In this document: positions 1-64,000 of the stretch, one piece after another
Layout: each line of letters opens with the position of its first letter
Position numbering within the stretch: position 1 is the stretch's first letter
Program-made: the position numbers and the translations under genes
The notes under the pieces: model-generated
Seen by the model: the letters and a program-made list of their open reading frames with translations, nothing else
Database searches by the model: none
Told to the model about the DNA's origin: nothing
Assembly (NCBI GenBank): GCA_019695305.1
Contig: JAIBAG010000007.1
Coordinates: 1 to 64,000, forward strand
Direction of reading: 5' to 3'
DNA: 64,000 bases
From: a bacterium
GTDB lineage: Bacteria; UBA10199; JAIBAG01

Positions 1-470
1 CCTACGGGTTTCAAGTAGGTGGAATGACTCCTCCTATGTTACCCACTGGCTACACAGGTAATAACTTTTATGGAGCAAGTGCAGGGCTTACTAATTATAA
101 CAGGAGCCAAACAGGTGTCAGCTTGGCTATTGTGAGTAATGAAACTGTTGAGGATATGAGAGGCGCTTCATTGACACTTGGTGCGAACATATCGGAACAG
201 GGTAATATAGGAGGGTTTGCGGTGGGCGTGATTTTTGGTAATTATACTCGAGATGGAGCGATTAATGCGCTGGCTATTGGTGCAGCAGGAAGTGTGGTTA
301 ATGATTCTGATGAGGAAACAACTTGCAGTGTAAGATTGGGAATACTTCATGAGAATGTAGGAGAAGATTCTTCTGTGCTATTTGATGTTTCCTGTCCTAT
401 GGTAACCGATCCTCTGGTATCTTACTTTCAAAGTTGGAGTGAGAATGACGGAGCATTAGAGGCTGAATAG
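1..470 (+). CDS. C-terminal part of an unrecognised glycine-rich protein (5' end outside the window)
   Basis: The reading frame is open to the left window edge (codons from position 3), so the first ATG at 24 is probably internal and about 156 residues of the C-terminus are visible. The part seen is rich in Gly, Asn, Ala and Thr with a loose alternation of G-x-x-x-G and N-Y spacing, such as GLTNYN and GVIFGNYT. This resembles surface-repeat or beta-structured secreted proteins, but I do not recognise a family. Two cysteines lie in the last 55 residues (TCSV and VSCP) and could form a disulfide. It ends with an acidic tail (GALEAE). The neighbouring VWA gene starts 54 bp downstream, and no terminator is visible between them. 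Function unknown. Confidence 0.55.
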   Translation, partial: YGFQVGGMTPPMLPTGYTGNNFYGASAGLTNYNRSQTGVSLAIVSNETVEDMRGASLTLGANISEQGNIGGFAVGVIFGNYTRDGAINALAIGAAGSVVNDSDEETTCSVRLGILHENVGEDSSVLFDVSCPMVTDPLVSYFQSWSENDGALEAE

Positions 471-524
471 ATAAACTATTTTTCTCATTGCATCCCCCAT
501 CCATAATCATTATCTATCCAGGTA

Positions 525-1712
525 ATGCTTCTCCCATTTTTCTACAGCCTCCGTGCGCTTAAAATTCCCGTTGGGCCTAATGAGTGGATGGCACTCATGG
601 ACGCTCTTACTAAAGATATCCACGATTCGTCCCTTGAGCGTTTCTATTACTTAGCGCGCGCTATTCTTGTTAAATCCGAAGATCTCTACGATAGTTACGA
701 TCAAGCTTTTCTTGCCTGTTTTAAAGGGCGGGAAGGGGAAATAGATATTAAGAAAGAGCTGATGGATTGGCTTAATAAAGTTGTGGAAGGCGAACGCCCT
801 GCCATGCCCGATGTGCCCAAGCTGGAGCTCGACGAACTCATGAAAAAATTTATGGAGCGTCTTAAAGAACAGATGGAAGAGCATCATGGAGGTAATCATT
901 GGATTGGTACCGGGGGTACATCGCCCTTTGGTCATTCCGGTTCTCACCCTAGCGGTATCCGCATTGGCGGGCCGGGAGGAGGGCGCAGTGCCGTCAAAGT
1001 GGCCGAAGAACGCCGATTTGCCAATTACCGCAGCGATCGCATCATTGATACGCGCGATTTTAAAGTGGCGCTTAAACGCCTCCGAAAATTAGATCGCACC
1101 GGACATAATCTTGAACTCGTCATGGACAAGACGATTGATAAAACCTGCAAGAATGCGGGCGATATCGAACTGGTGTTTGAACCTGAAAAGAAAAACCAAA
1201 CTGAACTCCTCCTGCTCATGGATGTGGGGGGGAGTATGGATCCTTATATCGAACTTATGGAGTCGCTTTTTTCTGCGGCTCACGCATCCACGCATTTTAA
1301 AGCTTTCCATCATTATTATTTCCATAACTGCATCTATTCCAAATTATTTACCGATATGAACCGCAACGAATCGGTGCCTATCGACGATGTGTTTAAAAAG
1401 TTTCGTAAATCATTCCGTGTGGTCATCGTTGGAGATGCCTGCATGAATCCCTACGAACTCTTTAGCCCCGGCGGAGCCATCGATTATTGGGAGCAAAATC
1501 CCACCTCGGGGATGGAATGGTTGAAGCGGATTAAAGACCATTATCCCTCGGCCGTGTGGCTTAACCCCGAGCCCGAAGACTACTGGGGGCATATAACCAT
1601 TAAAGCTATCAAGAATATTTTTAAAATGTATCCTTTAACCCTGAAGGGCCTTACCGATGCGGTGGACGATTTACGAGGGGATCAGATACGGCCGGAGGCT
1701 GTGGCGGGTTAA
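525..1712 (+). CDS. CoxE-type von Willebrand factor A domain protein
   Basis: This 395-residue protein matches the VWA/CoxE-like family, usually found with MoxR-type AAA+ ATPases and thought to help metal-cofactor insertion or complex assembly. The N-terminal half is helical (residues 1-125) and is followed by a Gly/Ser/His-rich linker (about 125-160, GGNHWIGTGG). The C-terminal half is the VWA domain. A degenerate MIDAS motif begins at D233 (DVGGS), where the usual D-x-S-x-S has Gly at the third position. A later D-A-C at about residue 306 follows the VVIVG strand. No signal peptide is seen, so it should be cytoplasmic. The usual ATPase partner is not next to it; the fragment ending at 470 does not look like one. 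The family call is firm, the biological role open. Confidence 0.8.
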   Translation: MLLPFFYSLRALKIPVGPNEWMALMDALTKDIHDSSLERFYYLARAILVKSEDLYDSYDQAFLACFKGREGEIDIKKELMDWLNKVVEGERPAMPDVPKLELDELMKKFMERLKEQMEEHHGGNHWIGTGGTSPFGHSGSHPSGIRIGGPGGGRSAVKVAEERRFANYRSDRIIDTRDFKVALKRLRKLDRTGHNLELVMDKTIDKTCKNAGDIELVFEPEKKNQTELLLLMDVGGSMDPYIELMESLFSAAHASTHFKAFHHYYFHNCIYSKLFTDMNRNESVPIDDVFKKFRKSFRVVIVGDACMNPYELFSPGGAIDYWEQNPTSGMEWLKRIKDHYPSAVWLNPEPEDYWGHITIKAIKNIFKMYPLTLKGLTDAVDDLRGDQIRPEAVAG

Positions 1713-1715
1713 CTG

Positions 1716-1819
1716 TAAGAGTAACCCACCCCTTTCCCCTCCCTTAATCTAAGGGAGGGAGATTTTCTACGCCCCTCCACCTTAGGTTAAGGGGGAGGAC
1801 GGGAGGGGGTTACTCTTCA
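1716..1819. repeat. Dispersed palindromic repeat, copy A
   Basis: This intergenic element of about 105 bp has pyrimidine-rich and purine-rich arms (ACCCCTTTCCCCTCCC on the left, GGGAGGGGGTTACTCT on the right) and two internal palindromes around CCTTAATCTAAGG and CCTTAGGTTAAGG. Read on the minus strand it matches the element at 45530-45641 closely, including the ends GAAGAGTAACCCCCTCC and GGGGTGGGTTACT, so the two are inverted copies of one family. It lies between the VWA gene and the carboxylase operon and begins just after the VWA stop codon. Confidence 0.85.
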
Positions 1820-1883
1820 CTTGACTAATCGTGTCATTCTCGTTACTTAACAACCCTTTAAACCCCTTACAGAGAGTACCAAA

Positions 1884-3428
1884 GTGAAAGATAAATTAGC
1901 GCTTTTAAAAGAAAAAGAAGAACAGGCCCTCCTTGGCGGAGGACTTGATCGTATTGAAAAACAGCATGCGGGCGGACGCAAAACCGCGCGCGAACGCATT
2001 GAGCTTTTACTCGACCCCGGCACTTTTGTGGAAATGGATCGTTTTGTTACCCACCGCTGTGCCGATTTTGGGATGGAGAAAAACAAAATTTTGGGCGATG
2101 GCGTTGTTACCGGATATGGCAAAATTGATGGCCGCCAAACTTTTGTGTTTGCTCAAGACTTTACCTCTTTTGGTGGATCTCTGGGCGAAGCTTACGCTAA
2201 AAAAATCTGCAAAATAATGGATTTGGCTGCTAAGACCGGCGCACCCGTTATTGGTCTTAATGATTCCGGCGGCGCTCGTATCCAGGAAGGTGTGATCAGC
2301 CTTGCCGGTTATGCTGATATCTTTTTACGCAATGTGATGAGCAGTGGTGTTGTTCCTCAAATTTCACTCATCATGGGCCCTTGTGCGGGTGGTGCGGTTT
2401 ACTCACCGGCGATGACCGACTTTATTCTCATGGTTAAAAACACCGGTCACATGTTTATCACTGGTCCGGACGTCATCAAAACCGTGACTCACGAAGAAGT
2501 TACTAAAGAAGAACTGGGTGGGGCTCTCTCGCACGCTTCTAAAAGTGGTGTGGCGCATTATGCCGCCGAATCTGAAGAAGATTGCATCCAATTTGCCCGC
2601 GAAATTTTGTCCTTCATGCCGTCTAACAACCGTGAAGAACCTCCTGTTAAAGCTACCAACGATCCCAGCGATCGTCAGTGCGATAAGCTTGATAGTTTTA
2701 TTCCTGATAATGCCAACAAACCTTATGACATGAAAGTGCTCATTAAGGATGTGGTGGACGAAGGGCATTTTGTTGAAATTCACGAAAAATATGCGCGCAA
2801 CATGGTGATTGGTTTTGCCCGCATGGGTGGTAAACCCGTAGGTATTGTGGCTAATCAGCCTGCGCATTTGGCCGGTTGTTTGGATATTGAAGCGTCTATT
2901 AAAGGTGCCCGTTTTGTGCGCTTTTGTGATGCATTTAATATTCCTATCGTCACTTTTGTAGACGTGCCCGGATTTTTGCCCGGTACCGATCAGGAATTCC
3001 GCGGTATTATTTTACACGGTGCTAAACTTTTGTATGCTTTTGCCGAAGCCACTGTTCCTAAAATTACCGTGATTACCCGCAAAGCCTATGGTGGTGCGTA
3101 CGACGTGATGAGCTCCAAGCACATCCGTGGTGATATCAACCTGGCTTATCCCACAGCCGAAATTGCGGTGATGGGCCCGGATGGCGCGGTTAATATTATT
3201 TTCCGTAAAGAAATTGATAAGGCCACCGATGTGGTAGCCGAAAAGGCAGCTCTTGTTGCCGATTATCGCGAAAAGTTTGCCAGCCCCTACAAGGCTGCCG
3301 AGCTGGGGTATATCGATGAAGTGATTCATCCCTCGGATACACGTAAAAAGATTATCGAGTCGCTCGAAATGTTAAAAAACAAAGTGGATACCAATCCCCG
3401 TAAAAAACACGGGAATATTCCATTGTAA
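1884..3428 (+). CDS. pccB: Acyl-CoA carboxylase carboxyltransferase subunit (propionyl-CoA carboxylase beta type)
   Basis: This 514-residue protein carries the two crotonase-like halves of the PccB/MmdA family. It transfers carboxyl from carboxybiotin to an acyl-CoA, most likely propionyl-CoA to give methylmalonyl-CoA. Visible landmarks are the N-terminal [10 protein letters not shown] helix, the first-half oxyanion region ([11 protein letters not shown] then [10 protein letters not shown]), and the second-half region (DVPGFLPG then [10 protein letters not shown]). The C-terminus KKHGNIPL is typical of propionyl-CoA carboxylase beta chains. Length is normal. The start is GTG at 1884. Biotin carboxylase (3515) and biotin carrier (5037) genes follow on the same strand, so this is a complete carboxylase operon. 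Acetyl-CoA as an additional substrate cannot be excluded from sequence. Confidence 0.93.
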
Positions 3429-3430
3429 TC

Positions 3431-3504
3431 GTGCGATCGTGACTTCGTACGATCGTACGTTCGTAGTTTTTCGAACGCACGAACGCACGATCGTACGAAC
3501 GCAC
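3431..3504. repeat. Palindromic repeat of CGTACGATCG/CGAACGCACG units
   Basis: The 74 bp between pccB and the biotin carboxylase gene consist almost wholly of short alternating units (GTGCGATCGT, CGTACGATCG, CGAACGCACG). The left and right halves are imperfect inverted repeats around a TTTTT centre, so the RNA could form a long hairpin. It is compositionally unlike the flanking genes. It could attenuate transcription within the operon or be an inert genome repeat; no second copy is visible in this window. Confidence 0.75.
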
Positions 3505-3514
3505 TGCAGGTTAA

Positions 3515-5035
3515 ATGAAAACAGTCAAAATTAATAAAGTTCTAATCGCAAACAGAGGAGAAATTGCCGTGCGTATCATGCGCACATGCCGTGCCATGGG
3601 AATTAAAACTGTAGCTGTTTTTTCAGAGGCCGATCGTAATGCCTTTCATGTGCAAATGGCCGACGAAGCCTACTGCATTGGACCTGCCGCTTCGGTTGAA
3701 AGTTACCTCGTTATCGATAAGCTCATCGATGTCGCTAAAAAAACAAAAGCCGATGCTATCCATCCCGGTTATGGTTTCCTGTCTGAAAAAGCGCCTTTCT
3801 CGAAAGCCTGCCAGGATAACAATATTATCTTTTTAGGACCCGATCCCATGCCTATTGAACGCATGGGTGATAAAATTCAGGCTCGTCATGCAGCCCTTGA
3901 AGCTAAAGTGCCCATGATACCCGGTACTAAAGATGCTGTAGCCGATGTGGCCGAAGTTAAAAAACTGGCTAAGGAAATGGGGTTTCCCATTCTCCTTAAA
4001 GCGGCTGCCGGTGGTGGTGGTAAGGGGATGCGTATTGTAGAAAAAGAAGCCGATATTGAATCGGCTTTTGAACGCGCTACCTCGGAAGCTAAAAAAGCTT
4101 TTAACGATGGAACCTTGTTTGTAGAAAAATATCTCAAAACATCACGTCACATCGAAGTGCAAGTAGCTTGCGATAAGCATGGCAATGGTTTGCATTTGTA
4201 TGAACGTGAATGTTCTATTCAGCGTCGTCATCAAAAGGTTGTTGAAGAAGCACCGTTTTGTTTTATGAAACCGGAAACCCGCGCTAAAATTACCGAAGCG
4301 GCTCTGCGTTTGTGCAAAAAAGTGAATTACTCCGGTGTGGGTACACTTGAATTTTTAATGGACGAAGATCAGAATTTTTATTTCCTCGAAATGAACACCC
4401 GTTTGCAGGTGGAGCATCCTGTAACCGAAATGATCACCGGTTTAGATCTGGTTCAATTACAGATTGAAATTGGTGAAGGAAAACCTTTTAGATTAAAACA
4501 GGAAGATATCAAGGCACGCGGTGCCGCTTTAGAAGTGCGCTTGTATGCTGAAGATCCCGAAAATAATTTCTTCCCGTCTCCGGGCACCATTGAATGGATG
4601 ACCATTCCCGAAGGCCCAGGTGTGCGTCACGATACCGCTGTTTATCCTGGAGCTACCATTCCTATTTTTTATGATCCGATGATTGCCAAGCTGATTGTAT
4701 GGGGTGATACCCGCGAGCAGGCTATTCAACGCATGCAACGCGCGTTGGGTGAGTATGAAGTGGGTGGTTTTAAAAATAATATCTGGTTCTTGCGCAACAT
4801 CATCAACAACAAAGATTTTAAAGAAGGCACAACCTATACGCGCTTTTTAGATGATCGTCCGGAACTGATGACGAAGCCCGAATCGCAAATTCCTTTGGAA
4901 TTGGCGTTAGCGGTTGCGGCACTGGATAAACAGGGTCAGGCGAAGAGTGCTCAAACAACTGGTTCTGCCACGGGTAGTGACCAGTCGCCTTGGAAAAATC
5001 AGGGATTAAGAGAAACACTTTCGATGAGATTTTAA
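3515..5035 (+). CDS. Biotin carboxylase subunit of the acyl-CoA carboxylase
   Basis: This 506-residue protein performs the ATP- and bicarbonate-dependent carboxylation of biotin. The N-terminal preATP-grasp domain starts with KVLIANRGEIAVR. The ATP-grasp glycine loop KAAAGGGGKGMR lies at about residues 160-172, the catalytic region EMNTRLQVEHPVTE at about 292-305, and the biotin carboxylase C-terminal domain follows. The last 35 or so residues (Ser/Thr/Gln-rich) are not part of the catalytic fold and look like a linker. The stop codon lies one base before the ATG of the biotin carrier gene. Together the two products (506 and 172 residues) match the length of a fused PccA alpha chain, which suggests a naturally split alpha subunit. 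Cytoplasmic. Confidence 0.93.
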   Translation: MKTVKINKVLIANRGEIAVRIMRTCRAMGIKTVAVFSEADRNAFHVQMADEAYCIGPAASVESYLVIDKLIDVAKKTKADAIHPGYGFLSEKAPFSKACQDNNIIFLGPDPMPIERMGDKIQARHAALEAKVPMIPGTKDAVADVAEVKKLAKEMGFPILLKAAAGGGGKGMRIVEKEADIESAFERATSEAKKAFNDGTLFVEKYLKTSRHIEVQVACDKHGNGLHLYERECSIQRRHQKVVEEAPFCFMKPETRAKITEAALRLCKKVNYSGVGTLEFLMDEDQNFYFLEMNTRLQVEHPVTEMITGLDLVQLQIEIGEGKPFRLKQEDIKARGAALEVRLYAEDPENNFFPSPGTIEWMTIPEGPGVRHDTAVYPGATIPIFYDPMIAKLIVWGDTREQAIQRMQRALGEYEVGGFKNNIWFLRNIINNKDFKEGTTYTRFLDDRPELMTKPESQIPLELALAVAALDKQGQAKSAQTTGSATGSDQSPWKNQGLRETLSMRF

Positions 5036-5036
5036 T

Positions 5037-5555
5037 ATGGGTCAAAAATACTTTACAACAATTGACGGTAACGAGCTTGGTTTTGAAATCGATAAGAAAG
5101 ACGGCAAGCTTGTATATAAATCCGAAGGTAAAAACATCGAGCTGGATTGTGTTAAAATTGCCGATGGTCATTACTCGGTCATGTGGGAAGGTAAATCGTA
5201 CGATCTGCGCTTGTACCACACCAAAAAAGAATCCCATGTTTTCCTGCGCGGCGATGAGCGCATTGTTTCTGTAGACGATTATCAAACACACATGCGCAAA
5301 AAATCGGCCGGTGCTGGTGGTGGTAATGATGTAATCCATGGCAAAGCCGAAATGACCGCCCAAATGCCCGGTAAAGTGGTGGGTGTAAAAGTTAAAGAAG
5401 GTGATGAAGTGGCGCTGGGCCAAGGTTTAGTGGTGCTTGAAGCCATGAAAATGGAAAATGAAATTACCGCTCCTAAAGCCGGCAAGGTTACCAAAGTAGC
5501 CGTTACGGTAGGGCAATCGGTTGAAAGTGGTGCTCTTTTGGTTGTGGTTGAATAA
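5037..5555 (+). CDS. Biotin carboxyl carrier protein of the acyl-CoA carboxylase
   Basis: This 172-residue protein carries biotin between the carboxylase and carboxyltransferase. The C-terminal 80 residues form a biotinyl domain with the canonical EAMKMEN motif; the acceptor lysine is K138. The domain is flanked by the MPGKVVGVKVKEGDEV and APKAGKVTKVAVTVGQSV halves of the barrel. The N-terminal 90 or so residues are beta-rich and probably correspond to the BT domain that joins biotin carboxylase to the carrier in propionyl-CoA carboxylase alpha chains. A short Gly-rich linker (AGAGGGND) separates the two. Its start follows the biotin carboxylase stop after one base, implying translational coupling. 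Confidence 0.92.
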   Translation: MGQKYFTTIDGNELGFEIDKKDGKLVYKSEGKNIELDCVKIADGHYSVMWEGKSYDLRLYHTKKESHVFLRGDERIVSVDDYQTHMRKKSAGAGGGNDVIHGKAEMTAQMPGKVVGVKVKEGDEVALGQGLVVLEAMKMENEITAPKAGKVTKVAVTVGQSVESGALLVVVE

Positions 5556-5558
5556 TTT

Positions 5559-6059
5559 ATGTCATCCAACAAAATTCCTAATATCCAAACGCTTAAGATA
5601 ATTTCGCTCGCTCTGCATTTTAGTTTGCTCATGATTACCGGTGTTTGCTTTTTTATGGGAACACAAAATGGTTGGGTGATGGAGTTTATTATTCAGCCCG
5701 ATAAAAGTTTTTTCTTTTATGCCATGCTGATGGCGGCCTCTGTAAGTGTGCTGCTTATTGTAACCTGGCCATTTTTTACCCTTCATCCTCCCTCTACTAT
5801 GGATGAAGCCAAAGTTTATTATCAGGAACGTGAAAAAAGTCCGTTTGATAGAATGTTTTATGATTTCAAAAATCCTACCCAGGATATTTTAGCTAAAACC
5901 ATTATTCGCATGGCGGGTTGTGAGTCGGTGGCTTTATTTGGGTTTGTAGCTGCTTTTCTTAACCAGGCACCTTTATTAATGCTTCCTTTTTCTTTTGTTG
6001 CTTTAACACTTCAATTTATCTTTGGTCCTATTTACGGCTCTATGCGTTCTGGCCAATAG
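5559..6059 (+). CDS. Small integral membrane protein of unknown function
   Basis: The 166-residue product has about four hydrophobic segments: residues 12-31 (LALHFSLLMITGVCFFMG), 48-73 (FFYAMLMAASVSVLLIV), and a pair at about 122-160. Between the second and third lies a charged loop (DEAKVYYQEREKSPFDRMFYD). No recognisable family motif. It starts 3 bp after the biotin carrier stop and ends 5 bp before prfC, so it is co-transcribed with both. The spacing suggests an operon, but I cannot infer a role. No signal peptide beyond the first membrane segment. Confidence 0.7.
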   Translation: MSSNKIPNIQTLKIISLALHFSLLMITGVCFFMGTQNGWVMEFIIQPDKSFFFYAMLMAASVSVLLIVTWPFFTLHPPSTMDEAKVYYQEREKSPFDRMFYDFKNPTQDILAKTIIRMAGCESVALFGFVAAFLNQAPLLMLPFSFVALTLQFIFGPIYGSMRSGQ

Positions 6060-6064
6060 CAGTT

Positions 6065-7672
6065 ATGCTTGAACCTCATCAATTAGCCGAAATTAATCGC
6101 CGTAAAACATTTGCAATTATTTCGCACCCCGATGCAGGTAAAACAACCGTTACCGAAAAACTTTTGTTATTCGGCAATGCCATCCACATGGCCGGGGTCG
6201 TCAAAGCCAAGCGTGCCAAGCAATTCGCTCGTTCCGACTGGATGGAAATTGAAAAGCAACGCGGGATTTCGGTTTCGTCATCCGTGATGCAGTTTGAATA
6301 TGGTGGGCACGTGGTGAATTTATTGGATACCCCCGGTCACGAAGATTTTAGCGAAGATACTTACCGTGTGCTCACCGCTGTAGATTCGGCGTTGATGATT
6401 ATCGATTCGTCTAAAGGGATCGAAACACAAACTAAAAAACTATTTAAAGTCTGTCACGATCGCCATATTCCTATCATGACCTTTATGAACAAGGTGGATT
6501 TGGAAGGGCGCGATCCGTTTGAGCTGATTGATGAAGTGGAAAAAGTTTTAAGCCTGCCCACGTTTGCTGCTACCTGGCCTATTGGACAGGGGAAACGATT
6601 TAAGGGCGTGTACAATCGCTTGTCTAAACAAATTCTTTTGTTTGATCCCAATCAAAAAACTAAAAACTTTGAAACTACGCTGGTGCAAAATTTGGATGAT
6701 CCTGTCTTAAAAGAAAGAGTAGGGGATGAGCTTTTAGATAAACTTAAAGAAGATCTAAGCTTGCTCGAAGCCGGTGGGGATTTTGATACCGAGTCGTATT
6801 TGGCCGGTCATTTAAGCCCGGTATTTTTTGGTTCGGCCGTTAATAATTTTGGTATCCAAGAACTCCTCGAGGCTTTTCTTAAATTTGCTCCAGGTCCTTT
6901 AGCACGTCCGGCCGAAGAGCGCTTGGTAGAACCTACCGAAGAAAAGCTTACCGGTGTGGTTTTTAAGATTCAGGCCAACATGGACCCCAAACACCGCGAC
7001 CGTATGGCCTTTTTTCGTATTTGCTCGGGTGAATTCTATCCGGGAATTGATGTCTACCATGTGCGTTTAGACCGCGTCGTTCGCATCAACAATGCGCTTA
7101 CCTTCATGAGTCAGGAGCGCAAAAACGTGGAAAAGGCCTATGCCGGCGATATCATTGGACTTCATGACCGAGGCACCTTGATGATTGGCGATACCTTAAC
7201 CTTGGGCGAAAAACTTAAATTTACCGGTGTTCCACAGTTTTCGCCCGACATGTTTTGCCGCGTTGAACTCAAAAATCCCATTAAAATTAAACAACTTCAC
7301 AAGGGTGTGGAGCAATTGGCCGAAGAAGGTACCAGCCAGCTCTTTAAACGCAAGTTTAATTCAGACATTATTATAGGAGTGGTGGGCCGTTTGCAGTTTG
7401 AAGTTGTGAAATTCCGCCTACTTAACGAATATGGGGCCGATGCCGAATTTATTCCCTTGAGTTTTTCCTCGTCACGCTGGTACCATTCTACAAATAAAAA
7501 AGTACTAGAAGAGTTTGAAAGCTATTACCGCGACCAGATTGTTTTTGATGTGCGCGATTATCCCATGATTTTATTTAAGAATGATTGGGAAGAAAACTAC
7601 GTGCAGGAAAAATATCCGGACATGCGTTTTTTTGATAGTTTGATTACTTACGAACAGGAAGTCCGCGCCTAG
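6065..7672 (+). CDS. prfC: Peptide chain release factor 3
   Basis: RF3 is a translational GTPase that removes RF1/RF2 from the ribosome after peptide release. The 535-residue product has the full family architecture. The G1 P-loop is SHPDAGKTT at residues 20-28. The switch I region contains the RF3-typical SDWMEIEKQRGIS, and G3 is DTPGHED. G4 is NKVD. Domain II follows, with the family's C-terminal domain after it. Length is normal. It is the last gene of a tightly packed run from the acyl-CoA carboxylase, which is an unusual neighbour but gives no functional clue. Confidence 0.95.
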   Translation: MLEPHQLAEINRRKTFAIISHPDAGKTTVTEKLLLFGNAIHMAGVVKAKRAKQFARSDWMEIEKQRGISVSSSVMQFEYGGHVVNLLDTPGHEDFSEDTYRVLTAVDSALMIIDSSKGIETQTKKLFKVCHDRHIPIMTFMNKVDLEGRDPFELIDEVEKVLSLPTFAATWPIGQGKRFKGVYNRLSKQILLFDPNQKTKNFETTLVQNLDDPVLKERVGDELLDKLKEDLSLLEAGGDFDTESYLAGHLSPVFFGSAVNNFGIQELLEAFLKFAPGPLARPAEERLVEPTEEKLTGVVFKIQANMDPKHRDRMAFFRICSGEFYPGIDVYHVRLDRVVRINNALTFMSQERKNVEKAYAGDIIGLHDRGTLMIGDTLTLGEKLKFTGVPQFSPDMFCRVELKNPIKIKQLHKGVEQLAEEGTSQLFKRKFNSDIIIGVVGRLQFEVVKFRLLNEYGADAEFIPLSFSSSRWYHSTNKKVLEEFESYYRDQIVFDVRDYPMILFKNDWEENYVQEKYPDMRFFDSLITYEQEVRA

Positions 7673-7791
7673 TCTGTGAAATAACCTGCATTTACCTTCA
7701 CCCAATCCTAACGAACACTTAACATTTTTGTCATTAAAGCGTCACAATTAAAATCTACTCTCCTTTTCAGTTTTAAAGAGGAAGAGGGCAG

Positions 7792-7897
7792 GTAGTTTTA
7801 CTAACAAGTCGTCGGCAGATTTGCCGACAAAATCGACTTGTTAGTACTACAGGACCGCATGTTAGCCCAAGTGGGCTATCTATAGATGGCGATCCTG
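7792..7897 (+). ncRNA. Structured leader or small RNA upstream of the LysM protein
   Basis: Three nested or adjacent inverted repeats occupy the leader of the 7912 gene. The outer stem ACTAACAAGTCG (7800-7811) pairs perfectly with CGACTTGTTAGT (7834-7845). It is extended by GTAGT/ACTAC after a three-base bulge. Inside is a second stem, GTCGGCA/TGCCGAC (7811-7817 with 7822-7828). A further hairpin AGCCC/GGGCT (7864-7877) is enclosed by CAGGA and TCCTG. No poly-T run follows, so it is unlikely to be a simple terminator. It could be a cis-regulatory leader, a stand-alone RNA or a small mobile palindrome. Confidence 0.45.
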
Positions 7898-7911
7898 TTG
7901 TTAGGATACTG

Positions 7912-10641
7912 ATGACAACACGTGAAATATACCGAATTGATCCCGCACAAAGTGCCGCTATCATCGGCCTTCTGGATACTGTTCGCTCTAATACAAACGG
8001 AAAAGAAGCTGTGGCCTGTGCTCTTGAAGGGCAAAGGGCGTCTTCCGTATTGCCCCACGAGTCTGGCACCTATCTTATTAAAATAAACCACAACGATTGT
8101 TTATCAACTCTAGCCCGTAAGTTTGGTTTGGGTGATATCTACGGACGTGAGTTGTACCGTCAAAATCAACATAACAATTTCGTAAAAAATGCCGATCTTA
8201 TTATTGAAGGCGGGTATTTATTGTGGACTGTTCCCGAGGAAGAAAATAATGGAATTATTACTCAAGATGCAAATGAAGCTGTTTCCCAAGATGCTGTGGG
8301 AACTAACAATTCAGTACCCAACACACCAGAAGGAAGAGAAGGCTACCCTCGTTTTGAAGGAGAAATTGTTCGAAACAACAAAAGAGAAAAAGCCGGACAA
8401 GAAAGCGTCCAAGAGCAAAAAGAAACGCAAAAAGAAAAAGAAGCAGAAGTAACTCCTCCGTGGATACAGCCCGAAATTGTTTATTTGCCTCCTGTTGTTC
8501 GTTTGGAAGACTATGCAGTACCACACTATGATGTAGCTTCTCCTGATGTGGATAGGACTGTATCTGCCTTTGCCCCCATGCCTTTCTACGGTGCTGCTGT
8601 TAATGAATTTGCACATGGGGCCCGATTTAAAAACAATGTTGTTTATGATGTATTGATGCCCAGAGCTACGGAAGTTTTAAGGCAAACAACAACAGGAGTG
8701 AGTAACCGATGGTTTGGTGGATTAGAAAGTAGAACAACCAGAACCTTGGCTGGAGATGTTTTAACTGAAAGTCTTGAGACAAAATTGGGAACTTCGTTAA
8801 GCGGTGGTGTGATTGGTGAAATAGGTACCACTGAAGGAAGAGCTTTAGTACAAGGTGGTTTTTTTGCTCCTTATACCGCGGTTGATGGTACTTTAGTTAA
8901 AGCCGGAGTAAAAGTAGGGGCCGATTTCTCAACCCGAATACGTACGCCTCTTGTTGAATTTTCGCTTAAGGGAGAAGAGTCTGCCGTAAACGGAACCGGT
9001 CGCGCAATTAAATTTATGATGGAATTACCTCATTTTTATGAGGTTCGTAACCTGGCTCGAAATGTAAGTATAGATGCAGCTGTTGATTATTTAAAATCTA
9101 CCGGTGCTTATAGTTTGGCAGACGATGAACTTTTGCGCAAGGTTGCCATGCTTGCTGAAAGAAGCGCTTTTGCTGCGGCTTTGGCCGATGTGGCTACTTA
9201 TTATGGTATCAAATCATTAGCCGGTAAAGCTGGAGCTAGCGAAAAACAAGCCCATGTGTCGGGGATGACCGCTTCTGTAGTAGCCGGTAATACTTTGCAA
9301 TTGGCAGATCCTCGAGCCTTGCAAACCTTGAGAGCCGTAGGAAAAGCTCCCTTTTATTTTGCAGGATTTCTCACGAGCGACGCTTTAATTGATGGTATTG
9401 TTGAATATCATGCCAATATGACCGAAAATTTTCCTCGTGCTATAGCAGAACCTATTGACTGGACGGTGGATACGCTTTTAGGCACGGCCCCAGTAGCTGA
9501 AGAAGGTGAGCAAGAATGGTTTAGACGCATGTTGGCAAAGGGTTTACTTGGTATTGGTATTGGTTCCAAATATGCACAGTGGGGTGGGCAATTACTGCGT
9601 GGGGCTTACAATTTATTGCCGGCCGGTGGACAACAGCTCGTTCAATCTACCTATCCTGCCTGGGAAGCGATAGATGGTGTTTTGGCCAGAGGAGTAGGTT
9701 TTGTTCGTCCTGTATTTGATAACGTTGTTACACGTACTATAGGATCGGGATTTGAATATGTTTATGGCGCGGGTAGGGGAGCTATAGGGGCTCTGGGAAC
9801 TTCTGTTAGAACATTTATTGCTTCTGAAGGAATGGCGGGTGCTACCGCTACAACAACAACGACTGCAGCGGCTACTGGCACAACCACCACTGCTGCCGGT
9901 ACAGGAGTTGTGGCTGCTGAAGGAACGGCGGCGGCCACTGGAGGATTTTCTCTGGCAGGCGCTTTGGCTTATGTCCCCCCTGTTGCGGCCGGTGTAACCA
10001 TAGCTTCTCCCTGGATTTACGATTACTTTTATAATCCCAAAAAAGTAGAAATGAAAGCCGGTCTGGCCCTCGATAGTTATGGGCGTGATATGGCGGCTTT
10101 CAGTGGTATTAATGCCGAAGATTATGAATCACGTATTTTGCGGGGTAGAGCCTTGTTGGGTTCGATGCCGCTAGTTTCCGAAAGTACCCTGGATGGTGTA
10201 GTCAACAAAGGTCATTTCTGGAAAAATATGATTGATATGCTGATTGGCGATTTATCTTTGATTGACGATCCCGACCAACGCGAAGCTTATTATCAAAATA
10301 TTTGCGAGACTTTTGTCTGGACCGAAAACATGCCGGCTCATCTTGCTTATTTTGAAGCGGCCTACAAAGCTGTTTTTGAAATGGGCGTGTACCAAGAAGA
10401 ACCCGTTCTGGTAGTGTCTGATTATGAAGAAGCGCCCGTATGTGAAATGGATGAAGAGCCGGTGTGCGAAGATGAACCTGTTGCACAAGTAAGCGTTAAT
10501 CCTCCCGAAAGTCCTGTTTATCCCATGGAAGACGAATACCTGCAAAGCTTTGATTATGATGAAGAGTACGCCACATGTTCCACTATAGAAGATGATTATT
10601 TAGCCAGTAATGCTGATTATTCCACTGCTTCCGCCTATTAA
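7912..10641 (+). CDS. 909-residue LysM-containing protein of unknown function
   Basis: I do not recognise the full-length family. Residues about 53-105 look like a LysM domain (GTYLIKINHNDCLSTLARKF, then a closing LLWTVP), which would bind peptidoglycan-type glycans. Next is a charged, low-complexity spacer (residues 140-178, many Lys/Glu/Gln). The long central region (about 200-640) is mixed and Gly/Ala-rich with helical stretches. A Thr/Ala tract at about 645-675 precedes a hydrophobic segment (about 683-706) that could cross a membrane. The tail is strongly acidic (EEAPVCEMDEEPVCEDEPV), with several Tyr/Asp repeats. There is no N-terminal signal peptide, so any export would need a non-Sec route. 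The ATG at 7912 has AGGAT upstream. Two beta-rich genes follow. Confidence 0.6.
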   Translation: MTTREIYRIDPAQSAAIIGLLDTVRSNTNGKEAVACALEGQRASSVLPHESGTYLIKINHNDCLSTLARKFGLGDIYGRELYRQNQHNNFVKNADLIIEGGYLLWTVPEEENNGIITQDANEAVSQDAVGTNNSVPNTPEGREGYPRFEGEIVRNNKREKAGQESVQEQKETQKEKEAEVTPPWIQPEIVYLPPVVRLEDYAVPHYDVASPDVDRTVSAFAPMPFYGAAVNEFAHGARFKNNVVYDVLMPRATEVLRQTTTGVSNRWFGGLESRTTRTLAGDVLTESLETKLGTSLSGGVIGEIGTTEGRALVQGGFFAPYTAVDGTLVKAGVKVGADFSTRIRTPLVEFSLKGEESAVNGTGRAIKFMMELPHFYEVRNLARNVSIDAAVDYLKSTGAYSLADDELLRKVAMLAERSAFAAALADVATYYGIKSLAGKAGASEKQAHVSGMTASVVAGNTLQLADPRALQTLRAVGKAPFYFAGFLTSDALIDGIVEYHANMTENFPRAIAEPIDWTVDTLLGTAPVAEEGEQEWFRRMLAKGLLGIGIGSKYAQWGGQLLRGAYNLLPAGGQQLVQSTYPAWEAIDGVLARGVGFVRPVFDNVVTRTIGSGFEYVYGAGRGAIGALGTSVRTFIASEGMAGATATTTTTAAATGTTTTAAGTGVVAAEGTAAATGGFSLAGALAYVPPVAAGVTIASPWIYDYFYNPKKVEMKAGLALDSYGRDMAAFSGINAEDYESRILRGRALLGSMPLVSESTLDGVVNKGHFWKNMIDMLIGDLSLIDDPDQREAYYQNICETFVWTENMPAHLAYFEAAYKAVFEMGVYQEEPVLVVSDYEEAPVCEMDEEPVCEDEPVAQVSVNPPESPVYPMEDEYLQSFDYDEEYATCSTIEDDYLASNADYSTASAY

Positions 10642-10736
10642 AAATTGACACAAAAAAGTCACAAAAACATCACCGTAATGAAGACAACTTTATTGTAAGG
10701 ATGCCGAAAAGAGGGGGAGATTAATGAGGCATTTTT

Positions 10737-12395
10737 ATGATCAAAAAAATATTTCCCTTAGTGTTTCTTTTTGCATTTGCAGCTTGTAGTAACGGACCCT
10801 TACCAGGCATGGGCGATGACAAACCGGCCGATGTTATTGCTCCGGCCATCATATCTTTTACAGCCGATAAAACTACTATTACTCAAGGCGAGAACGTTAC
10901 TTTAAGTTGGGAAACCGAAGCTGCGGGCGATATTATTTTAGACCCCGTTGGTCCTCAAACCGATCCTGTTGGAAGCGCCACACTTACTCCCGAAACTTCC
11001 ACCACGTATACTTTATCTGTTTATTCTCCCGATGCTCCTGCTTCTGAAGATGGAGAAGCTGTTGATAGTCAAAGTATTACCATTACCGTTAATCCCATAG
11101 ATGATGACGATACTGATGAAGGTGAAAATAATGATCCGTGTGCAACAGCGCCAAACCCAACAACATTAAAAAACGAATTAACCTTCACGGCCTCCCGCAC
11201 GGGTGTGTATGCCGGCGAATCGGTAACGTTAACGTGGAATAATGCGATGAGCGATAGTGATACTGTAGTAACGTTGCCAGACGGTACAAACTTGAGCGAA
11301 GCTTCGGGAACAGAAACAGTAGTTGTTACTCAAAACGGTACGGCTAAAATTCAAACTTCGGTGTGTGGTGTGACGGCAGAAAAAACATTGAGTATTACTG
11401 CTAAGGCGGCCATTCCTTTTAATTTACCCCCGGTGGCATCTCTTAGTGGAACCGATAGTAAAACGTGGGTGGGTACTACCGATGGAAAAGTTTATCGCAG
11501 CACCGATTTAGGAAAAACCTGGAATTATATTACAACCGCCAGTGGTATTTTAGAAAAGAATGAATCCAAAAAAGGCGAGTCGCCTATTGTGGCGGTGGCT
11601 TCGGGTGGCGATGTTTGCAATGGCGCTATTTTTATTGCCACGCAAAACGGGCATCTCTACCGCAGTTATGATGATGGTGCACATGCATCGGGCTTAACAG
11701 GCGGCCCCAATTATATGTTGGCAATTACCAAATCGGGCAGCCACGATGCCAAAGATTATTCCAAAATTTCATTTTTGCTCAAAAATCCCAAACACCCCAA
11801 AGAGCTTTTAATTGGCCATGAAGAAGGTTTGTGGCGTTTAAAAGATTGCACAGCCACCGGAGGTGTTACCGAAAATATTAGCAAGGTGAGCCTGTTTGAT
11901 AAAAAGCCTGTTACGCAAGGTATTAAGAATGGCAAAAAAGTTTTCGTTGTTTCAGGAGGTTCGGTTTACCAAAGTGACGATACGCTTACTTGGGAAAAAT
12001 CAAACTTTACCGGCAACTCGGGCATTACCTGGCTTGAAGCTAAGGGAGATGGTCTTTATGCCGGAAGTGCTACCACGGTTTATCAAACAGAGGATGCTAA
12101 TGAATGGAGTGTTGTTTCAAGCGGACACTATTCCATAACGGGTTTTGCTTTAGACGGTGCTAGTGAGCTGTATGGTGACTATCGCGGTTTAAAAATAGCA
12201 AAGGACACTAGTTTTTATTTGGATGGTATTGAAAGCGGTATTGGCCAGATGTGGTTTAAAGGTAATAGCGTTTGGATGCTTACCAAAGACAGCAAGTTGT
12301 ACATGTTAGATATAGTCAACTGGCAGGGCATGCTTAATTCCATAACATTCAACAAGATAAACTTGAACTTTAATGGGGCTACTTTGAAAAAATAA
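10737..12395 (+). CDS. Lipoprotein with Ig-like domains and a sialidase-type beta-propeller
   Basis: A signal peptide ends in a lipobox-like FAAC at residue 17, so the 552-residue product is probably a lipid-anchored envelope protein. Residues about 38-115 and 135-225 look like two Ig-like folds, each opening with a FTA motif and a G(E)xVTL(S/T)W strand. The linker between them is acidic (PIDDDDTDEGENND). The rest, from about 230, carries repeating blades with Asp-box-like signatures (GKVYRSTDLGKTW, GHLYRSYDDG, GSVYQSDD, TVYQTEDANEW), as in sialidase or photosynthesis-stability-type propellers. No catalytic residues could be assigned, so a binding or structural role is more likely. Two cysteine pairs may be oxidised. 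The next gene starts 17 bp on. Confidence 0.7.
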   Translation: MIKKIFPLVFLFAFAACSNGPLPGMGDDKPADVIAPAIISFTADKTTITQGENVTLSWETEAAGDIILDPVGPQTDPVGSATLTPETSTTYTLSVYSPDAPASEDGEAVDSQSITITVNPIDDDDTDEGENNDPCATAPNPTTLKNELTFTASRTGVYAGESVTLTWNNAMSDSDTVVTLPDGTNLSEASGTETVVVTQNGTAKIQTSVCGVTAEKTLSITAKAAIPFNLPPVASLSGTDSKTWVGTTDGKVYRSTDLGKTWNYITTASGILEKNESKKGESPIVAVASGGDVCNGAIFIATQNGHLYRSYDDGAHASGLTGGPNYMLAITKSGSHDAKDYSKISFLLKNPKHPKELLIGHEEGLWRLKDCTATGGVTENISKVSLFDKKPVTQGIKNGKKVFVVSGGSVYQSDDTLTWEKSNFTGNSGITWLEAKGDGLYAGSATTVYQTEDANEWSVVSSGHYSITGFALDGASELYGDYRGLKIAKDTSFYLDGIESGIGQMWFKGNSVWMLTKDSKLYMLDIVNWQGMLNSITFNKINLNFNGATLKK

Positions 12396-12412
12396 GGGAA
12401 AGAGAGTTTTTT

Positions 12413-13684
12413 ATGGGTACATGTGATGGAAATATGGGCTTAAGGCTTGAAGGCTATTCAATAGCTCCTGGTTTTAGAGGAACCTACGGCATGAGTTGTG
12501 ATGCCGATTTAGGGAGTGGTGATAAGAGTGGCAAATTTAAATTTATTTTAAATGGAGAAGGGCGCTACGGTTTTCCTCAGCCTGTATTTACAGCCAATAA
12601 CGGTGATGAAATTAATGGTGGTTCGTTTACCAGTAAACCTCGTTATAAAAGTAAAGAAGGTGATTGGCGTTTAGTGCGTGATTTTGAATTTCGTTTTGGA
12701 ACTCCCTTGTTAGGTAAAAAGAAGCAAGCGTCGTTTGCTTTTTCTTTTGGTGCGTACGATCCTGTTGTGACGCTATACGGAAGATTTCCCGGTATGGAAA
12801 AGCTCATGCCGCGTAGTGGTGCATATATAGACAGGCCTGTAAACGTAGAAGGACGTGGTGAGCTGGGTGGATATATTACCTATAATCGCTCGCTTGATAA
12901 CCTGGATTATGGTGCCTTTGCGTTGTTGATGAACGGGCGCTTAGATAGCAAAATGTTTTTAGGTTTTAGTGCTGCTCCCGGAGATGATGGACGTGTTACT
13001 ACTTGGCATACGCCTAATGGCCCTAATCCTTTTCTGTCTAAACGCATTCAATTTACACCGGCGGCTTATATTCATTTTCATACCGATCCTTTTGAACTCA
13101 TGTTTATGGGGGCGGTATCGGTAAATGCCGGGCATGATCCGGCGGCACCCGAAGATAATCCAAGCGCCGAGCGTAATTTGGTCAATCCACGTGTTAATTT
13201 AGGGGCCCGATGGGGAAAGTTTATTGCTACTTATGATTTAAGTATTTTATCCGATTCAAGTCCTGCTTTTCCAGCACTTACTTTTGGAAATCGTCTAGAA
13301 TTAACCACGCAAGATTTTAAAGGAAAAGATAAGTTAAGCTGGCTATCGGGCAGGCCGTATCTCACCTTTAATGATGTGCGTAACCCTAATGGTTATGCTT
13401 TTGATCAAGGATCGGTAGTCTTTACAAATAGTAACGATACTGCTGTTGTAAATAGTGATGATATTTTGGCTGATGGTGAAGAGCCTGGTCAGGTTGAAGT
13501 GCCCGGTAAAAGTGGCAGTACCTTAACGTTTGGTGGCGAAGTACAGGCTAAGGTGCCCATGGGTGATGGCAATGTCACTTTTAGGGTCACTCCCGAACTC
13601 CAGTTAAACTGGGACAGCCGTTTTGGAAAACGCACCATAGCCGGTGGTGGCGTGGCTGGGCGTGTAGATTTTAATTTTAAATAA
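12413..13684 (+). CDS. Beta-rich, probable outer-membrane barrel-like protein
   Basis: The 423-residue product is made of short amphipathic strands alternating with loops (FEFRFGTPLL, KQASFAFSFGAYDP, AAYIHFHTDPFELMF). It ends VDFNFK, close to the aromatic C-terminal signal of outer-membrane barrels. However, there is no N-terminal signal peptide: the protein starts MGTCDGNMGL, and no in-frame upstream start would add one. Either the start is not native, the strain's copy has lost its signal, or the protein is not exported by Sec. An AAAGAGAG purine tract sits 7 bp before the ATG. It follows the lipoprotein gene on the same strand and ends next to a convergent gene. Family not recognised. Confidence 0.6.
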   Translation: MGTCDGNMGLRLEGYSIAPGFRGTYGMSCDADLGSGDKSGKFKFILNGEGRYGFPQPVFTANNGDEINGGSFTSKPRYKSKEGDWRLVRDFEFRFGTPLLGKKKQASFAFSFGAYDPVVTLYGRFPGMEKLMPRSGAYIDRPVNVEGRGELGGYITYNRSLDNLDYGAFALLMNGRLDSKMFLGFSAAPGDDGRVTTWHTPNGPNPFLSKRIQFTPAAYIHFHTDPFELMFMGAVSVNAGHDPAAPEDNPSAERNLVNPRVNLGARWGKFIATYDLSILSDSSPAFPALTFGNRLELTTQDFKGKDKLSWLSGRPYLTFNDVRNPNGYAFDQGSVVFTNSNDTAVVNSDDILADGEEPGQVEVPGKSGSTLTFGGEVQAKVPMGDGNVTFRVTPELQLNWDSRFGKRTIAGGGVAGRVDFNFK

Positions 13685-13686
13685 AA

Positions 13687-14460
13687 TTACCACATAATTA
13701 TATCATCACGAATATCATTGCCCCTATCAGAGTTATCGTCGCTGTCAGGACTATTAGGATCTACTAAGGTGGTATTCGCTTTAAGCATCTTTTTAATGGT
13801 TTTAAGCATGCGTTTTATTTCCTTATCCGAAAAACCAAATGTTTTGAGCTTGCTTGTCAAATTGGCTGCAAACTCACTCCAGGTGCTTCCACTCACTGTG
13901 CCAATATCAATTCCATTTACAACAATGTGGGATGTAAAGCCATTTTCTCCAGCAATCACATCAAATTTAGCATAAGTAGTGTTGGCATGTGTGTATGTAA
14001 TTAATAACGAAGAACCATTTGCAGACATCATTGCAGAAAGAGAGGCCCCATCATCAAAAGAAATGTCAACGGCGCTGAGATTTCCAGAAGCATCAACCCA
14101 GGCCGTGCCATTTTTGAATCCCAAGTCCATAAATTCTTGATCGGGTGTAATATTAACAGGGGTATTGATATCTTGAGCGGAGGGGTTTTGGTGTTTATTT
14201 TTGATATACTGAAGCCATTGTTCGTATGTAATGCCTTCGGCTTCAGGGTTGTCTTCTAAAAACTGTTCGTATTCATCGTAGAAAACAGGGCGTACTTCAT
14301 TATTGCGGGTTGTGGCTTTGGTTTTAAAGTTGCCCTGGATGGCGCCAACACCATTTTTTAAAGAAGGGAGGTTAATTGAAACAACCTGGAAACGATAAAG
14401 TATACCAATAGCTATGGTGATAATAAGTGTAGTAAAAACGATAACTTTAGTGGTTTTCAT
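13687..14460 (-). CDS. Single-pass membrane-anchored hypothetical protein
   Basis: A start at 14460 gives 257 residues beginning MKTTKVIVFTTLIITIAIGI, a signal anchor with one positive end. The frame stays open to 14502, but the upstream extension lacks hydrophobicity and the ATG at 14460 fits better. After the anchor is a linker with acidic motifs (FYDEYEQFLEDNPEAEGITYEQWL). A beta-rich domain follows (about 105-200), then a helical, Lys-rich segment (FSDKEIKRMLKTIKKMLK) and an acidic tail. No recognised family. It faces away from the barrel gene and lies upstream of nothing on its own strand, being the last gene downstream of the alpha-2-macroglobulin. It may share its transcript. Confidence 0.6.
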   Translation of the reverse strand: MKTTKVIVFTTLIITIAIGILYRFQVVSINLPSLKNGVGAIQGNFKTKATTRNNEVRPVFYDEYEQFLEDNPEAEGITYEQWLQYIKNKHQNPSAQDINTPVNITPDQEFMDLGFKNGTAWVDASGNLSAVDISFDDGASLSAMMSANGSSLLITYTHANTTYAKFDVIAGENGFTSHIVVNGIDIGTVSGSTWSEFAANLTSKLKTFGFSDKEIKRMLKTIKKMLKANTTLVDPNSPDSDDNSDRGNDIRDDIIMW

Positions 14461-14546
14461 GTTTATCTTTCTATTTTTACGCACCGTGTTATAAGGTGCC
14501 ATTATTTTTTTATCGTTTATAAGTCTATATAAGTTTTAAAAAAGCT

Positions 14547-17500
14547 TTACTTAATTTCGACCATTTTCATCTTACTCCGTCCAAAAATTTCGGGTTCGTA
14601 AAACTCAAAGGCCAAAGCGCCACTCATTAAATATTTGCCGGCTGTGGTGGCGCGCACCGGGTAACGAATATGATAGGCTCCGGCAGGAAGATATTCGTCA
14701 CTCCATATTAAAGCATCATCCCTAATTTCTTGATGCACAAAGCCGTAACTCATGCCGTAATCGTCGGTAAACTCTACGTCATCATAGGGCGAATATCCTA
14801 CACTCGATGTGTCGCTTACATCCTCGGCTTCCATTTGGGCCGAGCGTGAACTGGTGGCAAGCTGCATATCAATAGGTTCAAAACCAGCAGGTAATGGGTC
14901 TTCAATGAGGACCTGATTTAAATTATTAGGCACAATTACCGTGATGTGGCCTTTGTAATTTTCACCGGCTTTAAACTCGCTTAAGGGATGCTCTTCCTTC
15001 ACATCATCTAACGCATAGTACTCGCGGTTAATGACCAGGCCTTCTTCACGCGTAGGGGTAATTTCGGGAGGAAGATAATATTTCATAAGCATATCGTAAT
15101 AAAGAGTTCCTGTTCCTTCTTTATTAAAGCTCACATCAACAGGCATGGTTTTTTTAGTAATATCGGTGAGTGGAATTTTAGACTGAGCCACCTCGGTGAT
15201 ATTTTGCGTTGTGAATTTTTGTTCCATTTTGGTATCGCCGCCAAAAATTACTTTGCTTAAATAATTGGTTTCGTCTTCGCGATAGGTATTAATAAAACTT
15301 TCACCCAACAAAATTAAATTTAAAGCGCTGGTGGTGATGTAACCATGATTTTGTTTTCTATTAAATAGATACGACAAGGCTTTAGCAATAAGCGGATCTT
15401 CCTTATTGTTATGAATAAGAGCGTTGGCCGCAAGTGCTGTATTGGTGACAGGATCACTCCAATATTCCGATGCCTTTTCCCATACCACATGGCGTGGATG
15501 GTGTTCGGCTAATGTTCCTAAACGGTTAGTCAGCATTTCTAGCTTATGAGACAGTTCCGGTGATGGATTTTTTGATTCAATATCGGCATAGGCCAAGGTT
15601 AAATAGGAGAGAGTGGGGATGTCCATTTTTTCAACAGGTTCATCTTTTAAACTACTCACCGTCCAATCGCTTAAACCATCACGCACTAAAACCCAAAGGG
15701 TAAAGGCTCTAAATGCTGTTCCAATTTTTTTATCGTTAATCACAGGCCATAAATAAGTTTTTAAACGCTCAACATCACCTTTCACCTCATAGTTCATATT
15801 CTTGGCCATAAGATAAGCTAAATACACCTGTGTACTGGGGTAATCACTGGGGTAAGGAGAACTGGGCCAATATTTCATACCGCCTGATGCGCTATCTTGA
15901 TAAAGGGGAAGACGATCCAAAGTATCCCTAATTTTATTATCGAGTATGGCCATTTTATCGGCCGTTGTTTTGGCGTTTCTTGTTTCAAATGGAGTAAGAG
16001 GTGCCAAGCTATCAAAATATTTCTCGCCAAAACGCTCGGTGTAGTTTTTAGATAAAAGCATAGCAATAAGGCTTGCCGATAGTTGCTCAGAACAATAATA
16101 GGGGAAACTTACAAGCGAACGCATAGGTTCGCTAATGGCAAGCCCCATGGAAGATTTTAAGCTGATGTCTACAAAACCCTTTTCTTGAGAAACCCCTTCT
16201 TTAGGTAAATCAATTTGTTCTTTTGCTTCCTTGTCGGTCACAAGTCCCATCGTGGCAACCATTTCGGGTTGGTACCGATCAATTACCGGGATTGTAGAAC
16301 TCATGGAATCTAAAATATTACCCTTGGAGTCTTGAGCCTCCACATCTATTGTAAAAAATTCTGAGCTGTGATGAATGCTCATTTCAAAAGGTATGGTAGT
16401 TTGGTTTTCGGCTTTAACCGTAAAGGGAAATTCTTTTACCTTAGATTCTCCATCAAATACGGCATCACCGCTGAGTTTAATCAGCAGTTTGCCGCTTGTA
16501 TCTTGAGGGTTGCGATTATTAAGTAATACTTTAGTTTTAATCATGTCACCCCAAGCTGCAAAACGAGGCAGGGCGGTTTGTAATACAATAGGGAGTGTAG
16601 ATAAAATGCTCACGCGATTGCCCCCTACAAAAGTATTGTCCGAAAGTGATAAATTATTGGTAGAAGAACGGTTGTTATCGTCCAGACTTAACAACACATT
16701 TTGCTTAGAAAAATCTTCCCAGGTTTTAGAATGGCTAATTCCTAAGGCTTCTACCACCCACGTTGTTGTGTTATCGGGAAGTGTAAACGAAAAAGACCCT
16801 TCTCCATTTTGATCGGTTTGTAGCAGAGCCACATAATGAGCGGTGTCTTTAAAAATGCGTCGTTTTTTATCTACACCGGTAGCATTTCCATCACCTGCTT
16901 TAAGCGAGATCATAGAGGAGGCAGAATTAACGCCGTTAGGCCGGTTATAGTAAAATTTTTCCACCAAATTAGGCAGTTGATAATCGAGTAGTTTGTAAAC
17001 GGCTTCGTCTACAACAGCTACAGCCAGGCTTGAGGCTTGGGGCTTTCCGGCAGGGTCGGTGGTTTTTACTTTAATGGTAACTTTGTCGCCAGGTCGATAA
17101 ACCGGCTTTTTTGTTTTGTCAGACGCGTCAGACTTGTCCGGTATAAGAGAGACTAAAAGCTTTTTCTGCTCCGGTTCCACTTTAATTTCGGTAGATCCAT
17201 TAAACAGCATAGGTGTTTGCGTTTTGTCACGACCCGCATGTGCCACCACATTAATAAATAAGTTGGGAATCATTCCCTCGGTGATGGGTACTTCAATAAC
17301 ACCCGCATTGCCTTCGTTGCCAATTTTACGCATTTCAGCTTTTAACAAGCGTCCACGTTCCAGTGTTACCAATGCATTACTCACAGGAACAAGTGATTTT
17401 ACTAAAATTTTTGCTGTATCTCCAATTTTGTAGACAGCTTTATCGGGCACAAGTTCCAGCTTTTGACGATCATTCATTTTCCAGGGCACATAACCGTCAC

Positions 17501-20500
17501 CATACGCATACACATCGGTTGCACTCCGGATAGTATTTCCTTTTTTATCGGTCGATTTTACAACAGCCCAGTAATAACCGGGCTTAGAAATTTTAACAGT
17601 GGCTTCTCCATTTCCATTACCATCGGTAGAGCCCGAGTCGGAATCAATTAGCGTATCTTTGGGTTCATAAATGTATTCCCAAAAACCACTCCCGTTTTTG
17701 CGCTCTATAAACTGATAGTCACGTTCATATAATTCAAATTTGTACGATTTATCGGCAGTAGGTTTGCCCTGTGTATTTATCGATACAATGTCAAAGGACG
17801 CTTTTTCATTTTCACCATAAACATATTTTTGAGGCGCTAAACCCAAATAATAGTCGGCTTTGTGCACCACAACATCGGTAGCAGTAGATACTTCTTGGTT
17901 TGAAGGGTCGGTTACATTTGCTTCTAAGGTAAGCACTTGGCTAGTGGCATATTTTTTAAGATCGGGTGTGTAATTGATTGTTAAATGTCCCTCATCATCT
18001 AAACTTACTTTATTATTTTTTATTTTTTTATCGTTAGCATCATTAAAAAAAGTGGAACTTTTGCGGCTGGCTAGTGCGCCTTTTGGGTCGTCGTAAAAGG
18101 AGCCGGCTTCACTTTTGGTCATATAGGAGTAATCGTATTCACCATAATACTCGCCTTCATAATCATACATGTTGCCCGTGCTATTATTTGCGTATAATAA
18201 ATCGGGATCCACAAAATTAAATCGCTCGTAACCCTCGGGTCTAAAATTGTAGGTGGTTGTCATGATAGACCAGCGGGTTTTAGCGCCTTTGAGTGCGGCA
18301 CCAAAAAAATATTCGCCGGTCACTGTCGCCTTAAGAGGATGAAGACTTACAATTTCCTCTTTTTCGGGCGTGATATCTACCTTGTAACCGGGCTTTTTGT
18401 AACTCGCTACCACAAACTGGCGTGAAAAAGTTTGGTTGGTAGATAAAATACTAATATTGTAATTTCCACGGGGGGTATCATCCTTATCATCCAGCGTAAA
18501 GGATCCCGATAAAAAACCGCCAACAGCAAGAGAGACGTCATCCTGCTTATAAATTTCACTGCCACTGGAGTCGGTAACACTTACCGAAAATGTTTCTCCG
18601 GCCGAAGGTGTTAAATAGTAACCCTCATATACTTGTCGTACCATGGCAGAAAAATTTACTTCTTGGCCAGGACGATAGATGGGACGGTCGGTATAAACAT
18701 AGGTGAAGTAATTTTTTGATGAGGTTAAGGGGTAATTGTAATCAAGCTCGTGCATAGTCAGACACGAATAGGCTTTAGTATCTTCTGTAAAAATTTCGGC
18801 ACAAAATTGGGTGCCATAGGTATCGGTAGTAGCCCATTGCCCTTCAGCAATTCCCATCCCGTCTTTATTGGTAGTAACAACTTTTGTGATGTTGGCTAGT
18901 CCATCCGGAATCAGATTGAGAGACACAGGTAAGTTTTCTACAGGTTTTCCCGTTTCAATATCGGTTACCCATGCCAGGGCATGATCGATATCGCGTTTTA
19001 AAGCAATGGCTACAGGCGTAATTTGTACAATAGAGAGTACCGAGCCCGCATGGGTTTGGCCAAGAGTAGGATCGCCGTTTACTTCAATAAGATAGTAGCC
19101 ACTGGGTAAATTTGAAAATTCGGGAGAATTTAAATCTAATTTAAAATTAAATTCCAGATCGGGCGATGAGTTATCGGGAGTAATCGACGCGCTTATCATG
19201 GCCGGCAATCGGTCTTGGTCGATTGTGTTGTTGTCGGTAAGGGGAATGTTCAAATAATTTGCAATATTATTATCCACATACGGGTAAATGTAATCTTGAT
19301 AGTTGTTAGGGTCATATTCTTTGCGAGGGTGATAGCTGTGAATGTATTCGGAATAAAAATTTGATTGGAGTTGATAGATGCGAGCTTTAATATTGGTGAT
19401 ATTGGTTGCGCGGTAGGGAATTTGCTTTGGGCCACGAAGGGATAGAATACTTTTTGTTAAGCCCGATTCTAGGGTTGATGGCGCGTGAAGTGTGCTTACA
19501 GTATATGAAGCTTCATTGCCTTCAAAGGTAGCGCCGCTGATAGCCTTTAATTTATGAGTGTTAAGCGTAAAAGTATATTTTTTGTTATAAAGATCTAAAA
19601 AATCGGCGCAGTAAGTTGTAAAACCTTTTATTGTATCTTTTTCATTCTTTTCATTAATCACCCAAAATGAATCACTTCCCGAAAAGTAATCACGGTTTTT
19701 TATTTCCGATTTGTCTGTCGCCTCAATTTTTAAGATGTTTTTGGTATCTATTCCTTCTACGGCTTGAGTGAATTTGTAACAAATCTGGCTATAGGTTTCG
19801 ACCGGGTTATTGGTTCCTGGCGAAAGTTGTTTTTGCGTATAGGTATCGTAAACTTTTTCAATGGTAAATGTTTGTGGCGGAGTACTGTAAGCAACGGTAT
19901 ACGGTGTAGTCATTCCAGCAGATGAATTTTTGGCCAATATACCAGCCGGAAGATTGATTTCGAAATCTTTTCCCCATGGTAAATCGCGGTTAAATCTTAT
20001 TTGTAAAATATGGTCGCCATCCAACCACGTTAGTTTGGTGTCGGGTGAAAATTTTTCACGAGTTGATTTGTCTAAAAATACAATTTTGCTTTCTACGTTT
20101 TGCGTATCCATAGCCAGGTTAAAAGTAAGTTCAATAACCGACTTATGTGGGTGGATTGTGTCGTTATTATAAGGTGTAGAGTTGATAATTTTTGGCGTAA
20201 GCGTAGTAAATTCCCAGTTCATATCCTGTTTTAAAACACCGCCATCAATAGCAGTAAGTCCAGCCGGAATGGTCATTTTATAAGTGGTGCCGGGGGTTAA
20301 AAGAGTAGTGGGGCGGTAAATAAAACCATGAGTGCCTAGCCAATAATATTTCCCCTCAATGGCGGGTGAAATTTTGATATCAATAGCCTGATCGCGTCCT
20401 TTATCAAGTGTTGTGAGCGGAATCATGGCACGATCAAACATAACCGTAATACCATCAACATTGAGTGGTACTTCTTTATCGGAAGGAGCTTTAAAAGTGA

Positions 20501-20594
20501 TATGCAGGTCGGGAGCTTTGTCATCTACTTTCTTTTTGCAAGCAGGTATAAACAATATAATGATTAAAAAGGTGATATATAATTTTAGTTTCAT
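14547..20594 (-). CDS. Bacterial alpha-2-macroglobulin lipoprotein with intact thioester
   Basis: At 2015 residues this is longer than typical bacterial alpha-2-macroglobulins (about 1650). It acts as a broad protease trap in the periplasm: attacking proteases are captured through a Cys-Gln thioester. The N-terminus is a lipoprotein signal with lipobox IPAC at about residue 19. Ig-like domains follow (FKAPSDKEVPL, then repeated strands), next the macroglobulin MG domains (including a YVYTDRPIYRPGQEVNF segment typical of the family) and the bait-like region. The thioester is CSEQ at C1501-Q1504 and is intact. The C-terminal helical thioester domain and receptor-like domain complete it. The gene lies 12 bp downstream of PBP1C, the conserved partner of this family, so both probably form one operon. 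Confidence 0.93.
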   Translation of the reverse strand: MKLKLYITFLIIILFIPACKKKVDDKAPDLHITFKAPSDKEVPLNVDGITVMFDRAMIPLTTLDKGRDQAIDIKISPAIEGKYYWLGTHGFIYRPTTLLTPGTTYKMTIPAGLTAIDGGVLKQDMNWEFTTLTPKIINSTPYNNDTIHPHKSVIELTFNLAMDTQNVESKIVFLDKSTREKFSPDTKLTWLDGDHILQIRFNRDLPWGKDFEINLPAGILAKNSSAGMTTPYTVAYSTPPQTFTIEKVYDTYTQKQLSPGTNNPVETYSQICYKFTQAVEGIDTKNILKIEATDKSEIKNRDYFSGSDSFWVINEKNEKDTIKGFTTYCADFLDLYNKKYTFTLNTHKLKAISGATFEGNEASYTVSTLHAPSTLESGLTKSILSLRGPKQIPYRATNITNIKARIYQLQSNFYSEYIHSYHPRKEYDPNNYQDYIYPYVDNNIANYLNIPLTDNNTIDQDRLPAMISASITPDNSSPDLEFNFKLDLNSPEFSNLPSGYYLIEVNGDPTLGQTHAGSVLSIVQITPVAIALKRDIDHALAWVTDIETGKPVENLPVSLNLIPDGLANITKVVTTNKDGMGIAEGQWATTDTYGTQFCAEIFTEDTKAYSCLTMHELDYNYPLTSSKNYFTYVYTDRPIYRPGQEVNFSAMVRQVYEGYYLTPSAGETFSVSVTDSSGSEIYKQDDVSLAVGGFLSGSFTLDDKDDTPRGNYNISILSTNQTFSRQFVVASYKKPGYKVDITPEKEEIVSLHPLKATVTGEYFFGAALKGAKTRWSIMTTTYNFRPEGYERFNFVDPDLLYANNSTGNMYDYEGEYYGEYDYSYMTKSEAGSFYDDPKGALASRKSSTFFNDANDKKIKNNKVSLDDEGHLTINYTPDLKKYATSQVLTLEANVTDPSNQEVSTATDVVVHKADYYLGLAPQKYVYGENEKASFDIVSINTQGKPTADKSYKFELYERDYQFIERKNGSGFWEYIYEPKDTLIDSDSGSTDGNGNGEATVKISKPGYYWAVVKSTDKKGNTIRSATDVYAYGDGYVPWKMNDRQKLELVPDKAVYKIGDTAKILVKSLVPVSNALVTLERGRLLKAEMRKIGNEGNAGVIEVPITEGMIPNLFINVVAHAGRDKTQTPMLFNGSTEIKVEPEQKKLLVSLIPDKSDASDKTKKPVYRPGDKVTIKVKTTDPAGKPQASSLAVAVVDEAVYKLLDYQLPNLVEKFYYNRPNGVNSASSMISLKAGDGNATGVDKKRRIFKDTAHYVALLQTDQNGEGSFSFTLPDNTTTWVVEALGISHSKTWEDFSKQNVLLSLDDNNRSSTNNLSLSDNTFVGGNRVSILSTLPIVLQTALPRFAAWGDMIKTKVLLNNRNPQDTSGKLLIKLSGDAVFDGESKVKEFPFTVKAENQTTIPFEMSIHHSSEFFTIDVEAQDSKGNILDSMSSTIPVIDRYQPEMVATMGLVTDKEAKEQIDLPKEGVSQEKGFVDISLKSSMGLAISEPMRSLVSFPYYCSEQLSASLIAMLLSKNYTERFGEKYFDSLAPLTPFETRNAKTTADKMAILDNKIRDTLDRLPLYQDSASGGMKYWPSSPYPSDYPSTQVYLAYLMAKNMNYEVKGDVERLKTYLWPVINDKKIGTAFRAFTLWVLVRDGLSDWTVSSLKDEPVEKMDIPTLSYLTLAYADIESKNPSPELSHKLEMLTNRLGTLAEHHPRHVVWEKASEYWSDPVTNTALAANALIHNNKEDPLIAKALSYLFNRKQNHGYITTSALNLILLGESFINTYREDETNYLSKVIFGGDTKMEQKFTTQNITEVAQSKIPLTDITKKTMPVDVSFNKEGTGTLYYDMLMKYYLPPEITPTREEGLVINREYYALDDVKEEHPLSEFKAGENYKGHITVIVPNNLNQVLIEDPLPAGFEPIDMQLATSSRSAQMEAEDVSDTSSVGYSPYDDVEFTDDYGMSYGFVHQEIRDDALIWSDEYLPAGAYHIRYPVRATTAGKYLMSGALAFEFYEPEIFGRSKMKMVEIK

Positions 20595-20606
20595 AAAAGC
20601 TCCTGG

Positions 20607-22565
20607 CTACTCAATAACTTTAAATTTAATCAATTGGCTATAATTGGCTGTGGCCACAGTAAGAGTATGAACGCCCACTTCTGGATTAATCCATAAAGAG
20701 GCCTGTTTTTCAGTTTGTGAAAACACTCTTTCTTCACCGTCTACATAAATGCGTAGTGGCACAATATCACTGGTTTGAATACGAGCCAAAATTTTTTGTG
20801 GTTCATCAGGCAAATAACTTGTTTTTCTATAAATAGAGTGAGGAAGAGGACTGGTAATTTTAAAAGGAGCGTCTTCTTGAATATGGTTCACAACAGGAGG
20901 TGCATTTTCTTTAGTGGCTACCGTATAATTTTGCTTTTTCCTCTCAACCAGCATTTCCATAATACCATGCCATAAAGGCCCGGTGCCGCGGCTGGCAACG
21001 GTTGTGAGTGGTGTGTTATCGGAGTGTCCCATCCATACACCTACGGCATACTCTTTGTTATAACCAAGAGTCCAATTGTCTTTTTGGTTAGTGCTGGTTC
21101 CCGTTTTAACAGCTACATTTGCACCATCAAAAAATAAATCTTCATTAAAGCCAAACGATTTTAAACGTAATTTTTCATCTTCTAAAACTTGAGTAACCTG
21201 ACTCGCATAAAGATGTGCATCATCTATTACTGGTACTCCTTTTTCATCTGTTTGACTGGCTAAAAATTTTACAGGTTTAAAAACTCCACCGCGTGCCAAT
21301 GTGGCATAGGCATTGGTAAGCTCCAGTAAGCTTACTTCTCCCGATCCTAAGGTAAGCGATAAACCGTAATGAGCGGGGTTTTTATCAAAAGTGGTAAATC
21401 CAAATTTTTGGAGCAGTTCGTAATAATAGGAAAGGCCGATGGTATTTAATAATTTAACGGCCGGTACATTGAGTGAATTGCCCAATGCTTCGCCCAAGGT
21501 AAGTGTGCCATGGTAGCGTTTGTCAAAGTTTTGAGGCATGTAGCCTTCATAAACATCATTTTCATTGGGCGTGCCGTACGAAACAGGAGAGTCATCTATT
21601 AAGGTGTCTGGTGAATATCCTTTGGCAAAAGCTGCAAAGTAGGTAAACGGTTTTAAGGCACTGCCGGGTTGGCGCAGGGCCAGTGCGGTATTGTACTGGC
21701 CGTTAATAGTTTCGTTCCAGTAGTCGCGTGAACCAATCATGGCAATAAGGTTGCCAGTTTTAACCTCAATAACAATAGCGGCGTAATTAAGAAAGGGATC
21801 TTCTTGGGCTTTTGCGGCACTTATTTTTTTAAGGCTCTCCTCAATTTTATTCTCTAAGTTTAAATCGAGTGTTGTTTTAATAGATTGTTCATTTTGTTTA
21901 AAGCGTGATGCCCATTCCAAAAAATGACGCGTGTGAGACAAGAGGGCTGGTGTGTAAACAGGCTTTGGCGTTTTTGATGGATTTTGTGGAAAATTAACCA
22001 AACTTGTAAATTCGGTTTTATTTAATTGCTCCAGTGGCTTGCCAAAATAAATAAGGCTTGCGGCACTAGGCCCGTAAGCGCGGTTACCATAATAAGCAGT
22101 ATTAACATAATATTCCAAAATCCATTCTTTGGAATGTAGTATTTCTAAGCCCAGCGCTGTAAAAGCTTCATAAATTTTATTAAAAAGTGTCCGTTTTAAA
22201 AAAGAGCCTTGATGAATTTGAATTAAATTTTTAGCCAACTGCTGAGTAATGGTAGAACCCCCGTAAGTTTTAGAAGAACGTATATTAGTAAAAAATGCCC
22301 GTATAATGGCAAAAGGATTGATGCCCGGATGATAATAAAAATAACGATCTTCTTTTTGGAGGGTGGCGCGGGTAAAATTTTGCGGTAAATCTTTGTATGG
22401 AGTCCATTGACCGTACCCTCCATTAAGCGTGTTAAGAGTGCCAATCAAGAGCCCGTTTTTATCAAGATAAGTTTGGTTTTTTAAGGGGTGATCAAATTTT
22501 TTGGCGCATACAATAGAAACAACAATAAGAGTGATTAGAAAGAATGCACCGCAGGCTTTTTTCAT
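20607..22565 (-). CDS. pbpC: Penicillin-binding protein 1C
   Basis: This bifunctional peptidoglycan synthase polymerises and cross-links glycan strands at the periplasmic face. The product has an N-terminal membrane anchor (ACGAFFLITLIVVSIVC). The glycosyltransferase-51 domain carries the catalytic EDRYFYYHPG motif and GGSTITQQ. The transpeptidase domain carries SALK (SxxK), SLN and KTGTS. A C-terminal Ig-like PBP1C domain ends the protein. The frame is open to a TTG at 22601, but the ATG at 22565 directly before the lysine-containing anchor is the more likely start (652 residues). It sits upstream of the alpha-2-macroglobulin, the arrangement known from many proteobacteria. Confidence 0.93.
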   Translation of the reverse strand: MKKACGAFFLITLIVVSIVCAKKFDHPLKNQTYLDKNGLLIGTLNTLNGGYGQWTPYKDLPQNFTRATLQKEDRYFYYHPGINPFAIIRAFFTNIRSSKTYGGSTITQQLAKNLIQIHQGSFLKRTLFNKIYEAFTALGLEILHSKEWILEYYVNTAYYGNRAYGPSAASLIYFGKPLEQLNKTEFTSLVNFPQNPSKTPKPVYTPALLSHTRHFLEWASRFKQNEQSIKTTLDLNLENKIEESLKKISAAKAQEDPFLNYAAIVIEVKTGNLIAMIGSRDYWNETINGQYNTALALRQPGSALKPFTYFAAFAKGYSPDTLIDDSPVSYGTPNENDVYEGYMPQNFDKRYHGTLTLGEALGNSLNVPAVKLLNTIGLSYYYELLQKFGFTTFDKNPAHYGLSLTLGSGEVSLLELTNAYATLARGGVFKPVKFLASQTDEKGVPVIDDAHLYASQVTQVLEDEKLRLKSFGFNEDLFFDGANVAVKTGTSTNQKDNWTLGYNKEYAVGVWMGHSDNTPLTTVASRGTGPLWHGIMEMLVERKKQNYTVATKENAPPVVNHIQEDAPFKITSPLPHSIYRKTSYLPDEPQKILARIQTSDIVPLRIYVDGEERVFSQTEKQASLWINPEVGVHTLTVATANYSQLIKFKVIE

Positions 22566-22616
22566 GCGGGGGCAGTATACAAAACACTGGGTAAGAAGCA
22601 AGAAGTCCGTTAAGAT

Positions 22617-23531
22617 TTAGAGATAATTTTGGACCACAGGTAATTCGATGGGGGTGTATAGGCCTTGCTGCATGTTAATTTTGATGTGATCCAGTAAAGT
22701 TTCTTTTTGAGGCTCTGTTAAAACTCCGTTTTTGGTATGATCGCGCAAGTTATCGATGATGTCGCGTGCATACACCATGCGGGCTTTGCCAGTAGGGTCG
22801 GCTTGTAAGGCGTAAGACTTTTCAAAATGTTTAAAAAAATTGATCATCGTATTAATAGCCAGTGTTTTATATTGTTCAATATCGGTACTTTTAATTTGCC
22901 AGCCAGAATTGTGGGCCAAAGTAGTAATGGTGCTTTTGTATTGAGTCATTTGCTGAAGCATGAGCAGCCCATTAAAGATTTTTTTATTTGTTTTAAATGA
23001 AAAGAGGGTGCGTTTTAAATGGCCTTCTAAAAGAGCATCGTCTTGCGAAAAATCGCCTTCGGCAAACGTGCGAAACATTTTCCAGTAAATATCGGGCACG
23101 GAGAGATCCATTTTAACTTCCCAGTATACATGGCCCATCATTTTAGAGTTGTAAGAACGGATGAGTTTAAAGGGTACAAATAAATTATGAGCTACGGTAT
23201 CGGCTGCTAAGTGCCCCATAAAGCCAAGCATGAATGCTTTTTGGCTATCGAGCGGAGCTTTTTCAAAAATTTGCATGGGTACTTGCCAGTTGTGGCAGTT
23301 ATACAAATATCCGCGCGCATTTTTGCCCAAGGTTATATCGGCAGCTACCGAGCCATATAAAAAATGGTCTTTGTATTTTTCAATTAGATGACGCAGCAAA
23401 GGAGTAAAAGCTGCGCTTAATTCTAATGCTTTGGAGGCATATTCCAAGTGGCAGGCCGGGCCCCAGGCGTAAGCGAGTGACGGTAGTAAAAGAGATGTTA
23501 CAAGTAAAATGAAGGTAAAAATTAAAAACAT
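22617..23531 (-). CDS. Exported zinc-dependent phospholipase C-like protein
   Basis: The 304-residue product starts with a clear signal peptide (TFILLVTSLLLPSLAYA) whose predicted cleavage leaves Trp as the first mature residue (WGPACHLEY). In zinc-dependent phospholipases C the mature N-terminal Trp is itself a metal ligand, so this feature supports the call. Further His/Asp pairs follow in the order expected: a H in CHLEY, GSVAADI, and a GFMGHLAADTVAHN stretch. The family hydrolyses phospholipids in the periplasm or outside, but many members are of unknown substrate. It starts upstream of pbpC on the same strand, separated by about 50 bp, and may be co-transcribed. Confidence 0.82.
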   Translation of the reverse strand: MFLIFTFILLVTSLLLPSLAYAWGPACHLEYASKALELSAAFTPLLRHLIEKYKDHFLYGSVAADITLGKNARGYLYNCHNWQVPMQIFEKAPLDSQKAFMLGFMGHLAADTVAHNLFVPFKLIRSYNSKMMGHVYWEVKMDLSVPDIYWKMFRTFAEGDFSQDDALLEGHLKRTLFSFKTNKKIFNGLLMLQQMTQYKSTITTLAHNSGWQIKSTDIEQYKTLAINTMINFFKHFEKSYALQADPTGKARMVYARDIIDNLRDHTKNGVLTEPQKETLLDHIKINMQQGLYTPIELPVVQNYL

Positions 23532-23544
23532 TGCTTGTTACCGC

Positions 23545-23619
23545 AAGTGAATAGTGAATGGTTGATGGTGGATAGAAATAAAAGTCTGACCATTCACTAT
23601 CTACTATCCACTATCCACC
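23545..23619. repeat. Palindromic repeat of GTGAATAGT-type units, copy 1
   Basis: The left arm (GTGAATAGTGAATGG then GTGGATAG) and right arm (CCATTCACTATCTACTATCC then ATCCAC) are imperfect inverted repeats built from 7-base units. The same units recur at 28869-28950. It occupies the divergent gap between the phospholipase-like gene and the uracil-DNA glycosylase gene. Confidence 0.8.
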
Positions 23620-23641
23620 TCTTTTGTTATTGTCATCCAAC

Positions 23642-24385
23642 ATGACGGTGCAAATCAACCCAGAAAATAAGAAAATACTAGAATCGGCAAGCCGGGTGCT
23701 AAGTCAACTTGGCGAGTGGGGGGTGGATGTGGTGCCTATAGGTTTAAAAACAGCAGAAAAATTAAAGACATCGCCAGTTTTAGCGGCTCAGCCCGTGATT
23801 GTGTCTGGTGATAAGCAAGAAGCTCTTCAAGGTGTACGGGATACAATTGGCGATTGTAAGCGCTGTAAACTTTGCGAAAAACGGACCCATATCGTTTTTG
23901 GAAGCGGTAATCCGGAGGCTGAATTGATGTTTGTAGGCGAGGGGCCCGGGGCGGATGAGGATGAACAGGGGCTTCCGTTTGTGGGGAAAGCAGGGCAGCT
24001 TTTAACCAAGATGATTGAGGCGATGGGTATTAAAAGAGAAGATGTGTATATCGCCAATATCGTCAAATGCCGTCCCCCCGGTAATCGTAACCCCGAACCC
24101 GATGAAATAGTGCAGTGCAGCCCTTTTCTTAAACAACAAATTGAAATTATTAAGCCTAAGGTTATAGTTTGTTTAGGGAAATTTGCAGCTCAAACCTTGC
24201 TCCAAACCGAGATTCCTATCACTAAATTGCGGGGGGATTTTCGTGATTTTATGGGTATTCAGTTTATGCCCACCTATCATCCAGCCTTTCTCTTGCGTAA
24301 TCCCGACATGAAGAAATTTGTGTGGGAAGATCTTAAAAAAGTGATGATTTTACTGGGTCTTAAACCCTCTAAGTGTGAGGCTTAA
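23642..24385 (+). CDS. Family 4 uracil-DNA glycosylase
   Basis: This enzyme removes uracil from DNA arising from cytosine deamination. With the ATG at 23642 (preferred over a TTG at 23624) the product has 247 residues. The iron-sulfur ligands of family 4 are present: the CKRCKLC cluster at C72, C75 and C78, then C143 (VKCRPPGNR) and C159 (QCSPFL). The 16-residue gap between the last two matches the family. The catalytic GEGPGADEDEQGLPF motif and the YHPAFLLRN motif are both visible. The N-terminal 65 or so residues before the fold are an extension. It stands alone on the plus strand, next to the flagellar-like mini-gene. Confidence 0.92.
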   Translation: MTVQINPENKKILESASRVLSQLGEWGVDVVPIGLKTAEKLKTSPVLAAQPVIVSGDKQEALQGVRDTIGDCKRCKLCEKRTHIVFGSGNPEAELMFVGEGPGADEDEQGLPFVGKAGQLLTKMIEAMGIKREDVYIANIVKCRPPGNRNPEPDEIVQCSPFLKQQIEIIKPKVIVCLGKFAAQTLLQTEIPITKLRGDFRDFMGIQFMPTYHPAFLLRNPDMKKFVWEDLKKVMILLGLKPSKCEA

Positions 24386-24424
24386 AAGAGACTAGATATT
24401 GGTCAATTTTTTGACTATAATAAC

Positions 24425-24775
24425 TTGGTGTCACTAACTATAGGATCCATTACAATCTCGGCTCTTAATACGGGGGCAAAGCGTTTAGCCGTTTCGGCCG
24501 ATAATGTGGCTCGCCGCAATGTCCCCAATTCCGAAAAAAATCGTCTTATACAAGAAACCCAAGCTCAGGGGGGAGTTACTTCGTATGTTGATAAAGTAGA
24601 ACTTTCTGATGCCGAAAAATCGGATTCTACCGATTATCTTTCTAGCAGTACTAATATTGATTACGCCGAAGAATCTCTTAATCAAACCATTGCCGATACT
24701 TCCATAAGAGCAAGTCTTTTAGTTTATAAACGCGCTGGTGAATTGGAAGACAACATCCTCAGTATGCTGGCTTAA
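24425..24775 (+). CDS. Short flagellar basal-body rod-like protein
   Basis: The 116-residue product aligns by eye with FlgB/FlgC-type rod proteins. It has an N-terminal ISALNTGAKRLAVSADNVARRNVPN segment, which is the family's start signature with ANN replaced by DNV. The C-terminal ESLNQTIADTSIRASLLVYK segment resembles the rod protein C-terminal helix. It is shorter than FlgC (about 135-145) and lacks the central domain. No flagellar genes neighbour it. A TTG at 24425 or GTG at 24428 are the candidate starts, with no clear Shine-Dalgarno. It may be a rod or hook homolog working outside a flagellum, or a remnant. No motif suggests enzymatic activity. Confidence 0.6.
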   Translation: MVSLTIGSITISALNTGAKRLAVSADNVARRNVPNSEKNRLIQETQAQGGVTSYVDKVELSDAEKSDSTDYLSSSTNIDYAEESLNQTIADTSIRASLLVYKRAGELEDNILSMLA

Positions 24776-24841
24776 GTCTATAATTTTATTTTGATATTTT
24801 TTGGGGTTGCTTCAAGCTGTCTTTTAGTATACCAAAAAAGC

Positions 24842-25312
24842 ATGAAAACAATATCACTCATCGTTTTACTTGTGAGTGGGATGGTTTTTTCATCCTCTCA
24901 AGCAATGGCCAAGGCTACCGAAGCTTCGGCAACTTCATTAGAATACAGTGCTACCTATAAACAGGGGAATGCTCCATTTGCTAAAGACACAAAAGTTCAC
25001 ATCATTAAAGATAACCAGGGTTATCAGTTTATTCCATTGGGAAATGGTCAGGCTTGGAATATTCAATTGAGTGATTTACGTGGTGCGGTAGCTAACGAAA
25101 AAGGTGTATGGATTTATTGGTTTGATCCAAGTCAAAATACTTTAAACGCTTTTTTTGAAACCAAAGATCGTCAAACCATGTTGGCCGATGAGATGAGTGT
25201 GAGTATTAAAGATTTTCAAACTAAAAAAGCGCCCATGACTCAGGATGAAATTGATAGTTATAAAAACCGCTACGAAACATACAAAGAAGAAGCGCTTAAA
25301 CAATCCAGATAA
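24842..25312 (+). CDS. Small exported protein of unknown function
   Basis: Starting at the ATG at 24842 gives 156 residues with a signal peptide (MKTISLIVLLVSGMVFSSSQAMA) that should be cleaved after AMA. The mature part is about 135 residues, beta-rich with several aromatic positions (YWFDPSQNTLNAFFE), followed by a charged helical tail (EEALKQSR). No family is recognised. The longer frame from 24791 starts with TTG and puts a second hydrophobic run before the signal, so it is unlikely. The next gene begins 2 bp after the stop, implying co-transcription with the phosphatase-fold protein. Confidence 0.65.
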   Translation: MKTISLIVLLVSGMVFSSSQAMAKATEASATSLEYSATYKQGNAPFAKDTKVHIIKDNQGYQFIPLGNGQAWNIQLSDLRGAVANEKGVWIYWFDPSQNTLNAFFETKDRQTMLADEMSVSIKDFQTKKAPMTQDEIDSYKNRYETYKEEALKQSR

Positions 25313-25314
25313 CA

Positions 25315-26490
25315 GTGGCTCACGAATCTTTATTAAGGCATCATCTTAATCCAATTTTTCCCCAATTGGCCTTGCATCATTCTACCTCTTCCATATTAGC
25401 TTCGCCCGAATATGTGGCGCATGAAACCGAAATTAAAGCCATGACCAATGGTATAGAATATGGTTTTTATGCACCTGTAAATGCCCCAAAAAATTTTTAC
25501 AGGATGACCGCCTGGAACCTGGAACGTGGTATTATGATGGATGAGCAGATAGACGTTCTTAAAAATCATCCCATTTTAAAAAACTCGGATGTGTTGTTTT
25601 TAACGGAAACCGATATTGGTATGGCTCGTACGCATAATCGTAATGTAGCCCGCGACATGGCTCAAGCGTTGGGGATGAACTATTTTTTTGCAACTTCGTA
25701 TCTCAATTTGTGCAAAGGCAATTCAATTGAAGATGCAGAAGGAGATAACGAATTGGGTTTGCATGGCAATGCTCTGTTGTCTCGTTATCCCATTTCCAAT
25801 ATGCGCATTGTGCCTCTTTTTAACTGTAAAGATAAAATGCGGGGAAAAGAAAAACGTTTGGGCTGTCAAAAGGGTTTGGTAGCCGATATTGAGTTTCCTC
25901 AGCAAACTGTTACCGTTGCCGTAGCTCATTTGGATGCTCATTCATCTCAAAAACAGCGCGCCGGACAGATGGAACTTATTCTTAAAACTTTGGAAAATAA
26001 TCCCTATCCTGTTTTGGTAGGGGGAGATCTAAATACCAGTACTTACGATTCGAGCCATGCATTTTATGCCTTTTGCGGTTTTTGGGATAAAGTGTTTCGG
26101 GGTGTTCGTTATATTATTGAAGATCACTATCCTTATCCTGATCGCTTTTACGAAAAGCCCCTCTTTGATGTGTTTACTGGATTGGGTTACGACTATAAAA
26201 ATTTTAATGCCTTGGGAGTAGGGACGCTTCATTATACTGTAGATCATATCGATAAAAACAAGCTCATTCAGGAAGTGGTGCCAGGATGGTGCCGGCGTAT
26301 TATGGAGGAGACATTACGTCGTAATGGAGGTAAGGTGTCTCTTAAGCTTGATTGGTTTGCGGCAAAGGGTTTGAAAATTGCTCCTGTGGGAGTGGAAGGG
26401 GCCGAGCCTCCCATGGTGATTGGAGGACTTAAAGCGGGGGGTGAATTTTTATCGGATCATGATCCTATTGTTGTGGATATAAGGTTGTAA
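25315..26490 (+). CDS. Endonuclease/exonuclease/phosphatase-family protein
   Basis: The 391-residue product contains the metal-dependent EEP fold: WNLERG (metal-binding region), TETD, NALLSRYP, HLDAHSS, GGDLNT and SDHDPI near the C-terminus. Members cleave phosphodiester bonds in DNA, lipids or inositol phosphates. Without close homologs the substrate cannot be set. The first 65 residues precede the fold and lack a signal peptide, so the protein is cytoplasmic. The start is GTG at 25315, 2 bp after the upstream gene's stop. The stop codon abuts the long inverted repeat. Confidence 0.82.
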   Translation: MAHESLLRHHLNPIFPQLALHHSTSSILASPEYVAHETEIKAMTNGIEYGFYAPVNAPKNFYRMTAWNLERGIMMDEQIDVLKNHPILKNSDVLFLTETDIGMARTHNRNVARDMAQALGMNYFFATSYLNLCKGNSIEDAEGDNELGLHGNALLSRYPISNMRIVPLFNCKDKMRGKEKRLGCQKGLVADIEFPQQTVTVAVAHLDAHSSQKQRAGQMELILKTLENNPYPVLVGGDLNTSTYDSSHAFYAFCGFWDKVFRGVRYIIEDHYPYPDRFYEKPLFDVFTGLGYDYKNFNALGVGTLHYTVDHIDKNKLIQEVVPGWCRRIMEETLRRNGGKVSLKLDWFAAKGLKIAPVGVEGAEPPMVIGGLKAGGEFLSDHDPIVVDIRL

Positions 26491-26495
26491 AAAAA

Positions 26496-26650
26496 CAAAA
26501 ACTTGGTATTTTAAATTTTATTAAAACGTAAGCTCCATCTATTGTAGATGACGTCCTCTCAAGTTCAGACTCAGGGCTTGGTTGCTTGTAAAGAGAGGAC
26601 TTTTAAGGCGGTCGGTACGTTTTAATAAAATTTAAAATACCAAGTTTTTG
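26496..26650. repeat. Element with 35-bp perfect inverted-repeat arms
   Basis: The 35 bases at 26496-26530 are a perfect reverse complement of 26616-26650 (left arm begins CAAAAACTTGGTATTTTA). The arms can be extended further with one bulge. The 85-base centre has its own pairs, CATCTA/TAGATG and GTCCTCTC/GAGAGGAC, giving a three-way-junction fold. A-rich and T-rich runs flank the arms, so either strand could end transcription. It begins immediately after the phosphatase-fold gene stop and lies before surE. It may be a miniature mobile element or a structured RNA; no other copy is in the window. Confidence 0.85.
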
Positions 26651-26679
26651 CTTTTTTACGGTTATTATAATTTTTTGGT

Positions 26680-26684
26680 GGAGG
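26680..26684 (+). promoter_or_regulatory. Shine-Dalgarno site deciding the TTG start of surE
   Basis: GGAGG lies 6 bases before TTG at 26691. The TTG immediately precedes the family's conserved LILVSNDDG start, so this site supports the non-ATG start. Confidence 0.8.
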
Positions 26685-26690
26685 AATATT

Positions 26691-27437
26691 TTGTTAATTT
26701 TAGTTTCCAACGATGACGGTATCGATTCTCCTGGGCTTAAAAAGCTGGCCAGTGAGCTTAAAAAAATTAAAAAAGCTCGTGTTGTTGTTGTTGCGCCCAG
26801 TAAAGAGCAATCGGCTACCTCCCATTCACTTACACTTCATCGCCCTTTACGTATTGAGCAACATGGTAAAGATGAATATGCAGTTACAGGAACTCCAACC
26901 GATGCTGTGATGTTGGGTGTACATAAAATTTTAAAGAAAAAACCGGATGTAGTAGTGAGTGGTATTAACCGAGGGGCTAATTTGGGAGAAGATGTTCATT
27001 ATTCCGGCACCGTAGCGGCAGCTGTTGAAGGTGCTATTATGGGAGTTCCGGCTATTGCCGTTTCACTTGTTGGGATTGAAAATTTTAATTTTGGCCCGGC
27101 GGCAACATTTGCTAAAAAATTAACTCAGCAGGTTCTTAAAAAGGGGCTCCCCAAAGGAACTGTTTTAAATGTGAATGTTCCCAACCTTGCTGCGTCCAAA
27201 ATAAAAGGGTATAAGATTACACGCCTTGGAAAACATAGTTATGGTGATGTGATTGTAAAAAACGTGGATCCGCGCGGGAAACCATATTATTGGATTGGTG
27301 GTAACCCGTTTAAGTTTGAAAAAATTAAACAGTCCGATTGTGAAGCGTTTGACGATGGTAAAATTTCGGTAACGCCGCTGTCGGTAGATATGACGTATTA
27401 CGATTTAATGGATGAACTAAACTCATGGGAATTATAA
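26691..27437 (+). CDS. surE: 5'/3'-nucleotidase SurE
   Basis: SurE dephosphorylates nucleoside monophosphates and is linked to stress survival. The 248-residue product shows the family motifs: SNDDG at the N-terminus (metal-binding Asp pair), APSKEQSATSHSLTL, GTPTDAV, and SGINRGANLGEDVHYSGTVAAAVEG. The start is TTG. The last 13 bases overlap the pcm start. The surE-pcm-nlpD order matches Escherichia coli and other proteobacteria, but here no rpoS follows. Confidence 0.95.
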   Translation: MLILVSNDDGIDSPGLKKLASELKKIKKARVVVVAPSKEQSATSHSLTLHRPLRIEQHGKDEYAVTGTPTDAVMLGVHKILKKKPDVVVSGINRGANLGEDVHYSGTVAAAVEGAIMGVPAIAVSLVGIENFNFGPAATFAKKLTQQVLKKGLPKGTVLNVNVPNLAASKIKGYKITRLGKHSYGDVIVKNVDPRGKPYYWIGGNPFKFEKIKQSDCEAFDDGKISVTPLSVDMTYYDLMDELNSWEL

Positions 27438-28141
27438 TTAACAACGATTATTCCGATCATTTTGTAAAAGCGCGTACACGCATGGTGGATATGCAACTTA
27501 AATCCCGTGATATTACCGATAGCCATGTTTTAAAAGTCATGAGTTTATTGCCTCGTCATCTGTTTGTGGATGAGGCGTTGGCCGAACAAGCTTATAGCGA
27601 TGCGCCTCTTGCTATTGGTGAGGGACAAACTATCTCACAACCCTATATTGTGGCTAAAATGACTCAGGAGCTGCATTTAACCGGGCAAGAAAGAGTGTTG
27701 GAAATTGGTACAGGCTGTGGCTATCAAACAGCTGTGTTGGCACTTTTAACCCGTCAGGTATGCACCATAGAACGTATTAAAAATTTGGCCTTAAAAGCCC
27801 GTCGGCATCTCATTAATCTTAATCTTAAAAATATTGTGCTGCGTATTGGTGATGGTTCTAAAGGTTGGATTGAAAAAGCACCTTATGATGCCATTATTAT
27901 TGCAGCCGGTTCTCCTGAAATTCCCAAGCCACTTCTTAATCAATTGACCGATGGTGGAAGAATGATTTTACCCGTGGGAAGCGAAGAAAATCAAATCTTA
28001 GTAAAAATTGTGCGCGACGGTGATCGCTTTAAAACTTATAATTTAGGTGATTGTCGTTTTGTAAAACTGGTAGGGCGTCATGGGTGGCATCGTGTTAAAA
28101 GAGCGGGTGACCAGTTTCAAAAGAAATCGAGGGTGGAATGA
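27425..28141 (+). CDS. pcm: Protein-L-isoaspartate O-methyltransferase
   Basis: Pcm methylates isoaspartyl residues in damaged proteins as the first step of repair. The 238-residue product has the SAM-binding motif VLEIGTGCGYQTAVLALL. It also has the family signature around SDAPLAIGEGQTISQPYIVAKMTQEL and the DGSKG and PYDAIIIAAG motifs. The ATG at 27425 lies inside the end of surE and its own stop overlaps the nlpD start by ATGA, so the three genes are translationally coupled. Slightly longer than typical (about 210-220), owing to a Lys/Arg-rich tail. Confidence 0.95.
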   Translation: MGIIINNDYSDHFVKARTRMVDMQLKSRDITDSHVLKVMSLLPRHLFVDEALAEQAYSDAPLAIGEGQTISQPYIVAKMTQELHLTGQERVLEIGTGCGYQTAVLALLTRQVCTIERIKNLALKARRHLINLNLKNIVLRIGDGSKGWIEKAPYDAIIIAAGSPEIPKPLLNQLTDGGRMILPVGSEENQILVKIVRDGDRFKTYNLGDCRFVKLVGRHGWHRVKRAGDQFQKKSRVE

Positions 28142-28863
28142 AAAAAATCATTACGACCTTTTTAGTGTTAAGCCTTTTTCTTCTAAATGCCTGTGCCGAA
28201 TTTGCCGATATTTGGGGTGCTAATCCTAATACAGCGGCCAAGGAAAAACCGGCGCATGTGCGTAAAACAGCAGGCGATCGTAAAAAAGGAATGGTGTATG
28301 TTGTAGAAAAAGACGAAACCATGCAAACGATTGCCCAAAAATACAACATGACGCCGGCAGTTTTGGCCGAAAAAAATAATATGGCCGAAGATGAAGTTTT
28401 GTATGAGGGGCAACGCATTTATATTCCTACCAAAAAACAATTGGCTAAAAATATTGAAGAGGCCGGCGGTGTTGCAGCAGAAGAAGAAAAGCCCAAGTTC
28501 ATGTGGCCTATTGATTTTAACGTGAGTTCAGGGTTTGGCCCACGGCGTGGGCGTAATCACGACGGAGTTGATATTCCGGCGCCTACTGGAACTCCTGTAA
28601 AAGCGTCACGTGATGGCTCGGTTTTATTTCAGGGTAAATTGTCTGGTTATGGTAACCTCATTATAGTAAAACACTCCGGAAATTATTTTACAGCCTATGC
28701 TCACTTGAGTGTTATTAAAGTTAAGAAAGATCAAAAAGTAAAGCAGGGAGATTTAATTGGTAATGTAGGGCATACAGGCCGTGCTAAAACACCTCATTTG
28801 CATTTTGAAATACGTTACAAAACACAATCAACGAACCCTTTGTTGTATTTGCCTAAGAAATGA
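28138..28863 (+). CDS. nlpD: LysM and M23-family murein hydrolase activator lipoprotein
   Basis: The 241-residue product has a lipoprotein signal with lipobox LNAC (cysteine at residue 19). A LysM domain follows (about 58-100, VVEKDETMQTIAQKYN to QRIYIP), with a C-terminal M23 domain carrying SGFGPRRG, NHDGVDI, YAHLS and HLHFEIR. Envelope LysM/M23 lipoproteins activate or act as amidases that split the septum in division. Here the usual zinc ligands H and D of HDGVD and the HLH pair appear kept, so activity cannot be ruled out. It overlaps pcm by 4 bp. No rpoS follows; the next sequence is a repeat and then apt. Confidence 0.88.
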   Translation: MKKIITTFLVLSLFLLNACAEFADIWGANPNTAAKEKPAHVRKTAGDRKKGMVYVVEKDETMQTIAQKYNMTPAVLAEKNNMAEDEVLYEGQRIYIPTKKQLAKNIEEAGGVAAEEEKPKFMWPIDFNVSSGFGPRRGRNHDGVDIPAPTGTPVKASRDGSVLFQGKLSGYGNLIIVKHSGNYFTAYAHLSVIKVKKDQKVKQGDLIGNVGHTGRAKTPHLHFEIRYKTQSTNPLLYLPKK

Positions 28864-28868
28864 TGAAG

Positions 28869-28950
28869 AAGTGAATAGTGAATAGTGGATGGTGAATGGT
28901 AAAAAAGAGAAAACTCTTTCCATTCACTATATACTATCCACCATCCACTG
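28869..28950. repeat. Palindromic repeat of GTGAATAGT-type units, copy 2
   Basis: The left arm (GTGAATAGTGAATAGTGGAT, then GGTGAATGG) pairs with the right arm (CCATTCACTATATACTATCC, then ACCATCCAC) across a short AAAGAGAAAACTCTTT centre. It belongs to the family seen at 23545. It lies between nlpD and apt and ends 7 bp before the apt start codon, so it forms the whole apt leader. Confidence 0.8.
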
Positions 28951-28957
28951 TAGTTTT

Positions 28958-29473
28958 ATGGAAGAACTAAAAAAAATAATCCGCGATGTACCCGACTTTC
29001 CTAAACCGGGTATTATGTTTAAAGATGTCACGCCGCTACTCATGAATCCGGAGGCCTTTAAAAAAGTTACTCAAATTTTTACCGATAAATTTTCTGGCGA
29101 AAAGATTACCAAGGTATTGGGTATAGATGCGCGAGGGTTTATATTTGGTGCTCCCGTTGCTCTTAATCTGAATGTGGGTTTTGTTCCGGTACGTAAAGCA
29201 GGCAAACTTCCCTGGACAAAAATCTCTGAAGAGTATGTTTTAGAATACGGCAAAGACAAACTCGAAATACATGCCGATGCCGTGCAGCCGGGCGATCGCG
29301 TGGTAATAATAGATGACCTCTTAGCCACTGGTGGCACCGCCGGTGCTGTTGCCAACATGGTTCAAAAGCTTAAAGCCCAAGTGGTATCAGTAGCTTTTGT
29401 GGTAGAACTCGGATTTTTGGAAGGCCGAAAAAAGCTTAATGACTGGAATATTTTTTCAATAATTAACTATTAA
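28958..29473 (+). CDS. apt: Adenine phosphoribosyltransferase
   Basis: Apt joins adenine and PRPP to give AMP in purine salvage. The product of 171 residues has the expected length. The motifs are the N-terminal IRDVPDFPKPGIMFKDVTPLL, the GIDARGFIFG region, and the PRPP-binding VIIDDLLATGGTAGA. The frame is open upstream to 28889, but those extra residues are encoded by the palindromic repeat; the ATG at 28958 is the real start because the conserved sequence begins there. Cytoplasmic. It appears to be a single gene, with the outer-membrane gene starting about 115 bp on. Confidence 0.95.
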   Translation: MEELKKIIRDVPDFPKPGIMFKDVTPLLMNPEAFKKVTQIFTDKFSGEKITKVLGIDARGFIFGAPVALNLNVGFVPVRKAGKLPWTKISEEYVLEYGKDKLEIHADAVQPGDRVVIIDDLLATGGTAGAVANMVQKLKAQVVSVAFVVELGFLEGRKKLNDWNIFSIINY

Positions 29474-29589
29474 ATTCAAATAGTTATATTAATATTTCCA
29501 ATATTTTTAATTGTTCCATTTTTTTGCTGTGTATCCCTCAGTAATTCCTCTACAATATTAATTGTTGAACGGGGTGGGGGGAGAAATGG

Positions 29590-30603
29590 ATGTGGTATTG
29601 GCGGGTTTTAGCCCTCGTTCTATTGGTGTTTGTTGCCTCTCCGGTTTTAGCGACAACTAACCGCTTTTCGCTCACCAAGAATTCGGCCACTTTGGGACAT
29701 GATGGTTTTTTCTCTACCATGGGTTCTCAACCCTTATATCAAAACGAAATCACCTTTAATTCATCCTTCGATTATTCTTCCAAACCCTTACAGCTCAATA
29801 GCTCTGGTAGTCATTATCAGGGTGTAGTTGATCATCTTTTGGTGCAGCGTTTGGGGGTAGGTTATGCGCCGCTAGATTGGTTACAAATTGATATTGGTAT
29901 GCCGCTTGTTCTTCTTAATCAATTTACTCAACCAGCGAGCCCCACTGCGCAGAGTAATCAAACCGAAGTAGGCGATTTAACCATAAACGGCCATTTGCGT
30001 TTATTGCCGCGTGATCAATATCGCGTGGGAGTTAGTTTAATTCCTACCATTACGGTTCCTATTGGTAATGAAAATCACTTCATAGCCGATACCAGTGTGC
30101 ATGGTGGGCTTTTAGTAAGCACCGATATAGATATTACCGAAAAACTATATACCGCCTTTAACTTTGGTTTTTCATTTAATGAAAAGGTAAATTTTGTGGA
30201 TTTTGTACGTGATGATCAATGGCTGATGAATGCGGGATTATCGTACCGTTTTACAAACGATTTTGAAGTGATAAGTGAACTTAATTCCACAACGGCGTTG
30301 TCTTCTCCTTTTACAAGCCAAAGAAACACAACCCTAGAATTAAGTGCGGGTGTTCGTTACACTTTTAAAAAATCGGGAATTACAGCCCATGCGGGTGCCG
30401 GTGTGCCATTAGTACAAACAGTTGGAGCTCCTTCTTATCGTATTTTTGCGGGTATCTCATATACAGGTAGTCTTTCTAAAACTAAACAGGCTAGAAACAA
30501 AAGTAAGGTAAAGGAGCGCGATTTAATAGATCACTCACAGGATCCGCGAGAGGTAGGTAGGAGCCCATTAAGCGAGCCTATTGCCAATGCGGCTACCCCC
30601 TAG
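29590..30603 (+). CDS. Outer-membrane beta-barrel protein related to the 42927 barrel
   Basis: A signal peptide (VLALVLLVFVASPVLA) precedes a beta-rich barrel of about 300 residues. Its motifs run in the same order as in the barrel half of the OmpA-family protein at 42927. Examples are FDYSSKPLQL against FDYANRPLQF, VVDHLLVQRLGVGY against VIDHMFVADVYGAY, and PSYRIFAGISYTG against PRFRAYLGVKYTG. The C-terminal OmpA peptidoglycan-binding domain is missing here; the protein ends instead in a charged tail (KQARNKSKVKERDL). Probably a transport or structural barrel; ligand unknown. It ends 56 bp before the tRNA gene. Confidence 0.75.
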   Translation: MWYWRVLALVLLVFVASPVLATTNRFSLTKNSATLGHDGFFSTMGSQPLYQNEITFNSSFDYSSKPLQLNSSGSHYQGVVDHLLVQRLGVGYAPLDWLQIDIGMPLVLLNQFTQPASPTAQSNQTEVGDLTINGHLRLLPRDQYRVGVSLIPTITVPIGNENHFIADTSVHGGLLVSTDIDITEKLYTAFNFGFSFNEKVNFVDFVRDDQWLMNAGLSYRFTNDFEVISELNSTTALSSPFTSQRNTTLELSAGVRYTFKKSGITAHAGAGVPLVQTVGAPSYRIFAGISYTGSLSKTKQARNKSKVKERDLIDHSQDPREVGRSPLSEPIANAATP

Positions 30604-30659
30604 GTTGCACTTTCATCTTGCCTTTCGTTTGTCTTTCTAGGAAAAGTAAAACGTTTTAT

Positions 30660-30733
30660 GGCCTCGTAGCTCAGACGGATAGAGCGGGGGACTCCTAAGC
30701 CCTAGGTCGGCAGTTCGACTCTGCCCGAGGTCA
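30660..30733 (+). tRNA. tRNA-Arg, anticodon CCT
   Basis: The cloverleaf is complete. The seven-base acceptor stem GGCCTCG pairs with CGAGGTC (one G-T pair). The D stem is GCTC/GAGC, and the TTCGACT loop is enclosed by GGCAG/CTGCC. The anticodon CCT is at 30694-30696 in the loop CTCCTAA. CCA is not encoded. The top pair of the anticodon stem next to the loop is an unusual A with G (bases 31 and 39). It decodes AGG. Confidence 0.92.
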
Positions 30734-30771
30734 TTTTTAATTAAAAAACTATCGACAAACCGTGCCTTACG

Positions 30772-32787
30772 GTGTTACACGCCAGAGGAATGACCAAAGA
30801 CTTAAAGCTCGTTAAAGACTGGAGCATTGCTAAAGCTAGTGAGTACTACAATATTGATGGCTGGGGTGCCGGTTATTTTGGAGCTAACGACAAAGGTCAT
30901 CTCTGCATTCATCCTTACGGAAAAACAGGTCCTGTCATCGACATTATGGATGTGATCGATGAAATCCACGATAAAAATTTAAATTTGCCCTGCATTGTCC
31001 GCTTTCAAGATATTTTGCGTTCGCGTGTTGAGTTTTTAAATCAATCATTTTCAAAAGCTCTTCAAGAAGCAAACTACTCCGGTAAATATTTTGGTGTGTA
31101 TCCTATTAAAGTAAATCAGATGCGCGAAGTGGTGGAAGAAATTGTGGATGCCGGCAATAAGTATAATTATGGACTTGAAGCGGGTTCTAAAGGTGAGCTT
31201 ATTACCGTTTTAGCTTGTAACAATAATCCCAACTCATTGACAATTTGTAATGGATATAAAGACGAAGAATTCATGAGGCTTGCCATGTTGGGGCGCAAGG
31301 TTGGGCGCAAGGTTATTGTAGTTATCGAAAAGTTGTCCGAGCTTCCGATGTTGCTAGAAATTGCCGAAGCTATGCAAGTAGAACCTATGATTGGTATTCG
31401 CGCTAAACTCAGTACCAAAGGTGCCGGTAAATGGGTGTCGTCCAGCGGTGATTTTGCAAAATTTGGTTTAACCGCCCCTGAAATGATTGAAGCACTCCAA
31501 TTTTTAAAACATAAACAAATGGAGCATTGTCTTAAATTATTCCACTTTCATGTGGGGAGTCAGCTTACCGAAATTCGTACGGTAAAAGAGGCTGTGCGTG
31601 AAGGGGCGCGTTTTTACGCCAAGCTTGTGAAGATGGGATTTCCGGTTGAATATTTTGATGTGGGTGGCGGTTTGGGTGTGGATTACGAGGGCAGTAATAC
31701 GAATTCGGTTTCATCCATGAACTATACAATTGATGAATACGTGGCCGACATTATTCATAACCTACAAGAAGTTTGCAAAGACGAAGATGTGACTCAGCCC
31801 AATATTGTATCGGAATCGGGGCGTGCTGTTGTGGCGCATCACTCGTGTATTATTATGCCCATTTTTGGCAATATTCATTTAGGCGATCACGATGATGATA
31901 TTTTTCATGAAAGTGAAGATTCCGATATTGTGCGCCAAATGAAGGAAATTGTGGGGCAGGTGACTGCTAAAAACATGCAGGAAGCTTTCCATGATGCCGC
32001 TGCCAAAAAAGAAGAAGCGTTGTCGTTATTTAAGCTAGGTTTTTTAAGTTTGGAAGATAGAGCAAAAGTAGAAGCCTTGTATTGGAAGCTTTTACGCCAG
32101 ATTGTGGTGATGAATGCCGGAAAAAAACGTATTCCCAAAGATTTGGTGAATCTGGAAAGCCTGCTGTCCGATCAGTACCTTGCAAATTTTTCATTATTTC
32201 AAACAGCTCCCGATCATTGGGCTTTTGATCAACTTTTCCCAATTGTTCCACTGCATCGTTTGGATGAGGCCCCCAATTTAGAAGCCACTATTGCTGATAT
32301 CACCTGTGATAGTGACGGCAAGATTGATCAATTCGTAGATCCAGGAACTCCTAAACCCAATTTGGCTTTACATAGCCTTAAAGATAACGAGCCTTATTAT
32401 ATAGGCATGTTTTTGTTAGGTGCTTATCAGGATATCATGGGTGACATGCATAATCTTTTTGGTCGTGTTCACGAGGTGCATGTATTTTGTGATGATGAGG
32501 ATCCTGAAGATTTTTATTTGGAAGAGGTAATACCTGGCGATACAGTTGCCGATGTGTTGGAGCGCTTGCAGTATTATCCCAAAGAAATGATGAAGGATGT
32601 AAAAAAGGAAGTAGATGAAAAGGTACGTGCAGGTGCTATTAAACCCAAAGACGGTGTTGCTCTTGTTGATTTTTATGAAGCCATGATGAATAGTTATACC
32701 TACCTTAGTAAAAGCAAAGTTTCGCTTCCAACGGCCGAAAACCTGGTGCCCAACGGGCAAAATAGTGGTTCTAAGCAGGCCGGTTAA
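30772..32787 (+). CDS. speA: Biosynthetic arginine decarboxylase
   Basis: SpeA converts arginine to agmatine with pyridoxal phosphate, the first step of polyamine synthesis from arginine. The product of 671 residues (GTG at 30772; an ATG at 30790 is an alternative) has the fold-III PLP barrel. The Schiff-base lysine lies in YPIKVNQ (K113 counting from the GTG), followed by GLEAGSKGEL, the HFHVGSQ motif and DVGGGLGVDY. The C-terminal segment FCDDEDPEDF carries the acidic residues of the family's helical insert. Length matches the 630-670 usual for SpeA. Cytoplasmic. The tRNA-Arg gene lies immediately upstream, with no obvious functional tie. Confidence 0.95.
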   Translation: MLHARGMTKDLKLVKDWSIAKASEYYNIDGWGAGYFGANDKGHLCIHPYGKTGPVIDIMDVIDEIHDKNLNLPCIVRFQDILRSRVEFLNQSFSKALQEANYSGKYFGVYPIKVNQMREVVEEIVDAGNKYNYGLEAGSKGELITVLACNNNPNSLTICNGYKDEEFMRLAMLGRKVGRKVIVVIEKLSELPMLLEIAEAMQVEPMIGIRAKLSTKGAGKWVSSSGDFAKFGLTAPEMIEALQFLKHKQMEHCLKLFHFHVGSQLTEIRTVKEAVREGARFYAKLVKMGFPVEYFDVGGGLGVDYEGSNTNSVSSMNYTIDEYVADIIHNLQEVCKDEDVTQPNIVSESGRAVVAHHSCIIMPIFGNIHLGDHDDDIFHESEDSDIVRQMKEIVGQVTAKNMQEAFHDAAAKKEEALSLFKLGFLSLEDRAKVEALYWKLLRQIVVMNAGKKRIPKDLVNLESLLSDQYLANFSLFQTAPDHWAFDQLFPIVPLHRLDEAPNLEATIADITCDSDGKIDQFVDPGTPKPNLALHSLKDNEPYYIGMFLLGAYQDIMGDMHNLFGRVHEVHVFCDDEDPEDFYLEEVIPGDTVADVLERLQYYPKEMMKDVKKEVDEKVRAGAIKPKDGVALVDFYEAMMNSYTYLSKSKVSLPTAENLVPNGQNSGSKQAG

Positions 32788-32951
32788 TCCCTTTGCCCCA
32801 GTCTCATGCCGTGGGGCCTATAGTCTCAAAATCGGACTCCCATCGGACTCAAGACCCCATTCATAATGCCCTTTCCAGTCATTTTCTAATCCGGTTACAA
32901 TAAATATATAATAATATCAATTACTTATAAAAGTTGCGAAAAATCGCAGTT

Positions 32952-32968
32952 TTGGCAGGGGGTTTGCT
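32952..32968 (+). promoter_or_regulatory. Sigma-54 promoter of the small-protein/subtilase operon
   Basis: TTGGCAGGGGGTTTGCT matches the sigma-54 consensus (TTGGCACG-N4-TTGCT) with the invariant GG (32954-32955) and GC (32966-32967) separated by exactly 10 bases. Only the base after TTGGCA departs from consensus. The expected start near 32979 leaves a 20-base leader before the AAGGAGG site (32984-32990) and the ATG at 32999. Confidence 0.82.
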
Positions 32969-32998
32969 TTAATAAGCCTAAGTAAGGAGGGATTGATT

Positions 32999-33487
32999 AT
33001 GGCAATAGAAAATAAAACATCAGGTGAAAGTGCCCAGGCGGGTTTAACATTAGGTGAAAGCCTTTATTATGGCCAGGCCGAAGCCGGTAATGCCAAAGGG
33101 GCGGCCGAAATTGAAAGTGCTACCGAACAGTTACGTGCTGTAACCGAAGCGGGTGTTACTTCCGATGATTCCTTACAAGGATTTAATTATCTCCTCAAAA
33201 TTGCTTTAGGCAGCCCTCATATTGGTGGTTATGTTTCTAAATTACACGGTTACTCTCCTAGCGAAGTAGCAACTAGCGAGTTTAAAATTTCTGATGATGG
33301 TGCCGATTTTGCCGATATGGATATTCATAATCCCGATAATGATCCCAAATATTATCGTTTACTGGCTGCCATTCAATTTAGTGCGGGCAAAATTTCAAAA
33401 ACGTTGTTTCAGCAATTAGGGCACACCAACGATATTGATTTTGATGGCTTGTTTAATGAACCCGCAGCTGACGCTCCCTTGGTATAA
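32999..33487 (+). CDS. Small acidic protein, first gene of the sigma-54 operon
   Basis: The 162-residue product has no signal peptide and no recognised family. The N-terminal 60 residues are Ala/Gly/Glu-rich (GAAEIESATEQL), the centre is mixed, and the C-terminus contains HNPDNDPKYYRLLAAIQF followed by a hydrophobic stretch. That segment recurs, with changes, in the product of the next gene (HTNPANDSKYLHLLFAVF), so the two are probably paralogs. Start choice: ATG at 32999 with a near-perfect AAGGAGG eight bases upstream; a TTG at 32993 would need a much poorer site. Probably cytoplasmic and highly expressed when the promoter is active. Confidence 0.7.
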   Translation: MAIENKTSGESAQAGLTLGESLYYGQAEAGNAKGAAEIESATEQLRAVTEAGVTSDDSLQGFNYLLKIALGSPHIGGYVSKLHGYSPSEVATSEFKISDDGADFADMDIHNPDNDPKYYRLLAAIQFSAGKISKTLFQQLGHTNDIDFDGLFNEPAADAPLV

Positions 33488-33529
33488 TTTTATTGGAGTT
33501 TAGGCTAAATTAATCTATAAGCGCACATT

Positions 33530-33913
33530 ATGACCATTAAGCCTCCACAGAGCATTACTCCCAATGTAGTTACTTCAACTACAGTATCAACAACAGCTTC
33601 TGCCAAAGGTCCGGTTGTTGCCACCCAGCCTCAGGTTAACCCCGAAGCGGTGGCTAAGGCTTTTAGCGAGTATAAAAAATTAAGGGGCAATCTTAAAAAG
33701 CCGTTCATGAGTGGAGCGGCCGGTTTGTTTACCGATAACGTTATTTTTCCTCAGGAATTACTCGATCACACCAACCCTGCCAACGATTCCAAATATCTTC
33801 ATTTGCTTTTTGCCGTCTTTGGATTAAAAGACGTGGTTTCGTATTTTGCTTCGGCAGAACAGTTTGAAGAAGATGAAAGCGATGTAGACGAGCAATCCGA
33901 TTCATTAGCTTAA
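33530..33913 (+). CDS. Small acidic protein, second gene of the sigma-54 operon
   Basis: This 127-residue product begins with a low-complexity Thr/Ser/Pro segment (about 1-45), has a short basic patch (YKKLRGNLKKPF) and then the NPANDSKYLHLLFAVF segment shared with the upstream protein. It ends in an acidic tail (EEDESDVDEQSDS). No signal peptide. ATG at 33530 has no strong Shine-Dalgarno, so coupling or a longer leader may be used. Function unknown; its position between the upstream paralog and the 1672-residue protein suggests a partner or substrate role. Confidence 0.6.
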   Translation: MTIKPPQSITPNVVTSTTVSTTASAKGPVVATQPQVNPEAVAKAFSEYKKLRGNLKKPFMSGAAGLFTDNVIFPQELLDHTNPANDSKYLHLLFAVFGLKDVVSYFASAEQFEEDESDVDEQSDSLA

Positions 33914-34030
33914 TCTGTCTTACCCAGGTTAAATCTATCTTGATCCTTCTGATAACAACTTGTTTCCACTTTCGTCCCAATTTCGTTATTTCATCGTAAC
34001 TTTAGATCATTTTTTACCGATAACTAGAGG

Positions 34031-37000
34031 GTGAAGCTCGATTTCATCATCTTAAATGGTTTTTTTAAAGAGAACCCCCAGCTCACAGAGGAGGAGCGTC
34101 AAGTCCTACAGACTTATGATACGACTAAATCCAATTCTGTGGATCGGGATAACCCCTTGCTTACCGATAATGAAGATTTAGGTGGTATTGTTTTCGATAA
34201 AACCGAACTAGCAGCCATACTAAATAATAATCCAATTTTTAAGCATGCCCTTCAGTTCGGTAGTTTGCATACCATGGCCATTCCGGGTTTTGACGATACT
34301 TACAGCCTTTTGGCCGATTATGTGCGGGATCATCTGGCCCAGGATTATTTTCAGGACTTGTGCGGGCTAGAGGGATTTCCGATACCGAAAAATGCCACTC
34401 TTACAGATGACCCCACCGAAAATTTAAAGCTGTATTTTCAATTTGTGGAGCGGGTGAAAAACGAATTTACTGTTTTGTCTGCAGTGGATCAACCCTCAGA
34501 TTTTTTAAGAAATACCCAAGTTGCTGGACGCCCTTTGTATCGGTGCCAAAAAGAGGAGCAAAAAGACGTACTGGGAAACGAGACGGGAACCATCTATCAT
34601 GTTTATATTGATTTGGGTGTTGTAGAACTTACTTGTTCCATAAAAAATGAGAATGATCCTCAATTTTTTACAAAATGGAACATTAAACCCATGGGTGATC
34701 CCTTATTTTGGGAAATGATTGACCCCACCAATAGCATGTCCTTGTTGCCTACTTTATTTCTTGCCGACATTGAAAAAAACTCAGATTGGCCCGCCGTTTT
34801 TGATGTAAACACAGCAGCATCTTCTTCTGCACCTATTCTTTTTTCCGAATTTGAAAATATCACTATTTCTTCTGGAGATTTGGAAAAAATAGACAGATTC
34901 ATCGATGGTATTAATTATGTCCGAGACTATAGTTATACAGAAAATGAGATAGCAAAAATTCTTATGGGGTATTTAACGGATGACACTTCTGTTGAAGTGG
35001 GTTTGGAGGCCGATACCATTACCATTACAAATGCAGAAGGTACTGTTACATGGGCGTTGAGGCAATTGTTGCTGAAACATGGTTACACTCTGGAAAAATA
35101 TGAAGATATCTCGGGTAGGGTTACGTATTATATTCAAAAAACCGATACCGTGGCCTGGCTTATCAATAAAGCCACCGGTGCCGAAAGGCTGGTGGCACTC
35201 AGTAAATTTCCTCTTAGGTTTTCCGAGGGTGATTTTAAAGGTTTTTTTAAAAAAATGGATGATAAGGATCTCCCTGGGAGGTTGACGTTTTTATTGCCGT
35301 ATTATGGAGGGTATGCCCGCATGAATTGGGCGACGGAGTTAAGAAATACCCCATGGCTGAGTGGATTAGTGGGCAATTTTAATGAAGAACAAATAAAAAA
35401 TGATTTATGCCTGTTTATGGATGATTGGAATTTGTATCAGGCCTTGTTTACCGAGCCCTGTATTGCTTTTAGAACAGGTGGGATGGAGGCCATGGATCAG
35501 GCCAGTGCTATTTTGGCGGCTTTGCAAAAAACAAGTACCCCCCGTATTGCCTTGGCGGCTTTGTTGCACATGGCTATGGGCCAAGGGAAGGCAGCAGATG
35601 AATTGCGCCAGGTTTTGCCTTCGGTTTTATCTCAAATAGATTATTTTATTCCAAAAGAGGCTCGGGAAAAAAAGAAGGGTGAAGTAACAGTTGAGACTCA
35701 AAACGAAGGTTTGGGAAATGCCTGGTACACCTGGCACCCGCAGCAATTTTATGAGATGGCGTCCCGTTTGGAGCTTATAACCCCAGAGCAATTAAAAGGA
35801 CATATTGCACTCCTCGATTTTGATTATTTTGCAACAGGTCTAAAAGCTATTGACAATAATTTTACCCTCACCCGTCATCCGTTGACTATAGACTTGCCCA
35901 AAATCACACCATCCGCTCCTAAAGAGGATATTCTCAATTTTGACCTTTTATCTCATTTTATAAAACGAGATTCCACACGCGAGAAACTGGGGTTATTACG
36001 GGCAGAAAAGAGTGAGTTAATGCTAATCGATGTGCTCACTCTGGATTGGGATAATGTCCAACGCGAGGATATACGCCGTGCCTTGGAACGCTATGCGCGT
36101 GATGACGAAGATGGGTTTGTACATATTGCGGCGGCAGTTGTTCTGCGGAGCAGGCCGGATGCACTGGATAGACTTACCGGAAGGGATGATAAAAATTTGA
36201 AATACGAGTTATTGCCTCCCAAGGCCCTGGCCAAAGTGGTGTTGAAGTATCCCAAAGTAGCCTCAAAAGCTCTGGAATGGCTGTTTATGAATGATGAAAA
36301 AAGGGCTATTGATACTCTTGAATATGCTCTTGGTTTTGTGCCTTATCATCCAGAAGGTTTTTGGGATAATGCCATTAAACTTTTGGTGGCATCGCTGCAC
36401 CCCAAGGCTTGTGCCGTGTTAACCATGGCGCGGTCTCTAAGCGATCTTAAGCTGGCAGCAAAAACTCTCAAACTCATTGATGATAAACTCAAATGCCCGT
36501 TTGATGCCGATTATTTTAAGGCCCTTTGTTTTGATCTGGAACAGGATTACAAAAAATATCAGGATCAAAAAGGAAGCGATGTTTATAAAACGGTTTTATT
36601 TTATGCTCTGTGCCGCAAATTGGAAGGGATGATGATTATTTATGGTGGCCCATTAACCTGGCACGAGGAGATGGAGTCAGGCTTTCAAGCTTTGTTTGGC
36701 ACAGAATTAACTATCTCTTTAAAATGTTTGTATTTTGAATGTGAATCCGCTGATTCTTTTGAAAGTTTGATGAACACCCTCACTTTTATCCAAAAAACTC
36801 TGGATGAATATAAGGCGGGTTATGGTGATTTAGAAATGGGGTATGAGGATGTGCTTTCGGTGATTTCAATGTATTTGAGCCACTATCCGGAACTGCGACA
36901 TGAACAAGAGTTATGGACTTTTGTTTTTGAGGCGCTGGATAAGGCCTTGGAGGCTGAAAAACCAAATCTTTATTCCGCTGGACGTCATGTGGAGTTGGAC

Positions 37001-39049
37001 GAGATCGCCAAAAAATTTGAGGCATTTATAAAAGAAGTTCCTGTTCCGGATAAGATAACGGTGCCTCCCACGTATCAAATGATGTTATTCTATTTGGGGC
37101 AATCCAACTATGCAGACGCAATATTCACGGCGGGAGCTGCAGAAAAAGGGATAACCCCGCTTACGGTAAAAGAGCCCTTTGATTACTGGCTCTATTTTTT
37201 CGATTCCAGTAGTTTTAATCCCCAAGAGGGCTTGCTGGCCATGTACGAACACCTTTGGCAAAAACATGGTCCCTTTTTTTTAAAAACGGAGGTCCCCACA
37301 TCGATAGCTATTGAAGGCTGGAAAAAGCAAGACTGCCTTCCCGCTTATCAGCTTTTTATGGCCTCTCGTGGCCAGTGGGGTGAGGTACATAGCATCCCAT
37401 ATGATCTCATCGATTGGAAAAATCCTTTTCATGCCAGGGTAATGAGCGCATACAAAAAAAACCTGGATACTTTTGTTCTAACTCCTGATTATGCAGATCC
37501 TTTAGACAGTACCAAGTACAATGAAAAACTTTACCCTCTCGATGATGTGCTGGTTTTTCTGGAGCGTTTGGCGAGTTTGGCCGCTTTAAAAATGCCGCAA
37601 GGGCCTTATGAGCGCGATATTTATAATTTGGAGAGTGATGAACTGGAGGCCTTGCTGGAAGCCTTGAAAAACAATATGGACCTTGTGTTGCAAGATATAG
37701 CAGACGCTCTTTATTTAGGAGCCAATGGGTATGCCATAGAAAGTGAAACCCCGGAAATGTTACGGAAAATAAAAGAGACAATCCCGGGTGATTCGGTGTT
37801 GGGTTATTTGTTTAGTTTGGTGCAGGCCATTTTGGGTGATGAGAATGCTATTAATACCTTATGGCAATTCCACGATGGGGAAAAAACACTTGCCTCGGAT
37901 ATCCGTTTTTTGGGCGATCAAGTGGGTAATCTGCTTTTTTACGGGGATGAATTTTTAAAACACCATAATCCCGCGCGTTTTTTTGGGATTCATACGCCAC
38001 AGGCTAATGCCAACCGTAATGTGGTGGCCACGGTGGAAATGGGCAAGCCCGATACGGCAATCAAAGCAATGGCTCCTCATATCCAATTATCACGCCATGC
38101 CCAACAGGCGGCTACAGCTTCTCATTCTACGTTTACTGCCCAAGTAGTTTTGGGGGGTACTAGTATTAACGGTGATTATCATGGAACGGTGCGTTCTTAT
38201 GTGGTGTCGGAAAAAGGACATATTTTTGAAGGAGTGGATGCTATTTTGGGACAGGTGTTGGCAGATGTGAGAAGGGGTAAAAAAACGGATGTGGTGAGTA
38301 TTTCGCTGGCTTCATACTTTATTCCCACCAGTCTTAATACTCAAGATTTGCTCAATTCGTCGATAGTGCATTCTATAAAAGCCAAACTTGCGGCTTTAAG
38401 TTTACACAGAATACCGGTAGTTATTGCGGCGGGCAATGAAGGCAGTGTAGAAATCATGGAGAGTAATGCAGTGCAATTAAATGATTTGGCTAAAATAAGC
38501 CCCCATTTTATTGTGGTGGGTTCTAACAGTGGGTTGCACAAAAAAGAAGGGGCAACATATTCTTTTATTTCAGGAAAGTTGCCTGATGAAGAACCGCGTC
38601 GCGTGAGTCGTTTTTCGTCCACAGGCAATCCATCGGCCCGTGTGGATGTGGTGAGTGTGGGAGAAGGCATTGATGTTTTTACCGGAGCCCTTTTTGAAAA
38701 AGTGGATGGTACCAGTTTTTCCACTCCTAATGTGGCGGCGGTACTAGCCACCATGAAACACTTAGCTCCTATGGCCACTGTTGAGATGCTGCAGGCCATT
38801 CTTAAAATGACGGCCACCGATTTAAAACAAGATACCCCTTTATCCGAGGGGGCAGGTGAGGTGAATACGCGTGATGCGCTTTATGTGGCCTCTATTATAA
38901 ATCCGTTTATGACGCACAAAAAACGTCTTCAAATAGCCGAAGAATTTGGCTACAAGCAGGATAAAGCCGAAGACCTAATTTGGCTTGCAAACCGGATACG
39001 CCAGCAGGTATGGTTTGGCAATGCGCATCGACAAAGTTATGGGGAATAA
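34031..39049 (+). CDS. Giant protein with helical-repeat body and C-terminal subtilase domain
   Basis: At 1672 residues this has no signal peptide, so it should be cytoplasmic. Residues 1-500 are mixed and I cannot assign them. About 640-1000 shows regularly spaced amphipathic helices (ALERYARDD, ALAKVVLKYPKVASKALEWL), HEAT- or ARM-like. A C-terminal subtilase domain starts near residue 1330: H1365 lies in SHSTFTAQVV, N1469 in AAGNEGS and S1562 in DGTSFSTPN. The expected catalytic Asp position is E1336 (VEMG, aligned to the V-I-D-T-G motif), so activity may be low or altered; D1341 is a weaker alternative. Start is GTG at 34031, with no well-spaced Shine-Dalgarno. It follows two small paralogs under the sigma-54 promoter. 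I infer a protease or scaffold acting on its neighbours. Confidence 0.75.
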   Translation: MKLDFIILNGFFKENPQLTEEERQVLQTYDTTKSNSVDRDNPLLTDNEDLGGIVFDKTELAAILNNNPIFKHALQFGSLHTMAIPGFDDTYSLLADYVRDHLAQDYFQDLCGLEGFPIPKNATLTDDPTENLKLYFQFVERVKNEFTVLSAVDQPSDFLRNTQVAGRPLYRCQKEEQKDVLGNETGTIYHVYIDLGVVELTCSIKNENDPQFFTKWNIKPMGDPLFWEMIDPTNSMSLLPTLFLADIEKNSDWPAVFDVNTAASSSAPILFSEFENITISSGDLEKIDRFIDGINYVRDYSYTENEIAKILMGYLTDDTSVEVGLEADTITITNAEGTVTWALRQLLLKHGYTLEKYEDISGRVTYYIQKTDTVAWLINKATGAERLVALSKFPLRFSEGDFKGFFKKMDDKDLPGRLTFLLPYYGGYARMNWATELRNTPWLSGLVGNFNEEQIKNDLCLFMDDWNLYQALFTEPCIAFRTGGMEAMDQASAILAALQKTSTPRIALAALLHMAMGQGKAADELRQVLPSVLSQIDYFIPKEAREKKKGEVTVETQNEGLGNAWYTWHPQQFYEMASRLELITPEQLKGHIALLDFDYFATGLKAIDNNFTLTRHPLTIDLPKITPSAPKEDILNFDLLSHFIKRDSTREKLGLLRAEKSELMLIDVLTLDWDNVQREDIRRALERYARDDEDGFVHIAAAVVLRSRPDALDRLTGRDDKNLKYELLPPKALAKVVLKYPKVASKALEWLFMNDEKRAIDTLEYALGFVPYHPEGFWDNAIKLLVASLHPKACAVLTMARSLSDLKLAAKTLKLIDDKLKCPFDADYFKALCFDLEQDYKKYQDQKGSDVYKTVLFYALCRKLEGMMIIYGGPLTWHEEMESGFQALFGTELTISLKCLYFECESADSFESLMNTLTFIQKTLDEYKAGYGDLEMGYEDVLSVISMYLSHYPELRHEQELWTFVFEALDKALEAEKPNLYSAGRHVELDEIAKKFEAFIKEVPVPDKITVPPTYQMMLFYLGQSNYADAIFTAGAAEKGITPLTVKEPFDYWLYFFDSSSFNPQEGLLAMYEHLWQKHGPFFLKTEVPTSIAIEGWKKQDCLPAYQLFMASRGQWGEVHSIPYDLIDWKNPFHARVMSAYKKNLDTFVLTPDYADPLDSTKYNEKLYPLDDVLVFLERLASLAALKMPQGPYERDIYNLESDELEALLEALKNNMDLVLQDIADALYLGANGYAIESETPEMLRKIKETIPGDSVLGYLFSLVQAILGDENAINTLWQFHDGEKTLASDIRFLGDQVGNLLFYGDEFLKHHNPARFFGIHTPQANANRNVVATVEMGKPDTAIKAMAPHIQLSRHAQQAATASHSTFTAQVVLGGTSINGDYHGTVRSYVVSEKGHIFEGVDAILGQVLADVRRGKKTDVVSISLASYFIPTSLNTQDLLNSSIVHSIKAKLAALSLHRIPVVIAAGNEGSVEIMESNAVQLNDLAKISPHFIVVGSNSGLHKKEGATYSFISGKLPDEEPRRVSRFSSTGNPSARVDVVSVGEGIDVFTGALFEKVDGTSFSTPNVAAVLATMKHLAPMATVEMLQAILKMTATDLKQDTPLSEGAGEVNTRDALYVASIINPFMTHKKRLQIAEEFGYKQDKAEDLIWLANRIRQQVWFGNAHRQSYGE

Positions 39050-39092
39050 ATTGGTTTTCATTAAACTTGTTTTAGGTTAACAGGCTTTAATC

Positions 39093-39851
39093 ATGAAAAC
39101 CGGTAAAAATCAGATACTCTACGGTAAAAATCCGGCCCTCGAATGTCTCAAGGCTTCTCGCCGTCCTGTTTTTGAAATCTACCTTCAAGATACACTTTTT
39201 AAATCACTGCAATCCGAACTTATTCCTTTTCTTTCGCCATCGTTTAAAGCGTTTCATAGTGTCAATAAAACCAAGCTCGATTCGTTAACGCAGGGCGCTT
39301 TGCATCAAGGAATTGTATTTTCTGTAGGAACTTATCCTTATGCCGATGAAGGCGATATCATTGAGCGTGGTGATAAACCGTCTACGCTAGTGTTATGTGA
39401 TTCACTCCAAGATCCTCAAAATTTAGGCGCTATATCCCGCAGTGCTTTGTGCTTTGGTGTAGATGCGCTGGTGTGCCCCAAAGACCGTGCTGTAGAAGTA
39501 ACACCCGCGGCTGTTAAAGCCTCTGCCGGAGCCTTGGAACATTTGGCCGTTTGCCGCATCACCAACCTCATTAACTTCATGAAAGATTTAAAAGACGCCG
39601 GATATTGGTGTTATGGGGCCGATATTAAAGGTAAAAAAACTCTTTCTCAGATCGAATTCCCCCAAAAAACGGCCTTGGTTCTGGGCAGTGAAGGCGAGGG
39701 GATGCGTCGCCTCACCGCCGAAAACTGTGATGAGCTTTTTAAAATCCCCATGGCCCAGGGTTTTGATTCGCTTAACGTAGCGCAGGCGGCTTCTGTGATT
39801 TTTTACGAACGCTTTTCTCGGAGCACGGGGCACGGGAACCGGGAATCGTAA
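39093..39851 (+). CDS. rlmB: SpoU-family 23S rRNA 2'-O-ribose methyltransferase
   Basis: The 252-residue product has the SpoU/TrmH fold. An N-terminal substrate-binding domain ([10 protein letters not shown]) is followed by the knotted methyltransferase core with [16 protein letters not shown] (motif 1), [11 protein letters not shown] (motif 2) and [10 protein letters not shown] (motif 3). It methylates 2'-O of a guanosine in 23S rRNA, G2251 in Escherichia coli. The last residues (STGHGNRES) are encoded by a dispersed palindromic repeat that overlaps the gene end, so the C-terminus is not conserved. Cytoplasmic. Confidence 0.9.
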
Positions 39852-39902
39852 AAAAGAGCTCTTTTTATCTTTACGGATCCCGTGTCCCGAACCCCGGATC
39901 CC
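39822..39902. repeat. Palindromic repeat overlapping the rlmB 3' end
   Basis: The left arm AGCACGGGGCACGGGAACCG and right arm CGGATCCCGTGTCCCGAACC are imperfect inverted repeats, with a perfect AAAAAGAGCTCTTTTT palindrome at the tip. The gene's last ten codons lie in the left arm. Probably a repeat insertion that replaced the old gene end. Confidence 0.75.
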
Positions 39903-39954
39903 TTTCTTCTTCACATTGACATTCCCTGTAATTCCTTATAAACCCACGTGTCCT

Positions 39955-41166
39955 ATGGCTTTAATTGTACAAAAGTATGGCGGTACCTCGGTGCAGGATG
40001 CTGACCGGATTAAAAATGTTGCTAAAAGAGCTATCGAAGCTAAAAAGGCAGGGCACGATGTTGTGGTGGTTGTCTCGGCCATGGCCGGGGAAACCAATCG
40101 TCTTTTAGCTTTGGCTAAGTCTATTACCACTGAACCCGATGAACGTGAGTTAGATCAGTTGGTGTCTACTGGTGAGCAGGTAACCATTGCATTACTGGCC
40201 TTAGCGCTACAGGAAATGGGCCAACCGGCGCGATCCTTTTTGGGAACCCAAGTAAAAATTATTACCGATTCGGCTTATTCCAAAGCCCGTATCCAACGTA
40301 TTGATGCCGATATTATTTTTAGCGCACTTAAAGAAGGTAAGATAGTAGTAGTGGCTGGTTTTCAGGGTATGGATGAAGGTGGCAATATTACTACTTTAGG
40401 ACGTGGAGGGTCGGATACAACGGCTGTAGCCTTAGCGGCTGCCTTAAAGGCCGATTTGTGTGAAATTTATACCGATGTGGATGGGGTTTATACCACCGAT
40501 CCTCGTATTTGTCCCAATGCCCAAAAATTACCAAAAGTTACTTATGATGAAATGCTTGAGATGGCTAGTAGTGGGGCTAAGGTTTTGCAAGTGCGTTCGG
40601 TTGAATTTGCTGCCAAATATAAAGTACCTCTGGTTGTAAAATCGTCTTTTAATAACAATGAGGGAACTTTAATCACAACGGAGGAATCCATGGAAGATGT
40701 AGTTGTATCAGGAATTACAATTGATGAAAGCGAAGCAAAGCTTGCCTTACGCGGCCTGCCCGATAAACCGGGTGTAGCCTCTCACGTGTTTGGACCTATT
40801 GCCAAAGCCAATATTAACGTAGACATGATTGTTCAAAATATATCGGCCGAAGGTCTTACCGATTTGACCTTTACTGTGCCCGGTGGCGATTTGCCCAAAG
40901 CTAAAAAAGTGATTGATCAAATCATCGGTGAAGTGGGATTTAAAAAAGTGGAAGCCGATCAAGACGTAGCAAAGGTTTCTGTTATTGGTGTGGGGATGCG
41001 TTCGCATGCTGGGGTTGCCGCTAAAGTTTTTGAAGTGCTTTCGGGTGCTGGTATTAACATTGAAATGATTTCCACTTCCGAAATTCGTATTTCGGTGGTG
41101 GTGAAGAAATCACAGGGTAAAGATGCTGTGAAGAAATTGCATGATGCGTTTGGACTTGGGAAGTAG
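39955..41166 (+). CDS. lysC: Aspartate kinase
   Basis: This enzyme phosphorylates aspartate, the entry step to lysine, threonine and methionine. The 403-residue product shows the amino-acid-kinase motif [20 protein letters not shown] at the start, [28 protein letters not shown] and [16 protein letters not shown]. Two ACT domains at the C-terminus ([17 protein letters not shown] and [17 protein letters not shown]) give feedback control. The frame is open from 39916, but the ATG at 39955 begins the conserved fold. cimA follows 60 bp downstream. Confidence 0.95.
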
Positions 41167-41226
41167 AGCCGGCCTTTAGGTTTTGTTTGCGGGTGGGGAA
41201 GAGAAGAGTTTTAAGAATGAGAATGT

Positions 41227-42807
41227 ATGGCTAAGAAAAAACACATTCAAATTTACGATACCTTATTGCGTGACGGCACTCAGGCCGAAGATATTAATTT
41301 TAGCGTAGAGAATAAATTATCTATTGCCGAAAAATTAGATCAATTGGGTGTGGATTTTATTGAAGGCGGATGGCCCGGGGCTAGCCCGCGTGACACCGAG
41401 TTTTTTAATCGTGCCCAGACGGAACTCAAATTAAAGCATGCTAAGCTTGTGGCGTTTGGATCAACGCGCAAAGCCTCTAATAGTGCCGAAGAAGATCGCA
41501 TCTTAAATGATTTACTGGCTTCTAAAGCGAAGGTGATTTGCATTTTTGGAAAAACTTGGGATTTTCATGTAAAGACAGCCTTGGGGATTTCTTTGGACGA
41601 AAATTTAGAGCTTATCCGTTCCAGTCTTGCTTATCTCAAAAAAAATAAACGCCAGGTATTCTACGATGCCGAACATTTTTTTGATGGGTATAAAGCAAAT
41701 CCTCACTACGCCATTAAAACTCTGCTTGCTGCTAAAAAGGGTGGGGCGGATGTTTTGGTTTTATGTGATACCAACGGTGGCACTTTGCCCGATGAAGTAA
41801 GCTCCATCATCAAAAAAGTAAAATCCAAAGTACGTCATCCCTTAGGCATCCATGTGCATAACGATGGCGGCTTAGCTGTGGCTAATTCGCTGGCCGCTGT
41901 TAAAGCCGGGGCTATTCAGGTGCAAGGCACTATCAACGGCGTGGGTGAACGTTGCGGGAATGTAAATTTGCTGACCGTCATTGCCAATCTCGAGCTCAAA
42001 ATGGGTTATGATGCTGTTGGTGCTAAAGGTTTAAAAAATTTAACCACCATCTCGCGCTTTGTGGATGAAATGGCTAATCGTGTGGGCACACCTTATCAGC
42101 CCTTCGTTGGAAAATCCGCTTTTGCTCACAAGGGTGGTATGCATGTGAATGCTATTTTAAAAGATTCACGCACCTACGAACACATCAATCCAGAACTGGT
42201 GGGGAATGCCCAACGTATTTTAGTGTCGGATTATTCGGGCGCTTCTACCATTTCTAAAAAAATGGCTGAAGTGGGTGTGAAGCTGGAAGCTAACGATCCT
42301 AAGGTGAAACAATTATTAGGTGCGCTTAAAAATTTAGAAAATAAAGGTTACGAATATGAAGGTGCCGAGGCTTCGTTTGAAGTGCTGGTTAAAAAAACTT
42401 TAGGCGCCTATAAGCCGCATTTTAATCTGCATTCTTTTACAGTTACCGATAATATTTCGGAAGACGAGGCAAAAGTTTATTCGCGAGCTGATATTCATTT
42501 GGAAGTGAATGGCCATTCCGAAAAAACTACCGGTGAAGGTGTTGGTCCGGTGCATGCCTTAGATCAGGCTTTGCGCAAGGCTCTTGAACGTTTTTATCCG
42601 GTGATTAACGGGATGAAATTATTAGATTACCGTGTACGCGTGTTGCCAGCCGGTGAAGGAACTGCTTCATATGTGCGAGTTATTATTGAATGCGGCGACG
42701 GTAACTCTAAATGGAATACGGTAGGGGTATCCGAAAATATATTACAAGCAAGTTATCAGGCCTTGGTAGATGCTATTGATTACAAACTGCTTAAAGATCA
42801 CCTCTAA
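41227..42807 (+). CDS. cimA: Citramalate synthase
   Basis: CimA condenses pyruvate and acetyl-CoA to citramalate, a threonine-independent route to isoleucine. The 526-residue product has the DRE-TIM barrel: IQIYDTLLRDGTQAEDINF at the start and the metal ligands in HVHNDGGLAVANSLAA. The lid follows, with GERCGNVNL. The C-terminal LeuA allosteric domain is present (about 400-515). It matches the citramalate-synthase subfamily (TIGR00977 type) rather than isopropylmalate synthase, and is adjacent to lysC. Cytoplasmic. Confidence 0.93.
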   Translation: MAKKKHIQIYDTLLRDGTQAEDINFSVENKLSIAEKLDQLGVDFIEGGWPGASPRDTEFFNRAQTELKLKHAKLVAFGSTRKASNSAEEDRILNDLLASKAKVICIFGKTWDFHVKTALGISLDENLELIRSSLAYLKKNKRQVFYDAEHFFDGYKANPHYAIKTLLAAKKGGADVLVLCDTNGGTLPDEVSSIIKKVKSKVRHPLGIHVHNDGGLAVANSLAAVKAGAIQVQGTINGVGERCGNVNLLTVIANLELKMGYDAVGAKGLKNLTTISRFVDEMANRVGTPYQPFVGKSAFAHKGGMHVNAILKDSRTYEHINPELVGNAQRILVSDYSGASTISKKMAEVGVKLEANDPKVKQLLGALKNLENKGYEYEGAEASFEVLVKKTLGAYKPHFNLHSFTVTDNISEDEAKVYSRADIHLEVNGHSEKTTGEGVGPVHALDQALRKALERFYPVINGMKLLDYRVRVLPAGEGTASYVRVIIECGDGNSKWNTVGVSENILQASYQALVDAIDYKLLKDHL

Positions 42808-42855
42808 TTTTTTTGTGACTTTAACGTAAAAAACTTCAAACTTATCAACTAATTG

Positions 42856-42884
42856 TTGACACTTATCGGGATTTCCTTCATATT
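42856..42884 (+). promoter_or_regulatory. Sigma-70-type promoter of the OmpA-family gene
   Basis: TTGACA at 42856-42861 and CATATT at 42879-42884 are 17 bases apart. An AAGGAG site at 42914-42919 precedes the ATG at 42927 by 7 bases. Confidence 0.7.
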
Positions 42885-42926
42885 TTACCGCAAGGTCAGC
42901 CCAACAATTAATTAAGGAGTCATTTC

Positions 42927-44315
42927 ATGAACTTACTCCCGTTTAAAAACTTTAAGTGTTACATATTTCTTTTTTTGGCACTTTTAATTTTTACTTCACC
43001 GGTTGAAGCCCGGTACATTTCCAATTTTTCTGCCATAAATTTTACTCCCGCGGTAGATAGTGGTGATTATGTGACCGTGTATGGATCACAAAATTTAGGA
43101 CAAAGACAAGGTGCGTTGGGTGTGTATTTTGATTATGCCAATCGCCCCCTGCAATTTGTGGCTACCGGCGCTGCTACGGGCCGTCAATCGGTTATTGATC
43201 ACATGTTTGTGGCCGATGTTTATGGTGCTTATGGTTTTACCGACTGGTTTACTGTTGGTTTAAATATTCCTGTGGTGGGTTATAGCTGGTTTTTTACCGA
43301 TGATGCCGCCGCCGACTCTGATCATGCTGCTGGGCTTGGTGACATTACAGCCTATTTTAAGTTTCGAATTGTGAACACCGATAATAGTCGTGTAGGTTTT
43401 TCGTTTATGCCTTATGTGACCTTACCCTCCGGCGATTTTAGCCGCTATTCGGGTAACGGACACGTGACAGGGGGCGCATCCTTAATTACCGATTTTATTT
43501 TTCATGAACGCTTCAGCATGGCGTTAAACGTAGGGGCTTTGTTGCGTGACGACGTAACACGTCACGCCGTTAATATTGATGATCGTTTAACCTACGGTTT
43601 GGCTGCTAATGTAAAGTTTTCTAAAGGCGTTCATGGTATTGCCGAAGTTACCGGTTCTACAAATCTTAAAAACATGTTTGCCGAAGGATCCGAATCGCCT
43701 CTTGAAGCGGGCGGCGCGGTTCGCTTTCTTATTCCCAATTCTGGTTTTGGTTTAGACGTGGGTGGTACGGCCGGTCTTATTGATGGTGTAGGTGCTCCCC
43801 GTTTTAGAGCTTATTTGGGTGTAAAATACACCGGTGGTCAACCCAAGTGTCCAGAATGTCCTCAGCCGGCTCCACCTCCACCGCCCGATCCTCGTATTCG
43901 TGGTGGCAAAATTGTGCTGTGGGGTAAAATCTTTTACGATACTGATAAAGCCACCATCAAACCCATCTCCTATCCTGTGTTAGATGATGTGGTTGATGTT
44001 ATGATGAAAAATCCCCAGCTTCGTTTGGTGGAAGTACAAGGACATACCGATGCGCGTGCTAGCGACGAGTATAATAGAAAACTTTCGGATGCTCGTGCTC
44101 ACTCGGCCATGGAATATCTTATTAGTAAAGGTATTGAGCCGTCACGCTTAGTGGCTAAAGGTTATGGTGAATCGCAGCCCATTGCTGATAACACCACCAA
44201 GGAAGGTATGAGCCAAAACCGTAGAACAGAATTTGTGATTCTGCAGCAAGACGGTGGGGTTGAGGTAGGTACCGACCCTTCAACCGAGGCTCCAGCCCCG
44301 GGTTCTACCATGTAA
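42927..44315 (+). CDS. Outer-membrane barrel with C-terminal OmpA domain
   Basis: The 462-residue product begins with a signal peptide ending near PVEA. The next 285 or so residues form a beta-barrel. A Cys/Pro-rich linker follows (PKCPECPQPAPPPPPDP), then an OmpA domain (about 330-440) with FYDTDKATIKPISYPVLDDV, VEVQGHTDARASDEYNRKLSDARA and the NRRTEF signature. The OmpA domain binds peptidoglycan and ties the outer membrane to the wall. The barrel half is paralogous to the protein at 29590. A strong sigma-70 promoter and a rho-independent terminator mark it as a single-gene, highly expressed unit. Confidence 0.9.
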   Translation: MNLLPFKNFKCYIFLFLALLIFTSPVEARYISNFSAINFTPAVDSGDYVTVYGSQNLGQRQGALGVYFDYANRPLQFVATGAATGRQSVIDHMFVADVYGAYGFTDWFTVGLNIPVVGYSWFFTDDAAADSDHAAGLGDITAYFKFRIVNTDNSRVGFSFMPYVTLPSGDFSRYSGNGHVTGGASLITDFIFHERFSMALNVGALLRDDVTRHAVNIDDRLTYGLAANVKFSKGVHGIAEVTGSTNLKNMFAEGSESPLEAGGAVRFLIPNSGFGLDVGGTAGLIDGVGAPRFRAYLGVKYTGGQPKCPECPQPAPPPPPDPRIRGGKIVLWGKIFYDTDKATIKPISYPVLDDVVDVMMKNPQLRLVEVQGHTDARASDEYNRKLSDARAHSAMEYLISKGIEPSRLVAKGYGESQPIADNTTKEGMSQNRRTEFVILQQDGGVEVGTDPSTEAPAPGSTM

Positions 44316-44336
44316 GTGTTGGTTAATATTGCTTTT

Positions 44337-44367
44337 AAAAAGGGCGTCTCAAACGACGCCCTTTTTT
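44337..44367 (+). terminator. Rho-independent terminator after the OmpA-family gene
   Basis: GGGCGTC pairs with GACGCCC across a TCAAAC loop (44342-44361), extended by an A-run on the left and a T-run on the right (TTTTTT). It closes the OmpA-family gene and insulates the cysteine desulfurase gene. Confidence 0.93.
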
Positions 44368-44416
44368 ATTTCTCCCTCTTGCTTCTGGCCTATCATTAAT
44401 ACTATACACTTTCATC

Positions 44417-45538
44417 ATGCGTGTTTATGCCGATTATAATGCAACGACCCCCTTAGCCCCGGGCTTTGAGGGATATCTTCGCTCTTTTTTAGGGGAGGGT
44501 TATAAAAATCCATCCAGCATTCATGCCGAAGGTCGTGCTGCTCGTGAGTTTTTAGATAGAGAACGGACTATAACCGCTGGTTATTTGGGTGCTGAAGCTG
44601 ATCAGGTTATTTATACCAGTGGAGCTACCGAGGCTAATAATGCTGTTTTACAGTCGTTTGTGGATATGTATCCAGACGGAAAGATTATTTTATCGGGTAT
44701 TGAGCACGATTCAGTTTACAAAAAAGCCCAGGCTTTGGGTGCCTTAGGTTATCAGGTGGTTACAATCCCTGTTGATGAAGAAGGTAAATTGGATGTGACC
44801 TTACTTGATTTTGCTCTCCAGGAATCTCCTGCATTAGTGAGTGTGATGTTGGCCAATAATGAAACAGGTATGGTTTTGCCTATTGTAGATATTGCTGCCA
44901 TAGCTCATGAAGCTGGATCTGTAGTGCACACGGATGCAACTTGTGCACTTGGTAAAATACCATTATTATTTAATGAGTTAGATGTTGATTATTTAAGTTT
45001 TTCTGCACACAAGTGTTATGGATTAAAAGGGGTAGGGGGATTGCTGGTTAAGGATGTAACAGCCTTTAAACCGCAAATTTTAGGTGGTTTGCACGAGCGA
45101 GGTAACCGTGCCGGTACCGAAAATTTGATTGGCATCATGTCGCTCAATGCGGGATTAAAATATGGGCTTCAAGATTTAGGTTTGGAGTTACAAAGAATGG
45201 AAATGTTAAGGTCTCGTTTTGTGACTGGTCTTAAGACTTTTAAAAGAGAAATGAAAATTCATGAGTCTTCTACAGCGCAGTTGGCTTCAACAGTAAATAT
45301 TGCTTTTAGAGGTTTTCATGCCGAAACCATGTTGGCTCGTTTGGATTTGGAAGGAGTGGCGGTATCCTTTGGTTCTGCTTGCCATTCAGGTACCTTTGAA
45401 CCATCTCGGGTGCTTTTGAATATGGGTATTTCGGAAGAAGAAGCATCGTCCACTATTCGGTTCTCGTTTGGACGGATGACGACGATTGATGAGATTGATT
45501 TTATTTTGGGGGTTTTAAAAAAAACATTGGAAGAGTAA
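44417..45538 (+). CDS. Cysteine desulfurase (NifS/IscS type)
   Basis: This PLP enzyme takes sulfur from cysteine for iron-sulfur clusters or thiolation. The 373-residue product has TSGATEANNA, the internal aldimine lysine K199 (SAHKCYG), and the catalytic cysteine C322 (GSACHSGTFEPSRVLL). The loop around that cysteine is of the class I type. The gene precedes mnmA, so it may donate sulfur to 2-thiouridine tRNA modification. Its stop codon (TAA at 45536) lies inside the dispersed repeat, so the last residues were probably set by the repeat insertion. Confidence 0.93.
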   Translation: MRVYADYNATTPLAPGFEGYLRSFLGEGYKNPSSIHAEGRAAREFLDRERTITAGYLGAEADQVIYTSGATEANNAVLQSFVDMYPDGKIILSGIEHDSVYKKAQALGALGYQVVTIPVDEEGKLDVTLLDFALQESPALVSVMLANNETGMVLPIVDIAAIAHEAGSVVHTDATCALGKIPLLFNELDVDYLSFSAHKCYGLKGVGGLLVKDVTAFKPQILGGLHERGNRAGTENLIGIMSLNAGLKYGLQDLGLELQRMEMLRSRFVTGLKTFKREMKIHESSTAQLASTVNIAFRGFHAETMLARLDLEGVAVSFGSACHSGTFEPSRVLLNMGISEEEASSTIRFSFGRMTTIDEIDFILGVLKKTLEE

Positions 45539-45641
45539 CCCCCTCCAACTCCCCCTTAGCTTAAGGGGGAGAGCGAAGAAAGCCCCTCCCCTTAGGCTAA
45601 GGGGAGGTCGGGAGGGGTTACTCTTTTAGGGGTGGGTTACT
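45530..45641. repeat. Dispersed palindromic repeat, copy B
   Basis: The same element as copy A at 1716-1819, in opposite orientation: ends GAAGAGTAACCCCCTCC and GGGGTGGGTTACT, with inner palindromes CCCCTTAGCTTAAGGGG and CCCCTTAGGCTAAGGGG. It supplies the stop codon of the cysteine desulfurase gene and ends 6 bp before mnmA. Confidence 0.88.
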
Positions 45642-45647
45642 GTAGTT

Positions 45648-46742
45648 ATGGTTGAATCAAAGAAAAAAAGAGTCGTTGTTGCCATGAGCGGAGGTGTCGA
45701 CTCGTCTGTGGCTGCTGTTCTTTTAAAAGAACAAGGTTACGACGTAATCGGTATCTCTCTCAAGGTGTGGGACTACGGCCGTGGTGCCAAAGAAAATGGT
45801 AAAACCTGTTGCTCTGTTGAGGATATTACCGATGCACGTGATGTGTGTAATCTTATTGGCGTTCCGTTTTACGCCTTTAACTTTAAAGCAACTTTTGAAA
45901 AGCATGTGATCCAGAACTTTGTGGATGAATATGCGTTGGGCCATACGCCAAACCCGTGTATCCAGTGTAATAAGCATGTAAAATTTGGTGAGCTGTATAA
46001 AGAAGCACAAAAACTGGGGGCGGATTATCTTGCTACCGGGCATCATGCTCAACTAACACGCGATGCCGATGGGCAGGTCCATCTTGTAAAGGGCGTGGAT
46101 CCCGACAAAGATCAATCGTATGTACTTTATGGGCTTACGCAGGAAGAGTTAAGAAAAACTCTTTTTCCCATTGGTCATCTAACCAAAAAAGAAGTGCGTG
46201 AGGTGGCGCGCCGTGCGGGTGTGGTAACGGCCGATAAAGTTGAGAGCCAGGATATTTGTTTTGTGCCTAATCACAAGCATGCCGAGTTTATTGATAAAAA
46301 TTATCCCTCCAAAGCTCCCGAAAAGGGTTTTTTTATGGATGGTGAGGGCAATATCTTGGGAGAGCATAACGGGATTCATCATTACACAATTGGCCAGCGC
46401 CGTGGCTTGGGGATTGGCTTTGGCGAACGCACCTATGTGACGGGATTGGATGCCGAAAGGAAAACGGTGATTTTAGGTGGGAAAGAAGATTTGTTGTCGT
46501 CCGGGCTAAAGGCTTCGGGCGTTAATTGGATTCAAGCTTTGGGCAATAATAAGGAATGTGGTGTAAAAGTGCGTTATCAAAAAAAGGAGATTCCTGCTGT
46601 GATTGAAAAAATTGATGGGAGTGATGTGTTGATTAAATTTAGTGAAAAGTATCCGGCGGTAACGCCTGGCCAATCGGCTGTATTTTATAGAGGGAATGAA
46701 GTTATTGGTGGCGGTATTATTGAGAAAGCGATTCATTCATGA
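45648..46742 (+). CDS. mnmA: tRNA-specific 2-thiouridylase
   Basis: MnmA adds sulfur at C2 of the wobble uridine in tRNAs for Lys, Glu and Gln. The 364-residue product shows the PP-loop AMSGGVDSSVAA (about residues 12-23), NPCIQCN with catalytic cysteine C104, and SQDICFV with the second catalytic cysteine C204. GQRRGLGIGFGERTYV leads into the C-terminal beta domains. Length is normal. The stop overlaps the next gene's start (ATGA), so mnmA and mtaB are coupled. Confidence 0.95.
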   Translation: MVESKKKRVVVAMSGGVDSSVAAVLLKEQGYDVIGISLKVWDYGRGAKENGKTCCSVEDITDARDVCNLIGVPFYAFNFKATFEKHVIQNFVDEYALGHTPNPCIQCNKHVKFGELYKEAQKLGADYLATGHHAQLTRDADGQVHLVKGVDPDKDQSYVLYGLTQEELRKTLFPIGHLTKKEVREVARRAGVVTADKVESQDICFVPNHKHAEFIDKNYPSKAPEKGFFMDGEGNILGEHNGIHHYTIGQRRGLGIGFGERTYVTGLDAERKTVILGGKEDLLSSGLKASGVNWIQALGNNKECGVKVRYQKKEIPAVIEKIDGSDVLIKFSEKYPAVTPGQSAVFYRGNEVIGGGIIEKAIHS

Positions 46743-48049
46743 AGAAAATAGCTCTCACCACATTTGGATGCCGCGCTAATCAATATGATGGGGCTTTTTT
46801 GGCTAAAATGTTTCGTGATGAGCAGTGTGAAGTAGTGGGATTTAACGAAGAAGCCGATGTGTATGTGATTAATTCGTGTTCTATTACCGGCGAAGCCGAT
46901 ATCGAAGCTCGCCAGCATATTCATAAAGCTAAAAGAAACAATCCAAACGCAATCACTTTACTTACGGGCTGTTCCGCCGAAGCGAGTACCGACAAGTTTA
47001 AAGATGTAGAAGGGCTTCATTATATTGTGGGGAATCTCACCAAGGAAAATGTTCTTACGGTACTTAATCAAAACGAAAAGCCTCAAGCGCCGGTGATTTT
47101 AAAATCGGAAGGCTTAAAAGACTCTTCTCTTTTTTTTGGTGGCGGTTTAACGCTCGATAATCATTCGCGTTCCTTTCTAAAAATTCAGGATGGTTGTAGC
47201 CAGTTTTGCAGCTTTTGTATTGTTCCTTATTCTCGCGGACTCAATCGTTCTGTCTTGCCCGATACGGTGATGGAGTCCCTTCACAAATTAAATGAGCAGA
47301 AGGTTGAAGAAGTAGTGCTCACCGGTATCCATTTAGGTACTTATGGAAAAGATCTCGATACTAAAACAACCTTGATGGATTTACTCTATCGTATTGAACG
47401 GGAAAAACCCGTAAAGCGTGTGCGTCTTAGTTCGGTTGATCCTGAAGAATTTACCGATGAGATGATTGATTTTTTTGCTTCTTCTCAAGTTTTTTGTCCG
47501 CATGTGCATCTGCCGCTGCAAAGTGGGGATGATGGAGTTTTAAAAAGTATGAAGCGTCGGTATACGGCACAAGTTTTTCGTGATCTCACCCATAAACTCA
47601 AAGAGCGCATCCCTCATATTTGTATTGGGACTGATGTTATTGTTGGATTTCCTGGTGAAACTGAAGAAGCGTTTCAAAATACCTATAATCTTATCAACGA
47701 AACTCCGGTTACGTATGTGCATACATTTCCGTATTCTGTGCGTCAGGGGACGAAGGCTGCTTCTTTCCCCGATCAAATCGACCTTAAAACCCGTAAAAAG
47801 CGAGCTAAAGTGATTCGTTTGTTGTCGGAGGCTAAAAAAGCCGCTTTTACCCAAAATTTTGTAGGGGAGGTAAGGCCGGCTATATTGGAAAAACATAAGT
47901 TTTCGGCCAAAGCATTAACCGATAATTATATTTCGGTTGAATTAATGGGCCCACTCTGGCATGAATTTGGCAAAACAGTGCCGGTAAAACTGACCCGTTT
48001 TACTGCAACCGGTATGCGTGGTGAAATTGACAAAAGTGCATTTTATTAA
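46739..48049 (+). CDS. mtaB: tRNA threonylcarbamoyladenosine methylthiotransferase
   Basis: This radical SAM enzyme adds a methylthio group to t6A37 of tRNA. The 436-residue product has an N-terminal UPF0004 domain (TFGCRANQYDG, with cysteines at 11, 47 and 80 or nearby). The radical SAM motif CSQFCSFC follows (C153, C157, C160), then HLPLQSG and a C-terminal TRAM-like domain. The FGCRANQ start distinguishes MtaB from MiaB (which has GCQMN). It is coupled to mnmA, so both are tRNA modification genes of one transcript. Confidence 0.9.
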   Translation: MKKIALTTFGCRANQYDGAFLAKMFRDEQCEVVGFNEEADVYVINSCSITGEADIEARQHIHKAKRNNPNAITLLTGCSAEASTDKFKDVEGLHYIVGNLTKENVLTVLNQNEKPQAPVILKSEGLKDSSLFFGGGLTLDNHSRSFLKIQDGCSQFCSFCIVPYSRGLNRSVLPDTVMESLHKLNEQKVEEVVLTGIHLGTYGKDLDTKTTLMDLLYRIEREKPVKRVRLSSVDPEEFTDEMIDFFASSQVFCPHVHLPLQSGDDGVLKSMKRRYTAQVFRDLTHKLKERIPHICIGTDVIVGFPGETEEAFQNTYNLINETPVTYVHTFPYSVRQGTKAASFPDQIDLKTRKKRAKVIRLLSEAKKAAFTQNFVGEVRPAILEKHKFSAKALTDNYISVELMGPLWHEFGKTVPVKLTRFTATGMRGEIDKSAFY

Positions 48050-48059
48050 TCAGTTTAAA

Positions 48060-48190
48060 AAAATTACGATAGTAATTTGGTGCCTGATTAATACTGGGCA
48101 GATTATTAGATAATAATTAATGATCTGCCCTGTAAAAGAAGGGACACGTGCCTTAGGTTAAAGGCCCGGAAACCGGGCTTTTGGTTTAAG
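48060..48190 (+). ncRNA. Three-hairpin intergenic region, possible small RNA with terminator
   Basis: Between mtaB and rnc are AAATTAC/GTAATTT (near 48061), a GGGCAGAT...ATCTGCCC hairpin (48096-48130) and GCCCGG/CCGGGC (48163-48177), the last followed by TTTTGGTTT and so able to stop transcription. The region ends 58 bp before rnc. It could be the mtaB 3' end plus a separate small RNA; nothing links it to a known RNA family. Confidence 0.4.
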
Positions 48191-48248
48191 GAACGGATCT
48201 TATTTTAAAAAATCTCTTTTTAAGCCTTTATCCCGCTGCTTTATTTCT

Positions 48249-49010
48249 ATGGAATGGTTTATTTCCCTTTTTTCGGGAAAAAAGAAAAGAATATCCAAGA
48301 CCGACATTAAAAAACTGAAAACTCTCGAGTCCAAGCTCGGCTATTCATTTACCGATAAAAGTTTGCTTAAACGGGCCCTTACTCATAAATCGTTTGCTAA
48401 TGAGCACCGCTTATCTCCGCTGGAGCAAAACGAGCGCTATGAATTTTTGGGCGATGCGGTGCTGGAACTTGCTGTAAGTCACGAACTGGTTAAGTTATTT
48501 ACCGAGGAAAGTGAAGGCGACTTGTCTAAACTGCGTGCAGCGGTGGTTAATGAAACAAGTTTAGCTGAATTAGCCCGTAAAATTGATTTGGGCCATTATT
48601 TATTTTTGGGACGCGGTGAAGACCAATGCCAGGGGCGTAATAAAGACTCACTGTTATCTGATGCTTATGAGGCCGTATTGGGTGCTATTTATCTCGATTC
48701 TAATTTTACCAAAGCGCATAAAGTGATTAAGGGGCAGTTTTTGGAAATTTTAAAAACAGCCAAAAAGAAAGATATTACCCGCGATTATAAAACCAAGCTT
48801 CAGGAAGAATCACAAAATCGTTTTAAGGCTATTCCACGCTATCATTTGGTAGGTGAAAGTGGACCTGATCATGATAAAACTTTTGAAGTAAATCTTTATA
48901 TTAAAAATGAAATTTATGGCCGCGGTCAGGGAAAAAGTAAAAAACAAGCCGAGCAGCAGGCAGCTCTTGAAGCCTTGGCAGCGCTTGAAAAAATGAACGG
49001 GAAAGAATGA
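48249..49010 (+). CDS. rnc: Ribonuclease III
   Basis: RNase III cleaves double-stranded RNA in rRNA and mRNA processing. The 253-residue product has the family signature NERYEFLGDAVLELAV (about residues 64-79) with the metal-binding Glu and Asp, plus SDAYEAVLGAIYLD. The C-terminal double-stranded-RNA-binding domain follows (about 170-245, DYKTKLQEESQ to KKQAEQQAALEAL). It is about 20 residues longer at the N-terminus than typical. The stop overlaps era by ATGA, a common rnc-era pairing. Confidence 0.95.
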   Translation: MEWFISLFSGKKKRISKTDIKKLKTLESKLGYSFTDKSLLKRALTHKSFANEHRLSPLEQNERYEFLGDAVLELAVSHELVKLFTEESEGDLSKLRAAVVNETSLAELARKIDLGHYLFLGRGEDQCQGRNKDSLLSDAYEAVLGAIYLDSNFTKAHKVIKGQFLEILKTAKKKDITRDYKTKLQEESQNRFKAIPRYHLVGESGPDHDKTFEVNLYIKNEIYGRGQGKSKKQAEQQAALEALAALEKMNGKE

Positions 49011-49903
49011 CCGCAAAAAAGTTTACATGTGGTTACGTGGCTTTTTTGGGCTATCCTAATGCCGGCAAATCTACTCTATTAAATTCCATCCTTAAAGAAA
49101 AAATAGCGGCCGTTACAGATAAACCTCAAACTACGCGTAAACGTTTATTAGGTATTTATAACGACAACGATTCACAAATTATTTTTATTGATACGCCGGG
49201 TTTTCACAATTCTGCCAAAAAATTAAACCAGTTTTTATTAAGTGAGTTGGATGAAGCTGTCAAAGATGCCGATCTTATAGGTGTTGTATTTTCTCCCGAT
49301 CAAAATCCGCAAGAGCCGCTTATTGCGTATGCCCATGAGCAGCATCAAAAATTAAAGGATAAAAAGTGGGTGATGATTGTGAATAAAATGGATTTGCCAA
49401 CGTATTTGGATAAAAAAATTAAAACCGAATTCCCCAATATTCCTGTTGTGACTGTATCAGCTTTAAAAGAAGAGGGGATGGATCAGCTTATTAAAATAAT
49501 GAAAGAGAAATTGCCGGATGGTCCTGCATTGTATGATACCGAAAGTTTAACTACGGCTTCTTATCGTGATTTGGCTGCCGAGATTATCCGTGAAAAAGCT
49601 ACCCAGCACACTTTTGAAGAAATTCCGTATGCCTTAGCCGTTGTGATTGAAAGCTATAAGGAAGAAAGAGAAAAGATCAGTATTACAGCAGTTTTGGTTG
49701 TTGAACGTGAGTCTCAAAAAGGAATGGTGATTGGCAAGGGGGCTGCGCTTATTAAAAAAATTGGGACTGAGGCTCGACTTGAAATTTCTAAGCTTACAGG
49801 TGAAAAAGTGTTTTTAGATTTACGCGTGAAGGTGGACCACAACTGGACCAAGGATGCTAAAAAGTTGAAAAAATATGGTTATGAAACCTCACGCTCCCCA
49901 TAG
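49007..49903 (+). CDS. era: GTPase Era
   Basis: Era is a small-subunit ribosome assembly GTPase. The 298-residue product has GYPNAGKST (G1), DTPGFHNS (G3) and NKMD (G4). The KH domain at the C-terminus carries IGKGAALIKKIGTEAR. The 3' end overlaps the convergent pgsA gene by 25 bp. Cytoplasmic, membrane-associated. Length is normal. Confidence 0.95.
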   Translation: MTAKKFTCGYVAFLGYPNAGKSTLLNSILKEKIAAVTDKPQTTRKRLLGIYNDNDSQIIFIDTPGFHNSAKKLNQFLLSELDEAVKDADLIGVVFSPDQNPQEPLIAYAHEQHQKLKDKKWVMIVNKMDLPTYLDKKIKTEFPNIPVVTVSALKEEGMDQLIKIMKEKLPDGPALYDTESLTTASYRDLAAEIIREKATQHTFEEIPYALAVVIESYKEEREKISITAVLVVERESQKGMVIGKGAALIKKIGTEARLEISKLTGEKVFLDLRVKVDHNWTKDAKKLKKYGYETSRSP

Positions 49904-50475
49904 CGATAAAATTTATAGCCCATATAAATGTATTGAAAATAAGTGATCACTGTAAAGATAATGGCACCATAAGTAAAAAGCATCTTAGACAGCATAAAAT
50001 AGGTTTCGTGTTGTGGGCTTAAAATAATGGGCCTTTTCTCAAACAACACATCTAAAAAAGAGAGTACCAGCACCATAATTTGCGAAAAAGTGGCCCATTT
50101 TGAAAGACGCGTGGGTTTGTAATACAGCTTTATTTTGATAAACTTTAGAAAAATAAAAATTGTAAAAACAATTCCAAAATCTCTAAACACAATTAAAATA
50201 GTCAGTTCCCAGGGGATTCTTCCCAGTTTTGAGAGTGCAATAAAACTTAATAACATCAGAAATTTGTCGGCTAAAGGATCAAGCATGGATCCTAGTTTAG
50301 AACGCATGTTAAATTTACGCGCAATAAGGCCATCTAAAAAATCGGTAATACTGGCAATTCCAAGAACAATTACCGAAGGCCAGTATTTTTCCTGTAGAAA
50401 AAGATAAATAAATACCGGAACCAGTAAAAAGCGGGTTAAGGTAATGTAGGTGGGCAGTGTTATTTTTTCTTTCAT
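49879..50475 (-). CDS. pgsA: CDP-diacylglycerol-glycerol-3-phosphate 3-phosphatidyltransferase
   Basis: PgsA makes phosphatidylglycerol phosphate, the committed step to phosphatidylglycerol. The product is 198 residues from the ATG at 50475 (a TTG at 50484 is in frame but unlikely). It has the CDP-alcohol phosphotransferase signature D-x2-D-G-x2-A-R-x8-G-x3-D-x3-D, seen as DFLDGLIAR then GSMLDPLAD. There are about six membrane segments. It is divergent from polA, with 31 bp between the start codons, and convergent with era. Inner membrane. Confidence 0.93.
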   Translation of the reverse strand: MKEKITLPTYITLTRFLLVPVFIYLFLQEKYWPSVIVLGIASITDFLDGLIARKFNMRSKLGSMLDPLADKFLMLLSFIALSKLGRIPWELTILIVFRDFGIVFTIFIFLKFIKIKLYYKPTRLSKWATFSQIMVLVLSFLDVLFEKRPIILSPQHETYFMLSKMLFTYGAIIFTVITYFQYIYMGYKFYRYGEREVS

Positions 50476-50506
50476 CGGGGCCAAAAGACAGCTATACCAC
50501 TTTTTA

Positions 50507-53212
50507 ATGCCTAAAGAAGTAAAAAAAATCTACTTGGTTGATATCTCAGGTTACATTTTTAGAGCTTATTATGCCATTAAAAGCCTCAATACCTCTTCGG
50601 GTATTCCTACAAACGCGACTTATGGCGTGGCTAATATGCTTTTAAAGCTCATCCGTGAGCAGAGGCCCGATCATTTGGCCATTGTGTTTGATTCACCAAC
50701 GCCGTCTTTTCGTAAAGAAATTTATGACGAGTATAAAGCGAACCGCGATGCTCCACCCGAAGATTTAAAACCACAGTTTTTTCAGGTGCGTGAATTTGTA
50801 GAAACCTATCCCATTCCTGTTTTGCAAAAAGATGGTTTTGAGGCCGATGATTTGATTGCCACTTTTGTAAAGCAATACCGAGAAAGAAAATTAAAGGGTT
50901 TAAAAGATGATCCTTTGGAAATAGTAATTGTATCTGCCGATAAAGATTTGATGCAACTTGTAGGGGATGGCGTCATTATTTACGATTCCATGAAGGATAA
51001 AGAAATTGATATTCCCGAAGTGATTGAGCGTTTTGGAGTTCCACCGCATCAGGTATTAGAAATTTTAAGTTTAGCGGGCGATTCATCCGATAATATCCCG
51101 GGTGTGAAAGGAGTAGGGGAGAAAACCGCCACCAAGCTTATTCAACAATACGGCTCTATCGAAAATTTATATGCCACCATGGGCTCGGATATTTCTGAAA
51201 AATTGCGGGAAAAACTCATTTTTTCTAAAGACAATGCTTTTTTGTCAAAAAAATTGGCCAGTCTCCATGAAGAAGTCCCCATAGAACTTAATTGGGATAA
51301 GTTAGAACTTCAGCCTCCCGATAAGGCGAAGTTGAACTCCTTTTTTGCTAAGCTAGAATTAAAGCGTCTTTTTTTTGCGGATATTCCAGCTCCTGTGTCT
51401 GTTGCCCCACTAGCTATCAGCAAGCAAAACTACATTACAATTTTAGATGAAGCTTCTTTTAAAAGTTTTCTTAAACAAATGGAAGCTGCTAGTTCCTTTA
51501 CCTTTGATACCGAAACTACAGGTTTAAATCCCTTTACCTGCCACTTGGTGGGTCTGAGTTTTTCTTTTGTGGCTGGCGAAGCTTTTTATATCCCGCTTCG
51601 GCATCATTATTTGGGTTGCCCACAGCAACTTGAAAGTAAGATGGTTTTAGAGGCGTTAAAACCTTTTTTTGCTAAAGAAAAAATTTCTAAATTTGCCCAA
51701 AATGCCAAGTTTGACATGAAGGTTTTATTTCAGTGTGGTGTGGAGGTAAAAGGGCTCATGGGTGATTCGATGCTGGCCTCTTATCTCATTAGCCCCGAAA
51801 GCTCGCACAACATGGATTATTTGGCATCTGAATATCTGCAATACAAAACTCAAACCTATGATGATCTTGTGCCCAAGGGGCAAACCATTGATGCCGTAGA
51901 AGTAGAAAAAGTAAGTTTTTATGCAGCCGAAGATGCTGATATCACCGGCAGACTTATTACGGTTCTCCATCAAAAGTTAAAAGAAACGGGTCTTTGGGAC
52001 TGCTATACTCAGCTTGAGTTGCCTTTGGTGGATGTTCTTTTTAGGATGGAAAAGCAGGGCGTGTATGTCGATCAGGTTTACTTGGGTGAGCTTGAAAAAG
52101 AATTTTCATCCCGTTTAAAAGAAGCCGAGAAAAAAGCACATGAATTAGCTGGTTTTGAATTTAATTTATCATCTCCCAAGCAGCTTTCCGAAATTTTATT
52201 TGTTAAATTGCAGTTACCGGTTCAAAAGAAAACCAAAACGGGTTTTTCTACCGATGTTGATGTGCTCATGGCGCTTCAGGATCTTCATCCCTTGCCTAAA
52301 ATTTTGCTCGAGCACAGGATGCTCTCTAAATTGCTTTCAACTTATGTCATTCAACTCAAAGAACTTTTAAACCCTGAAACCGGGCGTATTCATACCTCGT
52401 ATAATCAAACGGTGGCGGCTACAGGGCGCTTAAGTTCGTCTGATCCTAATTTACAAAATATTCCCATCCGTAGCGATGAGGGACGCCGAATTCGCAAAGC
52501 TTTTGTGGCGCCTCCCGGATTTAAAATTATTTCCGCCGATTATTCACAAATTGAATTACGTTTGCTGGCCGAATTGACTCTTGACCCAATTTTAGTCAAA
52601 GCTTTTCAAAATAATGAAGACATCCATCGTATTACGGCAGCTAAGCTTTTTAATAAAAAATTAGAAGAGATCACTCCCGATGAACGTGCGCGCGCTAAAA
52701 CTGTTAACTTTGGGATTCTTTATGGCCAATCGGCTTTTGGTCTTTCCGATTTGCTCGAAATTCCACAAGCTGAGGCTAAAAGTTACATTGAGGCTTTTTA
52801 TGAGCAGTATCCCAGCGTAATGGCTTATAAAGAAAAGGTATTGGCCGAGGCCAAAGAAATAGGTGTGGTACGCACCATGTTGGGTAGGCACCGTTTGGTA
52901 AGCGATTTACGTAGTGACAATAAGCTTAAGCGTCAAAATGCAGAAAGAATGGCGTTTAACACCATCTTTCAGGGTTCGGCGGCCGATCTTATTAAAAAGG
53001 CCATGATTGCCATTGATCAAAAGCTTGCGGCCATTAGCTCTGGCTCTAAAATGATCATGCAGGTACATGACGAATTGGTGTTTGAAGTACCTGTTGCGGA
53101 TGTGGAAAAAGTAAAAGAATTTGTGAAAGGCGAGATGGAAGGTGCTTTTAAAACCACAGTTCCCTTAAAAGTGGAAGTAGGCGTAGGCAGTAATTGGAAT
53201 GATGCGCATTAA
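50507..53212 (+). CDS. polA: DNA polymerase I
   Basis: Pol I fills gaps and removes RNA primers. The 901-residue product has three domains. The 5'-3' exonuclease is first (YLVDISGYIFRAYYAI, ADKDLMQL, LAGDSSDNIPGVKGVG). The 3'-5' exonuclease keeps its metal residues (FDTETTGL, NAKFDMK, Y-A-A-E-D), so proofreading is likely intact. The polymerase A domain has DYSQIELR and QVHDELVFE. The frame is open from 50450, but MPKEVKKIYLVDI at 50507 is the conserved start. Cytoplasmic. Confidence 0.95.
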   Translation: MPKEVKKIYLVDISGYIFRAYYAIKSLNTSSGIPTNATYGVANMLLKLIREQRPDHLAIVFDSPTPSFRKEIYDEYKANRDAPPEDLKPQFFQVREFVETYPIPVLQKDGFEADDLIATFVKQYRERKLKGLKDDPLEIVIVSADKDLMQLVGDGVIIYDSMKDKEIDIPEVIERFGVPPHQVLEILSLAGDSSDNIPGVKGVGEKTATKLIQQYGSIENLYATMGSDISEKLREKLIFSKDNAFLSKKLASLHEEVPIELNWDKLELQPPDKAKLNSFFAKLELKRLFFADIPAPVSVAPLAISKQNYITILDEASFKSFLKQMEAASSFTFDTETTGLNPFTCHLVGLSFSFVAGEAFYIPLRHHYLGCPQQLESKMVLEALKPFFAKEKISKFAQNAKFDMKVLFQCGVEVKGLMGDSMLASYLISPESSHNMDYLASEYLQYKTQTYDDLVPKGQTIDAVEVEKVSFYAAEDADITGRLITVLHQKLKETGLWDCYTQLELPLVDVLFRMEKQGVYVDQVYLGELEKEFSSRLKEAEKKAHELAGFEFNLSSPKQLSEILFVKLQLPVQKKTKTGFSTDVDVLMALQDLHPLPKILLEHRMLSKLLSTYVIQLKELLNPETGRIHTSYNQTVAATGRLSSSDPNLQNIPIRSDEGRRIRKAFVAPPGFKIISADYSQIELRLLAELTLDPILVKAFQNNEDIHRITAAKLFNKKLEEITPDERARAKTVNFGILYGQSAFGLSDLLEIPQAEAKSYIEAFYEQYPSVMAYKEKVLAEAKEIGVVRTMLGRHRLVSDLRSDNKLKRQNAERMAFNTIFQGSAADLIKKAMIAIDQKLAAISSGSKMIMQVHDELVFEVPVADVEKVKEFVKGEMEGAFKTTVPLKVEVGVGSNWNDAH

Positions 53213-53520
53213 TCATAAAAATGTTCTTTCATTTTTGACGTAGGAGTCCAGCAAACTTCTTTTTTCCCAAACAGCAGTAATTATTTTCAAAAGGTTTGCA
53301 ATATATCAAAAACCTTCATTTAAAAGACATGACGCCTACTGACTTTTAAAGCTAATCATAGCTGCAAAATTTGCAGCCCTATTTAGTAGGGGGTATCCCT
53401 ATGTGTGATAAATACTTATAAAATATAGCTTTTTTAAAAAAACTCAATTTTTTCAACTGGCATAAACTTTGCTTTAGTTATCGGCATACTATTGTGCATC
53501 CGTCTTTAAAAGGAGAATGT
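53213..53520. other. Intergenic region before the radical SAM operon
   Basis: The 308 bases hold no gene. They contain an inverted repeat GCTGCAAA-A-TTTGCAGC (53361-53377) about 80 bases upstream of the sigma-54 promoter, a suitable place for an enhancer-binding activator. The region is otherwise AT-rich, with no clear terminator for polA. Confidence 0.6.
53456..53474 (+). promoter_or_regulatory. Sigma-54 promoter of the radical SAM operon
   Basis: CTGGCATAAACTTTGCTTT has GG (53459-53460) and GC (53471-53472) separated by 10 bases, with TGGCA and TTGC both intact. The start codon at 53521 is about 50 bases downstream, with AAAGGAG nearby. Confidence 0.82.
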
Positions 53521-55332
53521 ATGGAAACTTCGGTAATTGAAAAAACTCAAGACAATGCGGTAACTAAAAATCCGGTGAATGTGGCCTTTGTGAACATGCC
53601 GGCTCGCTGGATTGATAAATCGGAATACATTACAAAAGAAAGTAAACTCTTAGACATTCCCTTTGGCCTTCCTTTAGGTATTTTATATCTCTCTTCTTAC
53701 GTTAAAAAATACAACAACAATTCACTGGGTAAAGTAGGGTGCATCGATTATCAAACACACATGCGTGAATCATATCAGTATGACGATTGTGATTCTTATA
53801 TTGAACAAGTAGCCGAACATTGCCTCGATTTTGAACCGGATGTGATTGCCTTTTCGGTTATGTTTTCTACCGCCCATTATTTTGCTTTAAAAGCCAGTGC
53901 TCATCTTAAAAAGAAATGGCCCAATGCCGTTATTATCTTTGGAGGGATGCATTCTTCCAATGCTGTAGAACGCATTTTAAAAAGTGACGATGTAGATTAT
54001 GTGTGCAAAGGCGAGGGTGAAGAAGCTTTTACTGCTTTTGTAGATAATTTTCACGATCTCAAAAAAAGAAATTCTATCAAAGGAATTTATAATAGAGAAG
54101 CGATAGCTGTTTCGGGGTTTAAACCCATTACCGATTATATTGCCGATTTAGATAAAGTACCTTTGCCCGATTGGGATCTTTTAGATATGGAATCATATAT
54201 TCGTCAGGCTACACGGATGCGTCGTTTTGAATATGATGAAGATGTACTGTATGAAAAACGCGCGGCCATCATGATGACCTCGCGTGGTTGTCCGTTTAAA
54301 TGTACCTTTTGTGCTTCCCATACAGTACATGGTAGAGCCATGCGTTACCGCTCGGTAGAAAATGTAATGGAAGAAATGCGACTTATCCATAAAAAGTTTG
54401 GTGTAAACGTATTTGCTTTTGAAGACGATATGTTTGTTTGTAGCCGCAAACAGGCCGAAGAATTATTGCAAGAATTTATTAAGTTTAAGGAAGAAGTGGA
54501 AGGTTTTGAAATTATTTTTCCCAACGCCTTAAACGTGAATGCCACCACACACGAAATTATTGATCTTATGAAGGCTGCGGGTATGAAGATGGTTAATATT
54601 GCCATCGAATCAGGATCACCTTATGTGCAGCAGCATATTGTAAAAAAGGGTGTTAACTTGGGTAAGGCAAAAAAAATGATTGCCTACTTAAGAAGCATAG
54701 GCATCATCACCCGTACCGGTTTCATCATCGGTTTTCCGGGTGAAACCAAAGAAATGATGAAGGAAACCATTGAGTATATCCACGAAGTGAATGCCGATTG
54801 GTCTAATATCAATATTGCGGCTCCTCTGGTAGGATCTGAAATGTATGACCAGTTTCAAAGCATGGATGTCCTTCCTCCCGATGAAGTGATGTGGGATAAG
54901 GATTTTGATAAATTAAAGCGCGACCGCGAAATTTCCACCATGATTGCTCGCCAATTTGATACCAAAGAGGTAAGCGCCGTTGAATTGTGCGAAATTCACT
55001 ATAAAGCCAATTTGGAAGTGAACTTTTTAAACAATGTAAACCTGAAAGAAGGCAATTTTGTTCAAGCTGAACGTCTTTTTGAAGGAATTACTCGTGAATA
55101 CCCTTTCCATATTTTTGGATGGTGGGGTAGAATGGTCTCATTTGCTGGTATGGGAAATACTGAAAAAGCTCTTGAAGTGAGAGATAAAATTTTAGATCTC
55201 ATTGAAAACGATTCTAAATCCAAAAATATGTACGCCAAATACGGGCATATGCTGCCTGGCTTTGAGCCTAACAAAAATATAGAAACTCAAGGCGAATTTT
55301 TACCCGGCGGTTGGGGTATGGTTCGCTTTTAA
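53521..55332 (+). CDS. B12-binding-domain radical SAM protein
   Basis: The 603-residue product has an N-terminal cobalamin-binding-type domain (about 20-190, FGGMHSS, DYVCKGEGEEAF). The radical SAM motif CPFKCTFC lies at C257, C261 and C264. Family members methylate unreactive carbons or rearrange lipids and peptides. C-terminal residues from about 490 are helical and resemble a TPR-like segment (NFVQAERLFEGITREYPFHIFGWWGRM). ATG at 53521 with an AAAGGAG site; first gene of a sigma-54 operon with TylF and PhyH proteins. No substrate can be assigned. Confidence 0.85.
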   Translation: METSVIEKTQDNAVTKNPVNVAFVNMPARWIDKSEYITKESKLLDIPFGLPLGILYLSSYVKKYNNNSLGKVGCIDYQTHMRESYQYDDCDSYIEQVAEHCLDFEPDVIAFSVMFSTAHYFALKASAHLKKKWPNAVIIFGGMHSSNAVERILKSDDVDYVCKGEGEEAFTAFVDNFHDLKKRNSIKGIYNREAIAVSGFKPITDYIADLDKVPLPDWDLLDMESYIRQATRMRRFEYDEDVLYEKRAAIMMTSRGCPFKCTFCASHTVHGRAMRYRSVENVMEEMRLIHKKFGVNVFAFEDDMFVCSRKQAEELLQEFIKFKEEVEGFEIIFPNALNVNATTHEIIDLMKAAGMKMVNIAIESGSPYVQQHIVKKGVNLGKAKKMIAYLRSIGIITRTGFIIGFPGETKEMMKETIEYIHEVNADWSNINIAAPLVGSEMYDQFQSMDVLPPDEVMWDKDFDKLKRDREISTMIARQFDTKEVSAVELCEIHYKANLEVNFLNNVNLKEGNFVQAERLFEGITREYPFHIFGWWGRMVSFAGMGNTEKALEVRDKILDLIENDSKSKNMYAKYGHMLPGFEPNKNIETQGEFLPGGWGMVRF

Positions 55333-55337
55333 TTTAA

Positions 55338-56132
55338 ATGGGAAATGCTATGAAACCAAAATATAACGATGTGCCGGTGGTGGATGAAAAATTACGTAAT
55401 TCCAGTGATAAGGAATACACGCAAAAGATAGAAGAGCATTATAAAAAATCCTCAGGTAGCTTTGCTCAAAAAATGCAAAGTTTTCCACGCTTTGTATCGC
55501 GCCAACAACAAGCAATTTATCTTTTTAAATGGGAACTTTTTAAAGAAATTTTAAACGTACAAGGTTCTATTGCAGAATTTGGAGTATTTATGGGCTCGGG
55601 TATGTTTTCATTTGCTTCTTTTTCGGCCATTTTAGAACCCTTTAACTATCAGCGCAAAATTATTGGTTTTGATACCTACGAAGGTTTTAATGCAATTTCC
55701 GATAGCGACCGTGCTACTAAAAACCATTCGGCCTTACTGCAAAAAGGTGGTTTTTATGTGTCCGATTCAATGTGCGACGAATTGCGTGAAGGTGCAGAAA
55801 TTTTTGATTTGAACCGTCCCATTGGCCATATTGAAAAATTGGAATTTGTAAAAGGCGATATTTTCAATACCGTGCCTGATTACATAGAAAAAAATTCTCA
55901 TTTGTTACTTTCTCTCATCTATCTCGATTTGGATCTTTATGAACCCACTAAATTTGCCTTGGAGCAACTTTACGACCGTGTTGTTCCCGGTGGTATTATT
56001 GCTTTTGACGAGCTTAATAATCCGGCCTGGCCTGGTGAAACCAAGGCCTTTTTGGAATTTTTTAAAGGTAAAAGCGGTAAACTTAAAAAATGCTCGTTTG
56101 AACCGCTGCGCAGCTATTTTGTGAAGGAATAG
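55338..56132 (+). CDS. TylF/MycF-family O-methyltransferase, copy 1
   Basis: The 264-residue product matches macrocin/TylF-type methyltransferases, which methylate sugar hydroxyls. It shows GVFMGSGMFSFAS (SAM loop), IIGFDTYEGF, YLDLDLYEPT with the metal-binding Asp pair, and FDELNNPAWPGET. An ATG at 55338 or 55350 is possible; the second begins MKPKYN. It is a clear paralog of the protein at 57562-58314, which sits on the opposite strand about 1.4 kb away. The next gene (PhyH) starts 4 bp after its stop. Confidence 0.85.
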   Translation: MGNAMKPKYNDVPVVDEKLRNSSDKEYTQKIEEHYKKSSGSFAQKMQSFPRFVSRQQQAIYLFKWELFKEILNVQGSIAEFGVFMGSGMFSFASFSAILEPFNYQRKIIGFDTYEGFNAISDSDRATKNHSALLQKGGFYVSDSMCDELREGAEIFDLNRPIGHIEKLEFVKGDIFNTVPDYIEKNSHLLLSLIYLDLDLYEPTKFALEQLYDRVVPGGIIAFDELNNPAWPGETKAFLEFFKGKSGKLKKCSFEPLRSYFVKE

Positions 56133-56135
56133 TGT

Positions 56136-56888
56136 ATGGATCAAGAGTTTGATAAAAAAGGCTATAAAGTATTTTCCGGCTTTCAAAATGTTTTTATGCC
56201 GGTAAAGCAAAAACTTGAGTTTTTATTCAAAGAGCTTTATCCCAGTTTTCCCCCTATTGATCAAACCGAAGCTGTAGGTTCTTTTTTAACCCAAAAATAC
56301 GCTGAAGATCGCGAGGAAGTTCTTAAAATTTATGATTTGCTCGACCGTACTTTTGAGATGTTTATGGCTTGTTCCCATCCTCAAATTTTAGAGGCGTTAA
56401 AAAAAATTGGTGTAGCTTCTCCTATTGCTTCCAGTTACCCCACTTGGCGTTTGGATTTATCTAATAATCCACCCAGTCGATGGTTTCCGTGGCATCAAGA
56501 TAGTTATCATGAATGTTTTGCAGGCAACAGCATTGTAGTATGGGCACCTCTACATGCTGTAGGGCCACATACTAAAAATAGTAGTTTATTAATAAAAGAG
56601 GGTAGTCATAAAAATGGTGTATATGAATGTGGTAAAAATAAATTTGATATTATTGATACACGTATTCATGACTTTAAAGAGGTAAGTCTAGATCTTCAAT
56701 TTGGTGATTTTGTAGTTTTTAATAGTTACATTGTACATAGAAGCGGAATAATTAAAGAGGCTCCTGGAATGCGTTTGTCCCTTCAATTTCGATACGATGA
56801 TATTAGGGATAAAGAATATAAGAAAAAAGGTTGGCCTAAAAACTTTAAAATTGTTGATGCAGTTGACGATGCTCGATTTGGTGCTTAA
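56136..56888 (+). CDS. Phytanoyl-CoA dioxygenase-family (PhyH) protein
   Basis: The 250-residue product is an Fe(II)/2-oxoglutarate oxygenase-type fold. The metal ligands are H120 and D122 (WHQDS) and H201 (VHRSG), and the 2-oxoglutarate-binding Arg is in MRLSLQFR. These enzymes hydroxylate lipids or natural products. It follows the TylF gene in the sigma-54 operon, and its 3' end overlaps the convergent methyltransferase gene by 4 bp. Substrate not known. Confidence 0.85.
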   Translation: MDQEFDKKGYKVFSGFQNVFMPVKQKLEFLFKELYPSFPPIDQTEAVGSFLTQKYAEDREEVLKIYDLLDRTFEMFMACSHPQILEALKKIGVASPIASSYPTWRLDLSNNPPSRWFPWHQDSYHECFAGNSIVVWAPLHAVGPHTKNSSLLIKEGSHKNGVYECGKNKFDIIDTRIHDFKEVSLDLQFGDFVVFNSYIVHRSGIIKEAPGMRLSLQFRYDDIRDKEYKKKGWPKNFKIVDAVDDARFGA

Positions 56889-57547
56889 GTTTTTTGCGCA
56901 ACAAAGTTCCACGAGCTAAATTGGTGCCCTGTTGCCGGTTCTTTTTGTAAGATTGTTTTTAGTTCAATTACTTTTATTTTATAATCTTTCAACAACTCTC
57001 TTAAATGGGGTTCGTCAGAAAAATGAACCTTGCCTATATCTCTAAATTGACCTTCTTTAAAATTATGTTTTGTATAAGAGTCATCGCAAGTTTCACCTTT
57101 ATTAAAGGCGGAATGGAGAGTGGAAAACCAGTCTATACCAATGTAATGCCCCCCTTGTTTTAAGCGATCGTATACCATTTTTAAAGTTTTTTGAATGGAA
57201 GTTACATTGTTATGGATTAGAGAGCTACGATCAACAATTAAGTCAAAAGTTTCTTGAAATGGAATATTATGTGTAAAGTCACCACAAATGATTTTATCTT
57301 TTAATTCCGGAAATTGTTTATGTAAAATACTTACAATAGAAGAGCCACCCTCTATGGCAAAATAATCGGATTTTAAATGCTGAAAAAGTGAGATGTTGGC
57401 GCCGGCTCCACAGCCTAACTCGAGAACTTTAAGTCCGGTAGCAGGTTTTACATGTCTCATCACAAAACTCACCAGATCAGACCATGGAAAAATACTGAGC
57501 TGCAGGTTGTTTTTATAAACATCGTCCCATTCATTTGAAAAAGACAT
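56885..57547 (-). CDS. Class I SAM-dependent methyltransferase
   Basis: The 220-residue product starts at ATG 57547 with AAAGGA upstream (the frame is open to 57589). SAM-binding motif I is VLELGCGAGANISLF. Motif II-like DRSSLIHNN follows, then GGHYIGIDWFS. Substrate is unknown; the small size and lack of a recognition domain fit a small-molecule or sugar methyltransferase. It is the last gene of the long minus-strand operon. Confidence 0.8.
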   Translation of the reverse strand: MSFSNEWDDVYKNNLQLSIFPWSDLVSFVMRHVKPATGLKVLELGCGAGANISLFQHLKSDYFAIEGGSSIVSILHKQFPELKDKIICGDFTHNIPFQETFDLIVDRSSLIHNNVTSIQKTLKMVYDRLKQGGHYIGIDWFSTLHSAFNKGETCDDSYTKHNFKEGQFRDIGKVHFSDEPHLRELLKDYKIKVIELKTILQKEPATGHQFSSWNFVAQKT

Positions 57548-57561
57548 GCAGGCTTCCTTTA

Positions 57562-58314
57562 CTATTCCACTACAAAATAAGAGCGGCATGGTTCAAACAC
57601 AAATTTTTGCAGACGAACGTTTTTAAGCCCTACAGTTTCTAAAAGCGCCAAAGTTTCACCGGGCCAGCTGGCGTTATTTACTTCATCAAAGGCTACAATG
57701 CCGCCCTTGGGTATGCGTGGTAAAATTGTTTCCAGCGCTTTTTTTGTGGGTTCGTAAATATCCATATCAAAATAAGCCAGAGAGATAACTGTGTGTGGGT
57801 TTTCTTTAATATACTGAGGAAGGGTTTGGTTGATATCACCCTTAACAAAAGAAAGTTTTTCTACATTATTAATAAAACGATTAGAGTCGTACAAACTGAC
57901 ATTTTTTTCGAGTTCTTCCTTAAAATTTTTAGAGGTGTAAAAATCACCCTTTTTTGGACTTGTACCTTGCTTCCCTAAAGAATCTTGGCTGGCAACAGAA
58001 GGGAAACCTTCAAAAGTATCAAAGCCTACAATTTTACGTTGGTAGTTATAAGGTTCTAAAATAGCGCTGAGTTGCGCAAAACTAAAGCTGCCGCCACCTC
58101 TAAAAACTCCTAATTCAATAATGGAGCCATGAACCGGAATAATTTGTTTAAAGAGCTCATATTTATATAAAAAAATGGCCAATGTTTGGCGGCTTACAAA
58201 TCGAGAAAAATTAGCCAGCTTATCATTTATAGTGCCGCTAGCTTCCATAAAAAAAGATTCCATTTCTTTTTGATAGGTTTGTTCGGTATCGGTACGGGTG
58301 ATATTTTTGTTCAT
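57562..58314 (-). CDS. TylF/MycF-family O-methyltransferase, copy 2
   Basis: This paralog of the 55338 protein keeps GVFRGGGSFSFAQ, IVGFDTFEGFPS, YFDMDIYEPTKKAL and FDEVNNASWPGET. It has 250 residues from the ATG at 58314, with GAAAGGA upstream. It ends 15 bp before the adjacent methyltransferase start on the minus strand. The pair may act on related sugars or different positions of one glycan. Confidence 0.85.
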   Translation of the reverse strand: MNKNITRTDTEQTYQKEMESFFMEASGTINDKLANFSRFVSRQTLAIFLYKYELFKQIIPVHGSIIELGVFRGGGSFSFAQLSAILEPYNYQRKIVGFDTFEGFPSVASQDSLGKQGTSPKKGDFYTSKNFKEELEKNVSLYDSNRFINNVEKLSFVKGDINQTLPQYIKENPHTVISLAYFDMDIYEPTKKALETILPRIPKGGIVAFDEVNNASWPGETLALLETVGLKNVRLQKFVFEPCRSYFVVE

Positions 58315-58354
58315 GATTTGTCCTTTCGCTAAGAGTTTTAGCAAAATAAAGCTC

Positions 58355-59074
58355 TTATGAGAAGTGAATAAGCTCTTGTTTAGAGATATTGCCCTGCATA
58401 AGAATTTCTAAGCTTTTGGGTCCACAGTTAAAAAGCAAATCAATAATGGACAAGTGAGAAATGAAGGGACCATTAATTTGCGAATAAGTAGGATGTTGAT
58501 AGTTTTGAAAAAAAACACGAACGCCGGCATCTTTAAAGGCGTTTTGCTCGGCGTAGTTTTCTCCCTCTTGTCCAAAAATATAGAGATTGGATTTTAATTG
58601 AATACACATGTCGAGTACTAGATTGGATTTAGCTCCCTTAAAGTCATAATCTTTCATCCGAACAACAGGAACGGTGATACCAAGTTCCTTTAAAAAGTAG
58701 AGTAGCATTTGGTAATTAAGTTCAGCCAGAGTTTGCCAGGTTTTTTCGTAAAATTCTTGAAGGCGTGGAGCATATTCTTTGAAGTAAGGGGCTTTTTTAT
58801 AATTGAGTTCAATCGATTTCCAATGCTTGCGTTGCCAGGGAAGAGCATTGTTGATTTCAATATCCAAAAAAGAACGGTTTAAATAATCTTTGTTTAATAC
58901 AGGAACAGTTAGCCAGTCGGCTTTGCCGTTAGTAAACTTGATCTTGTTACGACTATTCCAGTCCCGTTTTTGAAATTGTACATTATCAAAAAAACAAAAT
59001 TGGTCGGCTAGGGCGATTTTATGAAAAAGACCTAGCCAGGGAAGGTAAACAGGTTGATGAGCGGTTAAAATCAT
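58355..59074 (-). CDS. WbqC-family protein
   Basis: The 239-residue product has the WbqC-family signature near the N-terminus (AHQPVYLPWLGLFHKIALAD, QKRDWNSRNKIK). WbqC-type proteins lie in O-antigen and surface-glycan clusters and are of unclear biochemistry. ATG at 59074 (ATGA overlap with the upstream aminotransferase stop); the longer frame to 59155 lies in that gene and is not used. It supports the surface-sugar role of the cluster. Confidence 0.85.
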   Translation of the reverse strand: MILTAHQPVYLPWLGLFHKIALADQFCFFDNVQFQKRDWNSRNKIKFTNGKADWLTVPVLNKDYLNRSFLDIEINNALPWQRKHWKSIELNYKKAPYFKEYAPRLQEFYEKTWQTLAELNYQMLLYFLKELGITVPVVRMKDYDFKGAKSNLVLDMCIQLKSNLYIFGQEGENYAEQNAFKDAGVRVFFQNYQHPTYSQINGPFISHLSIIDLLFNCGPKSLEILMQGNISKQELIHFS

Positions 59075-60081
59075 TTTAAAGCACCTGCAATACGTTTTAT
59101 ATCCCGTAATGAAAGTGAGGGATAAAGAGGGAGTGATACTAAATGCTGTGTCCAATAATAGGCTTGCTGAAAATGGCTAGCCGGCCCCAGTAATTCCCAT
59201 TCTTCAAGCGGGATAATACCAGTAATATTTTTTTGTTTGAGCTTTTTTAAAATGCTTTGAGGTGAAGTGGTGTAATAAAGGGCACGGTAACGTACTGGCT
59301 TAAGAGCATTTGTTTGTGTATCTACCAAAGGAAGTTTTTCTTTTTGATAAGCTTTAAACAGAGACTCTCTCTTTTTAAGAAAGGAAGGTAGCTTTTTAAG
59401 TTGTGCCCGCCCAATAGCAGCTGCTAAATCGGTCATTTGAAAATTAAAGCGTTTGTTATAGTCGTGTCGGCAGTCAAATTGGAGATAATCGCGGATAGAC
59501 TCAATAAGTTTTTTATTTTTGGATACAACCATTCCTCCTTGACCGCCGCTGGTAATAAGCTTTGTGGCATAAAATGAAAAGACGCCGAGAGTTCCAAAAA
59601 GTCCTACTTTTTTACCCTTGATGCTAGCTCCCAAGGCTTGGGCACAATCTTCAATAACCGGCATTTTTTTTGTAATTTGTACAATGGGAGAATAGGGGAT
59701 TCCATAGTAATGGGGGATAATAGCAATATGCGCTTTCTTTTTTGAAAGACTGGTTTGGCAAATATTGGGATTATGACGGTTACTATCTACCAAAACTTCT
59801 TTGCCCTGAGCCATGCTAACAGCATGGCGTAAAGACGAGCAGGAGTAAGCTGGAATTGCCACTTTTTTATTTTTGGCTTTAAGTGCCCATAACGCCATGT
59901 AAAGAGCTGCTGTTCCGCTAGAGACAGCCACGGCATGGCCCGGCGGAAGTCCTAAATAAGAACATATTTCGTTTTCAAATAAGCGAACTTCCTCACCCTG
60001 TGCTAAATATTGAGATTTTATTACGCGAGCTGCCGCCTGCTGTTCTTCTTTTCCAAGTGTAGGGGAATTGTGTTTGATCAT
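59071..60081 (-). CDS. DegT/DnrJ/EryC1-family aminotransferase
   Basis: This PLP sugar aminotransferase of 336 residues has the family's SSGTAALYMAL, an EDCAQALGA strand and the Schiff-base lysine K174 (SFYATKLITSGGQGG). It converts keto-sugars to aminosugars. It is the second aminotransferase in the cluster beside the PseC-type enzyme at the right edge, so it may act on a different sugar or in a branch. Its start overlaps the NeuB/PseI-type gene stop. Confidence 0.9.
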   Translation of the reverse strand: MIKHNSPTLGKEEQQAAARVIKSQYLAQGEEVRLFENEICSYLGLPPGHAVAVSSGTAALYMALWALKAKNKKVAIPAYSCSSLRHAVSMAQGKEVLVDSNRHNPNICQTSLSKKKAHIAIIPHYYGIPYSPIVQITKKMPVIEDCAQALGASIKGKKVGLFGTLGVFSFYATKLITSGGQGGMVVSKNKKLIESIRDYLQFDCRHDYNKRFNFQMTDLAAAIGRAQLKKLPSFLKKRESLFKAYQKEKLPLVDTQTNALKPVRYRALYYTTSPQSILKKLKQKNITGIIPLEEWELLGPASHFQQAYYWTQHLVSLPLYPSLSLRDIKRIAGALK

Positions 60082-61133
60082 CTTAAAGAAATATCTCCAC
60101 GTTTTAATTGGGCACCAATTTTAATATTTTTAAGTGCCTTCTTTCCTATTAAGTGCGGCAATATTGCAGGTGGTAATCCGTCGCCAGGGCGTTTCAATGC
60201 AATATTAAGTAATGAAAATTTTTCTCCTTTAGCAATTGGAGTAATGGCCACAATACTTCGCCGGGCCATTTTGCGCATTTTTGTTTCTGCCTTGGTGGGC
60301 ACTATTTGCCCCGACCCTAACATACAATGGGCAGTTCTAATGGCAGTTACCCATTCTTTTAAGCCTTTAGGATCTTCCGAAAACCAATGATCGGGACCAG
60401 GGAGGTTATGGTTTAGTGTAAAATGTTTTTCAAAAAAGCAGGCTCCTAAGGCCACGGCTACCGATGATGCAATAGGACCTTCGGTATGATCGGAATAACC
60501 AATAGGAATATTTTTAAAGGAATTCATTAACGTTTCAATACGATTTAAATTAGCACTGGAAGGAGGGGTAGGATATTCCGAGGTACATGCCAGCATAATA
60601 GTTGGATATCCCTTAAAGGCGCCTACTGCCTGAAGGGCTGCTTTTACTTCTTCAAATGTAGCCATCCCGCTAGATAAGATGAGAGGGAGTTTTGTTTTAG
60701 CATATGCTTTAAGCAGGGGCGTGTTGGTTAAATCATCCGAGCCCACTTTAATGGCACCAATGCCTAATTTTAACAATACCTGCAGATCAGACTCGTTTTG
60801 AGGTGTAGATAAAAAATAAATTCTTTCTTTGTCACATTTTTTCTTAATTTTAACCCATTGAGTTTCGTTAAATTCGTAACGCTCAAACATAGCCAGCATC
60901 GATTCGGTTACTTTTTTTCCTTGAGAATAATAAGTATAAGTTTGTTTTTTATCTGTAACAAATTCGCGGGCTTTAAAAGTTTGAAATTTAACGGCATCTA
61001 CGCCAGCGGCTTTGGCTACATCAATCATTTTAAATGCTTTTTCAAGGCTTCCATTGTGATTAATTCCAACTTCGGCAGCAATAAAAGGTGTAGAATAATT
61101 TTTAAGTATTTTTTTATCCAGAATAACGGTCAC
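60078..61133 (-). CDS. pseI: NeuB/PseI-family nonulosonic acid synthase
   Basis: The 351-residue product has the NeuB fold: AAEVGINHNGSLEKAFKMI, DAVKFQTFK, IKVGSDDLTN, SSGMAT, and YSDHTEGP. A C-terminal SAF domain (RSIVAITPIAKGE, RPGDGLPP) completes it. It condenses phosphoenolpyruvate with a 6-carbon aminosugar to give a nonulosonic acid. The PseG-type gene upstream points to pseudaminic acid. The start is GTG at 61133 with GGAG 7 bases before it. The DegT aminotransferase overlaps its stop. Confidence 0.9.
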   Translation of the reverse strand: MTVILDKKILKNYSTPFIAAEVGINHNGSLEKAFKMIDVAKAAGVDAVKFQTFKAREFVTDKKQTYTYYSQGKKVTESMLAMFERYEFNETQWVKIKKKCDKERIYFLSTPQNESDLQVLLKLGIGAIKVGSDDLTNTPLLKAYAKTKLPLILSSGMATFEEVKAALQAVGAFKGYPTIMLACTSEYPTPPSSANLNRIETLMNSFKNIPIGYSDHTEGPIASSVAVALGACFFEKHFTLNHNLPGPDHWFSEDPKGLKEWVTAIRTAHCMLGSGQIVPTKAETKMRKMARRSIVAITPIAKGEKFSLLNIALKRPGDGLPPAILPHLIGKKALKNIKIGAQLKRGDISLR

Positions 61134-61176
61134 GTTTTATCTCCAAGGTATCTAATATAAAGTATTCAGTGTTAAA

Positions 61177-62169
61177 CTACAAATGCTTCTTTGGTTTTTT
61201 AATAAGAGTTTCAATAGCATTAGCCACCCGACTTGGGCCATGGCCGTCAAAAAGGCGAGATGCTTTTTTTGAAAGAGATTGACGTACGCCTTGTTTTTCC
61301 AGAGTGCCTATTCCACTTAAGAGTTGTTTGGCCGTCAAGTTTTGATAATTTCCCAATGCAATCACGGTTCCCTTAATATTTTCTTGTACAATTTTTTGAT
61401 TGTCTGCGGTTAAGACAGTGAGTGTTGGAATGCCAACGCGACATAGCTCATACGCTACGGTGCTGGGTGATGCTATGGCTATATCATTTTTTCTCATTAC
61501 TGGAGCCACATTGGTAATATTTTTTAAAAAATGAATGTGATGATGTGATTTTTTTAAAGCGGCCTTTAGTTTTTTAAAGTGTAGCGAAGAAAATGAAGCC
61601 CCAAGCAAAAAAGTAAGATTTAATTTCCGCTTATACTGATTTAAATACAGGGCCATTCTAGTTGTTACATTTTCCTTGTCGGAACCACCAAAATTAATAA
61701 GAACATTGTGAATGGTGGGACCGTGCTTTTTTTTGGCAGGCGCTTTTTTAAATTCTGGTTTTAATAAAACGTAGCGAGGGCCGTATAGCTTGTATGCACC
61801 CTGTTTTAATTTAAGATGCGGTTTCAAAGTATGTGGTAATAAAATGGCATCCGCTTCTAACCGAAAATTAGGAATGGAATCGAGCATAAGTAAAATTTTA
61901 GAAGGTATTTTTTTTAGAGTAGATTCCGAAAAGGAATATGTATCTAATACTACCAAGTCAGCTTTTAAAAGAGATTTTGGGGCCGTAGAATGAATAAAAT
62001 GAGCTTTTATTTTTTGTGTGTGTAGGTAACGTTTAATAGTCTTATCTTTCTTGGTCACAAACAATACTTCGTGTTTTCTTTTAATTAATTCTTTGGCCAA
62101 AACACTACAGCGTACAACATGCCCCATGCCATTTTTAAAACCGCCGTCGCATCTAAAGATAATTTTCAT
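61177..62169 (-). CDS. pseG: PseG-type UDP-sugar hydrolase
   Basis: PseG releases UDP from 2,4-diacetamido-2,4,6-trideoxy-altrose and its relatives, giving the sugar for PseI. The 330-residue product has the GT-B-like fold seen in PseG: FRCDGGFKNGMGHVVRC at the start, NFGGSDKENVTTRMAL in the middle and SPSTVAYELCRVGIPTL near the C-terminus. The ATG overlaps the formyltransferase stop (ATGA). Cytoplasmic. Confidence 0.88.
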   Translation of the reverse strand: MKIIFRCDGGFKNGMGHVVRCSVLAKELIKRKHEVLFVTKKDKTIKRYLHTQKIKAHFIHSTAPKSLLKADLVVLDTYSFSESTLKKIPSKILLMLDSIPNFRLEADAILLPHTLKPHLKLKQGAYKLYGPRYVLLKPEFKKAPAKKKHGPTIHNVLINFGGSDKENVTTRMALYLNQYKRKLNLTFLLGASFSSLHFKKLKAALKKSHHHIHFLKNITNVAPVMRKNDIAIASPSTVAYELCRVGIPTLTVLTADNQKIVQENIKGTVIALGNYQNLTAKQLLSGIGTLEKQGVRQSLSKKASRLFDGHGPSRVANAIETLIKKPKKHL

Positions 62170-62855
62170 GAGTCCTCGTCAAAAAAGCGAATAGTGATGT
62201 TTTTGGGGTAAGTGGCCGGTTTTACAGATTCCAGTTTTAATTTAAATACTTCTCCCTCCCATTCTATATAGGCCGGATGGGTATCTTCACAGGCTTTCAA
62301 ATGGGGAATAAGTTGACTTAACGGTAATGCTGGATCTACTTTATTATTTTCCGGGTAACGGCGCTGATAAAAACTTTCTTGAGTTTTGTCCTGTTTTAGT
62401 CCTGTTAAAGGCTTGTTTTTAAATTTTTTTAAAATATCGCGTATAAGACGGAAGGATAATTCTACATCAAAACGTCGTAAAGCCTGAGCTGTATAATGTG
62501 GAAGAATAGGAAAGCTGGCTTTTACAATAATATCACCTGCATCTACCTCATTAGCTGCTTTAATACCGCTAATCACATAGCTTTTTTTGGAATCAGCCAG
62601 AAGATGATAGAGTGGTGCCCAGCCTTTGCCTTGTGGTAAATCGCTAGTATGAAATAGTATAACATTTGAATGCTTTTCAATGTTAGGGACTATTTTTTTA
62701 TAGCTCCACAAAATAACCAGCGCATGGGTTTTGGTATTAGCGGGAAGGGTTGTGGCGGTTTTAACTAAATACCCCTTTAAATAGCGTTTAATGAGGTCTG
62801 CATGTTGAAAAGAGGCCTTTGTGTTCACTATAAAAAGAAGTGAGGGTTTAGGCAT
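62166..62855 (-). CDS. Formyltransferase-like protein of the pseudaminic-acid cluster
   Basis: The 229-residue product resembles the catalytic fold of 10-formyltetrahydrofolate-dependent formyltransferases. It carries FHTSDLPQGKGWAPLYH in place of the usual N-x-H-x-S-L-L-P motif, and an Asp in VDAGDI matching the catalytic D of Fmt/ArnA. The Asn two residues before the His is replaced by Leu, so the active site is of a variant subfamily. It sits where the N-acetyltransferase PseH is expected. The inferred role is 4-N-formylation of the UDP-aminosugar. Overlaps both neighbours. Confidence 0.75.
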   Translation of the reverse strand: MPKPSLLFIVNTKASFQHADLIKRYLKGYLVKTATTLPANTKTHALVILWSYKKIVPNIEKHSNVILFHTSDLPQGKGWAPLYHLLADSKKSYVISGIKAANEVDAGDIIVKASFPILPHYTAQALRRFDVELSFRLIRDILKKFKNKPLTGLKQDKTQESFYQRRYPENNKVDPALPLSQLIPHLKACEDTHPAYIEWEGEVFKLKLESVKPATYPKNITIRFFDEDS

Positions 62856-64000
62856 TGGCTTGGCTCCATTTTTTTACGGTATCTACAACCCGGTTTAAAT
62901 TGTTAGAACTTAGTCCAGGATATAGGGGGAGAGATAAGCAAGCTTCAAAATACCGCTTCGTTTGGGGACATTCGGCTTTAATTTTAAGAGTATCCCGGTA
63001 ATAGGGATGGTCGTAAACTGGAATGTAGTGAACCTGGCTTCCAATCCCGTTTTCTTTTAAAAATTGATATAGCCCGTTCCGCTTAATTGATGATTCTAGG
63101 TGGATAACTGCTAAATGAAAAGCCGAGTCGCAATAAGAGGGGGGTGTTAACAATTCTATTCCTTTAATACCTTTTAGCTGTTCTTGATAGGCTAAAAATT
63201 TTGTTTTGCGTTCTTTTATAAAGAAATCCAATTTTTGCATCTGACTTATTCCTAATGCGGCTTGAAACTCGGTTAGCCGGTAATTATACCCTAATTCCCT
63301 CATCTCATAATACCAACCAGGGTGACTGCTTGTGGCGGGGTCAGGTTTCCAGACCCCGTGCTGTCTTAATATTACTAAATGGTTATATAGCGATTTACTA
63401 TTAGTTGTTACCATTCCGCCTTCGCCGGTAGCGATGCTTTTAACAGGATGAAAGCTAAAAATGGTCATATCTCCAAAGGCGCAATTACCTACCTTGTGCT
63501 GTTTGCCCGATTTGTCGGTGTAGGTGGCACCCAAGGCGTGGCATGCATCTTCAATGATGCCAAGGGAATGTTTTTGAGCTATTTCATAAATGGTTTCCAT
63601 GTCGCAGACGCTGCCTGCAAAATGAACAGGCATTACTACTTTTGTTTTGGAATTAATCTGTTTTCTAAATTCTTGTGGATTTAATAAAGGTAAGCCCTGA
63701 GTGACATCAGCAAAAACAGGAGTAGCTTTTACGTAGAGTAAACTGTTTGTGGTAGCGGCAAATGTAATAGGAGGAGCAATACCTTGATCTCCTTCTTTAA
63801 GGCCTAAAGCCAGACAGGCGGCGTGTAGGGCTGTGGTCCCGTTAGAAAAACTGACTGCGTACTGGCTACCACAGTAACGGGCTACTGTTTCTTCAAATTG
63901 ACCTACAAGAGGCCCTTGCGTTAAAAGATCGGATTTTAAAACCTGTGTAACGGCCGCAATGTCTTCGTCATCAATAAATTGTCGACTATAAGGAATTGGA
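62848..64000 (-). CDS. pseC: PseC-type UDP-sugar aminotransferase (5' end outside the window)
   Basis: The frame is open to the right edge, so about 383 residues of a larger protein are seen. The N-terminal part begins IPYSRQFIDDEDIAAV and contains SNGTTALHAACLALGL. Then come EDACHALGA and the Schiff-base lysine in FHPVKSIATGEGG. These match PseC, which forms the 4-amino group in pseudaminic acid synthesis. It overlaps the formyltransferase gene by 8 bp. The missing partners PseB and PseF probably lie beyond the right edge. Confidence 0.88.
   Translation of the reverse strand, partial: PIPYSRQFIDDEDIAAVTQVLKSDLLTQGPLVGQFEETVARYCGSQYAVSFSNGTTALHAACLALGLKEGDQGIAPPITFAATTNSLLYVKATPVFADVTQGLPLLNPQEFRKQINSKTKVVMPVHFAGSVCDMETIYEIAQKHSLGIIEDACHALGATYTDKSGKQHKVGNCAFGDMTIFSFHPVKSIATGEGGMVTTNSKSLYNHLVILRQHGVWKPDPATSSHPGWYYEMRELGYNYRLTEFQAALGISQMQKLDFFIKERKTKFLAYQEQLKGIKGIELLTPPSYCDSAFHLAVIHLESSIKRNGLYQFLKENGIGSQVHYIPVYDHPYYRDTLKIKAECPQTKRYFEACLSLPLYPGLSSNNLNRVVDTVKKWSQANA

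Follow-up and report, generated by a model that had tools for sequence, protein, structure and literature searches.

The window analysed here, a 64,000-nucleotide stretch of a contig from a bacterium of the UBA10199 lineage, contains four genes that follow one another on the forward strand behind a σ54 promoter (Table 1). Two small genes, which we call P1 and P2, are followed by a very large one, BIG, which starts 117 bp after P2 and ends 43 bp before rlmB. For P1, the ATG at 32999, with AAGGAGG, is preferable to the TTG at 32993. We found nothing in the literature on the P1-P2-BIG locus or its architecture.

Table 1. Features of the P1-P2-BIG-rlmB locus; positions are counted from the first nucleotide of the window.
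Feature	Position	Strand	Remarks
Upstream dyad AGTCTCAAAATCGGACT, AGTCTC-N4-TCGGACT	32822..32838	+	probable enhancer-binding-protein site (UAS)
IHF-like site TCAATTACTTA	32917..32927	+	36 bp upstream of the −24 box
σ54 promoter TTGGCAGGGGGTTTGCTT	32952..32969	+	precedes the first gene in 9/9 genomes read
P1, 162-aa acidic protein	32999..33487	+	pI 4.4
P2, 127-aa acidic protein, NPxND family	33530..33913	+	pI 4.7
BIG, 1672-aa protein with C-terminal S8 (subtilase) domain	34031..39049	+	GTG start, pI 5.0; E1336/H1365/N1469/S1562
rlmB, SpoU-family 23S rRNA 2′-O-methyltransferase	39093..39851	+	Pfam SpoU_methylase 4e-43

The initial annotation had proposed a near-consensus σ54 promoter with GG-N10-GC spacing, and on this point it holds in full. 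The spacing is exact, the genome of the window (G000) encodes RpoN (PF00309, E = 2e-17, G000:C26), and exact TTGGCAN6TTGCWT sites number 22 in that genome against 0–1 for the reversed control pattern, with an ORF downstream of every one of the 22. TGGCAC, the first pattern applied genome-wide, proved over-strict, failing to pick up the site of the window itself. One of the 22 sites precedes a gene for an AmtB-like ammonium transporter, named by eye; AmtB is a classical σ54 target. By comparing genomes we also found a σ54 site 5′ of the first small gene in G007, G002, G006, G004 and G003 and, in another family, in G031, G017 and G021, the count of nine with the window covering only genomes with readable upstream DNA. 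Taken together, these sequence comparisons indicate that the −24/−12 element is a genuine σ54 promoter. Many of the sites in the window's genome (L054–L075) have the motif start about 28–33 nt from the start codon, implying nearly leaderless σ54 transcripts. Elsewhere in the window, a further σ54-like site with one mismatch (CTGGCATAAACTTTGCTT, 53457-53474, forward strand) lies shortly 5′ of a 612-aa ORF (53494-55332).

The surrounding sequence resembles that of enhancer-dependent σ54 promoters, in which a UAS, an IHF site and the −24/−12 element are served by an NtrC-type activator: besides the GG-N10-GC core, the window has an IHF-like site lying between this core and the dyad, and its genome encodes a candidate GAFTGA activator as well as RpoN. 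It differs from them in what is driven, namely two uncharacterised small genes and the rlmB-ffh translation block of this order, and in the many nearly leaderless targets of its genome. The IHF-like sequence TCAAN4TTA lies 34–37 bp upstream of the promoter in the five order members for which the sequence reaches far enough (the weakest copy being TCATATAGATA of G004) and 45–47 bp upstream in the other family, and it accompanies 14 of the 22 σ54 promoters of the window's genome compared with 0.54 in shuffles.

Exact copies of AGTCTCN4TCGGACT occur 13 times in the genome against at most two for the control, and 12 of these lie 37–139 bp from a −24/−12-like site, some of those sites being degenerate. 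The dyad thus appears to mark a candidate regulon in the window's genome. In four relatives it is recognisable ahead of P1, 98–119 bp upstream, with 1–3 mismatches (one in G003, two in G004, and three each in G002 and G006, which makes the latter two weak). The genes sharing it encode the toxins BrnT and TumE, two IS200/RAYT-like (transposase) proteins, a 23S-IVP-like protein, and CHAP-like and L,D-transpeptidase-like proteins that both lack signal peptides. The last two likenesses are seen near dyads at L150, in ORFs 7466-8191 (L,D-transpeptidase-like, with GSEGCLTIP) and 10311-11006 (CHAP-like); the L,D-transpeptidase likeness was judged by eye in a protein with no Pfam match. On the same contig, C14, 2–5 kb from three dyads, is the gene for a 1660-aa fusion of Ser/Thr kinase, TPR, GAF, σ54 activator and Fis parts with a GAFTGA motif (L150:1398-6380), and on the strength of its position this kinase-bEBP is a plausible activator at the dyad.

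The products of P1 and P2 were described at the outset as two small acidic proteins with a common NPxNDxKY segment, and the resemblance is above chance: BLASTP gives E = 8e-4 over 19 aa, hhalign of P1 against the P2 family gives E = 5e-8 (a single comparison, uncorrected for a database), and P1 residues 81–125 match P2-family proteins in three other genomes. The segment common to both is 45 residues long, and from these alignments we regard P1 and P2 as acidic paralogs. Their N-termini are disordered and rich in Pro, Ser and Ala. As had also been claimed, none of P1, P2 and BIG carries a signal peptide, there being no hydrophobic N-terminal segment in any of them. Neither Pfam nor NCBIfam holds a family for P2, the P2 profile had no match in the PDB, and an AlphaFold model of P2 from six sequences (pLDDT 55) was too poor for a fold search. 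The comparison set comprised 46 genomes of the class, eight from this order and none from the window's own family apart from the window's; about 12 of the 46 have a credible P2, and G018 adds a doubtful match with a stop in it. Among named genomes, the nearest that have P2 are for the most part ‘Deltaproteobacteria’ MAGs, of which one bears the label UBA10199, and the P1/P2 family was seen only in this UBA10199-type phylum.

Gene order in the relatives places P1 and P2 beside rlmB. In G007, G002, G006, G004 and G003 (loci L040–L044) the three genes follow in the order P1, P2, rlmB, and the P2-rlmB junction is tight: a 4-bp overlap at L040 and L044, 0 bp at L043, 9 bp at L041 and an in-frame fusion at L042. 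In this last case (L042:6249-7376, G006) P2 and RlmB share one continuous frame, which may be a gene fusion or a sequence error. In several of the five, rlmB is followed by ffh, rpsP, rimM and trmD, and rlmE/FtsJ stands divergently upstream of P1-P2 in four of them, as it also does in G010 and G011, which belong to other families. We looked for BIG at all five loci and found it at none. Thus a neighbourhood comparison of the NPxND genes returns rlmB, not BIG, as the partner that is conserved within the order. Families f8, f9 and f14 differ: there P2 comes after another small gene, Y, and has no rlmB next to it, making an RlmB-specific role doubtful. Y represents a second phylum-specific small family (DYEDFRKRVLALP...EGHEDF) and is found 5′ of P2 at L027, L028, L045, L046, L029 and L047.

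Among 290 genomes BIG has a single full-length homolog, in G004, and a profile built from its first 1280 residues matches only G000 and G004. The two proteins align from first to last residue, so that both the start and the tail that follows the S8 domain are covered; identity is low (about 22% in the N-terminal part). In G004, however, the BIG homolog lies on contig C27 and P1-P2-rlmB on C17, and the two are unlinked. Since P1-P2-rlmB occurs without BIG in the relatives and the only homolog is unlinked, we conclude that P1-P2-rlmB is the conserved unit and that BIG is a lineage-specific addition. A recent foreign origin was considered and rejected, the G+C content of BIG (0.39–0.45) being equal to that of its neighbours, and we found no mobile-element or compositional signature at the gene.

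The G004 homolog has a σ54 promoter of its own (TGGCATTAATTTTGCT, 32 nt from the ATG), with an IHF-like site 35 bp upstream, and BIG is therefore linked to a σ54 promoter in each of the two genomes known to have it, so that co-regulation, rather than linkage, may be what is conserved. We consider it unlikely that this arose by chance; our estimate, a single comparison, is a few per cent, taking roughly 47 excess σ54 sites (looser sites in G004 number 50 against 3 for the control) for a genome with about 2000 genes. The AGTCTC dyad is absent from the G004 BIG promoter, and a common activator for both BIG genes is for this reason no more than a possibility. Within the window, BIG is likely to be co-transcribed with P1-P2, being on the same strand and separated from P2 by a gap in which we found neither a σ54 site nor a convincing terminator; an internal promoter within these 117 bp is possible.

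The initial annotation had read P1, P2 and BIG as one three-gene system, and the corresponding explanation would be that BIG is a cytosolic protease co-encoded under σ54 with its cognate partners, inhibitors or substrates, P1 and P2. The single apparent transcription unit of the window and the σ54 promoters that drive both BIG and P1-P2 in each of the two BIG genomes speak for such a system. Nevertheless we consider it very unlikely, as BIG is unlinked to P1-P2 in G004, ten of the roughly 12 genomes with the P2 family have no BIG, and P1/P2 are kept beside rlmB where BIG is missing. Nearly all carriers of P1-P2 or of P2 thus do without BIG, and an attractive three-part reading that came from adjacency in one genome is corrected by comparison. 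What probably holds is that P1-P2 and BIG are co-regulated in the window's genome; they do not amount to a three-part machine that is conserved.

The C-terminal subtilase domain attributed to the 1672-residue protein was readily recovered, Pfam Peptidase_S8 (PF00082) matching BIG residues 1365–1603 with E = 3e-15 and 56.7 bits (cut-off 21.8). Of the subtilase motifs that had been reported, those around His, Asn and Ser are kept, but a catalytic Asp motif was not identifiable in either BIG or its G004 homolog. H1365 shares its Pfam column with the catalytic-type His809 of a G023 protein, and N1469 (the oxyanion Asn) and S1562 lie in intact motifs that are also kept in G004. The Pfam match begins only at profile position 56, which is the His. 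The best Asp candidate in BIG, VATVEMG, carries Glu1336, and its G004 counterpart is Glu1311 in YIEQEKPD, only 9 residues before the His. With no Asp identified, protease activity of BIG is doubtful, though the Glu might take its place or the Asp might lie elsewhere. Alternatively, BIG might be a catalytically dead pseudoprotease that serves in scaffolding or binding, for which the Glu in both proteins and the short Glu-His separation in G004 would argue; yet His1365 in the catalytic column and the Asn1469 and Ser1562 motifs are kept in both, which would be unexpected after a long-lost activity, and we hold loss of catalysis to be a tentative possibility. A single-sequence AlphaFold model of the C-terminal part (pLDDT 37) was too poor for active-site geometry or fold, and a local S8 profile built from relatives collected one canonical sequence and added little.

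Compared with Peptidase S8 in general, BIG shares the significant C-terminal match with its His, oxyanion Asn and Ser motifs, but lacks an identifiable Asp motif, a signal peptide and a propeptide, and has more than 1300 residues of N-terminal sequence without assignment and a conserved tail after the domain. A profile of the N-terminal part gave chance-level kinase matches only against the PDB. The G023 protein mentioned above (L018:5486-8722, minus strand) resembles BIG in having a long N-terminus, a terminal S8 domain and no obvious signal peptide. Unlike BIG, it has canonical D/H/N/S motifs and a HEAT_2 match in its HEAT-repeat part, and the two can be aligned in the S8 part only.

The IetS and other PADLOC subtilase defence models have the S8 fold in common with BIG. 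With the dyad regulon, which brings together toxins, transposase-like proteins and signal-peptide-less CHAP or L,D-transpeptidase-like proteins, and with the patchy distribution of BIG, these matches could be taken to mean that BIG acts as an effector in defence or self-poisoning, with a large sensor part joined to a C-terminal protease, within a stress/toxin regulon. We think this unlikely. The PADLOC matches are generic to S8, confined to the S8 region and weak (E 2e-4 and worse, with IetS at 0.008 at best), BIG lacks a mobile-element or compositional signature, and the G004 gene has no UAS. No IetA-type ATPase partner was found in the window ORF list at the BIG locus, where the neighbours are rlmB, lysC and speA, and we rejected a filing under IetAS/PADLOC defence on the grounds of the weak generic matches and the missing IetA neighbour.

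The disordered Pro/Ser/Ala-rich N-termini of P1 and P2 might also suggest that these and other regulon products without signal peptides leave the cell by a type III-like route, and an SctV/FlhA-like gate protein is encoded in 44 of the 46 class genomes. This seems highly improbable to us, given that the window's genome has a single FliP homolog, located in the flagellar operon, and that G004 has P1-P2 yet a lone FHIPEP gene. We note separately that lone SctV/FlhA-like export-gate genes are present at G000:C18:40409-42400 (L090) and in G004:C4 (L092); FHIPEP occurs in 44 of the 46 genomes, and a gate protein that is an orphan and yet almost universal would be strange.

We favour, with fair confidence, a σ54 unit P1-P2-BIG-rlmB in which P1-P2-rlmB is conserved and BIG has been added to the same σ54 programme in one lineage. 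In this model, a bEBP bound at the AGTCTC-N4-TCGGACT dyad, possibly the kinase fusion, would activate Eσ54 at 32952-32969, helped by IHF-like bending, and transcription would then run through P1, P2, BIG and rlmB. In the lineage of the window, BIG would have come to lie between P2 and rlmB by insertion or relocation. Its product is most likely cytosolic and made conditionally, with a long N-terminal part that may recognise something and a C-terminal S8 domain that would be either a divergent protease or a pseudoprotease. P1 and P2 would be small, partly disordered acidic proteins that act together with the translation and rRNA-methylation functions encoded beside them and are not obligate partners of BIG. 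The regulatory and organisational side of the model is well supported at the level of sequence, by promoter architecture, conservation, gene order, paralogy and family limits.

For a phylum without genetics, the analysis supplies a well-supported promoter map (UAS, IHF-like site and −24/−12 element) with a candidate regulon. It also names a family of small proteins that is confined to the phylum and associated with rRNA methylase genes, and describes a two-member giant S8 family in which the active site differs from the textbook triad. A bolder interpretation is that the signal-peptide-less proteins (the NPxND small proteins, the giant Glu-His-Ser subtilase-like protein, the CHAP/L,D-transpeptidase-like proteins and the toxins) form a phylum-specific σ54 programme, a single stress or antagonism response wired to rRNA methylation through rlmE/rlmB, with BIG as founding member of a class of giant S8 proteins that are cytosolic and have a non-canonical triad; we regard this as quite unlikely. 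Elsewhere, the window also contains an unusually large ORF for a 2015-aa lipoprotein-like protein (MKLKLYITFLIIILFIPACKKK...) on the minus strand (14547-20594).
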